Source: an uncultured Ruminiclostridium sp. (GTDB taxonomy: Bacteria; Bacillota; Clostridia; Oscillospirales; Ruminococcaceae). From it: a stretch of DNA of 64,000 bases. A model generated the notes under the pieces. The model had not been told where the DNA came from and ran no database searches. It saw only the letters and a program-made list of their open reading frames with translations. Within the stretch, counting starts at the first letter, position 1, and each line of letters opens with the position of its first letter. The position numbers and the translations under genes were made by a program. This document shows, in pieces, positions 1 through 64,000 of the stretch. The stretch is taken from the NCBI GenBank assembly GCA_947594425.1, contig CANQED010000001.1, forward strand, positions 62,001 through 126,000. The letters are read 5' to 3'.

Positions 1-49
1 AAATATGCATTAAGCATAAATATTGTCTTAATTAAAGGCCGCAAAATAT

Positions 50-241
50 TTAATATTTAGAATTTAATCTTCGGATAAATTCGCTGAGATCCTCTTTTCT
101 TGCGGCATATACCATATCCAACGAATTTTCGTCGAGTTCCTCTTGAGCATATGAATTTACAATTTGCGTCAGCTTATCGTCGACTCCGTATTCCTGTGTT
201 TTAAATATCTCGTACAGCTTTCTTTCGATATCCTCATTCAT
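50..241 (-). CDS. Small leader-like protein of the bacteriocin locus
   Basis: This 63-residue protein has no function I can recognise. The ATG at 241 is chosen over one 18 bases upstream because AGGAGGGG lies just before it. It follows the two bacteriocin precursor genes on the same strand after a hairpin. Its middle part (ELDENSLDMVYAA) resembles the end of the neighbouring leaders (ELDAESLDEVSGG), but the double glycine needed for cleavage is absent. It could be a degenerate precursor, an immunity protein or a leader-binding helper; the sequence does not decide. The last codons are charged (RKEDLSEFIRRLNSKY) and no signal peptide or membrane segment is visible, so it is probably cytosolic. 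Confidence 0.6.
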   Translation of the reverse strand: MNEDIERKLYEIFKTQEYGVDDKLTQIVNSYAQEELDENSLDMVYAARKEDLSEFIRRLNSKY

Positions 242-290
242 ATGCTCCCCTCCTATCATACTTATTTAGTAACAGTCTTTTGTTAATAAT

Positions 291-324
291 TTTGAGCGGC
301 GACCGAAAACGGTCGACGCTCAAA
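291..324 (-). terminator. Strong hairpin after the precursor genes
   Basis: TTTGAGCG and CGACCG pair with CGGTCG and CGCTCAAA around an AAAA loop, with one bulged base on each side. On the minus strand the stem is followed by a weak A/T stretch rather than a clean T run. It could be an inefficient terminator or an RNA-stabilising end for the abundant precursor message, with limited read-through to the next small gene. Confidence 0.5.
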
Positions 325-333
325 ACATCAAAC

Positions 334-663
334 TTAGCAAACGCCAAAGGTTTTGTACACCCAGTCACAGAATTTACCGCCGTATTTCCAGCCTAATTTT
401 AACGCGCCTACGCAAATGGATATGGTCTCCTGCAATCCAAAGCCCGCGCCGCCCGAGACCTCGTCAAGAGATTCGGCGTCAAGCTCTGACGACGTATTCA
501 TTTTTACGAGGCTGTTTGACAATTGCTGAACATCGCTTTCAGAAAGCTCAACACCGTTCTCGGCAAAAGCCTTGCTGAGGTCATTCATACTTTTGAGCGA
601 GTCCAAATTGTTCATAAACTCGGGATCGTTCAACAACTCTACGATTTTTTCTTCTTTAGTCAT
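334..663 (-). CDS. Nif11-like double-glycine bacteriocin precursor 1
   Basis: This 109-residue precursor has an acidic helical leader (1-72) ending in ELDAESLDEVSGG, followed by a 37-residue core (73-109). That layout is typical of Nif11-like leaders cut by C39 peptidase exporters. The core is Gly-rich and aromatic with three cysteines (84, 99 and the last residue, 109) and few Ser/Thr. The ATG at 663 is used because AAGGAAC precedes it; a start further upstream would run into the neighbouring precursor gene. The second precursor lies 11 bases upstream and the matching export genes are in the same operon. I see no LanM, cyclodehydratase or radical SAM gene in the window, so the core may be unmodified or disulfide-bonded. 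The product should be exported and may kill or signal to related bacteria; that activity is inference. Confidence 0.75.
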   Translation of the reverse strand: MTKEEKIVELLNDPEFMNNLDSLKSMNDLSKAFAENGVELSESDVQQLSNSLVKMNTSSELDAESLDEVSGGAGFGLQETISICVGALKLGWKYGGKFCDWVYKTFGVC

Positions 664-674
664 TTTAATGTTCC

Positions 675-1001
675 TTATCTGCGCTTTAATGCACGAGCAC
701 CGTAGCCTGTGAAGAAGCCTATTGCCGCAGAGCCGATAGCAAAGCATGCCAAGCAGCTTGCTGTAATAAGTATTCCGCCCGAAACATTGTCGAGATCCGA
801 CGCGTCTAATTCGCCGTTCTTAGAGACTGCCGCGGATTCTTTTACCATAGAAGCGATATCCTCCTCGGATAACTGTACTCCGTAATCGGCGAAAAGCTTT
901 TGACACTCCCGGTCGGTCTCCACCGTATTAAGCTTTTCGATAAACTCGGGATTTTCGAGCAGCTTGCTTGCCTCTTCAAATCTTTTCTCAATTTGTGCCA
1001 T
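675..1001 (-). CDS. Nif11-like double-glycine bacteriocin precursor 2
   Basis: This 108-residue protein has a leader (1-76) ending in ELDASDLDNVSGG and a 32-residue core (77-108). The core is very hydrophobic and Gly/Ala-rich, holds a C-x-x-C pair at residues 83 and 86, and ends in a basic tail (ALKRR). The leader is clearly homologous to that of the next gene (NPEF, L-S-E, ELDA-S-LD-VSGG), but the cores are unrelated, as expected for fast-evolving bacteriocins. The ATG has GGAGG nine bases upstream. The hydrophobic core with a cationic end suggests a membrane-active peptide, possibly a two-component pair with precursor 1. A GxxxG-like pattern (GSAAIG) fits helix packing but is not proof. Confidence 0.75.
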   Translation of the reverse strand: MAQIEKRFEEASKLLENPEFIEKLNTVETDRECQKLFADYGVQLSEEDIASMVKESAAVSKNGELDASDLDNVSGGILITASCLACFAIGSAAIGFFTGYGARALKRR

Positions 1002-1056
1002 TTTGATATTCCTCCGTATAAATTTTTATTTTTCAGCATCTCTGCTGTCATCTATA

Positions 1057-1084
1057 TATACACGTCAAAACCGAAAGTGTTGCA
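1057..1084 (-). promoter_or_regulatory. Candidate ECF-type promoter of the precursor genes
   Basis: On the minus strand TGCAAC is followed by 16 bases and TGTATA, with CGTGTATA straddling the -10 region. ECF promoters of Bacillota often read TGAAAC-N16-CGTATA, so this is a near match. It lies between the transporter gene and the two precursor genes, and the operon encodes an ECF sigma factor. A local sigma-to-precursor circuit is plausible but not shown. Confidence 0.4.
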
Positions 1085-1091
1085 AAAAAAT

Positions 1092-3659
1092 TTATACAAT
1101 TTGTCTGCTTGCCAAATTATAGAAGAGCGAGCGGTTGTTCATAAGCTCCTCGTAGGTGCCCTGCTCGACTATATGCCCCTTGTCGATAACGATTATCCTG
1201 TCGCATTTAATAATGGTGCTCAGCCTATGAGCGATGACTATCCTTGTCGCGTCCATCTTTTCGAGAGCATCGCACACCATACCCTGAGTGATATTGTCAA
1301 GGGCACTTGTAGCCTCGTCAAAAAACACTATCTTCGGGTTTGATATTATCGCGCGGGCAATAAGTATCCTCTGCTGCTGTCCTCCCGAAATAGTGCCGCA
1401 ATCCTCCGAAAGCACGGTATTAAGCTTCATGGGCATAGCGTCTATATCATCCTTAAGTCCAACGGCCTCTACGACCCTTTCGACGTCCTTTACGGTAGCC
1501 CGGGGCGCGGTTATGGTTATATTTTCAAATATGCTCCCGGATATGAGCTTTCCCGACTGCAAGACTACGCCCATCTTTTTGCGAAGCTCTCTTTTATCAA
1601 TGCTTTCGAGATCCTTGTTGTCGTAGTATATTTTACCGGAGGTAGGCTTTTCAAAGCCGAGCATAAGCTTCATAAGCGTGGATTTTCCGCAGCCTGACGA
1701 GCCGATAAGCCCTACATACTCGCCGGGCTTGATATTGAGCGATATTTCATCCAGCACAAGCGGGCTGTCCTGCTCATATGCAAAGGACACATTGTTTATT
1801 TCTATCTGACCGCTGATATCCCCGGGCAGCTCTTTAGCCTCGTCATATTCGGGAAGCTCCGTCAAAACGGGCATAAGTCTGTCCATGTTGGGCTTTTCGC
1901 TCTTATACGAAACCGCGGCGTTTACCAGCCGGAGAAAATATGCGGAAAACGCGCCGAACAAAGAGCTGAACGCGATAAACGTACCAAGCCCTATGCTTGT
2001 GCCGCCTTTTATTATCAACAGATAGAATACTATCGAGAAAATGCTGCCGGATATCATATTTAAAACATCGCCGAGATCGGATATCCTTTCTCTTTTTTCC
2101 TCGGTGTTTCTTTGATGCACATACGGCTTAAGGTATTGATAAACCGCATAGTCCTCCGCTCCCGCGATCCTTATTTTTGATATCCCGCTTAAAAGCTGAA
2201 ACATTATCGAGCTTGTTTTGCCGTCATATTCGATAGCCGAGGTCTTGTATTTAAGAGCTCGGACGGTGATAAGATAGTATACCGCGCCGAACAGCAGCAG
2301 CATTGCCGCCCCTACTAAAGTAAGCACAACGGAGTACCCGAGCATTTTGACTAAATATACCGCCGAAATGACCAGAGCCGCCGCCATCGACAATACTATA
2401 TTTATTATCCTGTTTGCAAGGGCTCCCGCGCCTATTACCCTTTGCGCAAGGTCAGCCGACTCGTATTTTCTGAAAAAGCTCTCGGGCAAATTAAACAGCC
2501 TATCATAAACCGCATTTTGTATATCGTAGGATATCCTGCTTGATATTCTGAAGGATGCTATATTTTTTACTATAGAAAACATTACGTTTGCTATCATAAA
2601 GGATATCAAAAGACATCCGATCTGGACGATAACGTTCTTTTCGCCCAACGGTATATATGTATCATAAATGCTCTGGCTTATGCTCGGGGTCAGTATCCCT
2701 ATAAGCGACGTTATCACGGTCAATACGGTCAGCAAAACAACATCCGAGGCTCTGACCTTTTTAAGGCAAAATCTCAATATATCCTTTTTGTCGGTCTGTT
2801 TATTCGGAAAAGGCGTATACACCATATATGCCTTTGGCGATATGCTCGCCTCGGTTCGCTTATTAGCGGGCAATTCTACCCCGTTTTCGACGTCCCACAG
2901 CCTATACGAATGAGTGCCCTTAGACAGGCAGACTATAGGTCTTCCGTCGTCGGCAAAGGCTAAAAACGAGCCGCAGTCCTGCTTTATCCAGCCCCTTGAC
3001 AAAACGATCTCGCGATAAGAAAAATGCGATATCCTCGCAATATCCGAAACCGTATGCTCATCCTTGCAGGCCTCTTTTATCTTTTCATATGGGGCGATGG
3101 ATATCCCCTGCTTTTTGCACAAGAGCTTCATTGCGTCGTATAATGGGCTGCTCTCGCTGTCGTACTCGAATATATTGTCGTCGATAGCTTTTTTTGAAAA
3201 AGAGCGGTATATCAAAGACAGTATATTGTCCGAGGTGCTTTCGCGTCTGTTTTGGGTCCGTCTGATAAAGCCGTCCTCGGTCACGGTGTTAAATCTGTAC
3301 CGGTCTACTAATCCGCCGTTAAAGCCCTCCTTTTCATAATTCTTTATCCCCGCCTTTTTAGCAAATCGCGTTCTTAATACTTTTGTAGAGCCGTTTTGTA
3401 TAACTTGAAGCGAGGCGCTGTCGACCGCCGCAAGGCAAAATCTCCATTCTTTGTATTCGTTGTCTTTATAAGAAAAGCTCGGTATAACTTCATTCTTTTC
3501 AGCTTGATAGATAAAAGAACGCCGTCCCATACCGCCGTCTTTCAGCGGAACGATATACACCAAAACAGCGCCGTCTAAGACCTTATACGCATCAGCGGCA
3601 TTATCGGTCATATATGTCTCTCCGCCTTTAAGAGAAAACGAATTTTCATTTTCGAGCAT
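1092..3659 (-). CDS. NHLM-type bacteriocin ABC transporter, ATP-binding/permease, no peptidase
   Basis: This 855-residue exporter half has a long N-terminal region (about 1-300) lacking the C39 peptidase signature, a membrane domain (about 310-600) and an ABC ATPase. The ATPase has Walker A GSSGCGKST near 653, signature SGGQQQR near 756 and Walker B FFDEATSALD near 780. This layout matches the second ABC protein of NHLM (nitrile hydratase leader microcin) systems, which works with a peptidase-containing partner and a HlyD-like protein, both encoded just upstream here. Start choice is open: ATG at 3659 has AAGGAG nine bases before it, and ATG at 3611 has GGCGGAGAG. It probably forms a heteromeric export complex in the cytoplasmic membrane for the two Nif11-like precursors. 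Confidence 0.85.
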   Translation of the reverse strand: MLENENSFSLKGGETYMTDNAADAYKVLDGAVLVYIVPLKDGGMGRRSFIYQAEKNEVIPSFSYKDNEYKEWRFCLAAVDSASLQVIQNGSTKVLRTRFAKKAGIKNYEKEGFNGGLVDRYRFNTVTEDGFIRRTQNRRESTSDNILSLIYRSFSKKAIDDNIFEYDSESSPLYDAMKLLCKKQGISIAPYEKIKEACKDEHTVSDIARISHFSYREIVLSRGWIKQDCGSFLAFADDGRPIVCLSKGTHSYRLWDVENGVELPANKRTEASISPKAYMVYTPFPNKQTDKKDILRFCLKKVRASDVVLLTVLTVITSLIGILTPSISQSIYDTYIPLGEKNVIVQIGCLLISFMIANVMFSIVKNIASFRISSRISYDIQNAVYDRLFNLPESFFRKYESADLAQRVIGAGALANRIINIVLSMAAALVISAVYLVKMLGYSVVLTLVGAAMLLLFGAVYYLITVRALKYKTSAIEYDGKTSSIMFQLLSGISKIRIAGAEDYAVYQYLKPYVHQRNTEEKRERISDLGDVLNMISGSIFSIVFYLLIIKGGTSIGLGTFIAFSSLFGAFSAYFLRLVNAAVSYKSEKPNMDRLMPVLTELPEYDEAKELPGDISGQIEINNVSFAYEQDSPLVLDEISLNIKPGEYVGLIGSSGCGKSTLMKLMLGFEKPTSGKIYYDNKDLESIDKRELRKKMGVVLQSGKLISGSIFENITITAPRATVKDVERVVEAVGLKDDIDAMPMKLNTVLSEDCGTISGGQQQRILIARAIISNPKIVFFDEATSALDNITQGMVCDALEKMDATRIVIAHRLSTIIKCDRIIVIDKGHIVEQGTYEELMNNRSLFYNLASRQIV

Positions 3660-3713
3660 ATATTATTTCTCCTTTAACATTGCATTCTGCCGATATACGT
3701 TATCTTCGCTTTA

Positions 3714-5858
3714 TTATTGCGAAGAAACGAACCGCTTATAATATCCGTCCATTTCGATAAGCTCATCGTGAGTACCGCGCTCGACTATCCTGCCCTTATC
3801 CATAACTATTATCTGATCGCAGTCTCTTATGGCGCTTAGCCTATGAGCCACCACAACACAAGTGCAGCCTCTGCGCTTGATATTATCCATAATTTGCTTT
3901 TCAACTAACGGGTCAAGGGCGCTAGTTGCCTCGTCCATTACCAAAACGGTGGGGTTTGTCGCCAGCGCTCTTGCTATCTCCAATCTTTGACGCTGTCCGC
4001 CCGAGAGATTAGCTCCGCCCTCCGAAAGGACATAGCTGTATGCGCCCGGCTTTAGTGAGATAACATCGTGTATGCACGCGTCCTTTGCGGCGGCTATCAT
4101 ATCGGCCTCGGATATGCCCGAATTCCACATAGTCAGATTATCGCGTACGGTCCCCGAAAAAAGAGTTATATTCTGACTTACCGTGGATACGCTAGCGCTG
4201 AGCACCTGCATGGGTATTTCGTCGGCGGGTATGCCGTCTAAAAGATACTCGCCCTGCCAGGGTCTATACAACCCGCTGACGATTTTTGATACGGTGGATT
4301 TGCCGCAGCCCGACAGCCCTACAAAGGCTATAGAAGAGCCGCATTTTATTTTAAATGAAAAGTCCGCGACAACAGGCGGCTTTAATCTGCTGTATCCGAA
4401 CGCGATATTATTTAGCTCGACAGAGCCCTCGAGCTTGGCGGTTATTTTTCTCTTTTGCTGTGCGTCGGAATATTTTTCGTCTATAGGATATTTCATAATA
4501 TCCTCTACCCTGTTTATATCGGCTTTGGTGGTCTGGATACTTTTTACAAATCCGAGCAGGGCGTTTAACGGCTGTGAAAAGGAGCTGAACAAAGAGGTAA
4601 ACGCCACAAGCATTCCGACGGTCATATCGCCGTTTATTACAAACATTCCGCCGATGATCAATATCAAAACATCTCCCGCCATCTTTACCGCGTCGGGGAC
4701 GGCGTTTATAACGCTTTGCATCTTGCTCAGCCTTTGCTCGGTGGATATGGCTTTGGCGCTGTGCCCGAGTATGCGGCATATGTACTCGTTTTCCGCGCCC
4801 GAGGCCTTAAGAGTATCGGTTATGCTGAGTCCCGCGCATACCGCGCCGGTAAGCTTGCCGCTGTCCTGCTGAAGCTTTATAGACGCGTTTGATACGTTGT
4901 CGGAAGTTATTTTAACGACAGCAAGGTCCACTATGGCAAAAATCAACGCCACACCTGTCAGCGCGGGGTTATATACTATCAACATCACTAAGTAAAACAG
5001 CGCCACAAAGATATTAAGCGCAGTCTCGGCAAGCTCTCCCGCCAAAAACGAGCTGACGTTTGAATTGTTGCTGACTCTGCTTGTGAGATCTCCCACATAC
5101 CTCTGGTCAAAAAAGCTTACCGGAAGCCTCAGCAGCTTGTAAAGAAATTCTCTCGCAGACAGCAAAACAGTCTTTTTCTGAAATCTTGCCAACACTATAT
5201 TTCTATATATAGTGAGCACGGTCTGCAATACCACCGCAGCCCCCATAAACAGCAAAAACTGCACAAATCCCGAGGTATTTCCTCCTACTAAAATATCGTC
5301 CATAAATACCTGCGAAAGGACCGGCAGCACGACCCCCGGAAATACAAGCAAAAATCCCACGAACAGCAGCTTTGCTATAATGGGATACTGACCGCGAAGC
5401 CTGTCGGAAATAAAAGAGAACAGCGTGTTCTTTTTCTTTTCCTTTTTAAAATCCGCGGTTTTTTCAAAGGTCAAGACAACTCCCGTAAAGCCGTCGTCGA
5501 GCTCCTCTAACGTCAGCTTTCTCCGACCGAGAGCGGGGTCGTTGATATACGCGCTTTTCCCTTTGACGCCCTCGAATACAACAAAATGGTTAAAATTCCA
5601 GTGTATTATGCAGGGGGTCTTTGTTTTAAGCAGCTCAGAAGGCTCTTTTCTGTATCCGTGACAGTCAAGACCGTACTTTTTCGCGCATCTCATCAGGTTT
5701 CCGGCATTGCAGCCGTCGCGGGATACGCCTGTTTCTATTCTCATCTGTTCGAGCGGGACATTTTTGCCGAAATACGCAAAGATCATACTGAGCGAGGCGG
5801 CCCCGCACTCCGTTGCTTCCATCTGGAATACAGTCGGAGTTTTAGTATAATTGTTCAT
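3714..5858 (-). CDS. Peptidase-containing bacteriocin ABC exporter (C39 peptidase)
   Basis: This 714-residue protein has an N-terminal C39 cysteine peptidase (about 1-135), a six-helix membrane domain (about 155-450) and an ABC ATPase (about 475-714). The peptidase shows Gln12 (oxyanion hole), catalytic Cys18 in ECGAAS, His91 in NHFVVF and Asp107 in NDPALG, so all key residues are present. The ATPase has Walker A GLSGCGKST, signature LSGGQRQR and Walker B VMDEATSALD. Such proteins cut leaders after double glycine and export the core peptide, which fits the two VSGG precursors at the operon's end. It corresponds to the peptidase/ATP-binding member of NHLM systems. Confidence 0.9.
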   Translation of the reverse strand: MNNYTKTPTVFQMEATECGAASLSMIFAYFGKNVPLEQMRIETGVSRDGCNAGNLMRCAKKYGLDCHGYRKEPSELLKTKTPCIIHWNFNHFVVFEGVKGKSAYINDPALGRRKLTLEELDDGFTGVVLTFEKTADFKKEKKKNTLFSFISDRLRGQYPIIAKLLFVGFLLVFPGVVLPVLSQVFMDDILVGGNTSGFVQFLLFMGAAVVLQTVLTIYRNIVLARFQKKTVLLSAREFLYKLLRLPVSFFDQRYVGDLTSRVSNNSNVSSFLAGELAETALNIFVALFYLVMLIVYNPALTGVALIFAIVDLAVVKITSDNVSNASIKLQQDSGKLTGAVCAGLSITDTLKASGAENEYICRILGHSAKAISTEQRLSKMQSVINAVPDAVKMAGDVLILIIGGMFVINGDMTVGMLVAFTSLFSSFSQPLNALLGFVKSIQTTKADINRVEDIMKYPIDEKYSDAQQKRKITAKLEGSVELNNIAFGYSRLKPPVVADFSFKIKCGSSIAFVGLSGCGKSTVSKIVSGLYRPWQGEYLLDGIPADEIPMQVLSASVSTVSQNITLFSGTVRDNLTMWNSGISEADMIAAAKDACIHDVISLKPGAYSYVLSEGGANLSGGQRQRLEIARALATNPTVLVMDEATSALDPLVEKQIMDNIKRRGCTCVVVAHRLSAIRDCDQIIVMDKGRIVERGTHDELIEMDGYYKRFVSSQ

Positions 5859-5876
5859 TTTTTCTCCGATCCGTAT

Positions 5877-6692
5877 TTATGCCTTAAATAGTCTTGTTAT
5901 GGGCGCGCTTTGGTCGACGACGATATTAGCGGTAACTATCGTACCGCTCGGGACGGGAATATCTTTGCCTGCGCTTGACGTCCAGTATAAGCCGCTGATT
6001 GCGTTTTGGTCTTTTTTTATCTTACAGATAACGGCGACTACGGGTCCGTTAGAGACAAATTGCTCGGTTACAAGGTTTTCGCTTCCTAATATGTAAGCCA
6101 TAGAGCTTGTGCTGGACGCGGACGTCTCGGTAAAAAGGACCTCTCCCTCCATATGCCCGTACTTTTGCGAGTCGACCGAAGAGGGATATATCAATACATT
6201 CATACCGCTTTTAAATTTTTGCGACACGGCCAAAGGGACATAGCATACCAAAAGCTTTTCGCAGTCAGCATCGACGCTTATCCTCGCTATCTGAGAGCCC
6301 GACAACACCGGGTCGCCCTCATTTACCGACAGTGCGCCTACCCTGCCAAAGCACTGCGAGGTGACTCTTTCAAGAGTGTTGTCCGCCGTCCTTATATCCG
6401 CGATCACTTCATCCTTGGAAACGCCGTCCCCTGAGCTTTTATAAATTTTCTCCACGACGCCGCTCAAGTTAGTGTATATTGCCGCGGCGTTGTCGGGATA
6501 TACGACTACGCCCGATACGGTCTCGGTCGTCGGCAGAGTTCCGAAAACAGACCATAATATCGTCACCGCTATAATAAGAAATACCGCAATCAGCGCTAAC
6601 CACGACAAAGGCGACGATATCTTGATCATTCTGTCGAGCTGCTCGGGATTAGACAGCTTATCCAGAGCTGATTTTCTGTACAATTGTGCCAT
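5877..6692 (-). CDS. HlyD-like NHLM bacteriocin secretion protein
   Basis: This 271-residue membrane fusion protein starts MAQLYRKSALDKLSNPEQLD, the characteristic opening of NHLM secretion proteins (a run ending in L-S-x-PEQLD). One transmembrane helix follows at about 31-50, then an extracytoplasmic biotinyl-lipoyl-like and beta-barrel part. I use the ATG at 6692 because AAGGTGG precedes it; an upstream GTG overlaps that site. It is encoded between the sigma factor gene (5 bases away) and the peptidase exporter. It should connect the two ABC proteins to the exterior of a monoderm envelope during peptide export. Confidence 0.85.
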   Translation of the reverse strand: MAQLYRKSALDKLSNPEQLDRMIKISSPLSWLALIAVFLIIAVTILWSVFGTLPTTETVSGVVVYPDNAAAIYTNLSGVVEKIYKSSGDGVSKDEVIADIRTADNTLERVTSQCFGRVGALSVNEGDPVLSGSQIARISVDADCEKLLVCYVPLAVSQKFKSGMNVLIYPSSVDSQKYGHMEGEVLFTETSASSTSSMAYILGSENLVTEQFVSNGPVVAVICKIKKDQNAISGLYWTSSAGKDIPVPSGTIVTANIVVDQSAPITRLFKA

Positions 6693-6697
6693 ATAAT

Positions 6698-7222
6698 TTA
6701 CCACCTTATATTATTTTTATCAAAATATTCTTTTATTTTATCAAGGGATCTTGATAATCTTGATCGTATATTTTCGGGCGTAAGCCCGGTCATTTCGGAT
6801 ATTTCCGTTGAATTCTTTTTTAAATAATATCTGTATATTATAATTTTTCTGTTGAGCTCGGGAAGAGTTTCGAGCGCGTTAGCTAAGTGCTCTCTCATCT
6901 GGGTTAGAGCGACGGCTTGGATTATATCATCGGCGTAATTCTTTTCATCACTCATAACGTCTTCGTTTAGCTGAACATATTCCTTTTTATCTCTGTAATA
7001 ATTCTTTATCCTGTTATTAGCCACGACGAAAAGCCATGTCTGAAAGGAAGCCTTATCAGGGTCAAACTTATCGTAATTTCCCCAACATGCGACAAAAGAG
7101 TCCATAGCAATATCCTCGGCTATATGTATATCCGATACTTTTTTATATACATAAGCGCTCAGCCGTTGATAATATTTTAAAAAGTACCGCTCAAAATCTT
7201 TTCTTTTCGCGTCATCGTTCAT
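6698..7222 (-). CDS. ECF sigma-70 family RNA polymerase sigma factor
   Basis: This 174-residue protein has region 2 (about 10-75, with AEDIAMDSFVACW and F-x-TWLFVVANNRIKNYYR) and region 4 (about 115-168, with LPELNRKIIIYRYY and a helix-turn-helix around EISEMTGLTPENIRSRLSR). The length and the lack of region 3 fit the ECF group. No anti-sigma factor gene is adjacent, so control may be transcriptional. It is the first gene of the bacteriocin export operon and the first gene outside the invertible segment, and would be the first transcribed if the internal promoter were flipped. The nearest purine-rich ribosome binding site (AAGGAG) is 14 bases from the ATG, which is long. A near-consensus ECF promoter precedes the precursor genes, a likely target. 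Confidence 0.88.
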   Translation of the reverse strand: MNDDAKRKDFERYFLKYYQRLSAYVYKKVSDIHIAEDIAMDSFVACWGNYDKFDPDKASFQTWLFVVANNRIKNYYRDKKEYVQLNEDVMSDEKNYADDIIQAVALTQMREHLANALETLPELNRKIIIYRYYLKKNSTEISEMTGLTPENIRSRLSRSLDKIKEYFDKNNIRW

Positions 7223-7329
7223 AGTTCGCTGTGGCGCTCCTTGCTCCTAGAATTTAAAATATCCTGAGCACTCCCGTGAGGTATGTAGGTAGGTAAGAAA
7301 AGCTAAATAATGTGATATATATTTTCCGG

Positions 7330-7351
7330 GAGTAAATCACTCTGAGAAAAA
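7330..7351 (+). repeat. Left 22-bp inverted repeat of the switch
   Basis: It starts GAGTAAATCAC and continues TCTGAGAAAAA. All 22 bases are the exact reverse complement of 8531-8552. It ends one base before the recombinase stop codon. Its inner 12 bases (ACTCTGAGAAAA, 7339-7350) occur again as a direct copy at 8549-8560. Confidence 0.85.
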
Positions 7352-7352
7352 T

Positions 7353-8363
7353 TTACTTCTTTAGCAGCTCGCACAGCTTGTCCATATTTTTTCGCTTTAG
7401 CTCCATAGAGGGATGGACATATCTGTTTAGAGTTATATTGACGCTTGCGTGTCCTAATATCTCACTCAAGCATTTGATATCAAACCCTAATTCAACGCAC
7501 CTTGTCGCAAAGGTATGCCGCAGCGCGTGAAAATTAACGTTGCTTATCCCGCAGCATTGCTTTACCTTGCTGAAATGATTTTCCATACACCTCGGTTCAA
7601 TACATTTATCCTTTCTGCCGGTGAGTATAAAAGCGTCCGGAGCTTGTTCAAAACGTGCGAGCAGAGGCATAATGCTTAACGGTATCGGGATCTTTCTGAC
7701 CGAGCAGTCGCTTTTCGGCGGCATTATTACTAATTGCGTTTTTCTGCCGTTATCCGCGTTATTTTGTATTCTTTGCATAGTAAAGCAAACATAAATATAT
7801 TGCTCGGTAAAGTTTATATCTTTCCATTTTAGCGCGCATATTTCTCCTATCCTAAGTCCCGTATACAAGGATAAAAGGATACCTAAATAACACGGTGAGG
7901 CATTATTGAACAAATAATTGCTCAGCATAGTCTGCTCGGAGCAGCTCAATATCTTCATCGGCTTTTGCGGCTGTTTTATCGAAATATCTTTTATATCAGC
8001 CACATCTAAGCTTTTTTCTCTTTTTGCATAGGCAAATATGCTTTTCAATAACGATAGAATGCAACTTACCGTTTTGGGAGATAAGCAGGCGGATTTTTTC
8101 TCTTTATGCTCTAACAAAGAGCCGCAGAATTGCCGCACATCGTCTCGAGCGATATCCTCAATGCTTTTCTCCCCGAAAACAGGCAGCAGATACCGCCTTA
8201 TAATATCGGCATATTTGACTAAGCTTGACAGCTTAAGCTCAGCCTCTTTGACTTTTAGCCATTCCTGCGCAAATGCTTTAAATTCGGGCTTTTCGGGCGG
8301 ACTTGTTATTGCGCTGTCAAGCCGCATTGTACTTTCTTTGTGCTCTTTTATGTCCTTTGACAT
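7353..8363 (-). CDS. Tyrosine recombinase (phage integrase family), probable invertase
   Basis: This 336-residue protein has an N-terminal SAM-like core-binding domain (about 30-115) and a C-terminal catalytic domain (about 140-330). The catalytic residues are all visible: Arg171 in TGLRIGE, a Lys near 217, His279 and Arg282 in HALRHTFA, His305 in LGHASV, and nucleophile Tyr315 in NRYVHP. The ATG at 8363 is used because GGAGGTGG precedes it. The gene is fully inside a 22-bp inverted repeat, with its stop one base from the left copy. No excisionase, replication or cargo gene is nearby, which argues against an ordinary integrated element and for a dedicated invertase acting on the flanking repeats. 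It is co-oriented with the bacteriocin operon, so in this orientation weak read-through into the sigma gene is possible. Confidence 0.88.
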   Translation of the reverse strand: MSKDIKEHKESTMRLDSAITSPPEKPEFKAFAQEWLKVKEAELKLSSLVKYADIIRRYLLPVFGEKSIEDIARDDVRQFCGSLLEHKEKKSACLSPKTVSCILSLLKSIFAYAKREKSLDVADIKDISIKQPQKPMKILSCSEQTMLSNYLFNNASPCYLGILLSLYTGLRIGEICALKWKDINFTEQYIYVCFTMQRIQNNADNGRKTQLVIMPPKSDCSVRKIPIPLSIMPLLARFEQAPDAFILTGRKDKCIEPRCMENHFSKVKQCCGISNVNFHALRHTFATRCVELGFDIKCLSEILGHASVNITLNRYVHPSMELKRKNMDKLCELLKK

Positions 8364-8430
8364 ATAAACCACCTCCGATATTATTTTACCATTATCGAAT
8401 ACAATTTGAACAACCAAAAATTGATAATTT

Positions 8431-8462
8431 TCATTATCGGAAAACAAAATACCTGATAATGA
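8431..8462. promoter_or_regulatory. Inverted ATTATC motif upstream of the recombinase
   Basis: TCATTATC (8431-8438) and GATAATGA (8455-8462) form perfect 8-bp arms 16 bases apart. Another CATTATCGAA lies near 8390. It sits between the recombinase start and the outward promoter, so it may be an operator or an accessory recombinase site. The evidence is positional only. Confidence 0.3.
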
Positions 8463-8483
8463 GTTATTTTTTTGTGGGTTTTA

Positions 8484-8512
8484 TTGACAGCATTTTGTTT
8501 TTATAGTATAAT
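8484..8512 (+). promoter_or_regulatory. Consensus promoter carried by the invertible segment
   Basis: TTGACA (8484-8489), a 17-bp spacer and TATAAT (8507-8512) match the housekeeping consensus exactly. It points right, away from the recombinase gene, and its start site would fall just inside the right inverted repeat. To the right there is no plus-strand gene for more than 6 kb, only a terminator and the antisense end of a permease gene. It therefore has no target in this orientation and would gain one, the sigma factor operon, only after inversion. Confidence 0.75.
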
Positions 8513-8530
8513 AAAAGGCATAAAAATTAT

Positions 8531-8552
8531 TTTTTCTCAGAGTGATTTACTC
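8531..8552 (-). repeat. Right 22-bp inverted repeat of the switch
   Basis: This is the exact reverse complement of 7330-7351. It overlaps a further palindrome: TTTTCTCAGAGT (8532-8543) and ACTCTGAGAAAA (8549-8560) are perfect 12-bp arms around GATTT. The right end thus carries two opposed core motifs while the left end carries one. Confidence 0.85.
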
Positions 8553-8560
8553 TGAGAAAA

Positions 8561-8607
8561 GCCACAGCAAGTCTTGTTTAACAAGGCTTGCTGTGGCTGT
8601 TTTATAT
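8561..8607 (+). terminator. Strong terminator facing the invertible promoter
   Basis: GCCACAGCAAG (8561-8571) pairs with CTTGCTGTGGC (8587-8597), with further pairing inside the loop, followed by TGTTTTATAT. It would stop transcripts from the internal promoter in the present orientation. On the minus strand the same hairpin is followed by TTTTCTCA, so it may also end the transporter operon to the right. Confidence 0.8.
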
Positions 8608-8669
8608 ATAATAAGCTTATTTACGTTTTGTAAAGAAAATCTACGCCGTCAGCATTTTACGGCGAAAGC

Positions 8670-10559
8670 CTAGCTTACGCTCCTCCCCGCCTCACTCTTA
8701 CTTATAGCAAATTCCTTATCCCCCGACTGATAATAGATATTATCCTCGTCGCTCTTAAGCGAGCTCGTATTAATGTGAGCGCCCGTCAGTGGGTGCGTGC
8801 TTTTATCCGCAAAAAGGTATGCCTTTAATTCTCGGTCTGAATTGACGTAATATATGCCGCGGCTGTCGTACTGGTATTCTTCTATCGCCTCGTCGATAAG
8901 ACATTCTAAATCGCCGAAATTGTTAAGGGCGAAAATTTTATCGTTAGCAAGGCAGTTTAGCCGCCCGTCGGCGATAAAGATATCCTCAATAAAATAATTC
9001 GCCGACTGCTGTGGGCTATAATAATTGTACGCAAGCCCGAGAGCGGTCTTTGAAACGCCAGTGTCGGAGTACGGCTCTTGATACATCGTATCGCGCGCCA
9101 TATCCGACAGTCTGAAGCGAATTATGCTCTGCGGGTGGGAAAAGGTCAGTATATACAAGTTGTCCTCGGTCGCACACATATCTTGTATTAAAGGCTGCCC
9201 GTCAAAGTAAGAAAACGGTATCCGTTCGCGCTCGCCGGTCTGCTTGTCGGTGAGATAAAGCATATCATACGAGCCGCTTTCGCCCTCCTCGGGCGTTTCG
9301 GTCTCAAAAAGATATCGGCTGTTCTCGCAAATATCGGGGTCGCCGTCAAATTTGTCGTACCCGCCGAGCTCGGTGTAAGGCTTTTCCACCGCGCTGCAGG
9401 AGGTGAGCAGCAGTATAACCGGCAGCAGGACAAAGCCGAGCGCTTTCTTACCTGTTAGGCGGTTTTTGCCCGACGCGGCAAGCACAATGCCGCCTATGAT
9501 AACGACGATTATCGAGCAGATGACGATTGCGGCGAATGACCCCGACGGCACGCCGTGAAACATTATCGGCACTTCGCCCTCGAAAGAGGTCACATCAGGC
9601 TCGACTACATCGCCGAAAAAGTACCCGTACCCTTTCATAAGCCCCGTCGGCAGAAAATACGCCTGACTGTCTCTTTCGGCGAGATAATCCGCCGTAATAG
9701 GCAGTGCCGCATACGGGAACACCGCCGCGACATAATTTTTTGAAAAGCGCGCGGTCAGCATAGCGAGCATACATATCAGCATATATCCTATCGGCTTTAT
9801 CAGCTGTACCGCGATAAACGCACCGATTATGCTGATATCATACTCGGTCGCGGAGTACCTCTCGAGCGAGCAAAGGCTAAAGCCCCAGTATTCGGCGGGG
9901 AGCTGTGCCGACAGCTTGATAAGATCTATCACGGACAATGCCGCGCTTGTGAGTATCACCGTTATCATCATAACGGCGACCTTTGACAGCATTGTACGCT
10001 GCTGACCGTTGGTGGTGGTCTTAAGTATCATATCCTTTTTCCCGCTTTGCTCGGTCATTATCGCATATGCCCCGCAAAACGCCGCAGCGAGCAAAAAGAA
10101 ATAATTCACCGCGTCCTGCTCCATAACGGGGACGCTGACGGTCGGCAGCAGCATACGCTGCTCGCGGTCGGCGATAACGTACTGATACCTGTCGAACACC
10201 GCCGTTATTATATCTTCTTTATCGAGAATGTCTTGGTACGGCTCAAGCGCCGCCGTCAGCTCCTCGCCGCTTATCTCGCCCTGTCGAAATCTGTCGAGCA
10301 TATCATCCTCCGCCGACTGACCTAAGAGCAAAGCCTCGTAGCTGTCTTTTATAATTTTCTCCTTTTCGTCGGTGAGCCGACCCGTAAGCGGCTGTATCAT
10401 CTCGAGATAATGCGCCCTGTCGGTAGAGGTGTTAAAGCCGTAGGTCTGCGTCATACCCTCGGGCAGAGAAAGTATCGCCGCCAAGACGACCAAAAGCATG
10501 ATCAATGCGCCGTACTGCTTTATAAGCAGCTTTTTCGCCTCGTATATAAAAACTCTCAT
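8670..10559 (-). CDS. ABC-2 type permease fused to an extracytoplasmic domain
   Basis: The first 388 or so of 629 residues form an ABC-2-like permease: a cytoplasmic start (MRVFIYEAKKLLIKQY), a helix near 16-34, a large loop and several helices from about 150. The last helix of that part runs into LLLTSC at about residue 388, which looks like a lipobox. It is followed by some 240 hydrophilic residues (YDMLYLTDKQTGERERIPFS and similar) resembling repeated beta-propeller or DUF5050-like strands. That tail is similar in style to the operon's lipoprotein. The gene overlaps the upstream permease gene by 4 bases (ATGA) and is last in a four-gene operon with an ATPase. The substrate is unknown; exporters of this type often handle peptides or antibiotics. 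Confidence 0.75.
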   Translation of the reverse strand: MRVFIYEAKKLLIKQYGALIMLLVVLAAILSLPEGMTQTYGFNTSTDRAHYLEMIQPLTGRLTDEKEKIIKDSYEALLLGQSAEDDMLDRFRQGEISGEELTAALEPYQDILDKEDIITAVFDRYQYVIADREQRMLLPTVSVPVMEQDAVNYFFLLAAAFCGAYAIMTEQSGKKDMILKTTTNGQQRTMLSKVAVMMITVILTSAALSVIDLIKLSAQLPAEYWGFSLCSLERYSATEYDISIIGAFIAVQLIKPIGYMLICMLAMLTARFSKNYVAAVFPYAALPITADYLAERDSQAYFLPTGLMKGYGYFFGDVVEPDVTSFEGEVPIMFHGVPSGSFAAIVICSIIVVIIGGIVLAASGKNRLTGKKALGFVLLPVILLLTSCSAVEKPYTELGGYDKFDGDPDICENSRYLFETETPEEGESGSYDMLYLTDKQTGERERIPFSYFDGQPLIQDMCATEDNLYILTFSHPQSIIRFRLSDMARDTMYQEPYSDTGVSKTALGLAYNYYSPQQSANYFIEDIFIADGRLNCLANDKIFALNNFGDLECLIDEAIEEYQYDSRGIYYVNSDRELKAYLFADKSTHPLTGAHINTSSLKSDEDNIYYQSGDKEFAISKSEAGRSVS

Positions 10560-11728
10560 GCCGCACCTCCTCTCACCTTTTTAACCGTTCGTAAGCGGCA
10601 TATGATATGCAGCGCCGCCGTTAAAATGACCGTCAAGGCAAATGTAAATATCGGCGCGGGCACGGGTATATCGAAAATTCTCACCGCCGCAAACTGTGAC
10701 AGCTGATTTTTCATATTGACAAGATTTATCGGCGAAAGGCAGCTCGGGATATGCTCGCTTAACAGGACGAGCCCCATTATTGCCGCTAAGCTGCCCGCTA
10801 TGCACCCGCCGATATTCTTGCCTATGGTGGAAATGCACATGACTGCCTCGCCTACAAACAGGTACGCCGCTAATTTTCCTATAAACGACAATAAGATCCC
10901 GCCGCCTATCGTCACCGCAAACGGCGTAAAGCGATAGTCGGTCATAGCGTACAGCGGCATATTTAAATTGTCAAAGCCGTACAGCATTCCGTAAAAGCCC
11001 AGATCGACAAGCGAAAATACTACCGTCGCCGCAAATATCATAATGTACATCGAGCAGTGCTTTGCCCAAAATACCGAGCCCGTCCTGCGGCATGAGCGTA
11101 TTATCCTGTCCGTGCCGGTGCTTTTCTCCTTAACAAACGTCGGAGCGAAAGCAAACACTATCATAAGTATGATAAGCAGCGACGAAAACTCATAATCAAA
11201 ATACAGCGAATACCCCTTATATTGAGATATGGCGGGTATCTTTCTGCCGACGTACAGGGACTTTATAAGCTGATTTTTATTTACCTCATAATTATTTCGT
11301 CCGGTGTAAAACTCTATAAAATCGTCGGCGTTTTGCCTCAGCTCCAAAATGTCGTTAGGGTAAAGATACGCCTCGCGCATAGCCTCCTCAAAGCGCGTTA
11401 TATCCGTCCAGTCCGAAAAGGCGTACCGAGTGTAATATTCATCGCTCGGGGTCGTGGTGTAATTGCCGCTCGATATTATCTTATCCATTTTGGAGTGATA
11501 ATCCACCACTCTCTGTATGCTCTCTGGGGTTATATCCCCGCCGAATTCGTCGTATATGGGGGAGCTTGCGACCGAGCCCGTCTTAGTAACGGCGTCATAA
11601 TCCATGCGATAATAGGTCTTAAGATTTTCAAACAGCTTGTACACGTCTATCAGCAAAAAGGCGGCGAGCAGAATGAGCAGCGACGCTTTAAGCACGTTTT
11701 TCTTTAGTTCGTAGATAAAAAGCTTCAT
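10556..11728 (-). CDS. ABC-2 type transporter permease
   Basis: This 390-residue membrane protein begins MKLFIYELKKNVLKASLLIL, closely resembling the start of the next permease in the operon. It has one N-terminal helix, a large extracytoplasmic loop (about 35-180) and five or six C-terminal helices. ATG at 11728 is chosen because GGAG lies eight bases before it; the next upstream in-frame ATG has no such site. It follows the ATPase gene directly and overlaps the next permease by 4 bases, so the two permeases probably form a heterodimer with that ATPase. The substrate is not evident. Confidence 0.8.
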   Translation of the reverse strand: MKLFIYELKKNVLKASLLILLAAFLLIDVYKLFENLKTYYRMDYDAVTKTGSVASSPIYDEFGGDITPESIQRVVDYHSKMDKIISSGNYTTTPSDEYYTRYAFSDWTDITRFEEAMREAYLYPNDILELRQNADDFIEFYTGRNNYEVNKNQLIKSLYVGRKIPAISQYKGYSLYFDYEFSSLLIILMIVFAFAPTFVKEKSTGTDRIIRSCRRTGSVFWAKHCSMYIMIFAATVVFSLVDLGFYGMLYGFDNLNMPLYAMTDYRFTPFAVTIGGGILLSFIGKLAAYLFVGEAVMCISTIGKNIGGCIAGSLAAIMGLVLLSEHIPSCLSPINLVNMKNQLSQFAAVRIFDIPVPAPIFTFALTVILTAALHIICRLRTVKKVRGGAA

Positions 11729-11729
11729 A

Positions 11730-12593
11730 TCACATATCTCCAAAGCGGTATATGCACACGTCCTCGAGCGTAGGCTCGACCTTTACCGCGCCGCTTATCG
11801 GGCAGTCGTCGGATATTATGCGCAGTGTATACTTTCCGCCCGTGCTGACGGCGTTAGACACCCGCATCCTGCTCATATAGTCCATGACCTCGCCGCTTAA
11901 CACTTCACATTCCCACACCTTGCCGTCCGCGTCGGCGCAAAGCTCCTCCTGCGAGCCGCAGCTTATTATCCTGCCCTTATCCATAAGCACGACGGTTTTC
12001 GCGATATAGGCTATATCCGTCACGATATGCGTCGCGAGTATGACTATCTTGTCCGCCGCAAGCGAGCTTATCACATTGCGAAAGCGTATGCGCTCTTTTG
12101 CGTCAAGACCCGCCGTCGGCTCGTCAAAGATAAGCACCTTAGGCTCGCCGATTATCGCCTGAGCTATACCTAGCCGCTGCTTCATGCCGCCCGAAAAAGC
12201 GCCTATTTTTCTGTCCGCGTCCTCTCTTAGATTTACCTTAGAAAGAATATCAAGGGCGTATAAATTGTCATCCTCGGTCTTGTATTTTTTAAGCGTCATT
12301 ATGTACTTGATATAATCCTTAGCGGTAAAGCTGCGGTAAAAGTCCATCCCCTGCGGCATAAAGCCCAAGTGCGACAGATAGTCATGATCACTGCCGTCGC
12401 TGAAAGCTATGCTGCCGCTGTCACGCGATATTATCCCCGTGATAATATTTATCAGCGTGGACTTTCCCGCGCCGTTTGGACCGAGTATGCCGTATACGCC
12501 CTCGGTCATGGTAAGGGTAAAGTCCGTTAGGGCGTTTTTGCGCTTTTTGCCCTTATAATAGGACTTGGTTATTCCGGATAATTTAAGCTCCAT
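11730..12593 (-). CDS. ABC transporter ATP-binding protein
   Basis: This 287-residue ATPase has Walker A GPNGAGKST, a Q-loop, signature SGGMKQRLGIAQA, Walker B VLIFDEPTAGLD and the switch His in ATH. This is the BcrA-like subfamily that drives ABC-2 exporters. About 75 C-terminal residues after the ATPase core (from roughly 215) form the extension common in this group. AGGAG precedes the ATG. It lies 1 base from the lipoprotein gene upstream and the permease gene downstream, so all four genes are one operon. Confidence 0.88.
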   Translation of the reverse strand: MELKLSGITKSYYKGKKRKNALTDFTLTMTEGVYGILGPNGAGKSTLINIITGIISRDSGSIAFSDGSDHDYLSHLGFMPQGMDFYRSFTAKDYIKYIMTLKKYKTEDDNLYALDILSKVNLREDADRKIGAFSGGMKQRLGIAQAIIGEPKVLIFDEPTAGLDAKERIRFRNVISSLAADKIVILATHIVTDIAYIAKTVVLMDKGRIISCGSQEELCADADGKVWECEVLSGEVMDYMSRMRVSNAVSTGGKYTLRIISDDCPISGAVKVEPTLEDVCIYRFGDM

Positions 12594-12594
12594 A

Positions 12595-14742
12595 TCATTC
12601 TCCTATGTCGTGGGTTTCGTTTTTGCGGTCGGTTATCACGGTAAACTTTTCATTACCGCAGGCTATGACTGCCTCGGCGGCGTCGGCTGTAAGGTCTGTC
12701 TGACTGATAAGCTCGCCCGTAGCGGTATCGTATATCCTTACATAAGTATTTGACAGCGGTAAGGCGATCCCCGTCTGCGAGGTGTCAAACTCGGGACAAA
12801 GGGCGAGTATTTTGCTGCCGTCGGGAGTGATTGTGCAGCTGTGACATTCATTCAGCGAGGCGGTGGGTATCTGCCTGAATTTTCTCTGCTTTTTGTCAAA
12901 AAGGGTTATGCTGCCCGGGTCGTTGCTCGTGCGGTCGGGCTTTCCCGTGACGTAAAGGGCATAATCTCCCGCGCAGAGTATCCCCTGCGAGCCCGTGCCC
13001 GACATTACTGTCATAAAGTCTGCTTTTATTATCTCGCCCGTGGAAAGGTCGACTGCTATCGGGGTATCCTTTGTGCCGGATGGGTTGTTGTCGCTGAGCA
13101 CTGAGTAAAGCATATCGTCCTTAACGGTGATATACTTATCCACTCCCAAATTATAATTGCGCGGCAGCTCACAAAGCATTTTCTTATCAGAGCCGTCGGG
13201 CTCGGATATATACAGCTGTATCGCAAAATCGTTAATGTCGGTATCGGAAAAAACCGTTTCGGCGTACACTATATGCTTATCGTCGTAAGGGTAAATTATA
13301 TCGATATTCTTTTCGTCCGAGTGTATCTCTTCTTCTATATTAAAATTATGGTCGCATATATAATATTCCGTATCTCCCGAGCCGTACAAATTATGGACAA
13401 TGATATGCTTATCGGTTATCTGAGGATATAATACTCCGAAATTATCGTCGGGACCCGATTGCTCTGAGTCCTCGCTTTTGGGGAGTACAGGCGTAATATC
13501 GGATATGCTCACCTTATTTACGACCTTTTCGTTATCGGTATCATAGTAGTATAATTCTTGTCCGTAAACATCATGCAGCAATGTGATACGCTTTCCGTCC
13601 TGCTCATAATACCCGAACCTCGCGCAGTTCTGCAATATCGGCAGGGCGTCGGGGTCCTCGGGCGTATCGCTCGGCGGGTCTGTATAGTCGGGTATGCTTT
13701 CGGGAGCGGCGGTATCGGCGGGAGGCTCGGTCTTAAACTCAAAGTCGCTGTTTACAACAAGGCTTGCGGGGGCGCTCTTTACGCTGAAAAATGTATTTGC
13801 GGCATCTTTCATAACGGCGGTGAGCTGCACCGTGTCACCCCGCTCGACCTCGTCGAGCTTTATCGCGGCGGTATAAATATGCTTATCCTTGACCGATATC
13901 TCTACATATTCTTTGCCGCCGTTAAAGGTAGTGAGTTGATTATTTTTAATCACACCCAGAAGATATGTCCCCGCGTCAAAGTTTGTCATAACCGCGTCAA
14001 AGGACAGACCGCCGTCCTCGCTAAGCGCCAAAGGTCCGTTTATATCGTTATCTTGATATGCGAAAAAGTACTCCTGCTCCTCCCTGTATCTCCCGTCCTT
14101 AAACAGCTTGTCGGTGAGCTCATTTGTGATAAGCTGCTCGGTATACTCGGTCGATATCTTAGGGGATGCCGTCTTAGGCTTTTGCTTTAATTCTATCGTG
14201 TCGGGCAGGCTGAAGTCGAGCGTGCGGGAAAAGCCGTAGGTCGGCCAGTCCTCGGTTGCAATAAACGCCGCGTTGGGGCAGGTCATAAAGGACATTTTCA
14301 GCTTGTCCTTGTCCGCGTCCTGCTCGAGCACCTCGGGGTCGAGTGTAAGCTCAAACTCGCGGCTCTCTCCCGGGGGAACGGCATCTAATACCAAGACCGT
14401 CGCGTCCTCCTGCCCGCAGCCCGAAAGCTTTTGATATACGCCGTTTATGCTGCAGGCTATGCCCGGCGCCCAGTCGATGGTATTTTCTTCATTCATCGTT
14501 ACCGAGACCTTCACCGTGACGGGCTGTCCGTCGTACACGATAGGCTTATTGTCGTTGATAGAGTGATCCCACCCTCCGCGAAGAGATTGACCGGTGCTCT
14601 GCATAATGTTCTCGATAACGTCGTTGTCCTCGGATACCGAGAACACATCCTCTACCGAGCCGTAGTCCTCCGTGCTTTGAGCGCAGGAGGTGTTTATCGC
14701 AAGGGCGATAAAGAGCAGTATTGCCGATATTTTTTTGTACAT
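12595..14742 (-). CDS. Large secreted lipoprotein of the ABC-2 operon
   Basis: This 715-residue lipoprotein has signal MYKKISAILLFIALAINTSC with Cys20 as the lipidated residue. The ATG at 14742 has AAGGAGG, so a longer upstream reading is rejected. Residues about 40-330 look like beta-sandwich modules, then a Pro/Thr/Asp-rich linker (about 335-365), then a probable beta-propeller (about 370-715) with repeated strands such as DNEKVVNKVSISD and GEIIKADF. It is first in the operon with the ABC-2 ATPase and permeases and may capture or sense the substrate outside. I do not recognise a precise family. Confidence 0.7.
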   Translation of the reverse strand: MYKKISAILLFIALAINTSCAQSTEDYGSVEDVFSVSEDNDVIENIMQSTGQSLRGGWDHSINDNKPIVYDGQPVTVKVSVTMNEENTIDWAPGIACSINGVYQKLSGCGQEDATVLVLDAVPPGESREFELTLDPEVLEQDADKDKLKMSFMTCPNAAFIATEDWPTYGFSRTLDFSLPDTIELKQKPKTASPKISTEYTEQLITNELTDKLFKDGRYREEQEYFFAYQDNDINGPLALSEDGGLSFDAVMTNFDAGTYLLGVIKNNQLTTFNGGKEYVEISVKDKHIYTAAIKLDEVERGDTVQLTAVMKDAANTFFSVKSAPASLVVNSDFEFKTEPPADTAAPESIPDYTDPPSDTPEDPDALPILQNCARFGYYEQDGKRITLLHDVYGQELYYYDTDNEKVVNKVSISDITPVLPKSEDSEQSGPDDNFGVLYPQITDKHIIVHNLYGSGDTEYYICDHNFNIEEEIHSDEKNIDIIYPYDDKHIVYAETVFSDTDINDFAIQLYISEPDGSDKKMLCELPRNYNLGVDKYITVKDDMLYSVLSDNNPSGTKDTPIAVDLSTGEIIKADFMTVMSGTGSQGILCAGDYALYVTGKPDRTSNDPGSITLFDKKQRKFRQIPTASLNECHSCTITPDGSKILALCPEFDTSQTGIALPLSNTYVRIYDTATGELISQTDLTADAAEAVIACGNEKFTVITDRKNETHDIGE

Positions 14743-14912
14743 TTTTTCCTCCTTAAAAAAGCATAATTTACCCCTCTGAATATATAATCCCGAAAAAGGG
14801 GGATTTGTTACAGTTGGGGGAAAAATTTTTTGAAAAAATTTTGGGGTAAAGCGTTGTGATGATTTAAGTCCTTGCGCCAAAGCGTCAAATTCCTGCATAC
14901 AGCGGCAAGGGG

Positions 14913-14941
14913 TAGACAAATCCGATACTTTGTGATACAAT
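14913..14941 (+). promoter_or_regulatory. Promoter of the MacB-like operon
   Basis: TAGACA (14913-14918), a 17-bp spacer and TACAAT (14936-14941) lie about 80 bases before the first start codon. The 5' end of the gap (14760-14880) holds only A/T runs and no other clear element. Confidence 0.6.
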
Positions 14942-15019
14942 AGCATTAGATAAGGTGAAAATATAACAGCGGTCTTTGATGATATATCGGCAAAGCCTTA
15001 TGCAGGTATAGGAGGCACT

Positions 15020-16062
15020 ATGCGCCAATTATTTAGCAAAAGTGGGACGATAATCGCATTCTTTGCGAGTACGTTTTTTCTGTGTACGTTTATAGTATCG
15101 GTGCTGCTTAACAGCAACTATGAAGACATATATAAACAGTTTTCCGAAAATGCAGAACACGTTACCGTAATTCAAGAAAATACCGCAGATAACGCCCTGT
15201 CATATTCGGATATGTCAAAAATACTTTCTTCATATCCGATAAAAGGCGCAATATTTTTTGATATAGGCGGCGGCAGAACGGGACATATGGTGTATAATTA
15301 CATCGATAATAAAGAGTTTGAGGGCGCGGCAAATATGATAGACGTAAACAGCAAAACGCCCTAAGCGATAATCAAGCCTATGTATCAGGCGTATTGTATG
15401 CCCATAGACGGAACGCAGACGATAAATTTGATGGGGAGCGACCACGAGGTGATCGGGCTGAATATTTACGCGGGCTTAGGCGGAGTGGATTTTATCTGCA
15501 ATACAGCGGGCTTATCGAGCAGCAGTACCAAATTTAAGGGATTGACATTGATAATCGACGCGGGAAAAGACAGTACCTCTGTTACAAGCAGCATTTTAAG
15601 CGAGATAAAAAAGCAAAATGAGAATATAAATTATACCCTTAAAAAGTATCCGATATTTTGAATGAAAGCAGCGGAAAAAGCTCCGACACCGCGATAGTCA
15701 TTATTGCTGTTCTTTTGATAGGCTTACTGCTGCTCATCAACGCGAGCGCTTTTACAAGCTCGTGGATAAATTCCAAAAAATCTGAGATCGCCGCAAGAAG
15801 AATATGCGGAGCTGATAACGCGGATATAAAAAGACGTATTTTTAAAAATCATTTTTTGGTCTGCGCGACGGGCACGCTTATTGGCTTTGTGCTGACCTTT
15901 ATACTGAACATACTTATAGACGTATCGTTTTATATAGGGATTATAAATTGGGCGGCGGGAGCGCTGACGGCGATATTCCTAATAACCGTAAGCAGTATCA
16001 TATCATACGTCGAGGCGGCAAAATACTCCCGTGAGCAAGTAGTGACACTAAGGAGGGAGTAG
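15020..16062 (+). pseudogene. Broken FtsX/MacB-like permease
   Basis: Three consecutive pieces together look like one FtsX-like permease. Piece 1 (15020-15364) has a clean AGGAGG start, one N-terminal helix and ends at an in-frame TAA. Piece 2 continues in the same frame after only that stop codon to 15661. Piece 3 (15658-16062) is in another frame and holds the C-terminal helices and the conserved SEIAARRICGADNADIKRRI stretch. One nonsense codon and one frameshift therefore separate an otherwise complete gene. The intact permease downstream may work alone, or stop read-through/reinitiation may occur; decay is more likely. Confidence 0.75.
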
Positions 16063-16063
16063 G

Positions 16064-17188
16064 ATGAACTTAAATAAAATCAAGCTGATTTTCGGGGATA
16101 TAAGGCTTAACTTAAGAGCATATATTATGCTTACGGTTCAATCGGTGATAGCTTTTCTTGTTATCGGGGTAATATTACTTGTTTCTAATGTCGCCAGTCC
16201 TAAAATAAACGCATTAGACAGCTTTGACTTGTCGGATAATTATTACGGATGTATCCGAACGGAGGTATATACCAACCACGGTATAGTCAGCGGCGAAGAA
16301 GATCGTCAGCTCCGAAAAGAAATAGAATACTTTATTGCCGAAAATTACGAAGTGCAAGGCAGCATCGATTCGTATATTACTTATCAAGGAGAAGAAGAAG
16401 GGATAGAGTTCGTTACCGAAAAGTTTTTTGATATTTTTCATCTTGAGGTGCAGGAAGGGCGATTGTTTGAAAAAAGCGAATACGGTCAAGACAGCTTAGA
16501 CAACACGCCCGTTATCCTCGGCGCTGCTTATAAAGATGAATATAAGCTCGGGGATATGTACTTAGATAGGTTTGAGATAGTGGGATTTTTAAAGGACGAC
16601 AGCAACATTATCACTCTTGCGGGAGATCTAAGTTCCTTATTCTGTATAGATAATTATATTTGTGCCCCGGTAAAAAGCTTAAAGTGTATGAAAGAAAATA
16701 ATTTAGGATATCCGACAGAGCTTATCTGTGCCGAAGATAAAGGGGATCTTAAAAAAATCAACGACTACGCAAACGAGCTCGGCGTGTACCCGTATAACTA
16801 TGTATCCCTGCCCGAAACCAAAGCGCTGATAAACGCGGTGGCTAATCAAGTAAATTTACCTTTACTGCTCATATCTCTTATGATAACCCTCCTCGCCCTC
16901 CTCTGCCTCATCCAGTCCATGCTCGAATTTGTAAAGAAAAACATCGTCGAGCTGCTTATACATATGATGTGCGGGGCGAAATTGTCCGATATTATACTGC
17001 GGGTAGGCGCTGGCACGGCGCTGACGGCGTTTATAAGCGCGGCAGCAGCGTCACTTGTGTTCCGCTCGGCAAGCACGACGGCGGTGCTGTTTATCACAGC
17101 TACGGCGGTCACGGTTATCGCGGTTTTGCCCGTCGCGGTAAGATTAAAGCTTAAGCCGCTGATAGTCGCGGTAAAGGAGGAAAAGTGA
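16064..17188 (+). CDS. FtsX-like ABC transporter permease
   Basis: This 374-residue permease has one N-terminal helix (about 20-43), a large extracytoplasmic MacB-PCD-like domain (about 50-260; e.g. FFDIFHLEVQEGRLF and NTPVILGAAY) and three C-terminal helices from about 265. The ATG follows GGAGGGAGTAGG. It starts 2 bases after the broken permease and overlaps the ATPase gene by 4 bases. With the upstream gene broken, it would have to form a homodimer, or the system may be inactive. Substrates of such systems are often antimicrobial peptides or envelope components; none can be assigned here. Confidence 0.82.
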   Translation: MNLNKIKLIFGDIRLNLRAYIMLTVQSVIAFLVIGVILLVSNVASPKINALDSFDLSDNYYGCIRTEVYTNHGIVSGEEDRQLRKEIEYFIAENYEVQGSIDSYITYQGEEEGIEFVTEKFFDIFHLEVQEGRLFEKSEYGQDSLDNTPVILGAAYKDEYKLGDMYLDRFEIVGFLKDDSNIITLAGDLSSLFCIDNYICAPVKSLKCMKENNLGYPTELICAEDKGDLKKINDYANELGVYPYNYVSLPETKALINAVANQVNLPLLLISLMITLLALLCLIQSMLEFVKKNIVELLIHMMCGAKLSDIILRVGAGTALTAFISAAAASLVFRSASTTAVLFITATAVTVIAVLPVAVRLKLKPLIVAVKEEK

Positions 17189-17844
17189 TGCTTAAGGTCA
17201 ACAATTTAGTGAAGATATACCCGTCGGGCGATGGCGAGCTGCGCGCGTTGGACGGAGTAAGCTTTGAGGTGGCGGACGGGGAGCTTATCGCCGTCACCGG
17301 CAGGAGCGGCAGCGGCAAATCCACCCTGCTCAATATAATGGGACTGCTCGACAAGCCGACCGAGGGCGAATATTACATAGGCGATAAAAAGGCGTCGGGA
17401 CTGCCCTTGCGGGAGCAGGCAAAGGTACGCAACGCCGAGATAGGCTTTGTGGTGCAGGATTTTGCGCTGGTGGAAAAGTATACGGTAAAGCAGAACGTTA
17501 ACATTCCGCTAATATACAGCAAAAAGCAGATAGATAAAGAAAGAGCGATACGCGAGGTATTGCAGCGTGTGGGGCTTTCGGACAAGATAAATACCCCCGT
17601 TTACAAGCTGTCGGGCGGGCAAAAGCAGCGCACCGCTATCGCCCGCGCCGTGGTAAACGACCCGTCGGTGATACTTGCCGACGAGCCGACAGGCGCGCTT
17701 GACAGCGAGAACGCAAACGGCATTATGACGCTTTTCGAGTCGCTCAGCCGCGCCGGAAAAACCGTGGTTATCGTTACCCACGACCAGAATCTCGCGGCAA
17801 GATGTCCTCGCAGGATAGTCCTCGAGGATGGGAGGATAGTGTGA
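17185..17844 (+). CDS. LolD/MacB-type ABC transporter ATP-binding protein
   Basis: This 219-residue ATPase shows Walker A GRSGSGKST, Q-loop FVVQDFALV, signature LSGGQKQRTAIARA, Walker B ILADEPTGALD and the switch His in VTHDQ. The DEPTGALDS motif is typical of the FtsE/LolD/MacB group that pairs with FtsX-like permeases. It overlaps the permease gene. All ATPase motifs are intact although one permease gene of the operon is broken. Confidence 0.9.
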   Translation: MMLKVNNLVKIYPSGDGELRALDGVSFEVADGELIAVTGRSGSGKSTLLNIMGLLDKPTEGEYYIGDKKASGLPLREQAKVRNAEIGFVVQDFALVEKYTVKQNVNIPLIYSKKQIDKERAIREVLQRVGLSDKINTPVYKLSGGQKQRTAIARAVVNDPSVILADEPTGALDSENANGIMTLFESLSRAGKTVVIVTHDQNLAARCPRRIVLEDGRIV

Positions 17845-17857
17845 GGGGTTTTGGGAT

Positions 17858-18040
17858 ATGAAAAATATAACTTCAGCCGAGATGTTTGATACAACTAGAG
17901 GAAAAATATTTGTCATTTCCGAAAATATAGATATCAGCATAGGCGAGGAAATTTTAATAAACGGGAAAAAATACGCGGTGAAAAATATAATATTTCCGAC
18001 TGCGCCTACTAATGAAAATAAGATTGCAATTGTAGTTTAG
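17858..18040 (+). CDS. Small hypothetical protein
   Basis: This 60-residue protein lacks a signal peptide or membrane helix. It is predicted to be mostly beta strands: IFVISENIDISIGEEILINGKKYAVKNI split over two segments. It shares a general strand pattern with the next small gene (a YRLIII start and an H-V-Y-I-DNIRYK hairpin). Its ribosome binding site is weak. It may ride on the transporter operon, which ends 13 bases before it. Function unknown. Confidence 0.5.
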   Translation: MKNITSAEMFDTTRGKIFVISENIDISIGEEILINGKKYAVKNIIFPTAPTNENKIAIVV

Positions 18041-18106
18041 CCTTTACGATCAATATGTGGAAAACTGTCGAGAAGGTTTTAAAGAAATTATCGGAGGAAA
18101 AGTATA

Positions 18107-18313
18107 ATGAAATATAAAATTGATGGCAAACATCAAACAGGAAAGTATCGTTTGATTATTATAAATGATTTTGACCCCAAACTTAAAGACGATCATGTCT
18201 ATATAGATAACATTAGATATAAAACAACGGTGGTATATGATTTACCAAACGCTATAGCGATCGAATGCGGTGAAAGTGTTCCAAGCTTAATAGGAAAATA
18301 TTTATATGTATAG
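18107..18313 (+). CDS. Small hypothetical protein
   Basis: This 68-residue protein has GGAGG before its ATG. It is rich in beta-forming residues (KYRLIIIND, HVYIDNIRYKTTVVYD), is soluble, and resembles the preceding small protein in strand order and the D/N-G-K/R-Y turn. No known motif is visible. It belongs to a run of four tiny plus-strand genes each with its own Shine-Dalgarno site. Confidence 0.55.
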   Translation: MKYKIDGKHQTGKYRLIIINDFDPKLKDDHVYIDNIRYKTTVVYDLPNAIAIECGESVPSLIGKYLYV

Positions 18314-18352
18314 CTGTATTATCAGCGAAATATTGAACAGGGGCGACATATT

Positions 18353-18571
18353 ATGGATCCGATAAAATGGGCTAAGTTAGTCAAAAAAGCGATCGACGGA
18401 GAAAGTATCGCTTGCCCTAAATGCGGCGGCAATGTTAAAGCTGATTTTTATGCAAGAATTATCGACGGAGAGAAACGCGGATTTATTATTCTTGAATGTG
18501 AAAAATGCAATGAACGTATCCATTTCTCAAGGATAAAATTTCCCGATAATCTCGAAACTAAAGATTTTTGA
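18353..18571 (+). CDS. Small zinc-ribbon protein
   Basis: This 72-residue protein has CPKC at about 22-25 and CEKC at about 49-52, the spacing of a single zinc ribbon. The strands between the knuckles (KADFYARIIDGEKRGFIILE) fit a three-stranded ribbon fold. It is probably cytosolic and could bind nucleic acid or a protein partner. The ATG has AGGGGCGAC upstream. Neighbours give no further clue. Confidence 0.6.
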   Translation: MDPIKWAKLVKKAIDGESIACPKCGGNVKADFYARIIDGEKRGFIILECEKCNERIHFSRIKFPDNLETKDF

Positions 18572-18644
18572 TCAATAATTCAAAAACAACCCCATTTTCA
18601 GGGCAAACGAAGTAATTACAATCATTAAAGAACGGAGGAGAGAT

Positions 18645-18890
18645 ATGTTCGACTATGATTATACTATCTGCACAGAACCTGATGAAGATATTTTTAAAAG
18701 GCAGTGCGCGGCGTTGGAAAAGCATATTCCTCTATTAGAAAAAGAACGCCTGATGATCGATGTAGATAATACAAAAATACAGATCTATCTCAAAGACGGA
18801 AAAAAGATAAAGGTAAAAAACGACTATATGGTCGGTGCTGTTTATATACAATCCGAAATAGAATTAACTCAGTTTTTTAAGGATAAATAA
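18645..18890 (+). CDS. Small hypothetical protein
   Basis: This 81-residue acidic soluble protein has GGAGGAG before its ATG. An N-terminal helical part (IFKRQCAALEKHIPLLEKE) is followed by strands (MIDVDNTKIQIYLKDGKKIKV). Clusters of tiny, unrelated soluble genes like this sometimes are immunity or toxin-associated genes, but no toxin is next to it. Function unknown. Confidence 0.55.
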   Translation: MFDYDYTICTEPDEDIFKRQCAALEKHIPLLEKERLMIDVDNTKIQIYLKDGKKIKVKNDYMVGAVYIQSEIELTQFFKDK

Positions 18891-18944
18891 ATCGGCGGTG
18901 ATAGCTATCACTTCCTAATATCTGCGGCGTTTGAAAAGTAATTC

Positions 18945-18994
18945 TATAATTTCCCGGGAAAAGCGATAAGCGGGAGCTCGATAAACGGGAATTT
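18945..18994 (-). repeat. Intergenic repeat element, copy D
   Basis: Read on the minus strand it begins at the stop codon of the serine hydrolase gene (TAAATTCCCGTTTATCGAGC) and continues CTCCCGCTTATCGC. It matches the 20431-20496 element but lacks the TATAGTATAAT promoter half. It contains two near-direct repeats, CGATAAGCGGGA and CGATAAACGGGA. Confidence 0.65.
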
Positions 18995-20402
18995 ATGTTT
19001 TTTTGCGTTCGATTATAAAAAGTATTGCTTTTGCTATTCCACCCATAAAAAGCAACGTAGACGATACCACTTTTGCGGTAAAAATATCGGGAGCAAATGC
19101 GCATACGACCCAAAGCGGAGCTGCCCATATTATTTGCGATAACAGCAATATAAATATCGGCAACAACAAATGCAATACGACAAGCGACATTATCTTTAAC
19201 GCAAGATTGCCCGTTTTTAATTTCTTTTTATAAATACCAAGCAAACAAAGCGGTAAAATGGCTATGATAAAAACTGCAAGACAGATAAAATCGTAAAGTA
19301 AATGCCGTAATACATATTCATTTCCGCCAATTTGATTTGGCTCGTCGCCCATAAGAAGCAAAGCAACTCCCCAATCAATTCTGTCCATAAAGTCTTTGCT
19401 AACAAGATAATCATTAGTGTTTACTGTGATGGCAATACCTATTTCGCTTTCGGGCAAAATATAAATCGTTGACATTCCCGTTTCAACAAGTCCGCTATGG
19501 CGAAGTGCAGGCTCTTTTAACGGCTCGTTGATCAACGTCCAACCCATACCATAGCTATATGGAATAGAAGCGTTTACGCTCACATTTTCATAGAACATTT
19601 TATTTATGCTTTCGCTCGATATAATTCCTTGACCACCATTCAAATACATTTGAAGGTATTTACCAAGGTCGTTTGTCGAGGCTGACAGATAGCCTGCGGG
19701 AACAGAGATCCAATCACTGTCGACTTTTGGATAATGAGGCTCTGTTTTTATATTGAAACCAAACCAATTCTCATAACCGGGTGTCAAACCGTTTTCCAAA
19801 CTTTTTTCAAGCGTTGCCGCCGAATTTGACATATTTAAAGGCTTAAACACATTTTCCGTTATATAACTTTCATAACTTTTATTGCTTACAGCTTCAACAA
19901 TTTTGCCAAGTAAAGAGTAATTTACATTTGCATATGTATGAACGCCTTGCTTACCTACTATACTGTAATTATCAAGATTTTGATGTTCGCCAAGTCCGCT
20001 GGTATGATTTAAAAGTTGCCTGATCGTTATTCTATTTCCGTCTGTTAAATTTGGCAGATATTCTCCCATATTTGCATCTAAATTTATTTTGCCTTGTTCT
20101 ACAAGTTGCATAACGCAAAGAGCAGTAAACGATTTGCTTACCGAGCCGAGCAGATATGGAGTGTCCGTGCTTTTGCAATTCCCATAAGTTTTGGAAAGCA
20201 GTACATTTTCTTTGTCTACAATCGTGATTGACATTGATGGAAATTGTGCTTTGGCAGTGGTGTCTAAAAGGTAAGCGTCGATTTTCTCAAACACATTGCC
20301 GCTGTTGTAAGCATGGGCTTTTGTTTGGGTTGTTCCAAGACCCATAATTAAAACCAAACTAACAAATAACGATGCTAAAAATACCTTATTCGTTCTTTTC
20401 AT
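18993..20402 (-). CDS. Serine hydrolase, beta-lactamase/PBP family, membrane-bound
   Basis: This 469-residue protein has a signal peptide (1-31), a class C beta-lactamase-like domain (about 38-345) and three or four C-terminal helices (about 365-465). The SxxK motif is SVSK (Ser87, Lys90) and the YxN position is Tyr162 in NYSLLG; HTSGLG is the typical loop. These enzymes act on D-amino peptides or esters outside the membrane. The helical tail should keep it at the surface. It is the last of three minus-strand genes each preceded by the same repeated promoter element. Substrate not predictable; resistance function should not be assumed. Confidence 0.82.
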   Translation of the reverse strand: MKRTNKVFLASLFVSLVLIMGLGTTQTKAHAYNSGNVFEKIDAYLLDTTAKAQFPSMSITIVDKENVLLSKTYGNCKSTDTPYLLGSVSKSFTALCVMQLVEQGKINLDANMGEYLPNLTDGNRITIRQLLNHTSGLGEHQNLDNYSIVGKQGVHTYANVNYSLLGKIVEAVSNKSYESYITENVFKPLNMSNSAATLEKSLENGLTPGYENWFGFNIKTEPHYPKVDSDWISVPAGYLSASTNDLGKYLQMYLNGGQGIISSESINKMFYENVSVNASIPYSYGMGWTLINEPLKEPALRHSGLVETGMSTIYILPESEIGIAITVNTNDYLVSKDFMDRIDWGVALLLMGDEPNQIGGNEYVLRHLLYDFICLAVFIIAILPLCLLGIYKKKLKTGNLALKIMSLVVLHLLLPIFILLLSQIIWAAPLWVVCAFAPDIFTAKVVSSTLLFMGGIAKAILFIIERKKT

Positions 20403-20430
20403 TATATACCTCGTTAAAAATCCCGGTTTA

Positions 20431-20496
20431 TCTCTTTAATTATACTATACTTTCCCTTAAAAAGCGATAAGCGGCAGCTCGACAAACGGGAATTTA
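20431..20496 (-). repeat. Intergenic repeat element with promoter, copy A
   Basis: On the minus strand it starts at the stop codon of the GNAT gene (TAAATTCCCGTTTGTCGAGC), continues TGCCGCTTATCGC and ends GGGAAAGTATAGTATAATTA. TATAAT has a -35-like TCGCTT 17 bases upstream. It therefore supplies the promoter of the serine hydrolase. Confidence 0.7.
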
Positions 20497-20961
20497 AATA
20501 ATTGGTAACTCCATTTCGGAGAGCATGGAAATAAAGCCATATCTTTCATACAGTTTTCTTCCCATATCTGTTGCTTCAAGACTGATAGCTGTGACCCCAC
20601 GCTTTTTGGCATCCAGAATGAGCAGATCAAGAGTTCTTGTGGCAATGCCCTTTCTTCTGTGATCCGGTTTAGTGTACATATTCATTATATATGCTTTTCT
20701 TCCTGTTGGATTATGAAATGTTGGCATAACTGTATAGTAGCTGATCCCACCGGCACCAATAAAATCATCTCCGTCAAAAACCAAATATGCTGTATGGGAA
20801 TCGTTTATTAAAGCGTTTTCATAATAAGCACGAGTCTCTCTTTCAATACTTGACATATCAATATTATCGTCAAGATTATTTGCTGCTCTTAATACTTCAA
20901 TTCGAGTTTTTGTCAAGATATCCAATTCATCAATAGTTGCTTTTCTGTATTCAAACTCCAT
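20494..20961 (-). CDS. GNAT family N-acetyltransferase
   Basis: This 155-residue acetyltransferase has the acetyl-CoA binding motif in MYTKPDHRRKGIATRTLD (Q/R-x-x-G-x-G/A) and the C-terminal strand/loop RKLYERYGF. The N-terminus (FEYRKATIDELDILTKTR) is the usual GNAT opening. GGAG precedes the ATG. The acceptor substrate is unknown. Its stop codon lies inside one copy of a repeat element and another copy carries its promoter. Confidence 0.88.
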   Translation of the reverse strand: MEFEYRKATIDELDILTKTRIEVLRAANNLDDNIDMSSIERETRAYYENALINDSHTAYLVFDGDDFIGAGGISYYTVMPTFHNPTGRKAYIMNMYTKPDHRRKGIATRTLDLLILDAKKRGVTAISLEATDMGRKLYERYGFISMLSEMELPII

Positions 20962-20990
20962 TACTCCAATCTCCTAAATTCTGATTTATA

Positions 20991-21047
20991 TCTTTAATTA
21001 TACTATACTTTCCCCGAAATAGCGATCTGCGGCAGCTCAGTAAGCTT
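20991..21047 (-). repeat. Intergenic repeat element with promoter, copy B
   Basis: The minus strand contains GAGCTGCCGCAGATCGCTA and GGGGAAAGTATAGTATAATT, matching copy A with scattered changes. TATAAT lies 17 bases after TCGCTA and about 30 bases before the GNAT start at 20961. Confidence 0.65.
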
Positions 21048-21072
21048 AAATCTGCACTAGATATATTATACA

Positions 21073-21462
21073 CTACTCCTTATATGTTTCCATTTGCCCG
21101 CACAGCATATTATAAAAGCCAAATCGCTCATAAAACGGCTTTAAGCGCTCTTCATAAACCACCGATATTATGTAGATATGCTTTTCTTTCAAATATTGTA
21201 TCATTTTATTCATAAGCTCAGTGCCTATCCCTTTGCCTTGATGATCGGGACAAACCATCAGATCCTGAATATAAGCGTCGGTCACCCCGTTCGATACACT
21301 GTCGATATACCCTATCAGCTTTTCATCTTCATATACCGCAATATGGCAGTACGAAGCCATCAAGGGGCTGTCATACTCTCTTTCCATTCTGTTCCAGCCA
21401 ACAGCCTCGCGCAGGTCCGTCAAAGCTTTTACAGACACTTTTTCGTTAAATTTATATACCAT
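21073..21462 (-). CDS. GNAT family N-acetyltransferase
   Basis: This 129-residue compact GNAT protein shows the CoA motif VCPDHQGKGIGTELM and the C-terminal motif LKPFYERFGFYNM. GAGGAAA precedes the ATG at 21462. It resembles small stand-alone acetyltransferases of broad substrate type. It is the first of the three genes linked by the repeat elements; copy C supplies its promoter. Confidence 0.88.
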   Translation of the reverse strand: MVYKFNEKVSVKALTDLREAVGWNRMEREYDSPLMASYCHIAVYEDEKLIGYIDSVSNGVTDAYIQDLMVCPDHQGKGIGTELMNKMIQYLKEKHIYIISVVYEERLKPFYERFGFYNMLCGQMETYKE

Positions 21463-21514
21463 AATATTTTCCTCACAGCAAAATATTTATATCGGCAGAC
21501 CCTATCTACCCGTC

Positions 21515-21565
21515 TATAATTATACTATACTTTTCTCGAAAAAGCAAATCTTACAGCAGTTAAAC
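21515..21565 (-). repeat. Intergenic repeat element with promoter, copy C
   Basis: The minus strand has TTGCTT, 17 bases and TATAAT (in GAAAAGTATAGTATAATT). It shares the promoter half with copies A and B; the TCGAGCTGCCGC half is only weakly recognisable (AACTGCTGTAAG). Confidence 0.55.
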
Positions 21566-21593
21566 AAAAAGCACCGCATAAGCAGTGCTTTTT
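21566..21593 (-). terminator. Bidirectional terminator after the histidine kinase gene
   Basis: AAAAAGCAC (21566-21574) pairs with GTGCTTTTT (21585-21593). T runs follow the stem on both strands. It lies 26 bases after the kinase stop codon. Confidence 0.75.
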
Positions 21594-21618
21594 ATATGTC
21601 CGACAAGAAAGTGCCGTG

Positions 21619-23838
21619 TTAATTATTGCCGCGGTCAAACACCTCATTCATAGCCGCGAGCACCGCCGAGGTCTCGAGCGGCTTAGAAAGGTGCGCGTTC
21701 ATACCCGCCTGTCGGCTCTTTTCCTCGTCCTCGGCAAAAGCGTTAGCGGTCATAGCGAATATAGGCACTGTCGCGGCGTCGGGGCGCTGCATAGCGCGTA
21801 TATTCCTCGTCGCCTCATAGCCGTCCATTTTCGGCATTTGTATGTCCATAAGGATAAGATCGTAGTAGCCGTTTTCGCTCTTTGCAAAAAGCTCCACAGC
21901 CTTTTGTCCGTTCTCGGCCTCGTCTATTTTCGCTCCCGTAGCAGAGCCGAGCAGGGCGACGGCAATTTCGCGGTTGGTCTCGTTATCCTCGGCGAGAAGC
22001 ACATGCTTTCCGCTAAAGTCATAGGTCTTTTCGTCGTCGATACTGCCGTATTCGGATCTGTCCCATTTACGGTCTATATATTGCGATTTTTCGGTGATGA
22101 AGAAAGGAAGCTCTACCACAAATTCCGAGCCCTTGCCGTATTCGCTGCTCACCGATACTTTTCCGCCCATTAGCTCCGAGAACCTCTTTACTATCGAGAG
22201 CCCGAGACCCGTTCCTCCGAACTTGTGCGTGATCTCGGCGTTTTCCTGCTCGAACGCCTCAAATATCTTTTCGAGGTTCTCCTCCTTAATGCCTATACCG
22301 GTGTCCTTTACCGAAAAGCTGAGCAGTACGGTGTCGTCCTCGTGCTTTATCTCGCTGACCTTTAGCGTTATCTTGCCGCCCTTAGAGGTAAACTTAAAGG
22401 CGTTAGACAAAAGATTAGTCAGTATCTGATTTAAGCGGAGTGAATCGCCGCCGATGAGCTTGTCGATTTTGCCCGAAAGGGAAATATTAAAGCTTATTTC
22501 CTTTTCCTGAGCCTGCACGCTGTAGATATTATCGATATTCTCGAGGAACAGCTGCAGGTCGAAAAGCTCATTTTTAAGCTGTATCTTGCCGCTCTCTATC
22601 TTAGACATATCGAGCACGTCGTTAATAAGCAGCATTAGGTGCTTTGAGGACAGCTCGACCTTTTTAAGGCTGTCGTCTACCTTATCGGGGTCGTCCTTGT
22701 TTTGGCGAGCTATCTCGGTCATACCTATTATGCCGTTCATGGGCGTGCGTATCTCGTGACTCATACGGCTCAAAAATTCGCTCTTTGCTATGCTTGCCTG
22801 CTCGGCGGCTCTCTGCGCCTTTTCGGCCGATTCGCGCGCTGCCTCGAGCTGCTTAGAGTGCGCCCGCAGGTTAAAAAGATATATGCAGAATATAACAAGT
22901 ATTATCAGCATAACTGTAGCCATCATGGTAATGGCGTTGCGGTTAAGGCTGGTGCTTAATTCCTCGGTCATTTCGTCTACGACCTTATACGGCACCTCCA
23001 TAAGCATATACCACTCGGTGCCCTCTATCGGCGCATAGTACATACACATATGAACGTCGTCCGCCTTAAATACCACCATATCGGATCTTCCACCGGCAAA
23101 ATCATCTTCGATATCGTCTATAGAATACCCCTCGTCAAAGGTCGCGTACTCTCTGAATTTTGAGATGATATTGCTGCCCCGCGGCAAATCGGAGAAAAAC
23201 GTGTTGTATACAACAAAGCTGCCGTCTTTAGTAACAATGCTCGCGTTAGTCTGACCGTCCTCGCTGCGCAAAAACAGATGCTGGCCGATAGAGTCCGCCG
23301 TAAAGCCCGCAAGTATCGCGATCATCTTTGTATCTTCAAAGGCTATCGGCTTTATCTGCGTGCCTAAGACTATCATATTATTTTCGAGAAATGTTTCGTT
23401 GTACGAAATAAGCTCGTCCTCTCCGTCGAGCAGCTGTGCCAAGAAGCTGAGCTTTGACGCGGCGGGGCGCTTTCCGTCGACGCTGTAATAAAATCCGTCC
23501 TCGTCTACAAACGCCAAAAACTCAAAGTCGTTATTCTCCTCTGTGTCAAGGATAAACCGCTCGAGCGCCTCTAAGCTTTCTACGTCCTCGTCGTTTACGC
23601 TCTCCGCCACCGACTTTAGACCACTGTACCTCATAGAAAGCCCCGACTTAAAGTTAGCCTGTGTAAGGTTGGTCATCTCTCTCAGATAAATTGTATTCAT
23701 ATCTTTAGTAAAATTAGAGGTCGTCTCGGCGGCCGCGACGATAAGCCAGTACACTAAAAAGCATACCAGCAATATCGCAAATATCAGTACGATATAAAAC
23801 CGCAGGTGAGATACCTTTTTGCTATGACCTTCACTCAT
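21619..23838 (-). CDS. Hybrid sensor histidine kinase/response regulator
   Basis: This 739-residue protein has a helix at about 12-35, an extracytoplasmic dCache-like sensor (about 40-300), a second helix (about 303-325), a coiled linker, HisKA with SHEIRTPMNG (His near 361), HATPase_c with N-box, DTGIGI and GTGLGLSI, and a C-terminal receiver with LLAEDN and phosphoacceptor Asp in LILMDIQMPK near 663. It has no output domain, so the signal must pass on to another protein. Its start overlaps the end of the solute-binding lipoprotein gene by 8 bases, so the two are co-translated and probably form one sensing unit at the membrane. Confidence 0.9.
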   Translation of the reverse strand: MSEGHSKKVSHLRFYIVLIFAILLVCFLVYWLIVAAAETTSNFTKDMNTIYLREMTNLTQANFKSGLSMRYSGLKSVAESVNDEDVESLEALERFILDTEENNDFEFLAFVDEDGFYYSVDGKRPAASKLSFLAQLLDGEDELISYNETFLENNMIVLGTQIKPIAFEDTKMIAILAGFTADSIGQHLFLRSEDGQTNASIVTKDGSFVVYNTFFSDLPRGSNIISKFREYATFDEGYSIDDIEDDFAGGRSDMVVFKADDVHMCMYYAPIEGTEWYMLMEVPYKVVDEMTEELSTSLNRNAITMMATVMLIILVIFCIYLFNLRAHSKQLEAARESAEKAQRAAEQASIAKSEFLSRMSHEIRTPMNGIIGMTEIARQNKDDPDKVDDSLKKVELSSKHLMLLINDVLDMSKIESGKIQLKNELFDLQLFLENIDNIYSVQAQEKEISFNISLSGKIDKLIGGDSLRLNQILTNLLSNAFKFTSKGGKITLKVSEIKHEDDTVLLSFSVKDTGIGIKEENLEKIFEAFEQENAEITHKFGGTGLGLSIVKRFSELMGGKVSVSSEYGKGSEFVVELPFFITEKSQYIDRKWDRSEYGSIDDEKTYDFSGKHVLLAEDNETNREIAVALLGSATGAKIDEAENGQKAVELFAKSENGYYDLILMDIQMPKMDGYEATRNIRAMQRPDAATVPIFAMTANAFAEDEEKSRQAGMNAHLSKPLETSAVLAAMNEVFDRGNN

Positions 23839-25762
23839 CTTCGCTCACCGCTGTGATCCTTCCTTCTATCTTTGACGCAATTTCCTCGTTGTTGTGTTTT
23901 ATGATATATTCTTCAAGCGTTTGGCGGAATGTGTATTCCGTTTCGCGCACGAGCTTTACATTATCGGGCTTAGGCGTGTCGTCGCTGTAGACGTTGAGCA
24001 TACTGTAGCCGTCGCCGTTGTTGTCGGTGTAGCCGCTTTTACCCGCCATATAATCCGTAACGGCAAGCGTGTATTTCGCATTTTCGTCGAGCGGCGAGCC
24101 GTCCGCTAAGGTAACGTCGACAAGCTGCGCGGGGGTGTCCCCCTTAGCGGGCTTATACGTATATTTCAGCCCCGAGACATTTAAAAATCTTCCGCCGGGT
24201 ATGTTATTGCTTCCCGGTACCATAGCCGAAAGACCGTTAGAAAGCATACTGCGTATGACCTCGGCGTTTACCTCGAGCACTATTGCATGGTTGTCATACG
24301 GGCATACATAGTCAAGGTCGTAGCTGTACACATCGCCCTCGTATAAGCTTCCTCTTATAGAGCCGCCGTTTACCGCCGCAAAGTCGGCTTCGGTCATCTC
24401 TCTCACAGAGTCCGCGATAAGGTTTGCTATCTCGGTCTCCTGCAAACGGACATTGTAGTTTTCTACGATCATATCGTGGTCGATAGTGCCTATCAGCGTT
24501 ACCACTTGGTCGTCGCCCTTATTCATATAGTCGTCGACCTCGGCAAAAGCGTCCGCTGTCTCCTTTTGCCCGCATAAGACCGCGTTGCAGCGGCTGCCGA
24601 AATACCGCAAAAAATCATTCGAGATAGAAATATTGTAGTTATAGCCCTCGTCGATGCTTTTCTTTATCCCCTCGGGAACGATATCGGCGGCAGGCGTGTA
24701 GTCCACAAGATAAGCATATCCCGCGCCGTTATCGAGCATAAACGCATCGTGACCCTCGGGAGTGGAGAGCAGGCTTACTATTCTGCGGCAGGCGTCTAAT
24801 TTCGCCTCTCCGCCCTCTTCTGTAAGAGTCTTATTTATGCCTAAATACGCGGTCGGAGCGGATACCGTCCACGCGGGGTTGCCGTTATTGCTCATAATAG
24901 GCAGCATATCAAATTCGTCATCGCTGTTTTTGCGTATATCGTCAAGCATAGTGACATTGTCGAACGCCATTAGCATTTTGCCCTCGCTCATCTTTTGAAG
25001 AACAGGCGCGCAGTTTGAAACGCCGGTAAAAGGCAATGGGTCTACGCAGCCCTTTTCTATCAATTCAAGCGGCAGGTCAAGGCAGGATTCGAGCGTGCCG
25101 GAAAATTTAGACTTGCCGCTTTTGATCCCGTCAAGCCACTTTATACCCTCGGACAGCCCGAAAAAGTCGGGTATCTTGGTCGCAAATGCAAAGGCGGCGG
25201 TCGTTGCCGGCGTGCCGTTTATGGTAAAGACAAAGCCGTTTTCGTCTGTACCTATTCCTGCGGCCTTTGCCTTTTCGAGCATAGCAAGAAGCTCGTCCTG
25301 AGTTGAGGGAACGGTAAGCCCGTTTTCTTTTACAAGGGTGGCGTTATATATATAGCCGTAATACTGAGCGGGCAGCGGTATGAAGTAATTTTTCCCGTCC
25401 TTAGAGGTCTTGTGCATAATGCCCGCTTCATATGCGGATATGTATTTCTCCGCGCTGAGGTCGACAAGATAATTAAGTATATCGCCCGTCGCTAATGAAG
25501 AGGTGACTATGTCGTTTCCGTGACCGTTGCGCAGGCGGCGTTCTACCTCGCCGTCAATGGTGGCGGCGGCGTTGGTCTCTATTTGAAGGTCAATATCCGT
25601 GTATGTGCTTTCTACCAAATTTTCAAAGTTTGGAAGCTCGTTAGTAAATATCATAGTAACGACCGTTTTTTCATCGGTCGGCGTCGATACGTTATCCTGA
25701 GAAGCACACCCTGCAAGGCACAGCATAGCGAGCGTAAGACAAAGCATTTTCTTAAAATTCAT
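23831..25762 (-). CDS. Solute-binding lipoprotein fused to a 5'-nucleotidase C-terminal-like domain
   Basis: The ATG at 25762 gives 643 residues; a GTG six bases upstream overlaps the ribosome binding site. Signal ends at LCLAGC (Cys19). Residues about 30-400 look like an extracellular solute-binding protein of family 1 (IPLPAQYYGYIYNATLVKEN, SAPTAYLGINK). From about 415 the sequence changes to the C-terminal domain of secreted 5'-nucleotidases (NYNVRLQETEIANLIADSVR, NGGSIRG, VNAEVIRSMLSNG, YTLAVTDYMAGKSGYT). The metallophosphatase domain that normally precedes it is missing, so this part probably binds a nucleotide rather than cleaving it. Translationally coupled to the hybrid kinase, it is a probable ligand receptor. 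Confidence 0.82.
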   Translation of the reverse strand: MNFKKMLCLTLAMLCLAGCASQDNVSTPTDEKTVVTMIFTNELPNFENLVESTYTDIDLQIETNAAATIDGEVERRLRNGHGNDIVTSSLATGDILNYLVDLSAEKYISAYEAGIMHKTSKDGKNYFIPLPAQYYGYIYNATLVKENGLTVPSTQDELLAMLEKAKAAGIGTDENGFVFTINGTPATTAAFAFATKIPDFFGLSEGIKWLDGIKSGKSKFSGTLESCLDLPLELIEKGCVDPLPFTGVSNCAPVLQKMSEGKMLMAFDNVTMLDDIRKNSDDEFDMLPIMSNNGNPAWTVSAPTAYLGINKTLTEEGGEAKLDACRRIVSLLSTPEGHDAFMLDNGAGYAYLVDYTPAADIVPEGIKKSIDEGYNYNISISNDFLRYFGSRCNAVLCGQKETADAFAEVDDYMNKGDDQVVTLIGTIDHDMIVENYNVRLQETEIANLIADSVREMTEADFAAVNGGSIRGSLYEGDVYSYDLDYVCPYDNHAIVLEVNAEVIRSMLSNGLSAMVPGSNNIPGGRFLNVSGLKYTYKPAKGDTPAQLVDVTLADGSPLDENAKYTLAVTDYMAGKSGYTDNNGDGYSMLNVYSDDTPKPDNVKLVRETEYTFRQTLEEYIIKHNNEEIASKIEGRITAVSEDE

Positions 25763-25806
25763 ATTCACCGTTCCCCCAAAAATATCAATAAGACAATACT
25801 ATATAT

Positions 25807-25835
25807 ATTTTAGAATATTTCTCTCTCTTTGTCAA
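25807..25835 (-). promoter_or_regulatory. Promoter of the solute-binding/histidine kinase operon
   Basis: Minus-strand TTGACA (25830-25835), 17-bp spacer, TAAAAT (25807-25812), about 45 bases before the start codon. Confidence 0.75.
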
Positions 25836-25889
25836 TCCCCGCAAGGCAAAAATCATCATATTTACGCTGCTTTTTTAATAATTTCTCCC

Positions 25890-25948
25890 GCCGCAGCCGC
25901 AGGATACCTACGCTGCGGCTTGACAACTTATTTATTATATGGTAAAAT
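25890..25948 (+). promoter_or_regulatory. Hairpin plus promoter of the 26012 gene
   Basis: GCCGCAGC (25890-25897) and GCTGCGGC (25912-25919) form a perfect stem directly against TTGACA (25920-25925), N17, TAAAAT (25943-25948). The hairpin has no T run, so it may be an upstream operator rather than a terminator. Confidence 0.65.
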
Positions 25949-26011
25949 ACAGAAAGTAACATATTTACAAAATCGAGCACCGTTTATAGAAGCAATTTCG
26001 GAGGAGTAATA

Positions 26012-26701
26012 TTGAAAAAATCTAAGCTTAAAGCTATAATAATCACAGTTTCTTTCGTTTTGGTACTGCTTTTCCTAATAACAATATTCTATATACATAT
26101 AACGTACGGAATTTATATCTTCAAGTATACGGAAATTTTAGATAATTTAGGTCGGGAAAATATAGTTCGCGTCAGCAGCGGTGAAAATTTTATCGATATA
26201 GTAGTAGATACGGATCATCTGCGTGGCGGAAATTATACGGATAATATGCTCAAGCATTTATCAAGCTTCGACGAATTTATCAATTCTAAGGAAGAATATA
26301 AAAACACCAAAATAAGCATACAATATGACGCTAACGATAATATGCCCTTAGAGCTTAGCTCGGAGGTCAGATTTCAGAACTACTCGTTCAGCGGCTTACG
26401 GGAAATAGACGACAATATGTATTCAGAGCACGACGGCGAGAGATATGATGATTTTTCCTGCGTCTTTTTACCCGACAACTCGAATATATCGCTTGAACAG
26501 TTAGCAGCAAACGGGTATGGCGATATGAAAGAAATAATATTGTGTAACGATCATCATGATCTCATCGCAGAAATACCCGAATATACGCAGCTAAAGCATT
26601 TATATTTTTGGCACTCGATCGACAGCAAGCTTTATGATGAGATAAGCACAATTGCCCCGTGGTGCAATGTGAGCGTTGTGTACGGTACTATTGAAAAATG
26701 A
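26012..26701 (+). CDS. Membrane-anchored hypothetical protein
   Basis: This 229-residue protein starts at a TTG with GGAGGAG seven bases upstream. One helix (about 8-30) anchors an extracytoplasmic part of about 195 residues. The C-terminal half (MKEIILCNDHHDLIAEIPEY, TQLKHLYFWHSIDSKLYDEI) looks like degenerate leucine-rich-repeat strands. It stands alone with its own promoter and terminator. Function unknown. Confidence 0.7.
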   Translation: MKKSKLKAIIITVSFVLVLLFLITIFYIHITYGIYIFKYTEILDNLGRENIVRVSSGENFIDIVVDTDHLRGGNYTDNMLKHLSSFDEFINSKEEYKNTKISIQYDANDNMPLELSSEVRFQNYSFSGLREIDDNMYSEHDGERYDDFSCVFLPDNSNISLEQLAANGYGDMKEIILCNDHHDLIAEIPEYTQLKHLYFWHSIDSKLYDEISTIAPWCNVSVVYGTIEK

Positions 26702-26758
26702 CGAGCAAGACCATGAAAAAGCTCTGATCTCTTTTATCTATATAGAAAAACGTCTTAA

Positions 26759-26786
26759 AAAAACCGCCCCCAAAAGAGCGGTTTTT
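26759..26786. terminator. Bidirectional terminator
   Basis: AAAAACCGC (26759-26767) and GCGGTTTTT (26778-26786) form the stem. It separates the plus-strand membrane protein gene from the minus-strand isocitrate dehydrogenase gene and can serve both. Confidence 0.8.
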
Positions 26787-26808
26787 AATATGTCGATTAT
26801 TGTCGCGC

Positions 26809-28023
26809 TTACTTCATCAGCGCTTCAAGCCTGTTATTTATCTCGGTGATAAACTCGGTGGTGTTGACCTTTCTCTTATTTTCGAGCTTAGAGAGGATAT
26901 AAAGGTCGCCGGTCATTATGCCGTCCTCGATAGTGTCTATCGTCGCTTTTTCAAGCTTATCGGCAAAGGCGGCAAGCTCCGCATTTTCGTCGAGCTCTCC
27001 CCTCTTGCGCAATGCGCCCGACCACGCGAATATGGTAGCGACGGGGTTGGTGGAGGTCTCCTCGCCGTTTAGGTACTTATAATAGTGGCGGGTGACCGTG
27101 CCGTGAGCGGCCTCGTATTCGTACTTGCCGTCGGGAGATACGAGTACCGAGGTCATCATGCCGAGACTGCCGAATGCGGTGGCGACCATATCCGACATAA
27201 CGTCGCCGTCATAGTTCTTGCACGCCCAGATATAGCCGCCCTCAGAGCGCATAACTCTCGCTACCGCGTCGTCTATCAGGGTGTAGAAGTATTCTATGCC
27301 CGCCGCCTCGAACCTTGCCTTGTACTCATTCTCATATATTTCGGCGAAAATGTCCTTAAACGTATGGTCGTATTTCTTAGAGATGGTGTCCTTAGTGGCA
27401 AACCACAAATCCTGCTTTGTGTCCAGCGCATAATTAAAGCAAGAGCGCGCAAAGCCCGCTATGCTCTCGTTTATATTATGCAGACCCTGTATGATGCCGT
27501 CCGAGCCGCTGAAGGTATGTATCAGCTCGCGGCTCTCGTTGCCGTCCTTGTCGGTGACAACAAGCTCAGCCTTGCTGCCGTCGGATACCTTCATCTCGGT
27601 ATTCTTATACACATCGCCGTAAGCGTGACGGGCGATAGTGATAGGCTTCTTCCACGAGGGGAGCAGGGGCACTATGCCCTTTACTATTATCGGCGCTCTG
27701 AACACCGTGCCGTCGAGTATCGCACGGATAGTGCCGTTAGGCGACTTCCACATCTCCTTAAGAGAATACTCGGTCATTCTCTGTGCGTTGGGGGTGATGG
27801 TGGCACACTTTACGGCAACGCCGTACTTCTTAGCGGCGTTAGCGCTGTCTATAGTTACTTGGTCGTCGGTCTCGTTTCTGTGTACCAAGCCGAGGTCATA
27901 ATACTCGGTGTTGAGGTCGATATACGGCGTAAGCAGCATATCCTTTATCATCTTCCAGATTATTCTGGTCATCTCGTCGCCGTCCATTTCGACGAGCGGC
28001 GTTTTCATTTGTATCTTTGCCAT
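26809..28023 (-). CDS. icd: NADP-dependent isocitrate dehydrogenase
   Basis: This 404-residue enzyme converts isocitrate to 2-oxoglutarate and CO2. The start ([20 protein letters not shown]) and [18 protein letters not shown] and [11 protein letters not shown] stretches identify the eukaryote-like NADP-ICDH family common in Clostridia and Bacteroidetes. Arg in WKSPNGTIR and Asp residues in NYDGD bind substrate and metal. AAGGAGG precedes the ATG. It follows aconitase in one operon, giving a short oxidative branch from citrate to 2-oxoglutarate that likely feeds glutamate synthesis. No citrate synthase gene is in the window. Confidence 0.95.
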
Positions 28024-28045
28024 AAAAATTCCTCCTTAATTTTGT

Positions 28046-28360
28046 CTAAATAACTCCCGTGCACATCAGGATAAATCCCGCGATAAGCAGTATTCCTCCC
28101 GCCGCTGTGATCGAATAGTGCAGCACAGCCCATTTCCCTCCGCGCTCTTTCTTTCTGAAAATGAAATATATTATCATAGTCAGCAGGCACAGCGCGGAGA
28201 GAAAGGCTAACACCCATATATTTTTAATCGCGTCGGCAAAAGCGGCTGCGGAGCTTATCATACGGATAATAACGTACACCGCAATTAAAGCAAACGCGGC
28301 AATAGTGAGCACCGCGGTGATAATGTCCCCCACATTGCGGCGAGGTCTATCGCACTTCAT
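28046..28360 (-). CDS. Small membrane protein between aconitase and ICDH
   Basis: This 104-residue protein has three predicted helices (about 12-34, 47-67, 80-103) and a basic segment between the second and third (FRKKERGGK). It starts 4 bases after the aconitase stop codon without a clear ribosome binding site, so translation is probably coupled. Function unknown. Confidence 0.65.
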   Translation of the reverse strand: MKCDRPRRNVGDIITAVLTIAAFALIAVYVIIRMISSAAAFADAIKNIWVLAFLSALCLLTMIIYFIFRKKERGGKWAVLHYSITAAGGILLIAGFILMCTGVI

Positions 28361-28363
28361 AAA

Positions 28364-30316
28364 TTATCCGTTGTGCTTAGTGTAATTGAGCAGTCCTCCC
28401 GCGAGTATCATACCCTTTCCGCGCTCGGAGAGCTCGCAGGTGGTCTTAAATGTATAGCCCTTGGTCGCGTTCTTTACGGTTATCTCGGCGCCGCCTTGAA
28501 TAAGCTCCCTTACATTGGCTATAACAAGGCTGTCGCCCTGCTCTATATTGTCATAATCCGCCTCGTTTACAAAGCAAAGCGGGATAATGCCGTTATTGAT
28601 AAGATTTTGTCTATGTATGCGGGCAAAAGACTTACAGATGATAGCCTTTACCCCGAGATAGAGCGGAGCGAGCGCGGCGTGCTCTCTTGAAGAGCCTTGT
28701 CCGTAATTAGCGCCGCCGACGATTATGCTGCTGCCCAGCGCCTGTGCGCGCTTAGGAAAGCTCTCGTCGCATACGGTAAAGCAATACTGCGATATGGCGG
28801 GGATATTAGAGCGCAGCGGTAATATTTTCGCCCCGGCAGGCATAATATGGTCAGTAGTGATGTTGTCCCCCACCTTAAGCGACACGGTGGCGCTTAGCTT
28901 ATCGGGGAGAGGTACGTTTATCGGGAAAGGCTTTATATTAGGCCCTCTGAGCACCTCGACCTTGTCCGCGTCCTCGGGGGAGGCGGGCGGCACTACCATA
29001 TTATCATTTATCAGGAACTTCTCGGGCATAACGTACTTAGGCATATCTCCCGCTATCCTCGGGTCGGTGAGCACTCCCGCGAGCGCCGATACCGCCGCCG
29101 TTTCGGGCGATACAAGGTATATCTGACCGTCCTTAGTGCCGCTCCTGCCCTCAAAGTTGCGGTTAAAGGTGCGCAGCGATACGCCCTTAGAGTTAGGCGA
29201 CTGCCCCATGCCTATGCACGGGCCGCAGGCGCTCTCGAGTATTCTTGCACCCGCGTTTATCAGTGTAGAAAGCGCGCCGCAGTCGGCGAGCATATTGAAC
29301 ACCTGCTTTGACCCGGGGGCTATCGAAAGGCTTACATCGGGGTGGACAGTCCTGCCCTTTAATATATGCGCTACCTTAAGCATATCCTGTAATGAAGAAT
29401 TGGTGCAGGAGCCGATACATACCTGATCTATCTTTATCGCGCCTATCTCCTCGACGGTCTTTACGTTGTCGGGCATATGCGGACAAGCTGCAAGCGGTAC
29501 GAGCGACGAAAGGTCTATCGTCAGCTCCTCGTCATACACAGCGTCGGGGTCGGCTGACAGCTCGACATAATCCTCCTCGCGCCCCTGTGCCTTTAAGAAT
29601 TGAAGCGTGGTCTCGTCTGAGGGGAATATCGAGGTGGTAGCGCCTAATTCCGCGCCCATATTGGTGATGGTGGCTCTTTCCGGAACGCTGAGGCTCTTTA
29701 CGCCCTCGCCGCAGTACTCTATCACCTTTCCTACCCCGCCCTTTACGGACATAAGCTGGAGGACTTTGAGTATAACGTCCTTTGCGGATACCCAGTCGCT
29801 AAGCTGTCCTACAAGATTTACGCGGACTATCTTAGGCATGGTGATATAGTATGCGCCGCCGCCCATAGCAACAGCTACGTCAAGTCCGCCCGCACCCATA
29901 GCGAGCATACCTATTCCGCCGCCGGTGGGGGTGTGGCTGTCCGAGCCGATAAGCGTCTTTCCGGGCTTGCCGAAGCGCTCGAGGTGTACCTGATGGCAGA
30001 TACCGTTTCCGGGGCGAGAAAACCATATGCCGTGCTTTTTAGCCACACTGCCGATATAGCGGTGGTCGTCGGCGTTCTCAAATCCCGACTGTAAAGTATT
30101 GTGGTCGATATACGCGAGCGAACGCTCAGTCTTTACCTGCCCTACTCCCATTGCCTCAAACTGCAGGTACGCCATTGTACCCGTAGCATCTTGGGTGAGA
30201 GTCTGGTCTATTCTGAGCCCTATCTCCGTACCCTTTTGCATCTCGCCGTCGACGATATGTGACTTAATGATCTTCTCGGTCAGGGTAAGACCCTTGTTGT
30301 TTTGGTTTTCTGCCAT
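28364..30316 (-). CDS. Aconitate hydratase
   Basis: This 650-residue enzyme interconverts citrate and isocitrate with a 4Fe-4S cluster. Cluster cysteines are visible in CIGSCTNSS (about 307) and CGPCIGMG (about 370). SDSHTPTGGG and the C-terminal swivel domain with GGANYGQGSSREHAA are diagnostic. Its length is that of the shorter aconitase family found in anaerobes rather than the 890-residue AcnA. AAAGGATG precedes the ATG. A consensus promoter and a palindrome lie just upstream, and isocitrate dehydrogenase is downstream. Confidence 0.93.
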   Translation of the reverse strand: MAENQNNKGLTLTEKIIKSHIVDGEMQKGTEIGLRIDQTLTQDATGTMAYLQFEAMGVGQVKTERSLAYIDHNTLQSGFENADDHRYIGSVAKKHGIWFSRPGNGICHQVHLERFGKPGKTLIGSDSHTPTGGGIGMLAMGAGGLDVAVAMGGGAYYITMPKIVRVNLVGQLSDWVSAKDVILKVLQLMSVKGGVGKVIEYCGEGVKSLSVPERATITNMGAELGATTSIFPSDETTLQFLKAQGREEDYVELSADPDAVYDEELTIDLSSLVPLAACPHMPDNVKTVEEIGAIKIDQVCIGSCTNSSLQDMLKVAHILKGRTVHPDVSLSIAPGSKQVFNMLADCGALSTLINAGARILESACGPCIGMGQSPNSKGVSLRTFNRNFEGRSGTKDGQIYLVSPETAAVSALAGVLTDPRIAGDMPKYVMPEKFLINDNMVVPPASPEDADKVEVLRGPNIKPFPINVPLPDKLSATVSLKVGDNITTDHIMPAGAKILPLRSNIPAISQYCFTVCDESFPKRAQALGSSIIVGGANYGQGSSREHAALAPLYLGVKAIICKSFARIHRQNLINNGIIPLCFVNEADYDNIEQGDSLVIANVRELIQGGAEITVKNATKGYTFKTTCELSERGKGMILAGGLLNYTKHNG

Positions 30317-30337
30317 TGCGCTTCATCCTTTCTTTAC

Positions 30338-30356
30338 AATACCTAAAACAGGTATT
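30338..30356. promoter_or_regulatory. Palindromic operator in the aconitase leader
   Basis: AATACCT and AGGTATT are perfect 7-bp arms around AAAAC, immediately downstream of the predicted transcription start and upstream of the ribosome binding site. This is where a repressor would block the aconitase-ICDH operon. Confidence 0.55.
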
Positions 30357-30366
30357 TATATTAAAA

Positions 30367-30395
30367 ATTATACTATAAAATACGGCAGATGTCAA
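30367..30395 (-). promoter_or_regulatory. Promoter of the aconitase operon
   Basis: Minus-strand TTGACA (30390-30395), 17-bp spacer and TATAAT (30367-30372), a perfect match to the housekeeping consensus. Confidence 0.85.
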
Positions 30396-30486
30396 TTATT
30401 CAGAGTTCTTTTAAGATAAATGCCATAAAAATTTGTTTTTCTGGGGAAAATTTTAATCAAAAAGTGAGAAAAAAACATTTTGCCGC

Positions 30487-30515
30487 TTGACTACAGAAGT
30501 GGATTGTTGTATCAT
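30487..30515 (+). promoter_or_regulatory. Promoter of the GHL10-amidase genes
   Basis: TTGACT (30487-30492), 17-bp spacer, TATCAT (30510-30515). About 70 bases of leader follow before the ATG. Confidence 0.65.
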
Positions 30516-30529
30516 ATTTTAAAAAGGGT

Positions 30530-30545
30530 GAACAAATCGTTGTTC
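30530..30545. promoter_or_regulatory. GAACAA palindrome downstream of the promoter
   Basis: GAACAA and TTGTTC form perfect 6-bp arms around ATCG. A further GAACAAAT half site lies near 30563. The position next to the start site suggests a repressor operator; the regulator is unknown. Confidence 0.4.
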
Positions 30546-30587
30546 GTGTTATATGTAATTGTGAACAAATAACAGAAAGGCATATCA

Positions 30588-32150
30588 ATGCGTAAGGATA
30601 TAATGAGGGCTTTGTCGGCGGCATTAGGCTGTCTTTTGCTCTTAAGCTCCTGCAAGGCGTCTATAATCCTACAGACCCCCGCGGGGACAGAAGCAGCCGA
30701 CCGATATGTACATTACAGCGCCGACAATATCGGCGTTCCATACATACCGCAGACCGACCCGCAGTCGACCATAAATACAGCTCCCGCGCCCGAGACTACG
30801 GCCGCGCCGGAGACAAACGCGCCCGTGACAAGCGCGCCGCTCGCCTCCGAGCAGACCGCTCCTCCCGCCCAGCCAAACGAGCCCGAGCAGGTCACAGATA
30901 CACAGACCGAACCCGAGACTGCCGCACCGCAGACGGCTGCGCCTAAGCCCGCTGCCCCGCAGACAACGGTATTATCGACTACAGCCGCACAGACAAAGAC
31001 CCCTCAGACTCCGCCCGACGCCTCACTCTCGCCTAATTCTTATTATGCGCTGAATTACGACACGGTTAAGGGCATATGGATAACATATTTTGAACTGTAC
31101 CCCATACTGACGGGCAAATCCGCCGAGCAATTCAGGACGGGCATAGGCGAATATTACGACAACGCAAGATCGCTCGGGCTGAACACGGTGTACGTCCACG
31201 TAAGACCCTACGGCGACGCATTGTACAAGTCCGACTATTATCCGTGGTCTAAGTACTGCACAGGGTATATAGGCGACGCGCCCGACTTTGACCCGCTTAG
31301 CATAATGATAGAAGAGGCGCACGCGCGCGGGCTGTCCTTTCAGGCGTGGGTGAACCCGCTGAGATGCTGGCAGGAGGACGACGCGCCGTATGTTTCGGAC
31401 ACCTTCGCCGCAAAGCGGTGGTATAACGACTATGACGGCGATAAGATAGTTAAGGTCGGCGGATACTGGTACCTTAACCCCGCCTACAGCGACGTGCGCG
31501 AGCTTATAGCAAACGGGGCTGAGGAGCTGACCGCAAAATATGACGTTGACGGGGTGCATATCGACGATTACTTCTACCCCACGATAGAGTCGTGGTTTGA
31601 CAGCACCGCGTATAAAAATTCCTCCTATGACGACTTAGCGCAGTTTAGGCTTGACAATTGCAGCAAGATGGTATCCGAGATGTACTCGGCGGTAAAGCGC
31701 GGCAACAGCAGCGCCCTTTTCGGCATAAGCACGCAGGGCAACATTTCCAACAACATGTACACCCTGTACGCCGACGTGAAGAGGTGGTGCACCCAGCCCG
31801 GATACGCCGATTATATGGCTCCGCAGATATACTACGGCTTTAATAACACCGCGCAGCCGTTTAACACAGTGCTCGCCGAGTGGGACGATATGCTAAAGGG
31901 TACGGGCAGAAAGCTTATCCCGGGACTTGCTGTCTACAAGATAGGCACCGAGGACGTATGGGCGGGCGACGGCGCGTACGAGTGGATGACCGATACCGAG
32001 ATAATAAAGCGGCAGACCCGTCAGAGCCTATCGGCGCAGTGCGCGGGCGGAGTGATACTGTACAGCTATCAGTTCATATTCTCCCCCGAAAGCAGCGTCG
32101 CCGCCGCCGTACAAAGTGAAATAGACGCGGTAAGACCGCTCTTGACATAA
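30588..32150 (+). CDS. Glycosyl hydrolase-like 10 (GHL10) family lipoprotein
   Basis: This 520-residue lipoprotein has signal and lipobox LLSSC (Cys22), a long Pro/Thr/Ala/Gln-rich linker (about 50-145) and a GHL10 TIM-barrel domain (about 150-515). Conserved stretches are VKGIWITYFELYPIL, GLNTVYVHVRPYGDALY, FQAWVNPLR, DVDGVHIDDYFYP and YADYMAPQIYYGF. Members are thought to act on wall or surface glycans; the reaction is not established. The D-D-Y-F-Y-P acidic pair is the likely active site. It is 13 bases from the amidase gene, so the two probably act together in wall remodelling. Confidence 0.85.
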   Translation: MRKDIMRALSAALGCLLLLSSCKASIILQTPAGTEAADRYVHYSADNIGVPYIPQTDPQSTINTAPAPETTAAPETNAPVTSAPLASEQTAPPAQPNEPEQVTDTQTEPETAAPQTAAPKPAAPQTTVLSTTAAQTKTPQTPPDASLSPNSYYALNYDTVKGIWITYFELYPILTGKSAEQFRTGIGEYYDNARSLGLNTVYVHVRPYGDALYKSDYYPWSKYCTGYIGDAPDFDPLSIMIEEAHARGLSFQAWVNPLRCWQEDDAPYVSDTFAAKRWYNDYDGDKIVKVGGYWYLNPAYSDVRELIANGAEELTAKYDVDGVHIDDYFYPTIESWFDSTAYKNSSYDDLAQFRLDNCSKMVSEMYSAVKRGNSSALFGISTQGNISNNMYTLYADVKRWCTQPGYADYMAPQIYYGFNNTAQPFNTVLAEWDDMLKGTGRKLIPGLAVYKIGTEDVWAGDGAYEWMTDTEIIKRQTRQSLSAQCAGGVILYSYQFIFSPESSVAAAVQSEIDAVRPLLT

Positions 32151-32163
32151 AGAAGGTATATTT

Positions 32164-35088
32164 ATGAATGTAAAATTTAAGCGCGCAATATGCGCCGTTT
32201 TGGCAGCGGCTATGCTTTGTCCCTTGCTGCCGTCATATTCCGCCGAGGAGGGCGAGAAGGTGACCGCGCCGCAGGAGATAGAGCCTAATCTTTCGCTGTC
32301 CGACGGGCTTAAAGCCGCATATCTTGACCTGTCCGACTTTTCCGAGGAGGGCTTTGCGGATGAATTTTCCGCACGGCTGAAAACCCTCGCGGAGTACGGA
32401 CTTAACGGCGTGTACATTTATCCCTACGGAGAGAAAAGTTCATACTATAATACAGATATGAACAAATCGGGCGGGCTATTGGATAAGGCGCTCAGCTTAG
32501 CGGACAAGGCGGGCTTTGAAAAGTACGTGTACTTTGACATAGACAGGACGCTGGCTAAGTGCGCGGACGACACCGAAAAGACCAACTACCTTGTCACCGA
32601 GGCACACAAGTTTGCGCTGAAATACCGCTGCAACGGCATTATCCTGACCGGGTACTATTCCCCCGCAGACAATCAGAGCTATACAGAATATATGTCTAAC
32701 GGCTCGGGGATAGGCTATAAGAATTGGCTGTACGATATAGTCGAGCAGCGCTTTAAGTTAGTAAGCGACGTGATACATCTGACCGACAACACCGCGGCGG
32801 TGGGATTGTCCGCCGAGGACGTATGGGCTAACTCCTCCGACAACGAGGAGGGATCAAACACGTCGGGCAGCTTTGAGGCGTACTATAACGGCTATGCCGA
32901 TACCAAAGGCTTTGCCGAGAAAGGGTACGCGGACTTTATCGCGGTGGACGCAAAGGGCTCGCTAGAGGATGAGAGCACGGATTTTGAGACGGTTTGCAGC
33001 TGGTGGGACAATGTAGCCAAGAGCGGCGAGATACCGATATATATCATTCATCATAACGAAAAAATAGGAACGGAAGAAGTCGGCTGGAACGGCGAGGATC
33101 AGCTGTTAAAGCAGCTCGCGGTCGCGGACGGGCTGGATAACTACAGCGGCAGCGTGTTCTACTCTGCAAAGGCGCTCGACGAGAACCCGCTCAGCACCAC
33201 CGATACGCTGAAAAAATACTTCAACGACCAGATAAACGTCGACAGCCTCTTTGAGGACCTGCAGATGACCTCGCCGTACTATCTCGATTATTCGACCGAT
33301 GAGGCTTCTGTGGCGTTTATGGGAACGTTTGACGAGAATTTTGACGTGTTCCTTGACGGAGAAAAGCTCCAGCTCAACGAGGCGGGCAACTTTTACTTTG
33401 AAAAGCCGCTCGAAGTCGGTATGAACCACTTTGAGATAAAGCATAAGGACAAGACCTACCAATACAATATCGAGCGCACGATAAACGTCCTGCGGTCGGT
33501 AGGCTCATCTATCGCCGAGGGCGGAGTTATGAACGTAGACGGCCTTACCGAGCTGTCTTTACGCTGTGTGGCGTATAAGGGCGCGACGGTGACCGCAGAG
33601 CTTAACGGCAAGACCGTACAGCTCACCGAGAGCACAAAATCCGACGACATAGACGTAAACTCGTCCTATGCGAGCTTTACCGGAAAATACACCGTACCCG
33701 AGGGTATCGTCGACGAGGAGCAATACCTCGGCAATATCAGCATAACCGCTTCATATGCGGGATACTCGCGCACCTATATCGGCGCAGAGGTGTACGTTAA
33801 CGCGATAGTGCTTCCTCAGGTACAGCCCGAAATTGAGGTAGAGGTCCCCGCCGACCAGAGTTCTTACGGCAGCGGCGAGGTCGTGGGCAGGATATCCCCC
33901 TCGGTGACTGAGGACGATTATGCGACATATGTACGGCTGATAAAGGACTATGTGGATATCTATGACGGGCATACCACCTCGACTATTAACCTTACCAATA
34001 TCGGGCAATTGCCCGCCGGGACGCTTGACTATTATCAGAGCGAATTTGACGGATTTTATATCACCTCGTCGGGAAAGCGCTTTCTCACTGAGGACTGCGA
34101 GCTTATCGACGACGTGGGTATCGGCGAGAACAGCCTAACTGTAAACGAGATAGGCGACTATAACGGCGACTCGTTCATAAAGATGAGTGTCGACGAGAAG
34201 ATAAGCTTTACCGTCGTTCCCGTCGGCAACGAATACTACACGGGGTATAACGGCGACTGGTACCTTGACGACTTTACCGCAAGCTATATCTATATCACCT
34301 TTGACAATCTCACCGAGGTGACGGCGTTGCCGTCGTTTGACAATTGCACGGTATTTTCCGCGGGAGAATGGCAGCAGGTAGAGGTAGACGGCGTGCCTAA
34401 GTTCCGCCTTGTATTGCAATTGCGCACCCCGGGAGTATACGCGGGCAGCAGCGCTACCTATGACGAGAACGGCGACCTTGTGTTCAAGTTCGGCATACTG
34501 TCGGGCAATATCGCGAATATGACGATAGTTATAGACCCCGGTCACGGTCTTACCGAGTACGGATATATGGACCCCGGCGCGATAGGCCATATCGAGGAGC
34601 AGGGTGTAAACCTCGCGGTGGCAAAGCTCGTGACCGAGAAATTGCAGGCTCTCGGCGCAAACGTCATCCGCCTTGATACCGAAAACGAGTTTTACGACAC
34701 ACGCCAGCGGCCCAACTACGCAAGGGGGCTCGGCTGCGATATGTTCCTCGCGATACATTCAAATAAGGGCGGCGACGAATCGGGGCGCGGCACCGAGTGC
34801 TATTACTTTACCTCCTACTCGCAGCCCTATGCAAAGGCTCTGTCCGAGCACGTCGCGTCGTATTTTTCAAACTACGTATACAGCGACGGCGCATATCTTA
34901 ATCGCGGCGACCAGTACAGCACGATGTGGACGACTATGCAGCAGGACTTCCCCGCCGTATTGATAGAAATGGCGTTTGTCAGCAATTATGAGGAGGCAAT
35001 GGCTCTCGCCGACCCGGGACACCAAGACGGCATAGCGCAGGCTATCGTGGACGGAATGGTAGAGTACCTGAGCAGGAGCAGTTATTAA
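32164..35088 (+). CDS. Modular N-acetylmuramoyl-L-alanine amidase (Amidase_3)
   Basis: This 974-residue secreted protein has a signal peptide (about 1-27), a GHL10-like degenerate TIM-barrel (about 45-345; AEYGLNGVYIYPYGEKSSYY), beta-sandwich modules (about 370-780) and a C-terminal Amidase_3 domain (about 783-970). Zinc ligands are His in DPGHG, Glu in GHIEEQGVNLAV and His in AIHSN; catalytic Glu is in LIEMAFVSN. It cleaves the bond between MurNAc and the stem peptide. The catalytic domain at the far C-terminus after glycan-facing modules suggests targeting to specific wall sites. It is co-transcribed with the GHL10 lipoprotein. Confidence 0.88.
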   Translation: MNVKFKRAICAVLAAAMLCPLLPSYSAEEGEKVTAPQEIEPNLSLSDGLKAAYLDLSDFSEEGFADEFSARLKTLAEYGLNGVYIYPYGEKSSYYNTDMNKSGGLLDKALSLADKAGFEKYVYFDIDRTLAKCADDTEKTNYLVTEAHKFALKYRCNGIILTGYYSPADNQSYTEYMSNGSGIGYKNWLYDIVEQRFKLVSDVIHLTDNTAAVGLSAEDVWANSSDNEEGSNTSGSFEAYYNGYADTKGFAEKGYADFIAVDAKGSLEDESTDFETVCSWWDNVAKSGEIPIYIIHHNEKIGTEEVGWNGEDQLLKQLAVADGLDNYSGSVFYSAKALDENPLSTTDTLKKYFNDQINVDSLFEDLQMTSPYYLDYSTDEASVAFMGTFDENFDVFLDGEKLQLNEAGNFYFEKPLEVGMNHFEIKHKDKTYQYNIERTINVLRSVGSSIAEGGVMNVDGLTELSLRCVAYKGATVTAELNGKTVQLTESTKSDDIDVNSSYASFTGKYTVPEGIVDEEQYLGNISITASYAGYSRTYIGAEVYVNAIVLPQVQPEIEVEVPADQSSYGSGEVVGRISPSVTEDDYATYVRLIKDYVDIYDGHTTSTINLTNIGQLPAGTLDYYQSEFDGFYITSSGKRFLTEDCELIDDVGIGENSLTVNEIGDYNGDSFIKMSVDEKISFTVVPVGNEYYTGYNGDWYLDDFTASYIYITFDNLTEVTALPSFDNCTVFSAGEWQQVEVDGVPKFRLVLQLRTPGVYAGSSATYDENGDLVFKFGILSGNIANMTIVIDPGHGLTEYGYMDPGAIGHIEEQGVNLAVAKLVTEKLQALGANVIRLDTENEFYDTRQRPNYARGLGCDMFLAIHSNKGGDESGRGTECYYFTSYSQPYAKALSEHVASYFSNYVYSDGAYLNRGDQYSTMWTTMQQDFPAVLIEMAFVSNYEEAMALADPGHQDGIAQAIVDGMVEYLSRSSY

Positions 35089-35108
35089 AGCCTCGCATAA
35101 TGATATTT

Positions 35109-35138
35109 AAAAAGCACCGATTGATTTCGGTGCTTTTT
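35109..35138 (+). terminator. Terminator of the amidase gene
   Basis: AAAAAGCACCGA (35109-35120) pairs with TCGGTGCTTTTT (35127-35138). It lies 21 bases after the amidase stop codon and has T runs in both directions. Confidence 0.8.
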
Positions 35139-35385
35139 GACTGTCGAAAAGGTTTTAATAAAAACAACAAGTTTATTGATACGGAAGAAAAAGACGGGGT
35201 TGCACTGCCGCCGTTCGGCGGACAGTTTACGCTCATTTCTCTTATTGCTGTCGCAATCCGAGAAATAAGCTACGGGGTAAAAACATCAGGTTTTTGCCCC
35301 CATTTGAGATAAGTTTCAGCTTCGGAAAACACCGTAAGGTGTTTTTCGACATGCTGAAAGCACCGATTTCACTCGGTGCTTTTTT
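35109..35385. mobile_element. MITE-like palindromic element
   Basis: This 277-bp non-coding stretch has imperfect terminal inverted repeats of about 40 bp. Each holds a GCACCGA/TCGGTGC hairpin followed inward by a TGTCGAAAA motif (35143-35150 and its complement near 35343). Inside are more stems: CCGCCGTTCGGCGG, TTTCTC...GAGAAA, GGGGTAAAAAC...GTTTTTGCCCC and AAAACACC-GTAA-GGTGTTTT. It has no believable gene. It lies between convergent genes and also provides terminators. No clear target-site duplication is visible, so mobility is inference. Confidence 0.45.
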
Positions 35386-35394
35386 GCATATAGG

Positions 35395-36825
35395 TTATCT
35401 ATGGGCAAGCGCGGTATCTTTAGCGCACAGCCCGTCCTCTCTTAATGAGCGGTATGTCCTTATTATCAAGAACACCGCTATCGCAAAGGTCAATATATCC
35501 GATACCGGCATAGAGTACAGCACGCCGTCAAGCCCCCACTTTAGCGGCAATATCAGCGCAAAACCTACCCCGAATACTATCTCGCGCACCATAGAGAGCA
35601 TTGTGGACGCCGCCGCCTTTCCCATGGCCTGTAGGAATATAAAGCACGCCTTATTTATGCAGGCGAATATTATCATACTGAGGTATACGCGAAAAGCCTT
35701 TACCGCAAAGTCGGTGTAGTAGGCGCTCTCGTTTGCCGCTCCGAAGATGTTTATCAGCTGCACGGGGAAAAATTCCACGACAATAAGCGCCACAGCGCCG
35801 AGCACCGCCTGCGCGGCGAGAAGCAGCGTGAACAGCCGCCTTACCCGCTTATTCTCCCCCGCGCCGATATTATAGCCGACAATGGGTATGCAGCCCGCCG
35901 CCATTCCGACGACTATCGAAATGACTATCTGGAAAAACTTCATCACTATCCCGACGACCGCCATAGGTATCTGCGAATACTCCTGCTGAGAGAATATCGG
36001 GTCCTCGGCGCCGTACACGCATATCATATTATTTATGGCCGCCATAGCCGCCACAAGAGATATCTGGGATAAAAAGCTCGTTATCCCGAGCGACAAGGTC
36101 TTGCGGACGATCTTTAAGCTTAGTAAAAGGTCGGCGCGGTGCGGCTTTATCAGCTTCATTTTAGCGATATATACTACCGCGAGGGCGGCCGTGGCTATCT
36201 GCCCTATAACGGTCGCCGCAGCAGCGCCTGCCATCCCCCACCTGAATGCGAAAATAAATATCGGGTCGAGGATGATATTGAGCAGCGCCCCCAAGAGCGT
36301 GGACGCCATGGCGAACTTAGGCGAGCCGTCCGCGCGTATTATCGGGTTCATCCCCTGCCCGAACACATAAAACGGTATGCCGAGCGATATCCAAAAGAAG
36401 TATTCGCTCGATTGGGCGTAGGTCTGCTCGTTTAACGACGCGCCGAACAGCGTTATTATCGGATGAGAAAATATAAGATACACCGCCGAGAGCAATATCC
36501 CTATCGCGGCGAGCATAACGACGGAATTGCCCGCGCTTTTCCTTGCGCTGTCGGGGTCGCTCTTGCCAAGACTTATGCTGACAAAAGCGCAGCAGCCGTC
36601 CCCCACCATGACCGCAAGCGCGAGCGCGATTACCGTTAGCGGGAACACCACCGTATTAGCGGCGTTGCCGAAAGAGCCGAGATAGTCGGCGTTAGCGATA
36701 AATATTTGGTCTACGATATTGTACAATGCGCCTACAAGCAGCGAGATAACGCAGGGTACGGCGTAGCGCTTCATAAGTCTGCCGACGGGCTCGGTCTTAA
36801 GAAAAATATCCGATTTTGCTTCCAT
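35395..36825 (-). CDS. MATE family efflux transporter
   Basis: This 476-residue protein has about twelve helices in two related halves. Characteristic stretches are YNIVDQIFIANADYLGSFGNAANTVVFPL, split by the first loop, and PIIRADGSPKFAMASTLLGALLNIILDPIFIF in the middle. These match the MepA/DinF-like group that exports cationic drugs or metabolites with Na+ or H+. The ATG at 36825 is used because AAAGGGAGA lies 7 bases before it. Monocistronic, behind the leuA terminator; substrate unknown. Confidence 0.9.
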   Translation of the reverse strand: MEAKSDIFLKTEPVGRLMKRYAVPCVISLLVGALYNIVDQIFIANADYLGSFGNAANTVVFPLTVIALALAVMVGDGCCAFVSISLGKSDPDSARKSAGNSVVMLAAIGILLSAVYLIFSHPIITLFGASLNEQTYAQSSEYFFWISLGIPFYVFGQGMNPIIRADGSPKFAMASTLLGALLNIILDPIFIFAFRWGMAGAAAATVIGQIATAALAVVYIAKMKLIKPHRADLLLSLKIVRKTLSLGITSFLSQISLVAAMAAINNMICVYGAEDPIFSQQEYSQIPMAVVGIVMKFFQIVISIVVGMAAGCIPIVGYNIGAGENKRVRRLFTLLLAAQAVLGAVALIVVEFFPVQLINIFGAANESAYYTDFAVKAFRVYLSMIIFACINKACFIFLQAMGKAAASTMLSMVREIVFGVGFALILPLKWGLDGVLYSMPVSDILTFAIAVFLIIRTYRSLREDGLCAKDTALAHR

Positions 36826-36841
36826 TAAAATTCTCCCTTTG

Positions 36842-36892
36842 CAAAAAAATAAATGTGCAGCACTCAATCGGATTTACGCATCGAGTGCTACA
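36842..36892 (-). terminator. Terminator after leuA
   Basis: On the minus strand AGCACTC (36889-36883) pairs with GAGTGCT (36865-36859), extended by flanking GT/AC pairs, and is followed by ATTTATTTTTTT. It may also act as an attenuator ahead of the MATE gene. Confidence 0.7.
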
Positions 36893-36983
36893 CATTGTAT
36901 CTATATTTTACCCCAAAAAGGCAAAAATGTCAAAGGTGATATTGTACAAAATTATTTAATACAGGATAGGACATTTTTAATAA

Positions 36984-38657
36984 TTATTTAACAAAGCCGC
37001 TGTTATTGAGGGCGCTGACAAGCGCGCTTACCGACGAATTGATGATATCGGTGTGGATACCCGCGCCCCAGCTCGATACGCCGTCTGCGTCGGTTATCTC
37101 GACGTATGCCGCCGCCTTAGACTTAGAGCCGACCTCGAGCGCGTGCTCGGTGTAGGTGGAGATGGTGTAATTAAAGCCGAGCCCCTCTTTAATAGCGTTG
37201 CTGACCGCGTCAAGCCTGCCGTTGCCCTTGCCCTTAAAGACGCTGCGCGTGCCGTTATACTCTACGGTCACCTCTGCGGCGATACGCGCGCCGTTTTCCT
37301 CTTGGACATAATGTGCCTCGGTCACCTTGAGCTTTGTCTCTATATTGACGAAATTCTCCTTAAATACGGCGTATACCTCGTCGGGCATAAGCTCTTTATG
37401 CAGATGATCCGACACACCCTTAACGGTATAGCCCACCTTTTCGCGGAACTTTTTGGGCAGGTCGATACCGAACTTAGTCTCGAGCAAGAAGCCGATACCG
37501 CCCTTTCCGCTCTGGCTGTTTATCCTGATAACGTCGCCGTCATACTGCCTGCCGAGGTCCTTAGGGTCGATAGGAAGATAGGGTACCGTCCACTGCTTGG
37601 TATTCTTCTCCTCGCGCCACTTCATACCCTTTGCGATAGCGTCTTGGTGCGAGCCCGAGAACGCCGCGAACACGAGCGCGCCCGAGTAGGGCTGTCTCTC
37701 GTATACTTTCATACAGGTCATCTTCTCATAGACCTCTGTGATGGCGGGGATGTCGCTGAAGTCAAGTCCCGGGTCTACCCCATGGGTGAACATATTCAGC
37801 GCGAGCGTGATTATATCGACGTTTCCGGTGCGCTCGCCGTTTCCGAAAAGGGTGCCCTCTATCCTGTCAGCGCCCGCAAGCAGTCCGAGCTCGCTGTCCG
37901 CTACTCCGCAGCCCCTGTCGTTGTGCGGGTGGAGGGACACTATCACGTTGTCGCGGTACTTCATATTCTTGCACATATATTCTATCTGGCTTGCGTAAAC
38001 GTGCGGCATAGACATCTCGACGGTGACGGGCAGATTGATTATCACCTTATCGTCGGGGGTGGGCTGCCATACGTCGAGCACAGCGTTGCATATCTCAAGA
38101 GCATATTCGGGCTCGGTACCGGTAAAGCTCTCGGGCGAATACTCAAATTTAAAGTCACCGGGGGTGTTTTCGCGGTATTCTTTTAACAGCTTAGCGCCGG
38201 ATACCGCTATCTCGGTTATCTCGTCCTTGCTCTTTCTGAATACCTGCTCTCTTTGCGCGACGGAGGTGGAGTTGTAAAGGTGCACCACCGCGTGCTTTGC
38301 CCCCTTAAGAGCCTCAAAGGTCTTCTTGATAATATGCTCTCTCGACTGGGTGAGCACCTGAATGGTCACGTCGTCGGGGATAAGATCCTGCTCGATAAGC
38401 GTGCGGCAAAACTCGTACTCGGTCTCGGACGCGGCGGGAAAGCCTATCTCTATCTCCTTAAAGCCTATCTTTACCAGCATTTTGAAAAATTCGAGCTTCT
38501 CGTCGAGGCTCATAGGCACGATAAGCGCCTGATTGCCGTCCCTCAGATCCACCGAGCACCATATCGGCGCCTTGTCGATGTATTCCTTCTTTGTCCAGTC
38601 TAAGCACTCTACAGGCGGCATAAAGTAGCCCCTTTGATACTTTTCTGCGTTTCTCAT
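36984..38657 (-). CDS. leuA: 2-isopropylmalate synthase
   Basis: This 557-residue enzyme condenses acetyl-CoA with 2-oxoisovalerate in the first leucine-specific step. The HMGL-like barrel (about 25-310) shows SVDLRDGNQAL and LHPHNDRGCG; the C-terminal LeuA dimer/regulatory domain (about 430-555) includes VKGVSDH and the end-product binding fold. Length and start (PPVECLDWTKKEYIDKAPIW) fit the longer LeuA type 2 found in yeast, actinobacteria and some Clostridia. GGAGG precedes the ATG. A T-box leader directly upstream indicates control by uncharged tRNA-Leu. The other leu genes are not adjacent. Confidence 0.93.
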   Translation of the reverse strand: MRNAEKYQRGYFMPPVECLDWTKKEYIDKAPIWCSVDLRDGNQALIVPMSLDEKLEFFKMLVKIGFKEIEIGFPAASETEYEFCRTLIEQDLIPDDVTIQVLTQSREHIIKKTFEALKGAKHAVVHLYNSTSVAQREQVFRKSKDEITEIAVSGAKLLKEYRENTPGDFKFEYSPESFTGTEPEYALEICNAVLDVWQPTPDDKVIINLPVTVEMSMPHVYASQIEYMCKNMKYRDNVIVSLHPHNDRGCGVADSELGLLAGADRIEGTLFGNGERTGNVDIITLALNMFTHGVDPGLDFSDIPAITEVYEKMTCMKVYERQPYSGALVFAAFSGSHQDAIAKGMKWREEKNTKQWTVPYLPIDPKDLGRQYDGDVIRINSQSGKGGIGFLLETKFGIDLPKKFREKVGYTVKGVSDHLHKELMPDEVYAVFKENFVNIETKLKVTEAHYVQEENGARIAAEVTVEYNGTRSVFKGKGNGRLDAVSNAIKEGLGFNYTISTYTEHALEVGSKSKAAAYVEITDADGVSSWGAGIHTDIINSSVSALVSALNNSGFVK

Positions 38658-38724
38658 AGAATTTTCCTCCTTTAAAATAAATATGATACTTGCTTTTATT
38701 ATTTGTGTGACAATTAAATGGACA

Positions 38725-38990
38725 CTTAAAATAAAAAGCCCGCCTTCGTACAGAAGACGAGCGTTAAACCCGTGTTACCACTTCAATTCGCGCAATGCTC
38801 ACGCAGTGCGCCTCGTTCACATCAAACAATGTGTTACTCTGTAACGGGAGATCCGTCGCAGCCTACTGCTATTTCAGCCGCGCAGCTCTTGGGCGAGTTA
38901 TTTCCTCTTTTCGCTGCCGTCTTACACCGACCGACGGCTCTCTGAAAGCCGAATTGAGGCTTTTCTCCCAATCAACGCCTTTATTTATTG
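38725..38990 (-). promoter_or_regulatory. T-box riboswitch (leucine type)
   Basis: The minus-strand leader contains the T-box core GAAGTGGTAACACGGG, then a terminator stem CGCTCGTCTTC/GAAGGCGGGC and TTTTTATTTT. Upstream, Stem I includes GAGCCGTCGG and GTAAGACGGC. A candidate specifier is CTC (Leu) in GAAATAACTCGCCC. Binding of uncharged tRNA would favour the antiterminator and raise leuA expression. T-box identity is clear; the specifier codon is my reading. Confidence 0.9.
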
Positions 38991-38995
38991 ATATT

Positions 38996-39024
38996 ATTAT
39001 ACTTGATTTTTTTGAAAATGTCAA
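38996..39024 (-). promoter_or_regulatory. leuA promoter
   Basis: Minus-strand TTGACA (39019-39024), 17-bp spacer, TATAAT (38996-39001), just before the T-box leader. Confidence 0.88.
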
Positions 39025-39127
39025 CACTTTTTTTGAAAAAATTTTTTAAAAAATTTTTATTTAGGTGTAACAAATCAGGCGTAAAAGCGATTATATTATT
39101 AGGAAGAAAAATCGGGGGTGTGCCAAA

Positions 39128-39289
39128 ATGAAAAAGCTGCTGATAAAAGGATTTGTACTGTTTTTCTCGATAATCGTTCTGTCACTTTCGGCATTATTCG
39201 CATACGAACACATCTCACAAAGCGAGCATTTTCGCAACAGCGTGACACAAGCCGCAGAAACAGCCTTGCCCTATTCGCACTCCGACTGA
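39128..39289 (+). CDS. Small exported or membrane peptide
   Basis: This 53-residue reading frame starts MKKLLIKGFVLFFSIIVLS and has a single hydrophobic segment (about 5-26), then a polar tail (YEHISQSEHFRNSVTQAAE). GGGGGTG lies before the ATG, and a good terminator follows 16 bases after the stop. The Lys-Lys start and the helix fit a signal-anchored small protein. It stands alone between divergent leuA and convergent rplA. Function unknown. Confidence 0.6.
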   Translation: MKKLLIKGFVLFFSIIVLSLSALFAYEHISQSEHFRNSVTQAAETALPYSHSD

Positions 39290-39304
39290 CTTTTCTTTCG
39301 ATAA

Positions 39305-39340
39305 AAAACGGTGCCGAGCATCATCACTCGGCACCGTTTT
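39305..39340. terminator. Bidirectional terminator between small peptide and rplA
   Basis: AAAACGGTGCCGA (39305-39317) pairs perfectly with TCGGCACCGTTTT (39328-39340). T runs lie on both sides, so it ends the ribosomal operon as well as the small gene. Confidence 0.88.
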
Positions 39341-39351
39341 ATTATCATTGA

Positions 39352-40044
39352 TTAAACGCCAAATCTTACGGTGTTTACCTTAACGCCGGGGCCCATAGTA
39401 GAGGAGACCGTACAGCTCTTGAGGTAAGTACCCTTTGCTGCGGCGGGCTTAGCCTTAACTATAGCGTCCATAAGCGCGTTAAAGTTCTCGTCTAACTTCT
39501 CCTTGCCGAAAGAAGCCTTTCCTATCGGGCAGTGGATTATGTTGGACTTGTCAAGACGGTACTCTATCTTACCTGCCTTAGCGTCGGCGATAGCCTTAGC
39601 TACGTCAGGGGTAACGGTGCCAGCCTTGGGGTTAGGCATAAGACCTCTCGGACCGAGGACCTTACCGAGACGACCTACCACGCCCATCATATCGGGAGTA
39701 GCGATAACTACGTCAAAATCCATCCAGCCGTCGGTTATCTTCTTTACGGTGTCGTCGTCGGCTACATAATCCGAGCCCGCGTCGACTGCCGCCTGTATCT
39801 TGTCGCCCTTTGCAAATACAAGGGTGCGAACCTTTTTACCTGTTCCGTTAGGAAGCACTACCGCGCCTCTGACCTGCTGGTCTGCGTGACGCGAGTCAAC
39901 ACCGAGCCTTACATGCAGCTCTACGGTCTCGTCAAACTTTGCCTTTGCGGTCTGACAAACAAGATCAAGTGCCTCAACGGATTCGTATGCCTTAGTGCTG
40001 TCTATCAGCTTTGCGCTGTCAGCGTATTTCTTGCCATGCTTCAT
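39352..40044 (-). CDS. rplA: 50S ribosomal protein L1
   Basis: This 230-residue protein is full length for bacterial L1. [42 protein letters not shown] and [14 protein letters not shown] are diagnostic. L1 forms the mobile stalk that helps release deacylated tRNA at the E site, and usually represses its own operon by binding the leader RNA. GGAGG precedes the ATG. It is the last gene of the rpmG-secE-nusG-rplK-rplA run, followed by a strong terminator, so rplJ-rplL are elsewhere. Confidence 0.98.
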
Positions 40045-40093
40045 TTATCATTATCCTCCTTGTGGTCAAACGGAAATATCCTCCCACTCAATA

Positions 40094-40519
40094 TCAGTCA
40101 ACTACCTCTATACCCATCGAGCGTGCCGTGCCTGCTATCATAGACATAGCCGCCTCTATCGAACCCGCGTTAAGATCGGGCATCTTCTGCTGTGCTATCT
40201 GCTCGACCTGAGCCTTGGTTATCTTTGCGACCTTGGTCTTGTTGGGCGTGCCCGACGCGGTCTCTATGCCGCAAGCCTTTTTGATAAGGACAGCCGCGGG
40301 CGGGGTCTTGGTAACAAATGAAAAGCTCCTGTCTGCGTAAACCGTGATGACTACGGGTATTATAAGACCCGCGTCATTCTTTGTGCGCTCGTTGAATTCT
40401 TTCGTAAATGCCGGAATATTTACACCGTGCTGACCTAGCGCGGGACCTACCGGCGGAGCCGGCGTTGCTTTGCCGGCGGGGATCTGTAATTTAATAAATC
40501 CTGTAACCTTTTGAGCCAT
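40094..40519 (-). CDS. rplK: 50S ribosomal protein L11
   Basis: This 141-residue protein has all of the L11 hallmarks: [28 protein letters not shown] at the start (split here by the family's proline switch) and [13 protein letters not shown]-like end. It forms the base of the factor-binding stalk at the GTPase centre. GGAGGTAG precedes the ATG. It lies between nusG and rplA in the usual order. Confidence 0.98.
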
Positions 40520-40551
40520 TTAAATCTACCTCCAATAAAAACAATCTGAAC

Positions 40552-41073
40552 TTAATTTTCGATCTTCTGCACGGAAGCTATCTCTACCGTCGCGGGCGTC
40601 GGACGGCCGAACATAGATACCGTAACGCTGACGGTGCCGTTTGCCTCGTCTATAGACTCGACAACGCCCTCAAATCCGTCGAGCGAGCCCGATACTATCT
40701 TTACTCTGTCGCCTGCCGCGAACGAAATTTCCGTGGCTTTCTTTGCTATGCCGAGGTTAGCGACCTCAGCGTCGGTCAGCGGGATAGCCTTAGATCCGGG
40801 TCCCACAAAGCCGGTAACGCCTCTTGTATTGCGGCAAATGTACCACGACTGGTCGGTCATGACCATTTTCACATATACATAGCTCGGAAAGAGCTTGCTC
40901 TCATATTCGTGCGTCTTTCCGTCCTTTTCTTCTACGACCTTTTCGGTGGGGACCATTACCTCTTCGATAAGATGATGAAGATTGCCGTTCTCGACGAGCT
41001 TCATTATATTGTTGGCCACCTTGTTTTCATAACCGGAATAGGTGTGAAGAATATACCATTTTGCCTCGGACAT
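40552..41073 (-). CDS. nusG: Transcription termination/antitermination factor NusG
   Basis: This 173-residue protein has the NGN domain (about 5-110; KWYILHTYSGYENKVANN, FPSYVYVKM, NTRGVTGFVG) and a C-terminal KOW domain (about 120-172; FAAGDRVKIVSGSLDGFEG). It binds RNA polymerase and links transcription with Rho or the ribosome. GGGAGGG precedes the ATG. It is next to secE, as in most bacteria. Confidence 0.98.
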   Translation of the reverse strand: MSEAKWYILHTYSGYENKVANNIMKLVENGNLHHLIEEVMVPTEKVVEEKDGKTHEYESKLFPSYVYVKMVMTDQSWYICRNTRGVTGFVGPGSKAIPLTDAEVANLGIAKKATEISFAAGDRVKIVSGSLDGFEGVVESIDEANGTVSVTVSMFGRPTPATVEIASVQKIEN

Positions 41074-41095
41074 ATTACCCTCCCGCTAAAAATAC

Positions 41096-41386
41096 TCAGG
41101 CACTGACACTCATACCGAGCGCTAATCTGATGAGCGTGATAAATAAAGTGTCAATACCCCAAACAAAAATACCGGATACGATGAGCATAATGAGCACTAC
41201 CACCGTATTGTTGAACACCGTCTTTTTGCTCGGCCACACGACCTTTTTGAATTCGGATTTTGTGTCCTTGAAATACTTGACTATAGACTTTCTGGGCTTT
41301 TTGGCTGCGGCAGCCATACGACTTTTCTTTTCGTTGGCCTTTTTAGCCTTAAGCTCTTCTTTAGTCAAGCTTTTATCGTTAGCCAT
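41096..41386 (-). CDS. secE: Preprotein translocase subunit SecE
   Basis: This 96-residue protein has a Lys-rich cytoplasmic N-terminus (about 1-40) and a single C-terminal helix (about 68-92) after FKDTKSEFKKVVWPSKKTV, the signature of SecE. It clamps SecY in the protein export channel. AGGAGG precedes the ATG. The longer basic N-terminal extension is common in Clostridia. Confidence 0.96.
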   Translation of the reverse strand: MANDKSLTKEELKAKKANEKKSRMAAAAKKPRKSIVKYFKDTKSEFKKVVWPSKKTVFNNTVVVLIMLIVSGIFVWGIDTLFITLIRLALGMSVSA

Positions 41387-41398
41387 ACAAGATCCTCC

Positions 41399-41548
41399 TT
41401 ACTTGGTTTCTTTGTGTGGAGTATGCTTTCTGCAGAACTTACAATACTTTGTAATTTCTATTCTGTCAGGGTCGTTCTTCTTGTTCTTCTTGGTGTTGTA
41501 GTTGCGCTGTTTGCACTCTGTACACGCAAGCGTAATCTTAACTCTCAC
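41399..41548 (-). CDS. rpmG: 50S ribosomal protein L33
   Basis: This 49-residue protein begins at a GTG with AGGAGG eight bases before it; the reading frame upstream is leader sequence. [17 protein letters not shown] and the paired CTEC and CKFC motifs identify the zinc-binding (C+) form of L33. It is the first gene of the secE-nusG operon. Confidence 0.96.
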
Positions 41549-41680
41549 TTTTCGGCACCTCCTGTTATTTCCCTTTCGGGACAGCCTCCCTCGCTGTCGA
41601 AAGCCCTTTGCTCTCGGCAAGGGCAAATTTATGCGCTTAAAAACAGGCGCAAAAAAATAAGCCCCTATTGAGGTACTATA

Positions 41681-41709
41681 ATAATAACACATTATTACAG
41701 CTTTGTCAA
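41681..41709 (-). promoter_or_regulatory. Promoter of the rpmG-secE-nusG-rplKA operon
   Basis: Minus-strand TTGACA (41704-41709), 17-bp spacer, TATTAT (41681-41686). The roughly 130-base leader holds a small stem (GCCCTT...AAAGGGC) but no recognised regulator. Confidence 0.8.
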
Positions 41710-41732
41710 TAGGGGAATATGAAATTTTTTAA

Positions 41733-42401
41733 TTATTTTTTCTTTTGTGCGGCCTTAGCGGCAAAGCATACGCTGAGACTGAGCAGCACGAGCCTTATTC
41801 CGACAAATACTATATCGTACATTCCGAACCGCGACATATTGAGCAACTCGAGTACGCTCAATGTTCCCGCCTGCGCAATGCTGCCGTATATCAGCGCCGC
41901 GCCTATCTCGTAAATTACCTCCGCGAGCAATGACGCACAAAGCAGTATTATCGGCGCAAGTCCGAGCGTCTTAAATGACGCCTTGTACGCAAACAGCCCT
42001 AAGCCGAATATGATTATATGCGCTACAGCCCAGATAACTATGTATATTATCACGAGCAAAAACGTCGCCATTTCGGGAAGGCTCGGCAAAAGCAAAAGCA
42101 CCCCCGCCGCGAGCGCCCCGGATATAAGCGCGGCGATTATCGACTTTGCCCAAAGGCTTATCTTAAGCGGTCTGACATAGGTCAGCGGGATAAGCATACA
42201 TCCGCAGTACAGCAGCGGCAGAATGACCTTTATCCCCACGATAAAGCTGAGCGGCAGCAGCGCTAAAGCGATAAGGTCAAATACCACTATGCCTATCAGC
42301 GGGTGCTTAGGCCCGGTGAATTTTTTGAAAAAGCTTACAACGGGGTTGTCCTTTTTCTCGGTCTGAGCGGTCTGCTCAAGGTTCTTCTTTTCTTCAGCCA
42401 T
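41733..42401 (-). CDS. Multi-helix membrane protein
   Basis: This 222-residue protein has a charged N-terminus (1-35, MAEEKKNLEQTAQTEKKDN) and about six helices. No signature motif is recognised; the even spacing of short helices could fit a Yip1-like or other small integral protein. AGGAGG precedes the ATG. It follows a small membrane protein and folD on the same strand with 12 bases between, so these genes may be one operon with lgt. Confidence 0.7.
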   Translation of the reverse strand: MAEEKKNLEQTAQTEKKDNPVVSFFKKFTGPKHPLIGIVVFDLIALALLPLSFIVGIKVILPLLYCGCMLIPLTYVRPLKISLWAKSIIAALISGALAAGVLLLLPSLPEMATFLLVIIYIVIWAVAHIIIFGLGLFAYKASFKTLGLAPIILLCASLLAEVIYEIGAALIYGSIAQAGTLSVLELLNMSRFGMYDIVFVGIRLVLLSLSVCFAAKAAQKKK

Positions 42402-42413
42402 TATATTTCCTCC

Positions 42414-42608
42414 TCATTTAAGCTTAAAATAAAACAGCAGCTGCATACCCGCAAGCGCCGCTATCAGCGCGATTACTATCACTTGCGCTATTCCCCACGA
42501 GGGCAGCCTAAGCGCTATAAATACGCCGAGCGCCGCTAATATCGCCGCGTTTATCAAAAAGCGCTTTCTTTGCGGCGACGCACGCCGCGTGATACGGTTT
42601 TTATCCAT
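42414..42608 (-). CDS. Small two-helix membrane protein
   Basis: This 64-residue protein has a basic start (MDKNRITRRASPQRKR) followed by two hydrophobic helices (about 18-36 and 40-61). Its start overlaps the end of folD by 8 bases, so translation is probably coupled. Function unknown. Confidence 0.65.
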   Translation of the reverse strand: MDKNRITRRASPQRKRFLINAAILAALGVFIALRLPSWGIAQVIVIALIAALAGMQLLFYFKLK

Positions 42609-43443
42609 TTTCGACTTGCAGGCGTTTAGCCATAAGGGTGTTTTGCATTAGCATTGCGATAGTCATAGGCCCTACCCCGCCGGGTACGGGGGTTATGTGA
42701 GAGCATTTCGGCGCGACCTCGTCAAATTTGACGTCGCCGCACAGCTTGCCCTCGGCGTTCCTGTTCATACCTACGTCTATCACTATCGCGCCGTCTTTTA
42801 CCATATCGGCGGTGACAAAGTCCGCCTTTCCTACCGCGCTGACAAGAATATCCGCACGGCGGCACACCTCGGCGAGGTCTTTTGTGCGTGAGTGGCAGAC
42901 GGTAACGGTGCCGTTTTCATGCAGCAGCAGCATAGCCATAGGCTTTCCTACTATGTTAGAGCGGCCGATAACTACGCACTGCTTGCCGCTGACGTCCGTA
43001 CCAGTGCTGTGGATAAGCTCCATTACGCCCGCGGGGGTGCAGGGCAAAAACGTATAGTCGCCTATCATTATATGCCCGACATTTACCGCGCTGAACGCGT
43101 CTACGTCCTTAAGCGGCGAGATAGCAGCGATGACCTTTTGCTCGTCGATATGCTTAGGCAGGGGGAGCTGGCAAAGTATGCCGTTTACGTTTTTAGAAGA
43201 ATTCAGCGTGTCTATCAGCTCGAGCAGCTGCTCGAGGGTGGTCTCCTCGGGCAGTGCGTACTCGTAAGAGCGTATGCCGCATACCTCGCACGCCTTTTTC
43301 TTATTATTGACATATACTCGGCTGGCGGGGTCGTTTCCGACAATTATCACCGCAAGCCCTATATCAAAGCCCTCGCGCTCTATCTCGGCTCTTATGCGCT
43401 CTTTGACCGCCGCCGATACGGCTTTTCCGTCGATAAGCTGCAT
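42601..43443 (-). CDS. folD: Bifunctional methylene-THF dehydrogenase/methenyl-THF cyclohydrolase
   Basis: This 280-residue enzyme interconverts methylene-, methenyl- and 10-formyl-tetrahydrofolate. YVNNKKKACEVCGI holds the catalytic Tyr and Lys, QLPLPKHI and DVDAFS are conserved, VIGRSNIVGKPMAMLLL is the cofactor-binding segment and TPVPGGVGPMTIAMLM ends the fold. GGAGG precedes the ATG, which overlaps the lgt stop codon (TAATG). It supplies one-carbon units for purines and formyl-Met. Confidence 0.96.
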   Translation of the reverse strand: MQLIDGKAVSAAVKERIRAEIEREGFDIGLAVIIVGNDPASRVYVNNKKKACEVCGIRSYEYALPEETTLEQLLELIDTLNSSKNVNGILCQLPLPKHIDEQKVIAAISPLKDVDAFSAVNVGHIMIGDYTFLPCTPAGVMELIHSTGTDVSGKQCVVIGRSNIVGKPMAMLLLHENGTVTVCHSRTKDLAEVCRRADILVSAVGKADFVTADMVKDGAIVIDVGMNRNAEGKLCGDVKFDEVAPKCSHITPVPGGVGPMTIAMLMQNTLMAKRLQVENG

Positions 43444-44660
43444 TATTCGTCCTCCGTTTCTGCGTCGGTGTTTTCTTCTTCTGAGGGAGCGTCCTCTTCT
43501 GCGGGGACTTCTTCCTCATCATCGGGAGTGTTCTCTTCTGCGGGAGCTTCTTCCTCGTCGGGAGTATTCTCTTCAGCGGACGTATCCTCATCCTCCCCTG
43601 CGGCGGACTTTAGCTCTCCGTCGTCGAGGCTTACGTCCTCCGCGTCGTCGGCAAGTATGCTCGGTGCGGCGTCGCCCACCTCTTTCATCGCCTTTTTAGC
43701 CTTTTCTTTCTCGCGCATCACCATCATCTTATGGTCATACTCGGCAAAGCGCTCGGCGCACAGCTCGCTGTCCTTATACATAACGTAGCCGTTTTTGGCT
43801 CTTTTCCTAATTTTGCAATATATGAACAATACAAGTGCCACAGCGGCGGACACTATCGCCACAAGCTGGGATACTCTTATATCCCCGATATAAAGGCTGT
43901 CGGTGCGCAGCCCCTCTATCCACGCTCTCCCCGCGCCGTACCACAAAACGTACAGCAGGAATATCTCGCCGTCAAAGGTCCTCAGCTTTTTAGAATAAAA
44001 GTGCAGGAATAAGAACCCTATCAGGCACCACAAGCTCTCATACAAAAAGCAGGGATGTACTAAGGCGTACAGGTCGCTGCCCTGAGCATACAGCTCGTTT
44101 TGCTTTGCTACGACCTCGGGCGCTTCTATTATGATAGTGCCCGTCATGCCCCACGGGAGGTTGCCCGCTGTCGGCGCGCCGTATGCCTCTTGATTGACAA
44201 AGTTGCCCCAGCGGCCTATGCACTGACCGATAAGCAGCCCGAGGCCCCCGAGGTCGAACAGCGCGGGCAGGTTTACCTTGCGTATAACGCACATAATCGC
44301 CGCCGCGACTGCCGCGAGTATCACGCCGCCGTATATCGCAAGCCCGCCCTCTCGCAGGTTAAAAAAGTTGATATTGGCGTCGATGAAGATGCAATAGTAC
44401 GCCCTCGCGCCGATAAATCCCGCTATAATAGCGACAAATACCACGTCAAACACATAATCGGATATAAGTCCGAACTGCTTGCAGCGCTTCATAGCGTAAA
44501 TAAACGCGAGAATAACGCCTAAAGCTATCAATATGCCGTACCAGTAAACGTCTATGCCGAAAATGCTGAACGCAACTCGGTTTATCGCGAGAGAACCGTT
44601 CCACAGATTGGGAAATTCTATCTTGTCTCCCTCGCTCATCACCCGTAAAAGCTGTTCCAT
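43443..44660 (-). CDS. lgt: Prolipoprotein diacylglyceryl transferase with acidic tail
   Basis: Residues 1-285 form Lgt, the membrane enzyme that adds diacylglycerol to the lipobox Cys. The GRWGNFVNQEAYG signature, YGILIALGVI start and FEGEIFLLY-type C-terminal helices are visible. After about residue 290 comes a cytoplasmic extension: a basic helix (MVMREKEKAKKAMKEV) and then about 90 residues of Glu/Asp/Pro/Thr repeats (EEAPAEENTPDDEEE). The tail is unusual in length and acidity. Many lipoproteins in this window need this enzyme. AGGAG precedes the ATG. Confidence 0.94.
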   Translation of the reverse strand: MEQLLRVMSEGDKIEFPNLWNGSLAINRVAFSIFGIDVYWYGILIALGVILAFIYAMKRCKQFGLISDYVFDVVFVAIIAGFIGARAYYCIFIDANINFFNLREGGLAIYGGVILAAVAAAIMCVIRKVNLPALFDLGGLGLLIGQCIGRWGNFVNQEAYGAPTAGNLPWGMTGTIIIEAPEVVAKQNELYAQGSDLYALVHPCFLYESLWCLIGFLFLHFYSKKLRTFDGEIFLLYVLWYGAGRAWIEGLRTDSLYIGDIRVSQLVAIVSAAVALVLFIYCKIRKRAKNGYVMYKDSELCAERFAEYDHKMMVMREKEKAKKAMKEVGDAAPSILADDAEDVSLDDGELKSAAGEDEDTSAEENTPDEEEAPAEENTPDDEEEVPAEEDAPSEEENTDAETEDE

Positions 44661-44674
44661 AATATGCTCCTTTC

Positions 44675-45949
44675 TTATCCCTCGGCGGGCTCGATTATCG
44701 AGAGCGCGCTGTTCTCGGTATCAAGCTGCGCCAAAGCCTCTTTAACGTCGTCAAAGGTAATCGCCGCGATATATTCGAGCTCGTCATATACCCCTATGCC
44801 CGACATTTCGCAGTTTAGCGCGTTCATAGCTACCCCCTCGGCGGTGACGAATGACGCTATCTGCGAGGCGTAGAACGTGTTGCGCACGGTTATGAACGAC
44901 TCCTCGCTCAGCCCGTCATTTTTAAGGCGATTTAGCTCGGCCTTTACTTCATCATACACCTTGTCCGGGTCGCGGGACTCTCCGTCGACTATCACCGAGA
45001 AAAATCCCCTGCCATCAAATACATACGTGTTAAAATTGTAATTTATCAGCTTATGCTCAAAGCACCTTTCAAAAAAGTCCGAGCCCTTATTTAAGCACAT
45101 ATCGAGAAGAATGCTGTACGCGGCTCTTTTCTTTAGCTGCTCTTTACCCTCATAAGCGGGAAATTTAAAGCCGATATTGAATAGCGGCATAGCGCAGGAC
45201 AGCTTTTGCGTGGTGCGGTGGGTCAATACTTCTTCAGGCTCGTCGGGTATGCGGGTGACAAGCTCGGGGTCGTCCGACTTTTTGAGCAGTCTGTCGCATA
45301 TCTCGAGGGTCTTATCCACGTCAAACTTTCCCGCAATGGCGAGCACCATATTATTGAGATTATAAAAGGTGTTGTAGCAGCGATAAAGCAGGTCCTTATC
45401 TATCTTGGCTATGCTCTCGACCGTGCCCGCTATATCTATACGGACGGGGTTGTTATGGTACATAGCCTTAAGGCAGTTAAAGGTCACGCGCCAGCCGGGG
45501 TCGTCCTCATACATACGTATTTCCTGCCCGATTATGCCCTGCTCTTTAGCTACCGTTTCGGCGGTAAAATACGGGTCTTGCACAAAGCCGAGCAGTATCT
45601 CGAGATTTTCTTCAAACTTTTGTGAGCAGGAAAAGAGATACGCGGTCTTGTCAAAGCTCGTAAAGGCGTTAGCGTTAGCGCCCGTCTTGGCGTACAGCTC
45701 AAAAGCGTCGCACTCGTCATTCTCAAACAGCTTATGCTCGAGATAATGCGCTATGCCCTCCGGCACGGTGATAAAATCCGCGTCGTTCTTGGTCTTAAAT
45801 GTCGTGTCTACCGAGCCGTACCTTGTGCCGAAAAGGGCATAAGTCGACGAGCAGCCTTTCATAGGGTACAGCAGTATCGTCGCGCCGCTAGGGTGCTTTA
45901 TCCTTAAATATTCCTCATTGAGCCGTGAATTAGCTATCTTCTCACTCAT
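44675..45949 (-). CDS. M16 family zinc peptidase (YmfH-like)
   Basis: This 424-residue protein has the inverted zinc motif HYLEH (about 67-71) and the downstream Glu expected from the family, so it is the catalytic member of the pair. The two M16 lobes cover about 15-220 and 225-420. In Bacillota such pairs (YmfF/YmfH, also called AlbE/AlbF-like) act on small peptides, sometimes in bacteriocin or signal processing; the substrate here is unknown. Its ATG overlaps the stop codon of the partner gene (TAATG), with GGAGG before it. Confidence 0.9.
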   Translation of the reverse strand: MSEKIANSRLNEEYLRIKHPSGATILLYPMKGCSSTYALFGTRYGSVDTTFKTKNDADFITVPEGIAHYLEHKLFENDECDAFELYAKTGANANAFTSFDKTAYLFSCSQKFEENLEILLGFVQDPYFTAETVAKEQGIIGQEIRMYEDDPGWRVTFNCLKAMYHNNPVRIDIAGTVESIAKIDKDLLYRCYNTFYNLNNMVLAIAGKFDVDKTLEICDRLLKKSDDPELVTRIPDEPEEVLTHRTTQKLSCAMPLFNIGFKFPAYEGKEQLKKRAAYSILLDMCLNKGSDFFERCFEHKLINYNFNTYVFDGRGFFSVIVDGESRDPDKVYDEVKAELNRLKNDGLSEESFITVRNTFYASQIASFVTAEGVAMNALNCEMSGIGVYDELEYIAAITFDDVKEALAQLDTENSALSIIEPAEG

Positions 45950-47220
45950 TAGTCTTCCTCCTTTTCGGGTGAAGTCAATACATAGACGGTGTCGAGCACG
46001 AGCGACTTTGCCGCTTCTATGACCCTTTCGCGGGTAACGCCCGAAAGCCGCATAGCGTACTGTGCGGGATCGTCTATCTGATTTTTAAGCACGCAATCGA
46101 GGTACCATCTTTCCATACCTCTTACGGTGTCGTATATTGAATTTGCGTTATTGGTAACTGTAAGCTTTGCGATATTTACGTCCTCGTCGGTAAAGTCGCC
46201 CGACTTGATAAGCTCGAGCTGACGCAGTATCTCCTCGCGCGCCTTGTCGATATTGTCGTTCTCAACGCCGCAGTCGACGAGCATTAGCCCCTTTTCGCTG
46301 TCATAGGACGCCGAGCAGTAATAGCACAGCGAGAGCTTTTCTCTTACGTTGGCGAAAAGCTTTGACGACGGCGTGCCGCCGTATATCTTTTGTAATAGCG
46401 AGAGCGCGTCCTTGTCGTCGGACGTGGTCTTAAAGCCTATCACCATCTTGCTCTGATTAACGGGCAGGCGCTCGGTCTTGTACAGCGGCTCGGACTTCGG
46501 CGTGCTGCGGATAATATCGGTCATAACGGGCTTGCGCTGTACAGTGGAGAACGCGTCGGTGAGCTTTTGCTCTACTAATGAGAAATCTCCCCTGCCCACG
46601 CACATTATCTCACAACGCATTGTGCTGAGCACTTTTAGATACGCGTCGTATATCTTTTGAGGGGTGAGCGCCTTTGCGCCCTCTACGGTGCCGTTAGCAA
46701 AATACTGCGCGGGCTCGCCCGAGCATAAGAGCGATACCGCCTTGCTTATCGCGTATGAGCGCTTGTCGTTTATCAATTCCTCGATAGAGTCTATTACCGT
46801 CTGCTTTTCGAGCTCGGTGGTCTTTTCGGGGAAAGCGCCGTTTTCTGTTATCGGAGAGAAAATACAGTCTATCAGCATATCGGTGAGCAGCTCGGTGAGA
46901 TTTTCCCCGTCAAGGGCGAACACATCATCTAAAAACTGCGCGGTCATGCCCATGCACTGATAGTCGTACTTTTTATAATAATGCGGCTCGACCGACGACC
47001 CGTAAAGCCTGAGCAGCCTGTTTTTGAGCTGCTTATAGGTGGGATAACGGCTGTTAGAGGTAGTCAGTATGCAGAACGCCGCAGCGTTAGCGGGAGCGTC
47101 CGTTTCGTTAAGCTCGGTGTAAAAATTGACCGAAACGCGGTGAAACTTGTATCGGTCGTCATTTACGGTGCTGAAATACACGCCGGGCGCAATTTCTTTG
47201 CGGTTTATCGGATTATCCAT
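45949..47220 (-). CDS. M16 family peptidase-like partner (YmfF-like, probably inactive)
   Basis: This 423-residue M16 homologue lacks the HxxEH zinc motif: the corresponding region reads NAAAFCILTTSNSRYPTYKQ. It has the usual two-lobe architecture with NQSKMVIGFKTT and GGTPSSKLFANVREKLSLCY in the C-terminal lobe, the latter being the R/Y pair that contacts substrate in M16 partners. It is likely the non-catalytic half that completes the chamber of the downstream enzyme. AAAGGAAT lies upstream of the ATG. Confidence 0.88.
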   Translation of the reverse strand: MDNPINRKEIAPGVYFSTVNDDRYKFHRVSVNFYTELNETDAPANAAAFCILTTSNSRYPTYKQLKNRLLRLYGSSVEPHYYKKYDYQCMGMTAQFLDDVFALDGENLTELLTDMLIDCIFSPITENGAFPEKTTELEKQTVIDSIEELINDKRSYAISKAVSLLCSGEPAQYFANGTVEGAKALTPQKIYDAYLKVLSTMRCEIMCVGRGDFSLVEQKLTDAFSTVQRKPVMTDIIRSTPKSEPLYKTERLPVNQSKMVIGFKTTSDDKDALSLLQKIYGGTPSSKLFANVREKLSLCYYCSASYDSEKGLMLVDCGVENDNIDKAREEILRQLELIKSGDFTDEDVNIAKLTVTNNANSIYDTVRGMERWYLDCVLKNQIDDPAQYAMRLSGVTRERVIEAAKSLVLDTVYVLTSPEKEED

Positions 47221-47317
47221 AATATACCATTCCTTTCATAATAAAAATCCATTATTAAGTATATCACAAACACGCGGGGATTTCCATACTTTTCACAAAA
47301 AAATCAAAATAAATAAA

Positions 47318-47433
47318 TAAAAAAAGTGACCCCGACGCCGTCGAGGTCAAAAGCAGATCAAATTATAATGTGTAGAACAAAAGAAAGGAGACAACTAAAA
47401 AACAATCAGTTGACGCAAGATCGCTCTTGCGAT
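47318..47433 (-). ncRNA. Candidate small RNA or attenuated leader
   Basis: A perfect promoter at 47440-47468 and a terminator hairpin at 47328-47348 (GACCTCGACG/CGTCGGGGTC on the minus strand, then ACTTTTTTTATTT) delimit an RNA of about 115 bases. An internal stem CGCAAGA-GCGA-TCTTGCG is followed by a U-rich stretch. No convincing reading frame lies inside. It ends about 100 bases before the M16 partner gene, so it may be either a separate small RNA or a premature-termination leader of that operon. Confidence 0.5.
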
Positions 47434-47439
47434 AAGTTA

Positions 47440-47468
47440 ATTATATCCGATTGTTGATAATTTGTCAA
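47440..47468 (-). promoter_or_regulatory. Promoter upstream of the M16 operon
   Basis: Minus-strand TTGACA (47463-47468), 17-bp spacer, TATAAT (47440-47445), a perfect consensus match. Confidence 0.85.
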
Positions 47469-47652
47469 GAATTATTGCAAAAAATTTAAGATTATTTAAA
47501 ATTTTTGTGAATTATTTATAATTATCTTATTGAAAAACAGTTGAATATTCACAAACGCACGGAGTATTTTACTATATGCGCTATTGATTAGCACGGGAAA
47601 ATATGCTAAAATTAAAATAACGTCTACAACAACATCTAAAAAGGAGCAAATT

Positions 47653-48258
47653 ATGCAAAACGAAATGCTGATAAAGCCGATAGCCCATATACAAAGTCCG
47701 TTTACCGACAAGTTCGGCATCCCGCGCCAAAGCGGGCTTGCAAGTCTGCCCTCGCGGATAGTATTCGAGCCCGAATACCGCGTAAAAGAGGCGGTGCGCG
47801 GGCTTGAGGAGTATACGCACATCTGGCTGATATGGCAGTTTTCTAAAGCGGTACGCGAAAACTGGTCGCCTACCGTGCGCCCGCCGAGGCTCGGCGGGAA
47901 CAAGCGCGTGGGAGTATTCGCTACGCGGTCGCCCTTTCGCCCTAATCCGTTAGGTCTGTCGTCGGTAAAGCTCGAGCGGATAGACCTTGACGCAAAGGAC
48001 GGACCGATATTATATGTCAGCGGCGCGGATATTCTCGACGGCACGCCGATATACGATATAAAGCCGTACCTCGCCTACACCGACGCGCACCCCGACGCGG
48101 CGGGAGGCTTTTCCGCTATGCGGGAGGGCACGCTGAAGGTAGAATTTGCCGAGGGCGTAAAGAAACAAGTGCCCGAGGAGCTTTTGGGCGGGCTTGTCGA
48201 CCTGCTCAGCCAAGACCCGCGCCCCGCCTATCAAAACGACCCCCGAGCGTGTGTATAA
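47653..48258 (+). CDS. trmO: tRNA t6A37 methyltransferase TrmO, frameshifted at its end
   Basis: The frame gives 201 residues from an ATG with AAGGAG upstream. TrmO (TsaA/YaeB) adds a methyl group to t6A37 of tRNA-Thr. IKPIAHIQSPFTDKFGIPRQ, GLEEYTHIWLIWQF, RPPRLGGNKRVGVFATRSPF, NPLGLSSVKL and GTPIYDIKPYLAYTD are conserved. After YQNDP the frame reads RACV and stops. Removing one C from the CCCCC run at 48240-48244 restores DPERVYKMDIAGMTVCFTVK and continues to a stop at 48334, which looks like the family's normal C-terminus. It is either a true frameshift losing about 25 residues or a homopolymer sequencing error. Confidence 0.85.
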   Translation: MQNEMLIKPIAHIQSPFTDKFGIPRQSGLASLPSRIVFEPEYRVKEAVRGLEEYTHIWLIWQFSKAVRENWSPTVRPPRLGGNKRVGVFATRSPFRPNPLGLSSVKLERIDLDAKDGPILYVSGADILDGTPIYDIKPYLAYTDAHPDAAGGFSAMREGTLKVEFAEGVKKQVPEELLGGLVDLLSQDPRPAYQNDPRACV

Positions 48259-48351
48259 AATGGATATCGCGGGTATGACGGTATGCTTTACGGTCAAAGA
48301 CAAGGTTCTTGTCGTAAATGAGATATATAGTTGAAAGTTGTGTGTAAATTA

Positions 48352-48380
48352 TTGACTTTAAAATGCCGTTGTGCTAAAAT
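48352..48380 (+). promoter_or_regulatory. Promoter of the zinc-ribbon repeat protein
   Basis: TTGACT (48352-48357), 17-bp spacer, TAAAAT (48375-48380), about 34 bases before the ATG. Confidence 0.7.
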
Positions 48381-48413
48381 AAAACTTACAAAATCAATTA
48401 CGGAGGTTCAATT

Positions 48414-49691
48414 ATGGAAGCGCTTCAAGAACTAAATAACGGATATATAATTGCAAATACGCTTATTATAATAGGGATTTGCGTTGCGGTGCTCGCTATA
48501 GCGGCGCTTATTATGTCGCCTTTTTACAGAAAGGGCAAGGCTGGCGCGATAAAAACTATCTGCACCGCCGTCACCATCCCCGTGCTTATCGTGTCGATAT
48601 TGCTTTTGATAGCGTACGCGTTTGTGGTATTCTTGCTGATAATCGGCTCGGGCATGGCGGCAAATTATGAGTTTTCGGATAAAACACTTAGCATTTTGTA
48701 CCTTGGGATCATTGTAGCGCCTACAAATTTCAGTCTACCGAATGAGTTTCTTATGACCGGGCACACAGTGGCCGAGGTTATAGGGGCTTTGATGCTGGCA
48801 TATTTTATATATCTCGTAGTACCCGCGATACTGGGATTTATTTCCTTTGGCGTAAACTGCGGATCACGCAGAAAATACAGAGCCGCTAAAGCCGCCGCGG
48901 CGCCCGTGCAGGCACAGCGTCAATACACTCAGTACCCCCTGCCCGCGCAAAATATCCCTTACGAAAGTCAGCCTACCACCATCTTAAATCAGCCGGTATA
49001 CCCCGCTCCTCAAACCACGCCTATAGAGCCGCCCTATCAGCAGAGCGCGCCCGTAGAGCAGACTTATCAGCAGGAGGCACCCGCAGAGCAGAATTATCAG
49101 CAGGAGGCACCCGTGGAGCAACCCGCTCAGCAGGATACACCCGTTGAGCAGCCCGCTCAGCAGGAAACGCCCATAGAGCAACCCGCCCAACAGGAGACAC
49201 CCGTTGAGCAAACTCCGCAGGAGGAAGCACCCGTAGAGCAGGCTCCTCAGCAGGAGGCACCCATTGAGCAAGCTCTTCAGCAGGAAGCACCCGTAGAGCA
49301 ACCTGCTCAACAGGAGGCACCCGTTGAGCAAGCTTCTCAGCAGGAAGCGCCCGTTGAGCAACCCACTCAGCAGGAAGTACCCGTTGAAGAAGCACCCGCA
49401 GCTGACGAACCCGCTCAGCCCGCAAACGACAATTATGATTATAACGAGATATTTGAACAGCTCGACAAGGCCGAAAACACCTCGGCTTTGCAAGCGTCTC
49501 AAGCGGAGAGAAAAGCCCCTCAGCAGGCGGCATTTTGCATAAAGTGCGGCAACCCGCTGGGCGGCAACAACTTTTGCACCAAATGCGGATATAAGGCGTA
49601 CGTCCCGCCGATAGGCTATTGCAAAAACTGCGGCACACCCTTTACGGCGGACAGCAGCTTTTGCACTAAGTGCGGGAATAGGGTGAATTAA
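48414..49691 (+). CDS. Membrane protein with Pro/Glu/Gln repeats and two zinc ribbons
   Basis: This 425-residue protein has about four helices in the first 145 residues (e.g. 14-37 and 57-81), a Gln/Pro/Tyr-rich segment, eleven tandem 10-residue repeats (PVEQxxQQEA, about 213-322) and two C-terminal zinc ribbons (CIKCGNPLGGNNFCTKCG; CKNCGTPFTADSSFCTKCG). The ribbons are the zinc-ribbon/DZANK type often placed on cytoplasmic tails. The repeat stretch acts as a flexible spacer. GGAGG precedes the ATG and the gene stands alone. Function unknown; a scaffold or stress sensor is possible. Confidence 0.78.
   Translation: MEALQELNNGYIIANTLIIIGICVAVLAIAALIMSPFYRKGKAGAIKTICTAVTIPVLIVSILLLIAYAFVVFLLIIGSGMAANYEFSDKTLSILYLGIIVAPTNFSLPNEFLMTGHTVAEVIGALMLAYFIYLVVPAILGFISFGVNCGSRRKYRAAKAAAAPVQAQRQYTQYPLPAQNIPYESQPTTILNQPVYPAPQTTPIEPPYQQSAPVEQTYQQEAPAEQNYQQEAPVEQPAQQDTPVEQPAQQETPIEQPAQQETPVEQTPQEEAPVEQAPQQEAPIEQALQQEAPVEQPAQQEAPVEQASQQEAPVEQPTQQEVPVEEAPAADEPAQPANDNYDYNEIFEQLDKAENTSALQASQAERKAPQQAAFCIKCGNPLGGNNFCTKCGYKAYVPPIGYCKNCGTPFTADSSFCTKCGNRVN
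49050..49379 (+). repeat. Eleven in-frame 30-bp tandem repeats
   Basis: Units of 30 bp begin CCCGTAGAGCA or CCCGTTGAGCA and end CAGCAGGAGGCA, with a partial twelfth unit after. They keep reading frame and encode PVEQxxQQEA. Synonymous and non-synonymous differences between units show this is not a recent single expansion. Confidence 0.9.
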
Positions 49692-49696
49692 ATCTC

Positions 49697-49725
49697 AAGC
49701 CTGTCTGCAAAATGCAAACAGGCTT
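49697..49725. terminator. Bidirectional terminator
   Basis: AAGCCTGT (49697-49704) plus TGCA pairs with TGCA plus ACAGGCTT (49718-49725), followed by AATTTT. It lies between the convergent repeat protein and PIN toxin genes. Confidence 0.7.
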
Positions 49726-49730
49726 AATTT

Positions 49731-50159
49731 TCATTCATCTTGTTCTTTTTCAATTTCCCGCAAAAATTCTTCGGGAGAAAATACCGTGACCGATGATTTG
49801 CCATAGTCGCTGAGGTTTCTCGTGACAATGCATTCCGCGCCTATGCGCTTTGCGGTTTCTATCATCACCGCGTCTTCATAGTCCGAAGTCGGCGAGGACA
49901 TTGCAATGCGGCAGTCTGCCGAAAACGTATCCGCAATATCGAACAGAACGAACAGCTTATTTACTGCTGCTCTTGTCTTCTGCTCATCGTGCAGACTTCT
50001 GCGAATGATGTAGTAGATGTCCATAATGGATTTTGCCGTAAGCACACCTGTGAATTTCCTATTTGAGGCGGCGAGGAAAATATCGAGCGCGGCTTTTGAA
50101 AACGGCTTGCGGTTTTGCAACACATCAATGACTATACAAGTATCTATAACAGCCGTCAT
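49731..50159 (-). CDS. PIN domain toxin of a toxin-antitoxin pair
   Basis: This 142-residue PIN ribonuclease-like protein shows the acidic residues of the active site: Asp in VIDTCIVIDVL, Glu/Asp in SDYEDAVMIETA and Asp in NLSDYG. In VapBC-type pairs such toxins cut tRNA or rRNA; the target here is unknown. Its ATG overlaps the antitoxin stop codon (ATGA), the standard layout. The family is the type with the DVLQNRKPF motif common in gut Clostridia. Confidence 0.88.
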   Translation of the reverse strand: MTAVIDTCIVIDVLQNRKPFSKAALDIFLAASNRKFTGVLTAKSIMDIYYIIRRSLHDEQKTRAAVNKLFVLFDIADTFSADCRIAMSSPTSDYEDAVMIETAKRIGAECIVTRNLSDYGKSSVTVFSPEEFLREIEKEQDE

Positions 50160-50371
50160 ATCCTGTCAAGCCTTTCTTCCCGCGCCTCTTCGGGAGTAAT
50201 GTCGGCGGGAATCAGCCCTAAAAGTGACTTAGCGGTTTCCACTCTGTCGGCGTTCGGATTTGTAAGCTTTGCGACGACCTTGCCGTTTTTGGTGATGTAA
50301 ACATCTTCTTTTTCGGCAAGCTTAAGATACTTTCCGAGATTAAGTTTAAATTCGGTAGCGGTAACAGACAT
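50156..50371 (-). CDS. Phd/YefM-type antitoxin
   Basis: From the ATG at 50371 the protein is 71 residues; GGAGGTG precedes this start and not the ATG three codons upstream. MSVTATEFKLNLGKYLKLAEKE and DVYITKNGKVVAKL are the DNA-binding and dimer core of Phd/YefM proteins. The C-terminal part (EEAREERLDRI) should wrap around the PIN toxin. It probably represses its own promoter through the flanking inverted repeats. Confidence 0.88.
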   Translation of the reverse strand: MSVTATEFKLNLGKYLKLAEKEDVYITKNGKVVAKLTNPNADRVETAKSLLGLIPADITPEEAREERLDRI

Positions 50372-50413
50372 AATAAGCACCTCCTATAAGCAGTATTTGC
50401 TTTCCTTATCTAT

Positions 50414-50458
50414 ATTATACTTAAATCGAACGATTTTGTCAAGAGTTTCGTTCGATTT
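50414..50458 (-). promoter_or_regulatory. Toxin-antitoxin promoter and autoregulatory operator
   Basis: Minus-strand TTGACA (50437-50442), 17-bp spacer, TATAAT (50414-50419). The arms AAATCGAACGA (50423-50433) and TCGTTCGATTT (50448-50458) are perfect 11-bp inverted repeats that flank the -35 box, one of them within the spacer. Antitoxin bound there would block RNA polymerase. Confidence 0.8.
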
Positions 50459-50476
50459 TGAATTATGACATATTCT

Positions 50477-50512
50477 AAAAAACAGGAACATTTCATCATG
50501 TCCCTGTTTTTG
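50477..50512 (-). terminator. Terminator of the surface protein operon
   Basis: On the minus strand ACAGGGACAT pairs with ATGTTCCTGT (one mismatch) around GATGAA, followed by TTTTTTAG. It lies just after the last gene of the operon. Confidence 0.8.
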
Positions 50513-50516
50513 TTTA

Positions 50517-51146
50517 CTATTCTTTTTTCCTGAACACATACACACCGAGTGCCGACGCTATGCAAAATATGCCGATCCCCAAAGGTGCTTGGACTTGGAC
50601 GCCGGTACCCGGATTATTATCGTCCGTATCGTCGGGTGCCGTAGTTTCTGCCGAGGTTTCGGCAAGCGTGGTCGTTTCTGTCGGCGTTGTATCGGTCGGG
50701 GCCGTTACCGCGGTTGTTTCGGCGGGCTTAGTATCGGTCGGTGAAGTTTCTGCCGTAGTTGCAGTTGTCGCATCTTCATCTGCGTAGACGATGGAAAAAT
50801 CGAGATTTTCATATACGGACGGGACTGTATATCCGTCCCCGAAAATTTCCTCGGTAATGTCCTCGCCGTTCAAGATAACGCTCTTTATTTCTCTGCCGTC
50901 CTCATCAAACCTGTCCATAGTAAAGGTATGCGCTGACAGTCTGTCTACCTCGGCGGAATAATCGGCGCTTCCGTCCATATAGAGCATAACGCCGTGGGAA
51001 AAATGCGTCTCGATCTCGTGCTTTTCGGGGACTGAGGCCGAGATCTTTGCCCCCTCGTCATAATCATACGGACCGACCGCAAAAGCATAAAGCGAAGCCG
51101 CCCACAGCAGGCACAGCGACAGTATGCAAATTATGATCTTTTTCAT
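50517..51146 (-). CDS. Surface protein with Thr-rich stalk and NPGTG anchor
   Basis: This 209-residue protein has a signal peptide (about 1-23), a folded part (about 25-125), a Thr/Glu/Pro-rich stalk (about 127-170; e.g. TTPTETTTLAETSAET) and a C-terminal anchor: NPGTG, a helix (APLGIGIFCIASALGVYVF) and RKKE. This matches cell wall sorting signals with NPxTG in place of LPxTG. No sortase gene is in the window. AAGGAG precedes the ATG. It is last in the six-gene surface operon and could be the wall anchor for the others. Confidence 0.8.
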   Translation of the reverse strand: MKKIIICILSLCLLWAASLYAFAVGPYDYDEGAKISASVPEKHEIETHFSHGVMLYMDGSADYSAEVDRLSAHTFTMDRFDEDGREIKSVILNGEDITEEIFGDGYTVPSVYENLDFSIVYADEDATTATTAETSPTDTKPAETTAVTAPTDTTPTETTTLAETSAETTAPDDTDDNNPGTGVQVQAPLGIGIFCIASALGVYVFRKKE

Positions 51147-51155
51147 GGACGCTCC

Positions 51156-51611
51156 TTATTTGTCGGCGTACTGAATATGGAAAATCATCGTATCTTCGTA
51201 CTCTCCGGCAGCCGCCTGATTCCAGTCATCCTGCGAAATATTGATAGTCAGATCGGTTTTATCGCCCTCGGATAAATATTTTGCGGAAGTAAAAACGCTG
51301 TCGTCTTTTTTATCATGAATGCCGTAGGGAATCGTTTTGCTAGCGTCGGATGTATTGTCGAGAGTGTTGTCGCTTTCGAGTGTGACAACGACGCATTTAT
51401 CCGATTCAAGCCGCGCGGTATCAAGCACAACACTTCCGAAGTCGGTCACCGTAGAGTTGAACGGCACTTTCACGCTAAGCGGGATCGTTACGGTGAATGT
51501 CGGAGAGATCGTGGTCGTTATCAGTGAGCTTCTGTCCTCGGCAGACGCCAAAACCGACGATGCTGCCAGAAATGCGCTTATTGCCGTAAAAGCTGCGATC
51601 GCTTTTCTCAT
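51156..51611 (-). CDS. Secreted TIP-motif surface protein
   Basis: Starting at the ATG at 51611 (GGAG upstream) the protein is 151 residues with a signal peptide ending about residue 26 (ASSVLASA). The mature part has PTFTVTIPLSVKVPF, matching the YTVTIPASV segment of the neighbouring proteins, and ends in a beta-strand (EYEDTMIFHIQY). It looks like a compact beta-sandwich without any anchor of its own. Likely a secreted subunit or adhesin; family not recognised. Confidence 0.7.
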   Translation of the reverse strand: MRKAIAAFTAISAFLAASSVLASAEDRSSLITTTISPTFTVTIPLSVKVPFNSTVTDFGSVVLDTARLESDKCVVVTLESDNTLDNTSDASKTIPYGIHDKKDDSVFTSAKYLSEGDKTDLTINISQDDWNQAAAGEYEDTMIFHIQYADK

Positions 51612-51646
51612 CGGTATCATCTCCTTTTACTTTAATACGAATGTAA

Positions 51647-52204
51647 TCAATCGCCAACTGCTACTTCTGAGAATGTAAACGTTACCGTATCGCTGTAATT
51701 GCCGGCAAACGTAAGTTTATCCGTTGTTTTGAAGTATACGGTAAGCGGCGTATCCTCCGCGTCGCCGGTATTAGCCGCAAAATCGCCTACTATTCCGCCG
51801 GACGTAATGGTCGAAGAAAAATCTTCATCGGTAGACGCCCGGTATTCAAGTACATCGGTTTCGATTGTACCTTGCAGCTTAAAATCGCTCGTGAGGGTGA
51901 CCTGAAGCTTCTTACCCTCATCTAAGTGAATTTTCTCGGCAGTGATCTTTCCGTTGCCTTCATAAATCGTGTCATTATCTTCATCGGTAAGACTGATAGT
52001 GGCGGGGATAGTAATAATGTAGGTCGGGTCGGCATTCAGGGTGACATTTGCGCTATGCGTCTGTTCTTCGCTTACTTGTGTTCCGGTAAACGAACCTGTC
52101 ACAGTATCATCGCCTGTCCAGTCCGCAAAAGCCGTTACCTGAGCGGTCATTGTCGCCGCTAGAGCGAGTGCTGTCAGAGCCTGTGCCGTTTTTCTTGTCT
52201 TCAT
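51647..52204 (-). CDS. Secreted TIP-motif surface protein
   Basis: The ATG at 52204 has AAAGGAG before it and gives 185 residues with a signal peptide ending near AQVTAFA. DPTYIITIPATISLTDEDN and the end strand FAGNYSDTVTFTFSEV match the shared domain of this operon. The polypeptide is acidic and Thr-rich. It shares layout with the WxL-like or pilin-like secreted beta proteins of Gram-positives but lacks a WxL motif. Function unknown. Confidence 0.7.
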   Translation of the reverse strand: MKTRKTAQALTALALAATMTAQVTAFADWTGDDTVTGSFTGTQVSEEQTHSANVTLNADPTYIITIPATISLTDEDNDTIYEGNGKITAEKIHLDEGKKLQVTLTSDFKLQGTIETDVLEYRASTDEDFSSTITSGGIVGDFAANTGDAEDTPLTVYFKTTDKLTFAGNYSDTVTFTFSEVAVGD

Positions 52205-52237
52205 GATAAAAACTCCTTTCATATTATCGCATCAGTT

Positions 52238-52729
52238 TCACGATACGGAAACTGCAAATGTTATCGTGCCTTGGTAAGTGCCGGAATAGGTGTATTCTCC
52301 CGGCGGGGTGAATTCTAAGCTTGCGGTTACGTCTTTTCCCGCTTCCGCTGATAATATTTCCGAATTAACCGTAATAGACTCAGCACCTTTTTTGATCGTG
52401 TAATCTAAAACAGGCGAAGATGTGTCGGTTCCGGCGCTGACTTTCAGCCCTTCTTGATTATTCTGCGCCTCAGCGGAAGAAAGCTTAACTTCAACCTTTT
52501 TCCCTTTTTCTATACATATATCCTTTACGGAAACAGTCGCTGAGCCGCCTATCGTAACGCTTGCGGGAATTGTTACGGTGTATGACGGCTGGACGGTATA
52601 GCTGACATTCATATTTGCTGTTTTAGACGAAGAGCCTTCTGTAATAGTAGTGTCGGCACAGACCGTGTAAGACATAGAAATTGCCGCTATAGCGGCAAGA
52701 AAAACCGCTGTTATTTTCTTTATATTCAT
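52238..52729 (-). CDS. Secreted TIP-motif surface protein
   Basis: From the ATG at 52729 (AAAGGAG upstream) this is 163 residues with a signal peptide ending near SYTVCA. It contains PSYTVTIPASVTIGGSATVS and ends YSGTYQGTITFAVSVS, nearly the same C-terminus as the next gene upstream (YPGNYVGTLTFTISVS). It appears to be the stand-alone version of the domain that ends the larger protein, probably a duplication. Confidence 0.72.
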   Translation of the reverse strand: MNIKKITAVFLAAIAAISMSYTVCADTTITEGSSSKTANMNVSYTVQPSYTVTIPASVTIGGSATVSVKDICIEKGKKVEVKLSSAEAQNNQEGLKVSAGTDTSSPVLDYTIKKGAESITVNSEILSAEAGKDVTASLEFTPPGEYTYSGTYQGTITFAVSVS

Positions 52730-52749
52730 AAAATATACTCCTTTCATAG

Positions 52750-54195
52750 TTAGCTTACAGATATTGTAAACGTTAGTGTTCCGACATAATTTCCCGGATA
52801 AATTATTTTATTCGGCGGCTCATTAAATTTAAGCTGTATATCCTTATTGCCGGTAAGGGAAATAATATCCGTATTCGCCGTTATATTCTTATTATTATCG
52901 CTTAGATTTGTAATAGTGTAGCTTATCTTTTCGTTTGTGTCGGCATCGGTAAGCTTTAAGCTGTTATCGCTTTCATTTGTCGAGGTAAGAGAAAGTTTAA
53001 TGCTTTGGATATTGCCTTTATTTACATTTTCAGCTTTAATTGTTGCGGTTTGTCCGAGCTTTACGGACGCCGGAATAGTGACCGTGTATGAATAATCAGG
53101 GATCAGCGCAAGCTGTAATTGCCCGTCCGAATTCTTCTGCACTTGATAATTGCTGTCTACACTGACAAAATTTTCGGCTTTATTCCAATCTGTATTAGTG
53201 CTTTCGGTAAATACTACAGGATGGTTTAATGTAGGCTTTACATCTGTAGAAATTTTAATAGGATCGGTAATACTACTGAGAGCAATAATTTTCAATTTTC
53301 CGTTACTGCCGATTTTAATATCGGTGCCGTTTTTGCCGGTAAGTTTTGTAGCTCCGGCAAGGGTCACCGTTCCGTCACAAATAACGGCTACATTGTTATT
53401 GCTTGTAACGGTGGTATTGTTCAATTCAACGCTGCCGCCGCTATGGCAATATACGCCTGCTCCTTCGGCTGTTATTGTAGACGAAAGCAGCTTAGTGTTG
53501 TTATTATATGCGTCTATACACGTATACTTAGAGTCTAAGCTTGTTATGTTACTATCGTCAACATAAACATATTCACCATTAGCTGTAATTGCTGTTCTCG
53601 AGGTATATATTTCAACATCATATAATGACAATCGTCCGCTGTTATTATCAATACCTTTCGCGCTTCCGTCCGAGCCCGGGGAATAGTCATAAGGATTTCT
53701 TGTTTCTTTTCCGTCTAATCTCACATTCTCAATTGATAGATCGGCGCCGTCATTTTTTATTATCGGATTTCCTCCGTATGGGCAGTTAATTTCGGATCCA
53801 TCTTCGCAGCTGACTATCTCTATTTTACCTGATGTGGTCACAATGCCCTTTGACGACAAAAACATCGAAACAGTCTCGCCGGACATACATAATTCAAGCC
53901 TATTATATTGTCCTAAATTCGCGCCAAGTTGATGATATCCGCTTGAGTCGATGCCGTCTTGAGAGTAATTTTCTTTATCATAAGAAAATTCATAACCATC
54001 CCGCAAATAGTATGTACCCGAATCCTGCGGCAATTGTTTCCTGCCGTTTATATCGTATTCTTCATATCTTAAAGACTCATGCTCTCGGCTGGTGTGTGAC
54101 ACGAGCGCATAACCCGAAAATGGATTTATCGTACAACAGAACACAACCGCTGTCGTCAGCGCGGCAAACCGTTTAAATACATTATTTGTTTTCAT
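52750..54195 (-). CDS. Large surface protein: beta-helix plus TIP domain
   Basis: The ATG at 54195 has GAGGTG nine bases upstream; a GTG four codons earlier overlaps it. The protein is 481 residues. After the signal peptide come repeated strands typical of a right-handed beta-helix (about 100-330; e.g. NNTTVTSNNNVAVIC, GGSVELNN), then a domain starting DYSYTVTIPASVKLG and ending YPGNYVGTLTFTISVS. Beta-helix proteins at the surface often bind or cleave polysaccharides; no catalytic residues stand out. It is the largest protein of the operon. Confidence 0.72.
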   Translation of the reverse strand: MKTNNVFKRFAALTTAVVFCCTINPFSGYALVSHTSREHESLRYEEYDINGRKQLPQDSGTYYLRDGYEFSYDKENYSQDGIDSSGYHQLGANLGQYNRLELCMSGETVSMFLSSKGIVTTSGKIEIVSCEDGSEINCPYGGNPIIKNDGADLSIENVRLDGKETRNPYDYSPGSDGSAKGIDNNSGRLSLYDVEIYTSRTAITANGEYVYVDDSNITSLDSKYTCIDAYNNNTKLLSSTITAEGAGVYCHSGGSVELNNTTVTSNNNVAVICDGTVTLAGATKLTGKNGTDIKIGSNGKLKIIALSSITDPIKISTDVKPTLNHPVVFTESTNTDWNKAENFVSVDSNYQVQKNSDGQLQLALIPDYSYTVTIPASVKLGQTATIKAENVNKGNIQSIKLSLTSTNESDNSLKLTDADTNEKISYTITNLSDNNKNITANTDIISLTGNKDIQLKFNEPPNKIIYPGNYVGTLTFTISVS

Positions 54196-54208
54196 TTTTG
54201 CTGACACC

Positions 54209-54760
54209 TCATTTAGCTATCAATACCGTTTCCACGTTAGCGCCGTTAAGCGGCGTTTCGCCGTCGAGTGCGATAGTGGAGATTTGTATAGTCGCGGGAT
54301 ATTCTCCTGCAGGCAGTCCGCGCGACAGAGTTACGTCCGTTATCGCCTGTCCCGGAGGAACATATTTAGATTCGTAGAGGACTTCTTCGGTATCATTTAG
54401 TACGATAGTAAAATGAAAATAACACGGATTTCCCTCGGGATTTAGCAGCGACATTGTAACGTTTTCGGTGTCGGCCAAAATAGTAATAGACGGATAGCCG
54501 GGGATCTTTATTCCGACCTCCTCGCCTCCGCTGTCCTTAGGCGTTTCGCCATTATATGCGCCCGCGTTAGGATCTAGCTCAATGCCGGCCTTTGCCGCGT
54601 CGGAAGAGGCAGCATCGACCGAATTAGCTTCTCCGCCGAACCAGCTGTGCCAGTTAAACGCCAGTACGATACTTCCTATAAGGATTATCAGAAATACCAC
54701 GGCTATGAATATAAGATGCTTTTTCTGAACAACAATTCCGCTTTCATTATTTTTGCTCAT
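54209..54760 (-). CDS. Membrane-anchored surface operon protein
   Basis: This 183-residue protein has one helix (about 16-36), an Ala/Asp/Ser-rich spacer (about 45-75) and a C-terminal beta domain (about 80-183; PSITILADTENVTMSLLNPE, YVPPGQAITDVTLSRGLPAG, EYPATIQISTI). The start follows AAAGGGGC. It is the first gene behind the G-tract promoter. The anchor with its N-terminus inside suggests it presents or assembles the secreted proteins encoded downstream. Confidence 0.7.
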   Translation of the reverse strand: MSKNNESGIVVQKKHLIFIAVVFLIILIGSIVLAFNWHSWFGGEANSVDAASSDAAKAGIELDPNAGAYNGETPKDSGGEEVGIKIPGYPSITILADTENVTMSLLNPEGNPCYFHFTIVLNDTEEVLYESKYVPPGQAITDVTLSRGLPAGEYPATIQISTIALDGETPLNGANVETVLIAK

Positions 54761-54795
54761 TTTTAAAGCCCCTTTGATATATAAGATATCCTTTA

Positions 54796-54829
54796 TTAAT
54801 TAAAAAGTAATATTATATTTTTTAATTAA
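54796..54829 (-). promoter_or_regulatory. AT-rich hairpin in the surface operon leader
   Basis: TTAATTAAAAA (54796-54806) and TTTTTAATTAA (54819-54829) are perfect 11-bp arms with a 12-base loop, inside the transcribed leader between promoter and first gene. Possible RNA structure or protein site. Confidence 0.45.
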
Positions 54830-54854
54830 GTATATATTATTAAGTCTCTTATAT

Positions 54855-54883
54855 ATTATATTACCCCCCCCCGCGTTTGTCAA
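54855..54883 (-). promoter_or_regulatory. Surface operon promoter with G9 tract in its spacer
   Basis: Minus-strand TTGACA (54878-54883) and TATAAT (54855-54860) are separated by exactly 17 bp: AACGC, nine G, TAA. The C/G run is 54864-54872. Gain or loss of one G by slippage would change the spacer to 18 or 16 and lower promoter strength. This is the known design of phase-variable promoters such as the Bordetella fim and Neisseria genes. In this copy the spacer is optimal, so the operon should be on. Confidence 0.8.
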
Positions 54884-54956
54884 TAGGTTAAAGAAAATTT
54901 TATTTATTATTATATGATTTTTTTCAATATATTGTTACAATTTATTTAAAGCAACA

Positions 54957-54986
54957 AAACGGAGCACCCGCACGGACGCGCCGTTT
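54957..54986 (-). terminator. Weak hairpin after the cytochrome gene
   Basis: AAACGG (54957-54962) and CCGTTT (54981-54986) pair around a GC-rich loop; on the minus strand TTTTG follows. Possible terminator of the long redox operon. Confidence 0.4.
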
Positions 54987-55665
54987 ATGTATTATGCCTG
55001 TTTTGCACTTTCCTTAAAATCACCGCCAAATAATGCCCCGCGCAGACAAAAGCTCCCATGATCGCAATATAGTCCAAAAGATACAGTATCAGCGGCTCGT
55101 CAAGTTCAAAGAACACAAAATGTATTTGCAGCAGCATATACCCTGCAAAATTCCGCTTTATAAAGGCAAAAATGCCGTAGGAGGCGATAAGCAGGCCGAT
55201 AATGCGTACCGCCCACTTGCGGACGGACGAGTGCTTTTTAAAGAGCCGCCCCGCCATATTCGTTATATTGCCCCAGTGCAGCCCTAAATGCAGCGACAAA
55301 AGCGCGAAGCCCCAGTACGCACATAACATATGCAAGGTTTGCGCCTGTGACTGAAAGGGTCGGTCTCCGAGAAAGGCGTAAACTGTGCGCGAGAGCAGCA
55401 CGCCGCTTATCATAGAGCCGACCATTGCGAGCATTACAAGCGTCACCGCCGCCGTCTGCGCTATGCGATATGGAGTGTATTTACCCTTAAAGAGCGACTT
55501 GCTCCACCTTATATTTAAGATGTGGTGAAGAATAAACAGCACGAATATCCCCACGCCGAGCCACTCGTGCGCGCTTTCGCCGACCAAGCTGTACGCCATA
55601 AGCAATAGCAGGACGGCGGTCATTGCCGTGTCGACGAAAATTTTCAATATCAGTTTCGGTTTCAT
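54985..55665 (-). CDS. DUF4405 membrane cytochrome
   Basis: This 226-residue protein has about five helices and paired histidines expected to hold heme b: HEWLGVG and LHHILN in the first helices, HMLCAYWG, LHLGLHWGN in the middle. This is the DUF4405 (flavinylation-associated cytochrome) family. It is the last gene of the redox/esterase cluster, starting just after the esterase gene. It could pass electrons across the membrane to exported flavoproteins such as the lipid-anchored flavodoxin upstream; that link is inference. Confidence 0.8.
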   Translation of the reverse strand: MKPKLILKIFVDTAMTAVLLLLMAYSLVGESAHEWLGVGIFVLFILHHILNIRWSKSLFKGKYTPYRIAQTAAVTLVMLAMVGSMISGVLLSRTVYAFLGDRPFQSQAQTLHMLCAYWGFALLSLHLGLHWGNITNMAGRLFKKHSSVRKWAVRIIGLLIASYGIFAFIKRNFAGYMLLQIHFVFFELDEPLILYLLDYIAIMGAFVCAGHYLAVILRKVQNRHNT

Positions 55666-55668
55666 AAG

Positions 55669-56790
55669 CTATCTCGCAAAAAACATCGGCAGCGCGTTAT
55701 AAAGATACTCCTGCACGGCGTCGAAATCGTGATAGCCGCCGTCTTTTTGGTAGAAAACATAATGTTCCGGGGTGAAAACGTCGGGACGGTTTAGCATTTC
55801 TTCCGCCTGCATAAGCGTTTGGCTTTTTACCGCGTCCAGCGTTCCCACAGCGTGGTAGATAAAATACCCGCGCTCGTCAAGGTCATTATCCTTTACGAGC
55901 TGCTCGATAAAGTCGACGTTCTTTTCCGTCTGAAAATCGCCGTAAGTGCCGTAATACCAGCACGACCCGCTCATAGGCAGGAAGTATCTTATATAATCAT
56001 AATCATAGCAAAATTCAAGCCACGTCGTGACAGAACCGAGCGAAAATCCGCCGAAAATGCGGTGATCCCGGGAGGCTTTCAGGTCCTCCGCGCTTGTAGA
56101 ATTTGCATAAGTGTGATACTTTCCCTCCACAGCGGGCATAAGATTGTCCTCAAAGTCGCGGTGAAACTCGCGAAACTCGGCGATAGAGCTGCTGAAGTCC
56201 GTGTTGCTGTTTTCATTGTAAAAGGTCGCCGATACGATTATGACAGGCGGGATATCGCCGTTAGCGATAAGGTTATCGAACACATTTTTTGTAGGCGTGT
56301 ACTCAAAATATTCTCCCGCGTGACCGCCCCAGCCGTGCATTAAATAAACGATGTTATAGCGGGTGCCGCTGTCGTTCTCGTCATAGCCGTAGGGCAGATA
56401 GACGTATGCCGTTTTGGTTATCGGCGCACTGTTGCGCAGATAATCGAGGGAGGCATATTTCAGCTCCACCACCTCGCCCTGCTTATCGGCGGGCTGCTTG
56501 TATTCGGCGGGGACGGCGGCGGTATATCCCGTTTGAGCATTTGCCGCCTCGGGAGAGGAGGTATTTTCCGAGGTGCTCGGCTGTGCCTGCATGTCGGCAG
56601 CGCTTTGCTCCGAGCCGCTTTGGTCAGCGTCTGATGTAGCCGCGTCTGATAAAACCGCCGAGGTTTCTAATGCCGCGGCGCTTTCCGCCAAAGCCGAGCT
56701 TTCGGGTGAACTTTCGCCCACACTATTTTGGCAGGCTGTTAAATTAAGCGCCAGCATTCCCGATATGATCATAAAAAATACCCTTTTCAT
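55669..56790 (-). CDS. Esterase lipoprotein (CE1/esterase D-like)
   Basis: From the ATG at 56790 (AGGTGA upstream) the protein is 373 residues. Signal ends NLTAC (Cys20), followed by a Ser/Ala/Glu-rich linker (about 22-95). The alpha/beta hydrolase domain (about 100-370) has YNIVYLMHGWGG, nucleophile Ser in GGFSLGS near 249 and His in YHDFDAV near the end. This is the carbohydrate esterase 1/feruloyl esterase-like group. It should act outside on acylated plant or host glycans. It overlaps nothing but follows the alcohol dehydrogenase gene by 8 bases. Confidence 0.85.
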   Translation of the reverse strand: MKRVFFMIISGMLALNLTACQNSVGESSPESSALAESAAALETSAVLSDAATSDADQSGSEQSAADMQAQPSTSENTSSPEAANAQTGYTAAVPAEYKQPADKQGEVVELKYASLDYLRNSAPITKTAYVYLPYGYDENDSGTRYNIVYLMHGWGGHAGEYFEYTPTKNVFDNLIANGDIPPVIIVSATFYNENSNTDFSSSIAEFREFHRDFEDNLMPAVEGKYHTYANSTSAEDLKASRDHRIFGGFSLGSVTTWLEFCYDYDYIRYFLPMSGSCWYYGTYGDFQTEKNVDFIEQLVKDNDLDERGYFIYHAVGTLDAVKSQTLMQAEEMLNRPDVFTPEHYVFYQKDGGYHDFDAVQEYLYNALPMFFAR

Positions 56791-56798
56791 TTTGACGG

Positions 56799-57959
56799 TC
56801 ACCTGCATTCGTTCAAGACCACGAGCAATTCTTCCTTAGTAAACTCCTTGCAGCAGCCGCCCGTTAAGACCGTGCTGTCCGCTATCGCCTTGTAGTCGGT
56901 ATCGGCGGCTATGCCCATTTCGGAGAATTTTGTCGGCAGACCCACTTCTTTTATAAAGTCGGACAGCGTATTTATAAATTCCTCGGCGAGCCTGCTTTCG
57001 CTCTTGCCGTAGGGCGAAAGCCCCCACACGTTCACCGCGAGGCGCGAAAACTGCGGTACCGCCTCGGGGAGCATATGGCGATATAAAACAGGGTGAATTA
57101 CGGCGAGCCCCTCGCCGTGATTGCAATCGGTGTACGCGCCGAGCTGATGCTCGAGCATATGCGCCTGAAAGTCCGTTATCTTGCCTATTTTCAGCATACC
57201 GTTCTCAGCCATTGCCGCCGCCCAGATAAGCTCGCTGCGAGCGGTTATGTCCTGAGGCTCATTAAGCGTCGCGTGCAGATTGCGGATAATATTTCTCTGG
57301 CACGCCTCGTTTATCTCGTCGGAAAGATTTGTCTTTCGAGGCGTACCCATATAGGTCTCCATACAGTGCGAAAGCGCGTCGAACGAGCCCGAGATCACCT
57401 GCCTTAACGGCATTGTCATTGTATATGCGGGGTCTAATATTGCAAAGCTGTAAAACGCTCCCCACAGCGCACCCTTTATCTTCTTTTCTTCATTAGTGAT
57501 GACTGCGCCGTTGTTCATCTCCGCGCCCGTTCCGAAAGCCGTCACCACCGCGCCCATAGGGATAAATTCGCTCGGCGAGCCGTGCTTTTCGGTTTCAAAC
57601 GTCCACAGATCGTCGCTTATTTTTGCCTGCGCGGAGATGACCTTACAGCAGTCGATAACGCTGCCGCCGCCGACCGCAAGAATAAAATCGATTTCATTTT
57701 TCTTGGCAAGCTGAGCGCCCTCTTGCACTTTTTTATAAGTCGGATTTGACATTATCCCCGAAAACTCGGTGACGTTCTTTTTTGCGGCTTTAAGTATGTC
57801 CATAAGCTCGTCATACACGCCGTTATTCTTTATCGAGCCGCCGCCGTAAGCGAGCATAACATTTTTGCCGACTTTATTTAGCTCGGCAGGAAGATTGCTT
57901 TTCGCCGCCTTTTCGCCGAAATATACCTTAGTCGGATAACTGTATGTGAAAGTGTTCAT
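56799..57959 (-). CDS. Iron-containing alcohol dehydrogenase
   Basis: From the ATG at 57959 (GGAGG upstream) the protein is 386 residues. It matches the NADPH-dependent butanol dehydrogenase-like (YqdH/BDH) family: TYSYPTKVYFGEKA, GGGSIKNNGVYDEL and GGGSVIDCCK bind the cofactor, and HCMETYMG, HMLEHQLGAYTDCNHGEGLAVIHP supply metal ligands. It would reduce an aldehyde or ketone to the alcohol. It sits in a run of oxidoreductase genes with an aldo/keto reductase upstream. Confidence 0.92.
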   Translation of the reverse strand: MNTFTYSYPTKVYFGEKAAKSNLPAELNKVGKNVMLAYGGGSIKNNGVYDELMDILKAAKKNVTEFSGIMSNPTYKKVQEGAQLAKKNEIDFILAVGGGSVIDCCKVISAQAKISDDLWTFETEKHGSPSEFIPMGAVVTAFGTGAEMNNGAVITNEEKKIKGALWGAFYSFAILDPAYTMTMPLRQVISGSFDALSHCMETYMGTPRKTNLSDEINEACQRNIIRNLHATLNEPQDITARSELIWAAAMAENGMLKIGKITDFQAHMLEHQLGAYTDCNHGEGLAVIHPVLYRHMLPEAVPQFSRLAVNVWGLSPYGKSESRLAEEFINTLSDFIKEVGLPTKFSEMGIAADTDYKAIADSTVLTGGCCKEFTKEELLVVLNECR

Positions 57960-57981
57960 GTTTGCCTCCGTATTTTTCAAA

Positions 57982-58008
57982 CGGCGCACCGAATTTCACG
58001 GTGCGCCG
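57982..58008 (-). terminator. Intercistronic hairpin before the alcohol dehydrogenase gene
   Basis: CGGCGCACCG (57982-57991) pairs perfectly with CGGTGCGCCG (57999-58008). On the minus strand only TTTG follows, so it is more likely a processing or partial termination point than a full terminator. Confidence 0.55.
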
Positions 58009-58014
58009 CGCTTA

Positions 58015-58860
58015 TTATTTAAATCTTCCGTGCAATGCCTTTACAAAATTCGGGTCGAAGTGGTCAACTATCTCGCTGTGACCGATGTCCATTTTAGAAA
58101 TTGCCGCCATATCCTCGTCCGACAGCGTGAAATTCCAGATGTCGATATTTTGCTCCATACGCTCACGGTGAACGGATTTAGGGATGACTACCACGCCGCG
58201 CTGTACGTTCCAGTGGAGCACCACCTGCGCCGCGGACTTGCCGTACTTTGCGCCTATCCCTGTCAGCACCGGATCGCTGAAAATGCCGTGCTTTCCCTCC
58301 GCAAAGGGTCCCCACGCCTCGGGCGTGACCTCGTATTCTTTCATAAGCTTAAGCGCGTTTTCCTGCTGGAAGAACGGGTGCAGCTCGACTTGGTTTACAG
58401 CGGGGATGACCTCTACGGTCTCACAAAAATCGGCGAGAACGTGAGGATAAAAATTGCACACGCCGATAGCGCGAATGCGACCCTCCTTGTAAAGCTCCTC
58501 CATAGCTCTCCACGCGCCGTAATAATCGCCCATAGGCTGATGTATAAGGTACAGATCAAGGTACTCTAGCCCCAACTTTTTAAGCGAGGTCTCAAACGCC
58601 GCTTTTGCCTTGTCATAGCTTGCGTCGGATACCCAGAGCTTAGTCGTGATAAACAAGTCCTCACGGCAAGCGCCGCTTTTCTTGATCGCCGCGCCGACAG
58701 CCTCTTCATTGGCATAAGCCGCCGCCGTGTCTATCAGCCTATAGCCCGTGCTGATAGCGTCGAGCACCGCCTGCTCGCACTGTGCGGGGTCGGGGACTTG
58801 GAATACTCCAAAGCCCTCCATTGGCATTTTTATGCCGTTGTTTAATACTGTGTACTCCAT
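58015..58860 (-). CDS. Aldo/keto reductase
   Basis: This 281-residue NADPH-dependent reductase has DTAAAYANEEAVGAAIKKSG with catalytic Asp and Tyr, TTKLWVSD with Lys, LYLIHQPMGDY with His, and the cofactor segment VVIPKSVHRERMEQN. It is of the 2,5-diketo-gluconate reductase-like (AKR5) group. AGGAGG precedes the ATG. It is one of several NADPH or flavin oxidoreductases of the cluster; substrate unknown. Confidence 0.93.
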   Translation of the reverse strand: MEYTVLNNGIKMPMEGFGVFQVPDPAQCEQAVLDAISTGYRLIDTAAAYANEEAVGAAIKKSGACREDLFITTKLWVSDASYDKAKAAFETSLKKLGLEYLDLYLIHQPMGDYYGAWRAMEELYKEGRIRAIGVCNFYPHVLADFCETVEVIPAVNQVELHPFFQQENALKLMKEYEVTPEAWGPFAEGKHGIFSDPVLTGIGAKYGKSAAQVVLHWNVQRGVVVIPKSVHRERMEQNIDIWNFTLSDEDMAAISKMDIGHSEIVDHFDPNFVKALHGRFK

Positions 58861-58879
58861 ATAATTTTCCTCCTAAATA

Positions 58880-59398
58880 TTATTTTATTTCATTTTTCGC
58901 CCAATCGGCGATAATTTTCTCCGACCTTGCCGCGTCCGCGCCGTGCACCGCAATACCTTTTCCGAGCCTTGCGCCCTTGCATATGTTTTTGATATCGTGC
59001 TCGCTGACGCCCATGCCGCTGCCCTCGTGGGTCATAAGCGGGAGCACTTTCTTGCCCGCAAAGTCAAGCCTTTCAAGCTGAGAAAATACCGCCATAGGGA
59101 ATGTTCCCCACCAGCACGGTCCGCAGACGAAAATATTATCGTACTGCGATATATCCGACAAGTATTCTTTCAGCGCGGGGCGGGCGTTTTCGTTTAGCTC
59201 CCGCTTTGCCTGCTCAATACATGTGTTGTAGCTTTCGGAATAGGGCGTTAATGTTTCGACCTCGAACATATCGCCGCCGACGGCTTTTTGTATAAACTCC
59301 GCCGCTGTCTCGGTGTTGCCCTTTTCGAGCATTTTCAAAGAGCCGTTAACATAATTCTCACCCTTGCGGGAGTAATAGATTATAAGATTTTTCGCCAC
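58880..59398 (-). CDS. Flavodoxin
   Basis: The start is a GTG at 59398 because AGGAGG lies seven bases before it; an ATG further up has no such site. The product of 172 residues has LIIYYSRKGENYV (the phosphate-binding loop for FMN), FVCGPCWWGTFPMAVF and MTHEGSGMG. Length and motifs fit the flavodoxin_4-like group of Clostridia. It follows the esterase gene closely and precedes the aldo/keto reductase. As a cytosolic electron carrier it could serve the oxidoreductases of the cluster. Confidence 0.9.
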   Translation of the reverse strand: MAKNLIIYYSRKGENYVNGSLKMLEKGNTETAAEFIQKAVGGDMFEVETLTPYSESYNTCIEQAKRELNENARPALKEYLSDISQYDNIFVCGPCWWGTFPMAVFSQLERLDFAGKKVLPLMTHEGSGMGVSEHDIKNICKGARLGKGIAVHGADAARSEKIIADWAKNEIK

Positions 59399-59415
59399 TG
59401 CAATTCCTCCTAAAT

Positions 59416-60165
59416 TCATTTTGAAAACAGCCAGCCCATAACATCCTCGTCATGCGCCGCAAGTCCACCGCCGCCATGCTCGTTGTCTATCCCTCGGTCG
59501 TTAAAATAGCTGTGCGGCTTAATGTCAAGCGTAACAAGCCGCGATATCTCGCTTTCCGAAAGTCCCTTGCCACGGTAAATTTCCGTCAGCCTGTCATATG
59601 CCTGCTGTGACGGCTCGCTGCCGTAATACTCGTCATTCTCGCCTACGAAAATATACACGGGCGTTTCGCTGTCCGCAAGGGTTTCTAAATCGCCGTCCCA
59701 CTGCGAGCTGACGTGAAGATACGCGGTGAACAGCTCGGGGCGCTTTCCCATAACTATAGACATTGTTTCGCCGCCGCCCGAATAGCCGTTCGCGTAGACC
59801 TTTTCTCGGTCTATGTTGTAGGCGTCAAGAAAGTATTCAAGCAGAGCTATCGTCTGATCTGCGGAGGTTTCGCCCCAGTCGGAAAGCTGCGGCGCGACAA
59901 TTATCATCTTGTCGTTGTATTTTTGCGCCTCAAAGCCGAACGCCTCCGATTTCAGATTTTGCGCCACGCCCTGAAAATACAATCCCTCATAGCCCGGCAG
60001 CGTAAAATACAGCGCGTAACTCTCACCGCCGTCATAGCTCTCGGGGATATAGACGTTGTAACGGATATCTCCATCGGATGGCGAATGATAGACGTTATCG
60101 ATAATAAAGCCGTTATATGTTTCGGTTCCGACCTCGACATCATAATTTTTGTCGGAACCGATCAT
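59416..60165 (-). CDS. Alpha/beta hydrolase, polyhydroxyalkanoate depolymerase/esterase-like
   Basis: From the ATG at 60165 it is 249 residues; this ATG overlaps the stop codon of the flavodoxin-lipoprotein gene (ATGA), which favours it over an ATG seven codons earlier. IRYNVYIPESYDGGESYALYF, nucleophile Ser in NGYSGGGE and ENDEYYG place it with PHB-depolymerase/feruloyl esterase-like hydrolases. His near NEHGGGG may complete the triad. No signal peptide is visible, so it is probably cytosolic. Substrate unknown. Confidence 0.85.
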   Translation of the reverse strand: MIGSDKNYDVEVGTETYNGFIIDNVYHSPSDGDIRYNVYIPESYDGGESYALYFTLPGYEGLYFQGVAQNLKSEAFGFEAQKYNDKMIIVAPQLSDWGETSADQTIALLEYFLDAYNIDREKVYANGYSGGGETMSIVMGKRPELFTAYLHVSSQWDGDLETLADSETPVYIFVGENDEYYGSEPSQQAYDRLTEIYRGKGLSESEISRLVTLDIKPHSYFNDRGIDNEHGGGGLAAHDEDVMGWLFSK

Positions 60166-60902
60166 AGTCCCAAGCCGTCGACCCAATCCTTTACCGTGCT
60201 TTCGTCCGCTCTCGACTGAAAGCGCTGACCCTCGAGCCAGTTACCCGTGCCTGCCATTTCGGCGAGGAGCGTGCCGCTGCTGCCAATTCCCGAGGTCGAC
60301 GAGGTGCAGAACGGTATCACCGTTTTACCCGTAAAATCATTAGCCTTTACGAACGTATCGGTCGGCCACGCGGCTATTCCCCACCAGATAGGATAGCCTA
60401 TAAACACCTTGTCATAGTCCGCCCAGTTATCTACCGATGTCGAGGTAAGCTCCACATTGCGTAAAGATTCGTCGTCATGCTCGCGGGATACGCGGCTGTC
60501 GGGGTCGGTCCAGTTAAGGTCTGCGTCGGTGTACGGCTCTGTCGGAGTTATCTCGAACAGATCAGCGCCCGTCGCGGACACGATATATTCTGCGACAGCC
60601 TTTGTATTGCCCGACGCGGAGTAAACGACCACAAGGGTCTTACCGCCCTCGCTCGGCTCGTCGCTCGGCGCTTCACTTGCGGCATTGTCCGTCTCGCTGT
60701 CGGCGAGAGAGCTTGCAGGCTCCGCCGCTTCGCTTTGTTCCTCGGTGCTATCGGCATTATCGGCGCTTGTCGCCGCCGCCGAGGTCGCTTCGCTTTGTTC
60801 CTGACTGCTCTCCGCGTCAGAAGAAGCGGTAGGCGTGCTTTCGCAGCCCGCCAAAGCGAGCACAAGCATAACGCTTAAAACCGATGCAAATAACTTTTTC
60901 AT
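60162..60902 (-). CDS. Lipid-anchored flavodoxin
   Basis: This 246-residue protein has a lipoprotein signal ending VLALAGC (Cys20), a Ser/Ala/Glu-rich linker (about 22-86) and a flavodoxin domain (about 88-245) with VVVYSASGNTKAVAEYI as FMN phosphate loop, FIGYPIWWGIAAW and PFCTSSTSGIGSSG. Flavodoxins are normally cytosolic; this one is expected on the outer face of the membrane. It may exchange electrons with the DUF4405 cytochrome encoded at the end of the operon. GGAGAG precedes the ATG. Confidence 0.88.
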   Translation of the reverse strand: MKKLFASVLSVMLVLALAGCESTPTASSDAESSQEQSEATSAAATSADNADSTEEQSEAAEPASSLADSETDNAASEAPSDEPSEGGKTLVVVYSASGNTKAVAEYIVSATGADLFEITPTEPYTDADLNWTDPDSRVSREHDDESLRNVELTSTSVDNWADYDKVFIGYPIWWGIAAWPTDTFVKANDFTGKTVIPFCTSSTSGIGSSGTLLAEMAGTGNWLEGQRFQSRADESTVKDWVDGLGL

Positions 60903-60916
60903 AATTTTACTCTCCT

Positions 60917-61090
60917 TTAAAATTTATTCTGTAAAATCTCCGTCCCATTCTCCGGGGGGATTTGTGAACATACCGCCCATAGCGTCATAATTAAGGTTAA
61001 AATATCTGCCGCTATCCCTCTATCCTGCGCCGAACAGGAGGTAAATATATATATCATAATTATCAGCCCCAACGCTGTAAGTCGTTTCAT
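60917..61090 (-). pseudogene. Small lipoprotein gene, probably frameshifted
   Basis: An ATG at 61090 with GGGGTGAAAG upstream opens MKRLTALGLIIMIYIFTSC, a clear lipoprotein signal with Cys19. The frame continues to 57 residues. From about 61030 another frame reads a more protein-like tail, DSGRYFNLNYDAMGGMF then TNPPGEWDGDFTE, ending at 60924. I read it as a short lipoprotein broken by a one-base frameshift and left at the head of the redox operon; it may be a remnant of a larger one. Confidence 0.45.
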
Positions 61091-61131
61091 ACTTTCACCC
61101 CATTCAGCGTGCGGTGTTTTGTTCTGATTTT

Positions 61132-61167
61132 ATTATACAAAAAAAGAGACCTCGTGAGAAGTCTCGA
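61132..61167 (-). terminator. Terminator of the NUDIX gene overlapping a -10 box
   Basis: GAGAC/GTCTC (61146-61150 and 61161-61165) form a stem followed on the minus strand by seven T. TATAAT lies immediately after (61132-61137) and may be the -10 of the redox operon, with a poor -35 (TTCTCA) 17 bases upstream. The rest of the 60903-61262 gap holds only the lipoprotein remnant. Confidence 0.55.
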
Positions 61168-61262
61168 TTAGTTTATCAGTTATAACTTTAGGTTGCAACT
61201 TATACGTACCATAAAAATATTGTCCGCCTGCTGTATCAATTTACAAAAGGCAAGAAAATTAT

Positions 61263-61721
61263 TCAAACCCCATATATTTCATATTCATCTGCATTAGTCG
61301 ATTTCGGAACATATCCGCTTTTTTCCAAAGCATTATTCTTGTTATAAAGATACGCCTTTAAAATCTCACGGCTCATATTTGTGATATCATCGCGCTTTAC
61401 CGCGTCTTTTGCCGAAATAAGCAGCACCTCGTTGTTTTCGTACCCGTCTGACATCGGCTTGCCGCAGATATACTCCGTTGTAAAAACAATGCACCATTGC
61501 TGAGGTTTAAATTGCACCGAGAAAACAGCTTTTGCCTTTACGGTGACCCCTGTTTCTTCTAACACCTCTCTTTCGGCTGCTCTTGATGGGAGCTCGTTTT
61601 CCTGCACAAAGCCGCCGGGAATAAGTATCCTGTCTTTTGCCGTTCCGTAAGTATGACGAACCATAAGAATTTTGTCGTCTATATCAACTATCGCACATAC
61701 TGTAAAATAATTATTGTTCAT
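61263..61721 (-). CDS. NUDIX hydrolase
   Basis: From the ATG at 61721 (GAGGTG upstream) it is 152 residues. The Nudix box is complete: GGFVQENELPSRAAEREVL then EETGV, with the catalytic Arg-Glu and Glu-Glu. The enzyme would cleave a nucleoside diphosphate-linked substrate; which one is not predictable. It lies between the LysR regulator and the redox operon on the same strand. Confidence 0.92.
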   Translation of the reverse strand: MNNNYFTVCAIVDIDDKILMVRHTYGTAKDRILIPGGFVQENELPSRAAEREVLEETGVTVKAKAVFSVQFKPQQWCIVFTTEYICGKPMSDGYENNEVLLISAKDAVKRDDITNMSREILKAYLYNKNNALEKSGYVPKSTNADEYEIYGV

Positions 61722-61756
61722 AATCAAAATCACCTCTTATTAAAACATATACATTT

Positions 61757-62641
61757 TTATATTACCGCCTTTACCGCCTCCAAAAACCTCTCCACGGTAT
61801 GTGACGGCTCGTTGGAATAAAGCACGCCGAACGGGATACTGTGCTCCCACTCGACCGGGATGACCTTTAGCATAGGGTGGACGCAATTCCAGCTTTGAAT
61901 TACCAGCAGCACGTTTTTTTCCTGCTCGCAGCGGTTGAAAATATTCATATCGTAAAAGTCAAAATCGGTGATTTTTATCTGCTTGTGGTCGTTAAGCTCG
62001 TCGCGCAGCCTGTCAACATAACTGCTCCAGCCGCGGTGCATCAAAAGCAATTCCTCACCGTACAAGTCGCTTATCGTAAGCTTTTCCTTTTGAGCAAGCG
62101 GGTGATAAATAGACACCGCACAGCAAAGCGGCTCTTTAGTTATTTCAAGTCCCGCGCACCCGCGCACCTCGAGCAAGGTATCGTCAAAAAGCCCCGTCAC
62201 CACGTCGATATTCTGCCCGAGGTTTTTGAGAATTTCCCGCGCATTTTCGGGCGTATTCTCGAATGGCACGAGCTGAAAGCTGATATCCGAGCAGTGCTCG
62301 TGAATTTTCGGCCATAAATCTGTCAGTATCTGCGCGGGAGTCATCGGCGACGTGCCGATACGGATAACAGCGCTCTTCTCAAGGCTCGCGTTTCTCGCGC
62401 GGCGTACAGCCTCTTCGCTGTAGGACAGGATATATTTAGCGTCGGTGTAAAGCGACTCGCCCGCTTTGGTGAGCTTCAGTCCCCTGTGCGTCCGCTCAAA
62501 GAGCTGCACGCCGACTTCGTTTTCTAAAAGATTTATCTGCTTAATAACCGCGGTGGAGGTTATGTAAAGTTCCTCCGCCGCCTTGTTAAAGCTGCCCGCC
62601 TCGACTATCGCGACAAAGGTCTCGAGATGTGTGTTGTTCAT
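61757..62641 (-). CDS. LysR family transcriptional regulator
   Basis: This 294-residue regulator has the winged helix-turn-helix (about 2-60: HLETFVAIVEAGSFNKAAEEL, FERTHRGLKLTKAGE) and a periplasmic-binding-like effector domain (about 88-290). AAGGAG precedes the ATG. LysR genes of this kind commonly regulate neighbouring oxidoreductases, so the redox operon ending at 54985 is the likely target. I found no clear T-N11-A operator in the nearby gaps. Confidence 0.92.
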   Translation of the reverse strand: MNNTHLETFVAIVEAGSFNKAAEELYITSTAVIKQINLLENEVGVQLFERTHRGLKLTKAGESLYTDAKYILSYSEEAVRRARNASLEKSAVIRIGTSPMTPAQILTDLWPKIHEHCSDISFQLVPFENTPENAREILKNLGQNIDVVTGLFDDTLLEVRGCAGLEITKEPLCCAVSIYHPLAQKEKLTISDLYGEELLLMHRGWSSYVDRLRDELNDHKQIKITDFDFYDMNIFNRCEQEKNVLLVIQSWNCVHPMLKVIPVEWEHSIPFGVLYSNEPSHTVERFLEAVKAVI

Positions 62642-62674
62642 TACTCCCGCTCCTTTCTTGATTAATAGTATCTT

Positions 62675-64000
62675 TCAACTGCTCTGTTTTAATTCCGCGA
62701 TAAATGTCGTCACGGAATTTGCTTTAAGCTTAGCTGAAAAGCCCGACTTTTGCATAATACAAATATCGCCAAGCTCCGCCCAGTGCTCGCCCGTTTCAAT
62801 ATCCCCCGAGGTTCTGACCGCGTGGATATTTTCCGACCCGAGCGAAAAGCCCGCTAGCTCAAAATCGCACATTATGTCCTCTGCGCGGTCGTTTACCACG
62901 ACTATGCAAAGATATTTTTCGTCGTAGGCGGCGAGGGCGTTTTCGCCGATATGCACTATTGTCATTTTCGGGCGGATGTATCTGCTGAACTGCCCCATTA
63001 CATAATACTTTTGCGTAAGGAGAACGGTCTTATTATCGTGGTCTGCGACCGCAAGTCCCCAGTACCCCGAGTTAAGGTCTAAAGCGCCTCTGTCCTTGTT
63101 GCCGTTATAGCCTTCCTTGCTGATATGGCTGTCAATTATCTGCCACATTATCCATGCCGAGGGTGAGAGGGCGTTTATATCTCTGATGATTTTTTTAGCA
63201 AACCACAGCGGTGCCGCCATTTCTCCCGCGTTCTCCCCCGCCGTGCCGCCGCCGTCGGTCTCACTCATCCACAGCTCAAAGCCGACTTGCCGTGAAAGCT
63301 CGCCGAGCTTTTCCGCGCCGTTTTCGTCGTAGGAGTGGGTATTTATCCGCCCGATAACCGCTTTAGCCGTGTCAGAATACGCCATATACGCGTTGTATTG
63401 GTATTCGCAGCCCGTTTCGTCGCTTGCCGCAATAATAATGTCGGACAGCCCCGCCGCTTTAAGCGCATTAGCGGTTTCGGTTATTATCCTCGACTGAGAA
63501 TTTCCGAGGTCAAAGTGGCAGCCCTCCTGCTTCCAATTATTTGCCCACCAAAAATCGGTGCTCGGTTCATTCATAGGGGAAAGAGAGGTCACTTTTATAT
63601 TCATTTGCTCAACGATATATTTTGTAACATCCGCCAAATATTTTGCAAAATCCTCATAAGCGTCCTCGCGGAGATTGTCCTTAGCGGGGTCGGCATTTCC
63701 CGACGAGCAGCCGCTAACGGTCATATAATACGGCGGCGAATTAGAAAACACTTCTACAATAGCGTCCTCGCCCGCCGCCTTATATGCCCGAGCAAGCGCA
63801 TTTAGCTGATTTCTATCGGCGGTGACGTCATAAGCCGCACTCTCCGAGGACTTCCACCCCGGAACAGCAGAGTCGGTGCGGGTGATATGGTGATGATCCG
63901 GCGCGTCGCCGCCGCCGATATTGTACCGCATTATATTCAGCCCGAGCTTATCCTTGGAGAAAAATAAGTCCGCTATTTGCCGCGTCAGCTTATCGGAATA
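62675..64000 (-). CDS. Glycoside hydrolase family 30, N-terminus beyond the window
   Basis: The frame is open to the right edge, with 23 codons before the first internal ATG (63931) that read as GH30 (DKLGLNIMRYNIGGG), so the true start is outside. Visible are the TIM barrel (SNSPPYYMTVSG) with the acid/base Glu in SLSPMNEPSTDFWW and the nucleophile Glu in LWMSETDGGG, then the C-terminal beta-sandwich ending TFIAELKQ. The catalytic pair is complete. Activity resembles the endo-beta-1,6-galactanase/glucanase branch; the substrate cannot be fixed. Confidence 0.88.
   Translation of the reverse strand, partial: YSDKLTRQIADLFFSKDKLGLNIMRYNIGGGDAPDHHHITRTDSAVPGWKSSESAAYDVTADRNQLNALARAYKAAGEDAIVEVFSNSPPYYMTVSGCSSGNADPAKDNLREDAYEDFAKYLADVTKYIVEQMNIKVTSLSPMNEPSTDFWWANNWKQEGCHFDLGNSQSRIITETANALKAAGLSDIIIAASDETGCEYQYNAYMAYSDTAKAVIGRINTHSYDENGAEKLGELSRQVGFELWMSETDGGGTAGENAGEMAAPLWFAKKIIRDINALSPSAWIMWQIIDSHISKEGYNGNKDRGALDLNSGYWGLAVADHDNKTVLLTQKYYVMGQFSRYIRPKMTIVHIGENALAAYDEKYLCIVVVNDRAEDIMCDFELAGFSLGSENIHAVRTSGDIETGEHWAELGDICIMQKSGFSAKLKANSVTTFIAELKQSS

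Follow-up and report, generated by a model that had tools for sequence, protein, structure and literature searches.

A probable self-encoded phase switch ahead of an ECF sigma factor and peptide-export operon in an uncultured Ruminiclostridium

Positions 7330-8552 of the window, i.e., of the 64,000-nt stretch of DNA analysed here, probably form a self-encoded phase switch that gates an ECF sigma factor and NHLP peptide export (Table 1). In the mechanism that we propose, the recombinase encoded by the segment would bind two facing Xer-like sites (12-bp arms, 5-bp spacer) and flip the intervening DNA. In the present (OFF) orientation, a strong outward promoter would give rise to a short transcript ending at the terminator past the right site. 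After inversion, this promoter would face left and drive the ECF gene and then the NHLP exporter and leader-peptide genes, and the recombinase would point at the terminator. The sigma factor may in addition amplify its own operon, and a clonal population would become split into producing and non-producing cells.

Table 1. Features of the invertible segment, its sites and the adjoining operon (window coordinates)
Feature	Position	Strand	Description
Right recombination site	8532-8560	+	29-bp 12-5-12 palindrome TTTTCTCAGAGT-GATTT-ACTCTGAGAAAA; perfect 22-bp arm 8531-8552
Left recombination site	7322-7350	-	Minus-strand reading TTTTCTCAGAGT-GATTT-ACTCCCGGAAAA; perfect 22-bp arm 7330-7351
Outward promoter TTGACA-N17-TATAAT	8484-8512	+	Exact consensus; between recombinase start and right site; 18 bases from the repeat
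Intrinsic terminator	8560-8606	+	Immediately past the right site; stem of 18 pairs (8560-8598), T-rich tail
Tyrosine recombinase, 336 aa	7353-8363	-	Within the repeats; complete; sole gene of the segment
Probable weak recombinase promoter	8383-8391	-	Putative extended -10 TGGTAAAAT just upstream of the ribosome site
ECF sigma factor	6698-7222	-	First gene of the target operon; starts 108 bp beyond the left repeat
NHLP HlyD-type secretion protein	5877-6704	-	TIGR03794 over cut-off; overlaps the ECF gene
NHLP exporter with C39 leader peptidase	3714-5858	-	TIGR03796 over cut-off
NHLP exporter permease/ATPase	1092-3659	-	TIGR03797 over cut-off
Probable precursor peptide 1	675-1001	-	Leader ends SGG; Nif11-like match below curated cut-off
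Probable precursor peptide 2	334-747	-	Leader ends SGG; Nif11-like match below curated cut-off; true start probably inside the ORF

The anatomy of such a switch, consisting of sites, recombinase, promoter and terminator, is present in full. The two arms of the inverted repeat that had been predicted to enclose a complete tyrosine recombinase gene are exact reverse complements of each other (22/22) and do enclose it. No second perfect inverted repeat of at least 15 bp with arms 200-2000 bp apart exists in the 64-kb window, where the runner-up has 14 bp, and the longest perfect inverted repeat in 40 Markov-1 versions of the window had 17 bp. Thus, the 22-bp repeat is far above chance. Tyrosine recombinases of the Xer kind bind arms flanking a short spacer, and the left site shares its inner arm and spacer with the right site; its outer arm, ACTCCCGGAAAA, is degenerate. 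The asymmetric spacers of the two sites face each other and recombination would therefore invert 7330-8552, as facing sites yield inversion and no excision. With facing inverted repeats around a promoter, the segment has the structure of an invertible promoter (inverton). Elsewhere in the own genome, the site had no matches at 0-2 mismatches; at 3 mismatches, the right site's palindromic overlap and three other places were found, as compared with 4 matches of a backward control pattern. Searches of viral contigs with the site pattern gave no matches.

The best start of the recombinase is the ATG at 8363, with GGAGGT upstream. The encoded protein contains the domains PF00589 (Phage_integrase, E 8e-25) and PF14659, and the closest solved structures are the Int proteins 6en0, 6emy and 6emz. 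R171, K217, H279, R282, H305 and Y315 do not vary across 12 aligned sequences; we take these to be the catalytic residues, and the set noticed originally is indeed present. The integrase domain with its R-K-H-R-H-Y residues makes the enzyme a tyrosine recombinase.

The outward promoter was confirmed as an exact match at the position and distance from the right repeat that had been given for it. The exact motif TTGACA-17-TATAAT occurs 6 times in the window vs 0.04 times expected from shuffled sequence, hence it is generally enriched in the DNA of the window. One copy lies inside the segment; five more are found at 30367, 38996, 47440, 50414 and 54855. In the present orientation, the promoter would fire into a strong terminator, as had been claimed: a predicted 94-nt transcript (8519-8612), running through the palindrome into the terminator, folds with -47 kcal/mol, and our terminator scan lists the 8560-8606 hairpin on the plus strand only. 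The original statement that no plus-strand gene follows for more than 6 kb holds as well, since the next plausible one is located only at ~15020 and the shorter plus-strand ORFs before it overlap minus-strand genes. When the segment was inverted in silico, the -10 element ended at 7370 on the minus strand, leaving a leader of 144 nt to the ECF ATG (7222), the ATG included, close to the approximately 140 bases estimated before. A scan of the window found no minus-strand promoter of at least 9/12 between the left site and the ECF start, and Rfam gave no matches in window 1-20000.

The joint matches to TIGR03794, TIGR03796 and TIGR03797 identify the operon to the left as an NHLP export system. 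It has the same three export proteins over curated cut-offs as other NHLP export operons, followed by small leader-peptide genes, but here the operon is preceded by an ECF sigma gene and the invertible cassette. The two precursor peptides are tentative assignments: TIGR03798 matched them with E values of 9e-4 and 7e-4, both under the cut-off, and the GG-type leader ends were judged by eye. If correctly called, their products may be antibacterial and act as bacteriocins. Left of the window, on the same strand, there are a STAS-like gene and then a large gene, both named by eye.

To place this operon among its relatives, we used TIGR03796, which at E 1e-200 matched 46 times in 43 of 396 genomes of the family, 40 of these genomes being over the cut-off. 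The neighbourhoods of 40 of the 45 matches outside the window were fetched, at least 5 of them with <3 kb of upstream DNA; within these, a recombinase relative was found near a single locus (genome G238) and an ECF relative near nine, in various positions. An ECF gene beside NHLP export is therefore not in itself rare. Genome G435 possesses two ECF-NHLP copies, both without a recombinase in the fetched flank, and the copy that was read has TTGAAA-17-TATAAT ~60 bp before the likely ECF start, that is, a fixed promoter. The simplest view is that the cassette supplies a promoter that is fixed elsewhere, as in G435.

Among 71 genomes of the same genus, an ECF relative at E ≤1e-30 was present in two, the own genome and G328, which represents another species of the genus. 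G328 has kept the arrangement, in the same orientation as in the window, with identities of 67% for the recombinase, 73% for the ECF sigma factor, 74% for the HlyD-type protein and 88% and 83% for the exporters. All four sites of the window genome and G328 share the 18-base core TTTTCTCAGAGTGATTTA without a mismatch, and the outer arms differ. In the promoter, both hexamers and the 17-bp spacing are kept; the spacer itself has changed in sequence, as has much of the intergenic DNA. Judged from this alignment, sites, recombinase and promoter are conserved, in line with the expectation that a relative keeping recombinase and operon should also keep repeat and promoter. In G328, the terminator's place is taken by an unrelated hairpin followed by a T-rich tail, which was recognized by eye and by folding; it is absent from the listing of the terminator scan, which considered only loops of 3-8. 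Between its left site and the ECF gene, G328 has a weak promoter-like site (9/12). Beyond the right site, an ABC operon points towards the cassette in the window, and in G328 a plus-strand lipoprotein/ABC operon points away from it (ATPases 48% identical over 208 residues). In G328 the promoter could thus serve the other side as well if the hairpin leaks. Concerning the leader, the degenerate outer arm ACTCCCG of the window could, in the inverted form, pair with CGGGAGT ~50 nt downstream (window 7276-7340); the outer arm in G328 is unlike ACTCCCG.

The other orientation, which the original prediction expected to see in further genomes, was found for relatives of the cassette, in two comparisons, but not at the window locus, where 2 of 2 genomes (own genome and G328) are OFF. 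Flanking genes were compared between loci and four pairs were then compared by DNA. The cassettes of loci L126 and L127 run in the same direction (94.5% identity) and both flanks are reversed (95.8% and 93.8%), with the breakpoints at the repeats. The two loci are short contigs of one draft genome, G371, with 4% estimated contamination, and could stem from a pair of strains binned together or from paralogous loci; in either case the cassette is reversed between the same flanks. L145 (genome G094) and L149 (genome G291) share one flank in direct orientation, in aligned pieces spanning ~9.4 kb, and their cassettes are reversed relative to each other, with a breakpoint at the repeat; L149 ends 135 bp beyond the cassette, so this comparison covers one flank. 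In the remaining two pairs, the cassette alone was in common. Altogether, the gene comparison had listed 15 opposite-side pairs, two of which are supported by flank DNA, the rest being one- or two-gene matches that are mostly weaker. These alignments indicate inversion in relatives of the cassette, and from them we infer that the window copy can invert, too. At least eight locus groups, the window and G328 among them, showed one orientation only, and in the genus of genome G248 the element occurred in 3 of 8 genomes, all three in one orientation.

An orientation census of 72 cassettes gave 32 OFF, 9 ON, 12 with genes on both sides, 8 with genes on neither side and 11 at contig ends (within 500 bp of the end). 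A cassette was called OFF if, within 350 bp, a gene reads outward solely on the side opposite to the promoter's direction, and ON if solely on the faced side; the classes depend on a crude ORF caller and on the 350-bp limit. Contig ends near the repeats fit mixed orientations, and they also fit repeats in general.

The cassette is not confined to the window locus. Relatives of the recombinase at E 1e-40 were found in 68 of 297 genomes of the family, own genome included. In a first set, 31 of 44 loci had facing repeats with a score of at least 16 around the gene (maximum of shuffled flanks, 15). In a larger set of 81 stretches, including the window and G328, facing repeats of the same minimum score enclosed 72 of 87 recombinase genes, the shuffled control being that of the 44-locus set; 2 of these 72 cassettes have odd long repeats that may be artefacts (L129, 181 nt; L138, 55 nt). 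After removal of near-duplicates, an outward promoter matching 11-12 of 12 positions was present in 34 of 67 cassettes and an inward one in 1 of 67, and controls gave 1/66 beyond the right repeat and 0/63 beyond the left repeat. Automatically called spacers were 5 long in 23, 3 in 18 and 7 in 14 of the 67. In a class-wide sample, relatives at E 1e-60 occurred in 18 of 391 genomes, of which four belong to the family of the own genome, itself included. From this sample, 18 of 19 new loci were tested (L248 was left out) and 15 passed the repeat test, although one of the latter, L244 (score 285), is plainly of another kind.

The genes next to these cassettes are diverse. Response regulators of the LytTR type, recognized by similarity to one of them and confirmed by Pfam for two, read outward within 190 bp of 10 of the 72 cassettes. 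The 19 neighbour proteins scanned, not counting the exporter described next, also included very large proteins and dockerin proteins, a signal peptidase, and the products of polysaccharide genes and of a TadZ-like gene; several of the 19 were without a Pfam match. In G126 (L139:6047-9014), a C39 exporter and two small GG-leader peptides are encoded directly beside the cassette, on a contig that ends 212 bp past the cassette's other repeat. In G238 (L192), an NHLP operon without an ECF gene follows behind the recombinase; the outward promoter matches 10/12, the orientation is OFF, and the repeats are imperfect (25 bp, 84%, central 13 bases identical) and below the score-16 threshold. The original reading is supported and is joined by two more peptide-export operons behind such cassettes. 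We give an even chance to a broader view, in which the segment belongs to a mobile family of promoter-flipping cassettes in Clostridia, each combining a recombinase, facing Xer-like sites and a near-consensus outward promoter within about 1.2-1.6 kb. Such cassettes would insert in front of operons and render them phase-variable, the targets being LytTR regulators, ECF sigma factors together with peptide export, pilus and polysaccharide genes, and very large secreted proteins.

The palindromic right site abuts the terminator, which might suggest that the inverted repeats are mere hairpins or terminators and the recombinase an unrelated gene. This is hardly credible given that 72 of 87 recombinase genes are flanked by matched sites and that the inversion breakpoints in relatives coincide with the sites, and the explanation was rejected. 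It is improbable, though less so, that the cassette is mainly a small mobile element with promoters of its own, that inversion and ECF control are side effects and that the orientation at the window locus is fixed. Mobility has evidence on its side. Two cassettes of G094 (L095 and L145) are 92.6% identical at unrelated loci, with the similarity stopping exactly at both repeats (1500 bp were available on each side), which suggests that the cassette moved as a unit. Furthermore, contigs classed as viral carry relatives as well (of 79 loci returned, 23 were checked and 7 had repeats), and similar cassettes sit at three places in the own genome (L083, L084 and L010). However, in 41 of the 72 cassettes a gene reads outward within 350 bp on one side and not on the other, the locus has been retained in G328, and facing sites are generally known to invert and not to excise.

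Another possibility touches the state before inversion rather than the inversion itself. The recombinase promoter might read through to the ECF operon, in which case the present orientation would not be OFF and inversion would change expression from low to high. We regard this as unlikely on balance, yet clearly less so than a cassette that is mainly a mobile element. From the recombinase stop codon to the ECF ATG, the scan listed no terminator, and the present orientation need therefore not be fully silent. Moreover, G328 retains an extended -10 upstream of the recombinase, in the form TGATAAAAT, and the recombinase points at the target in 32 of the 41 cassettes with a single target. The -35 of this promoter is poor, however, and the promoter is probably weak. 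We keep to the reading of a phase switch, although the orientation seen may allow basal expression by read-through from the recombinase.

Our analysis suggests a tyrosine-recombinase counterpart of the Hin promoter switch as the best reading of the segment. In the flagellar phase switch of Salmonella, the invertible H segment contains the recombinase gene and an outward promoter, which drives a neighbouring operon including a regulator; Hin is a serine recombinase and uses a Fis-bound enhancer. The window segment likewise holds recombinase and promoter inside, but its enzyme is a tyrosine recombinase, not a serine recombinase, predicted to act on Xer-like sites, and its target is an ECF sigma factor with peptide export. 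In C. difficile, RecV is encoded elsewhere and serves several sites, in switches such as cmrRST. The likeness lies in a recombinase flipping a segment before a regulatory operon in Clostridia; in the window, enzyme, sites and promoter form one unit.

PMC11892184 links the mainly clostridial inverton group 139 to tyrosine invertase group 35, where linked means intersecting or within 5 kb, and describes orientation shifts in reads. Two group-139 examples given there are segments of ~255 bp, too short for a recombinase; going by these descriptions, the common ground is that tyrosine-type recombinases of Clostridia are associated with invertible segments. In Providencia stuartii, an 844-bp putative invertible segment of a fimbrial locus with 14-bp imperfect repeats is reported to enclose a recombinase ORF (PMC5903667). 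A recombinase is thus enclosed in both cases, but Providencia is a Gammaproteobacterium and the target there is fimbriae. Within the open-licence literature, mostly in the form of titles and abstract openings, we found no invertible promoter joined to a bacteriocin or NHLP operon, and the available text of PMC4272514 mentions a bacteriocin once, when citing work on inversion within a tail-fibre gene. The kind of switch is known, and its tyrosine-recombinase variant with the unusual ECF-NHLP target seems to be new.

If the proposed switch operates, production of secreted, probably antibacterial peptides would be an all-or-none, heritable choice of single cells made via a sigma factor. The cassette family would moreover provide a signature by which self-contained phase switches could be recognized in assemblies without recourse to reads, and a compact one-enzyme toggle that synthetic biology could use.

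Additionally, we noted further cassettes in the same genome. A second self-enclosed one (G000:C1:41417-42872, L078:9418-10873), located ~19 kb to the left of the window, precedes an HTH gene and an FHA-domain gene; its repeats are 25 bp long, and its outward promoter matches the consensus exactly. The three similar cassettes L010, L084 and L083 are located on contigs C4, C11 and C25, respectively, and have a 20-bp repeat in common. L083 and L084 are 89% identical over 2.2 kb, and L010 was placed with them by its repeat. Each of these three cassettes has a second, distant recombinase gene directly outside the repeat.
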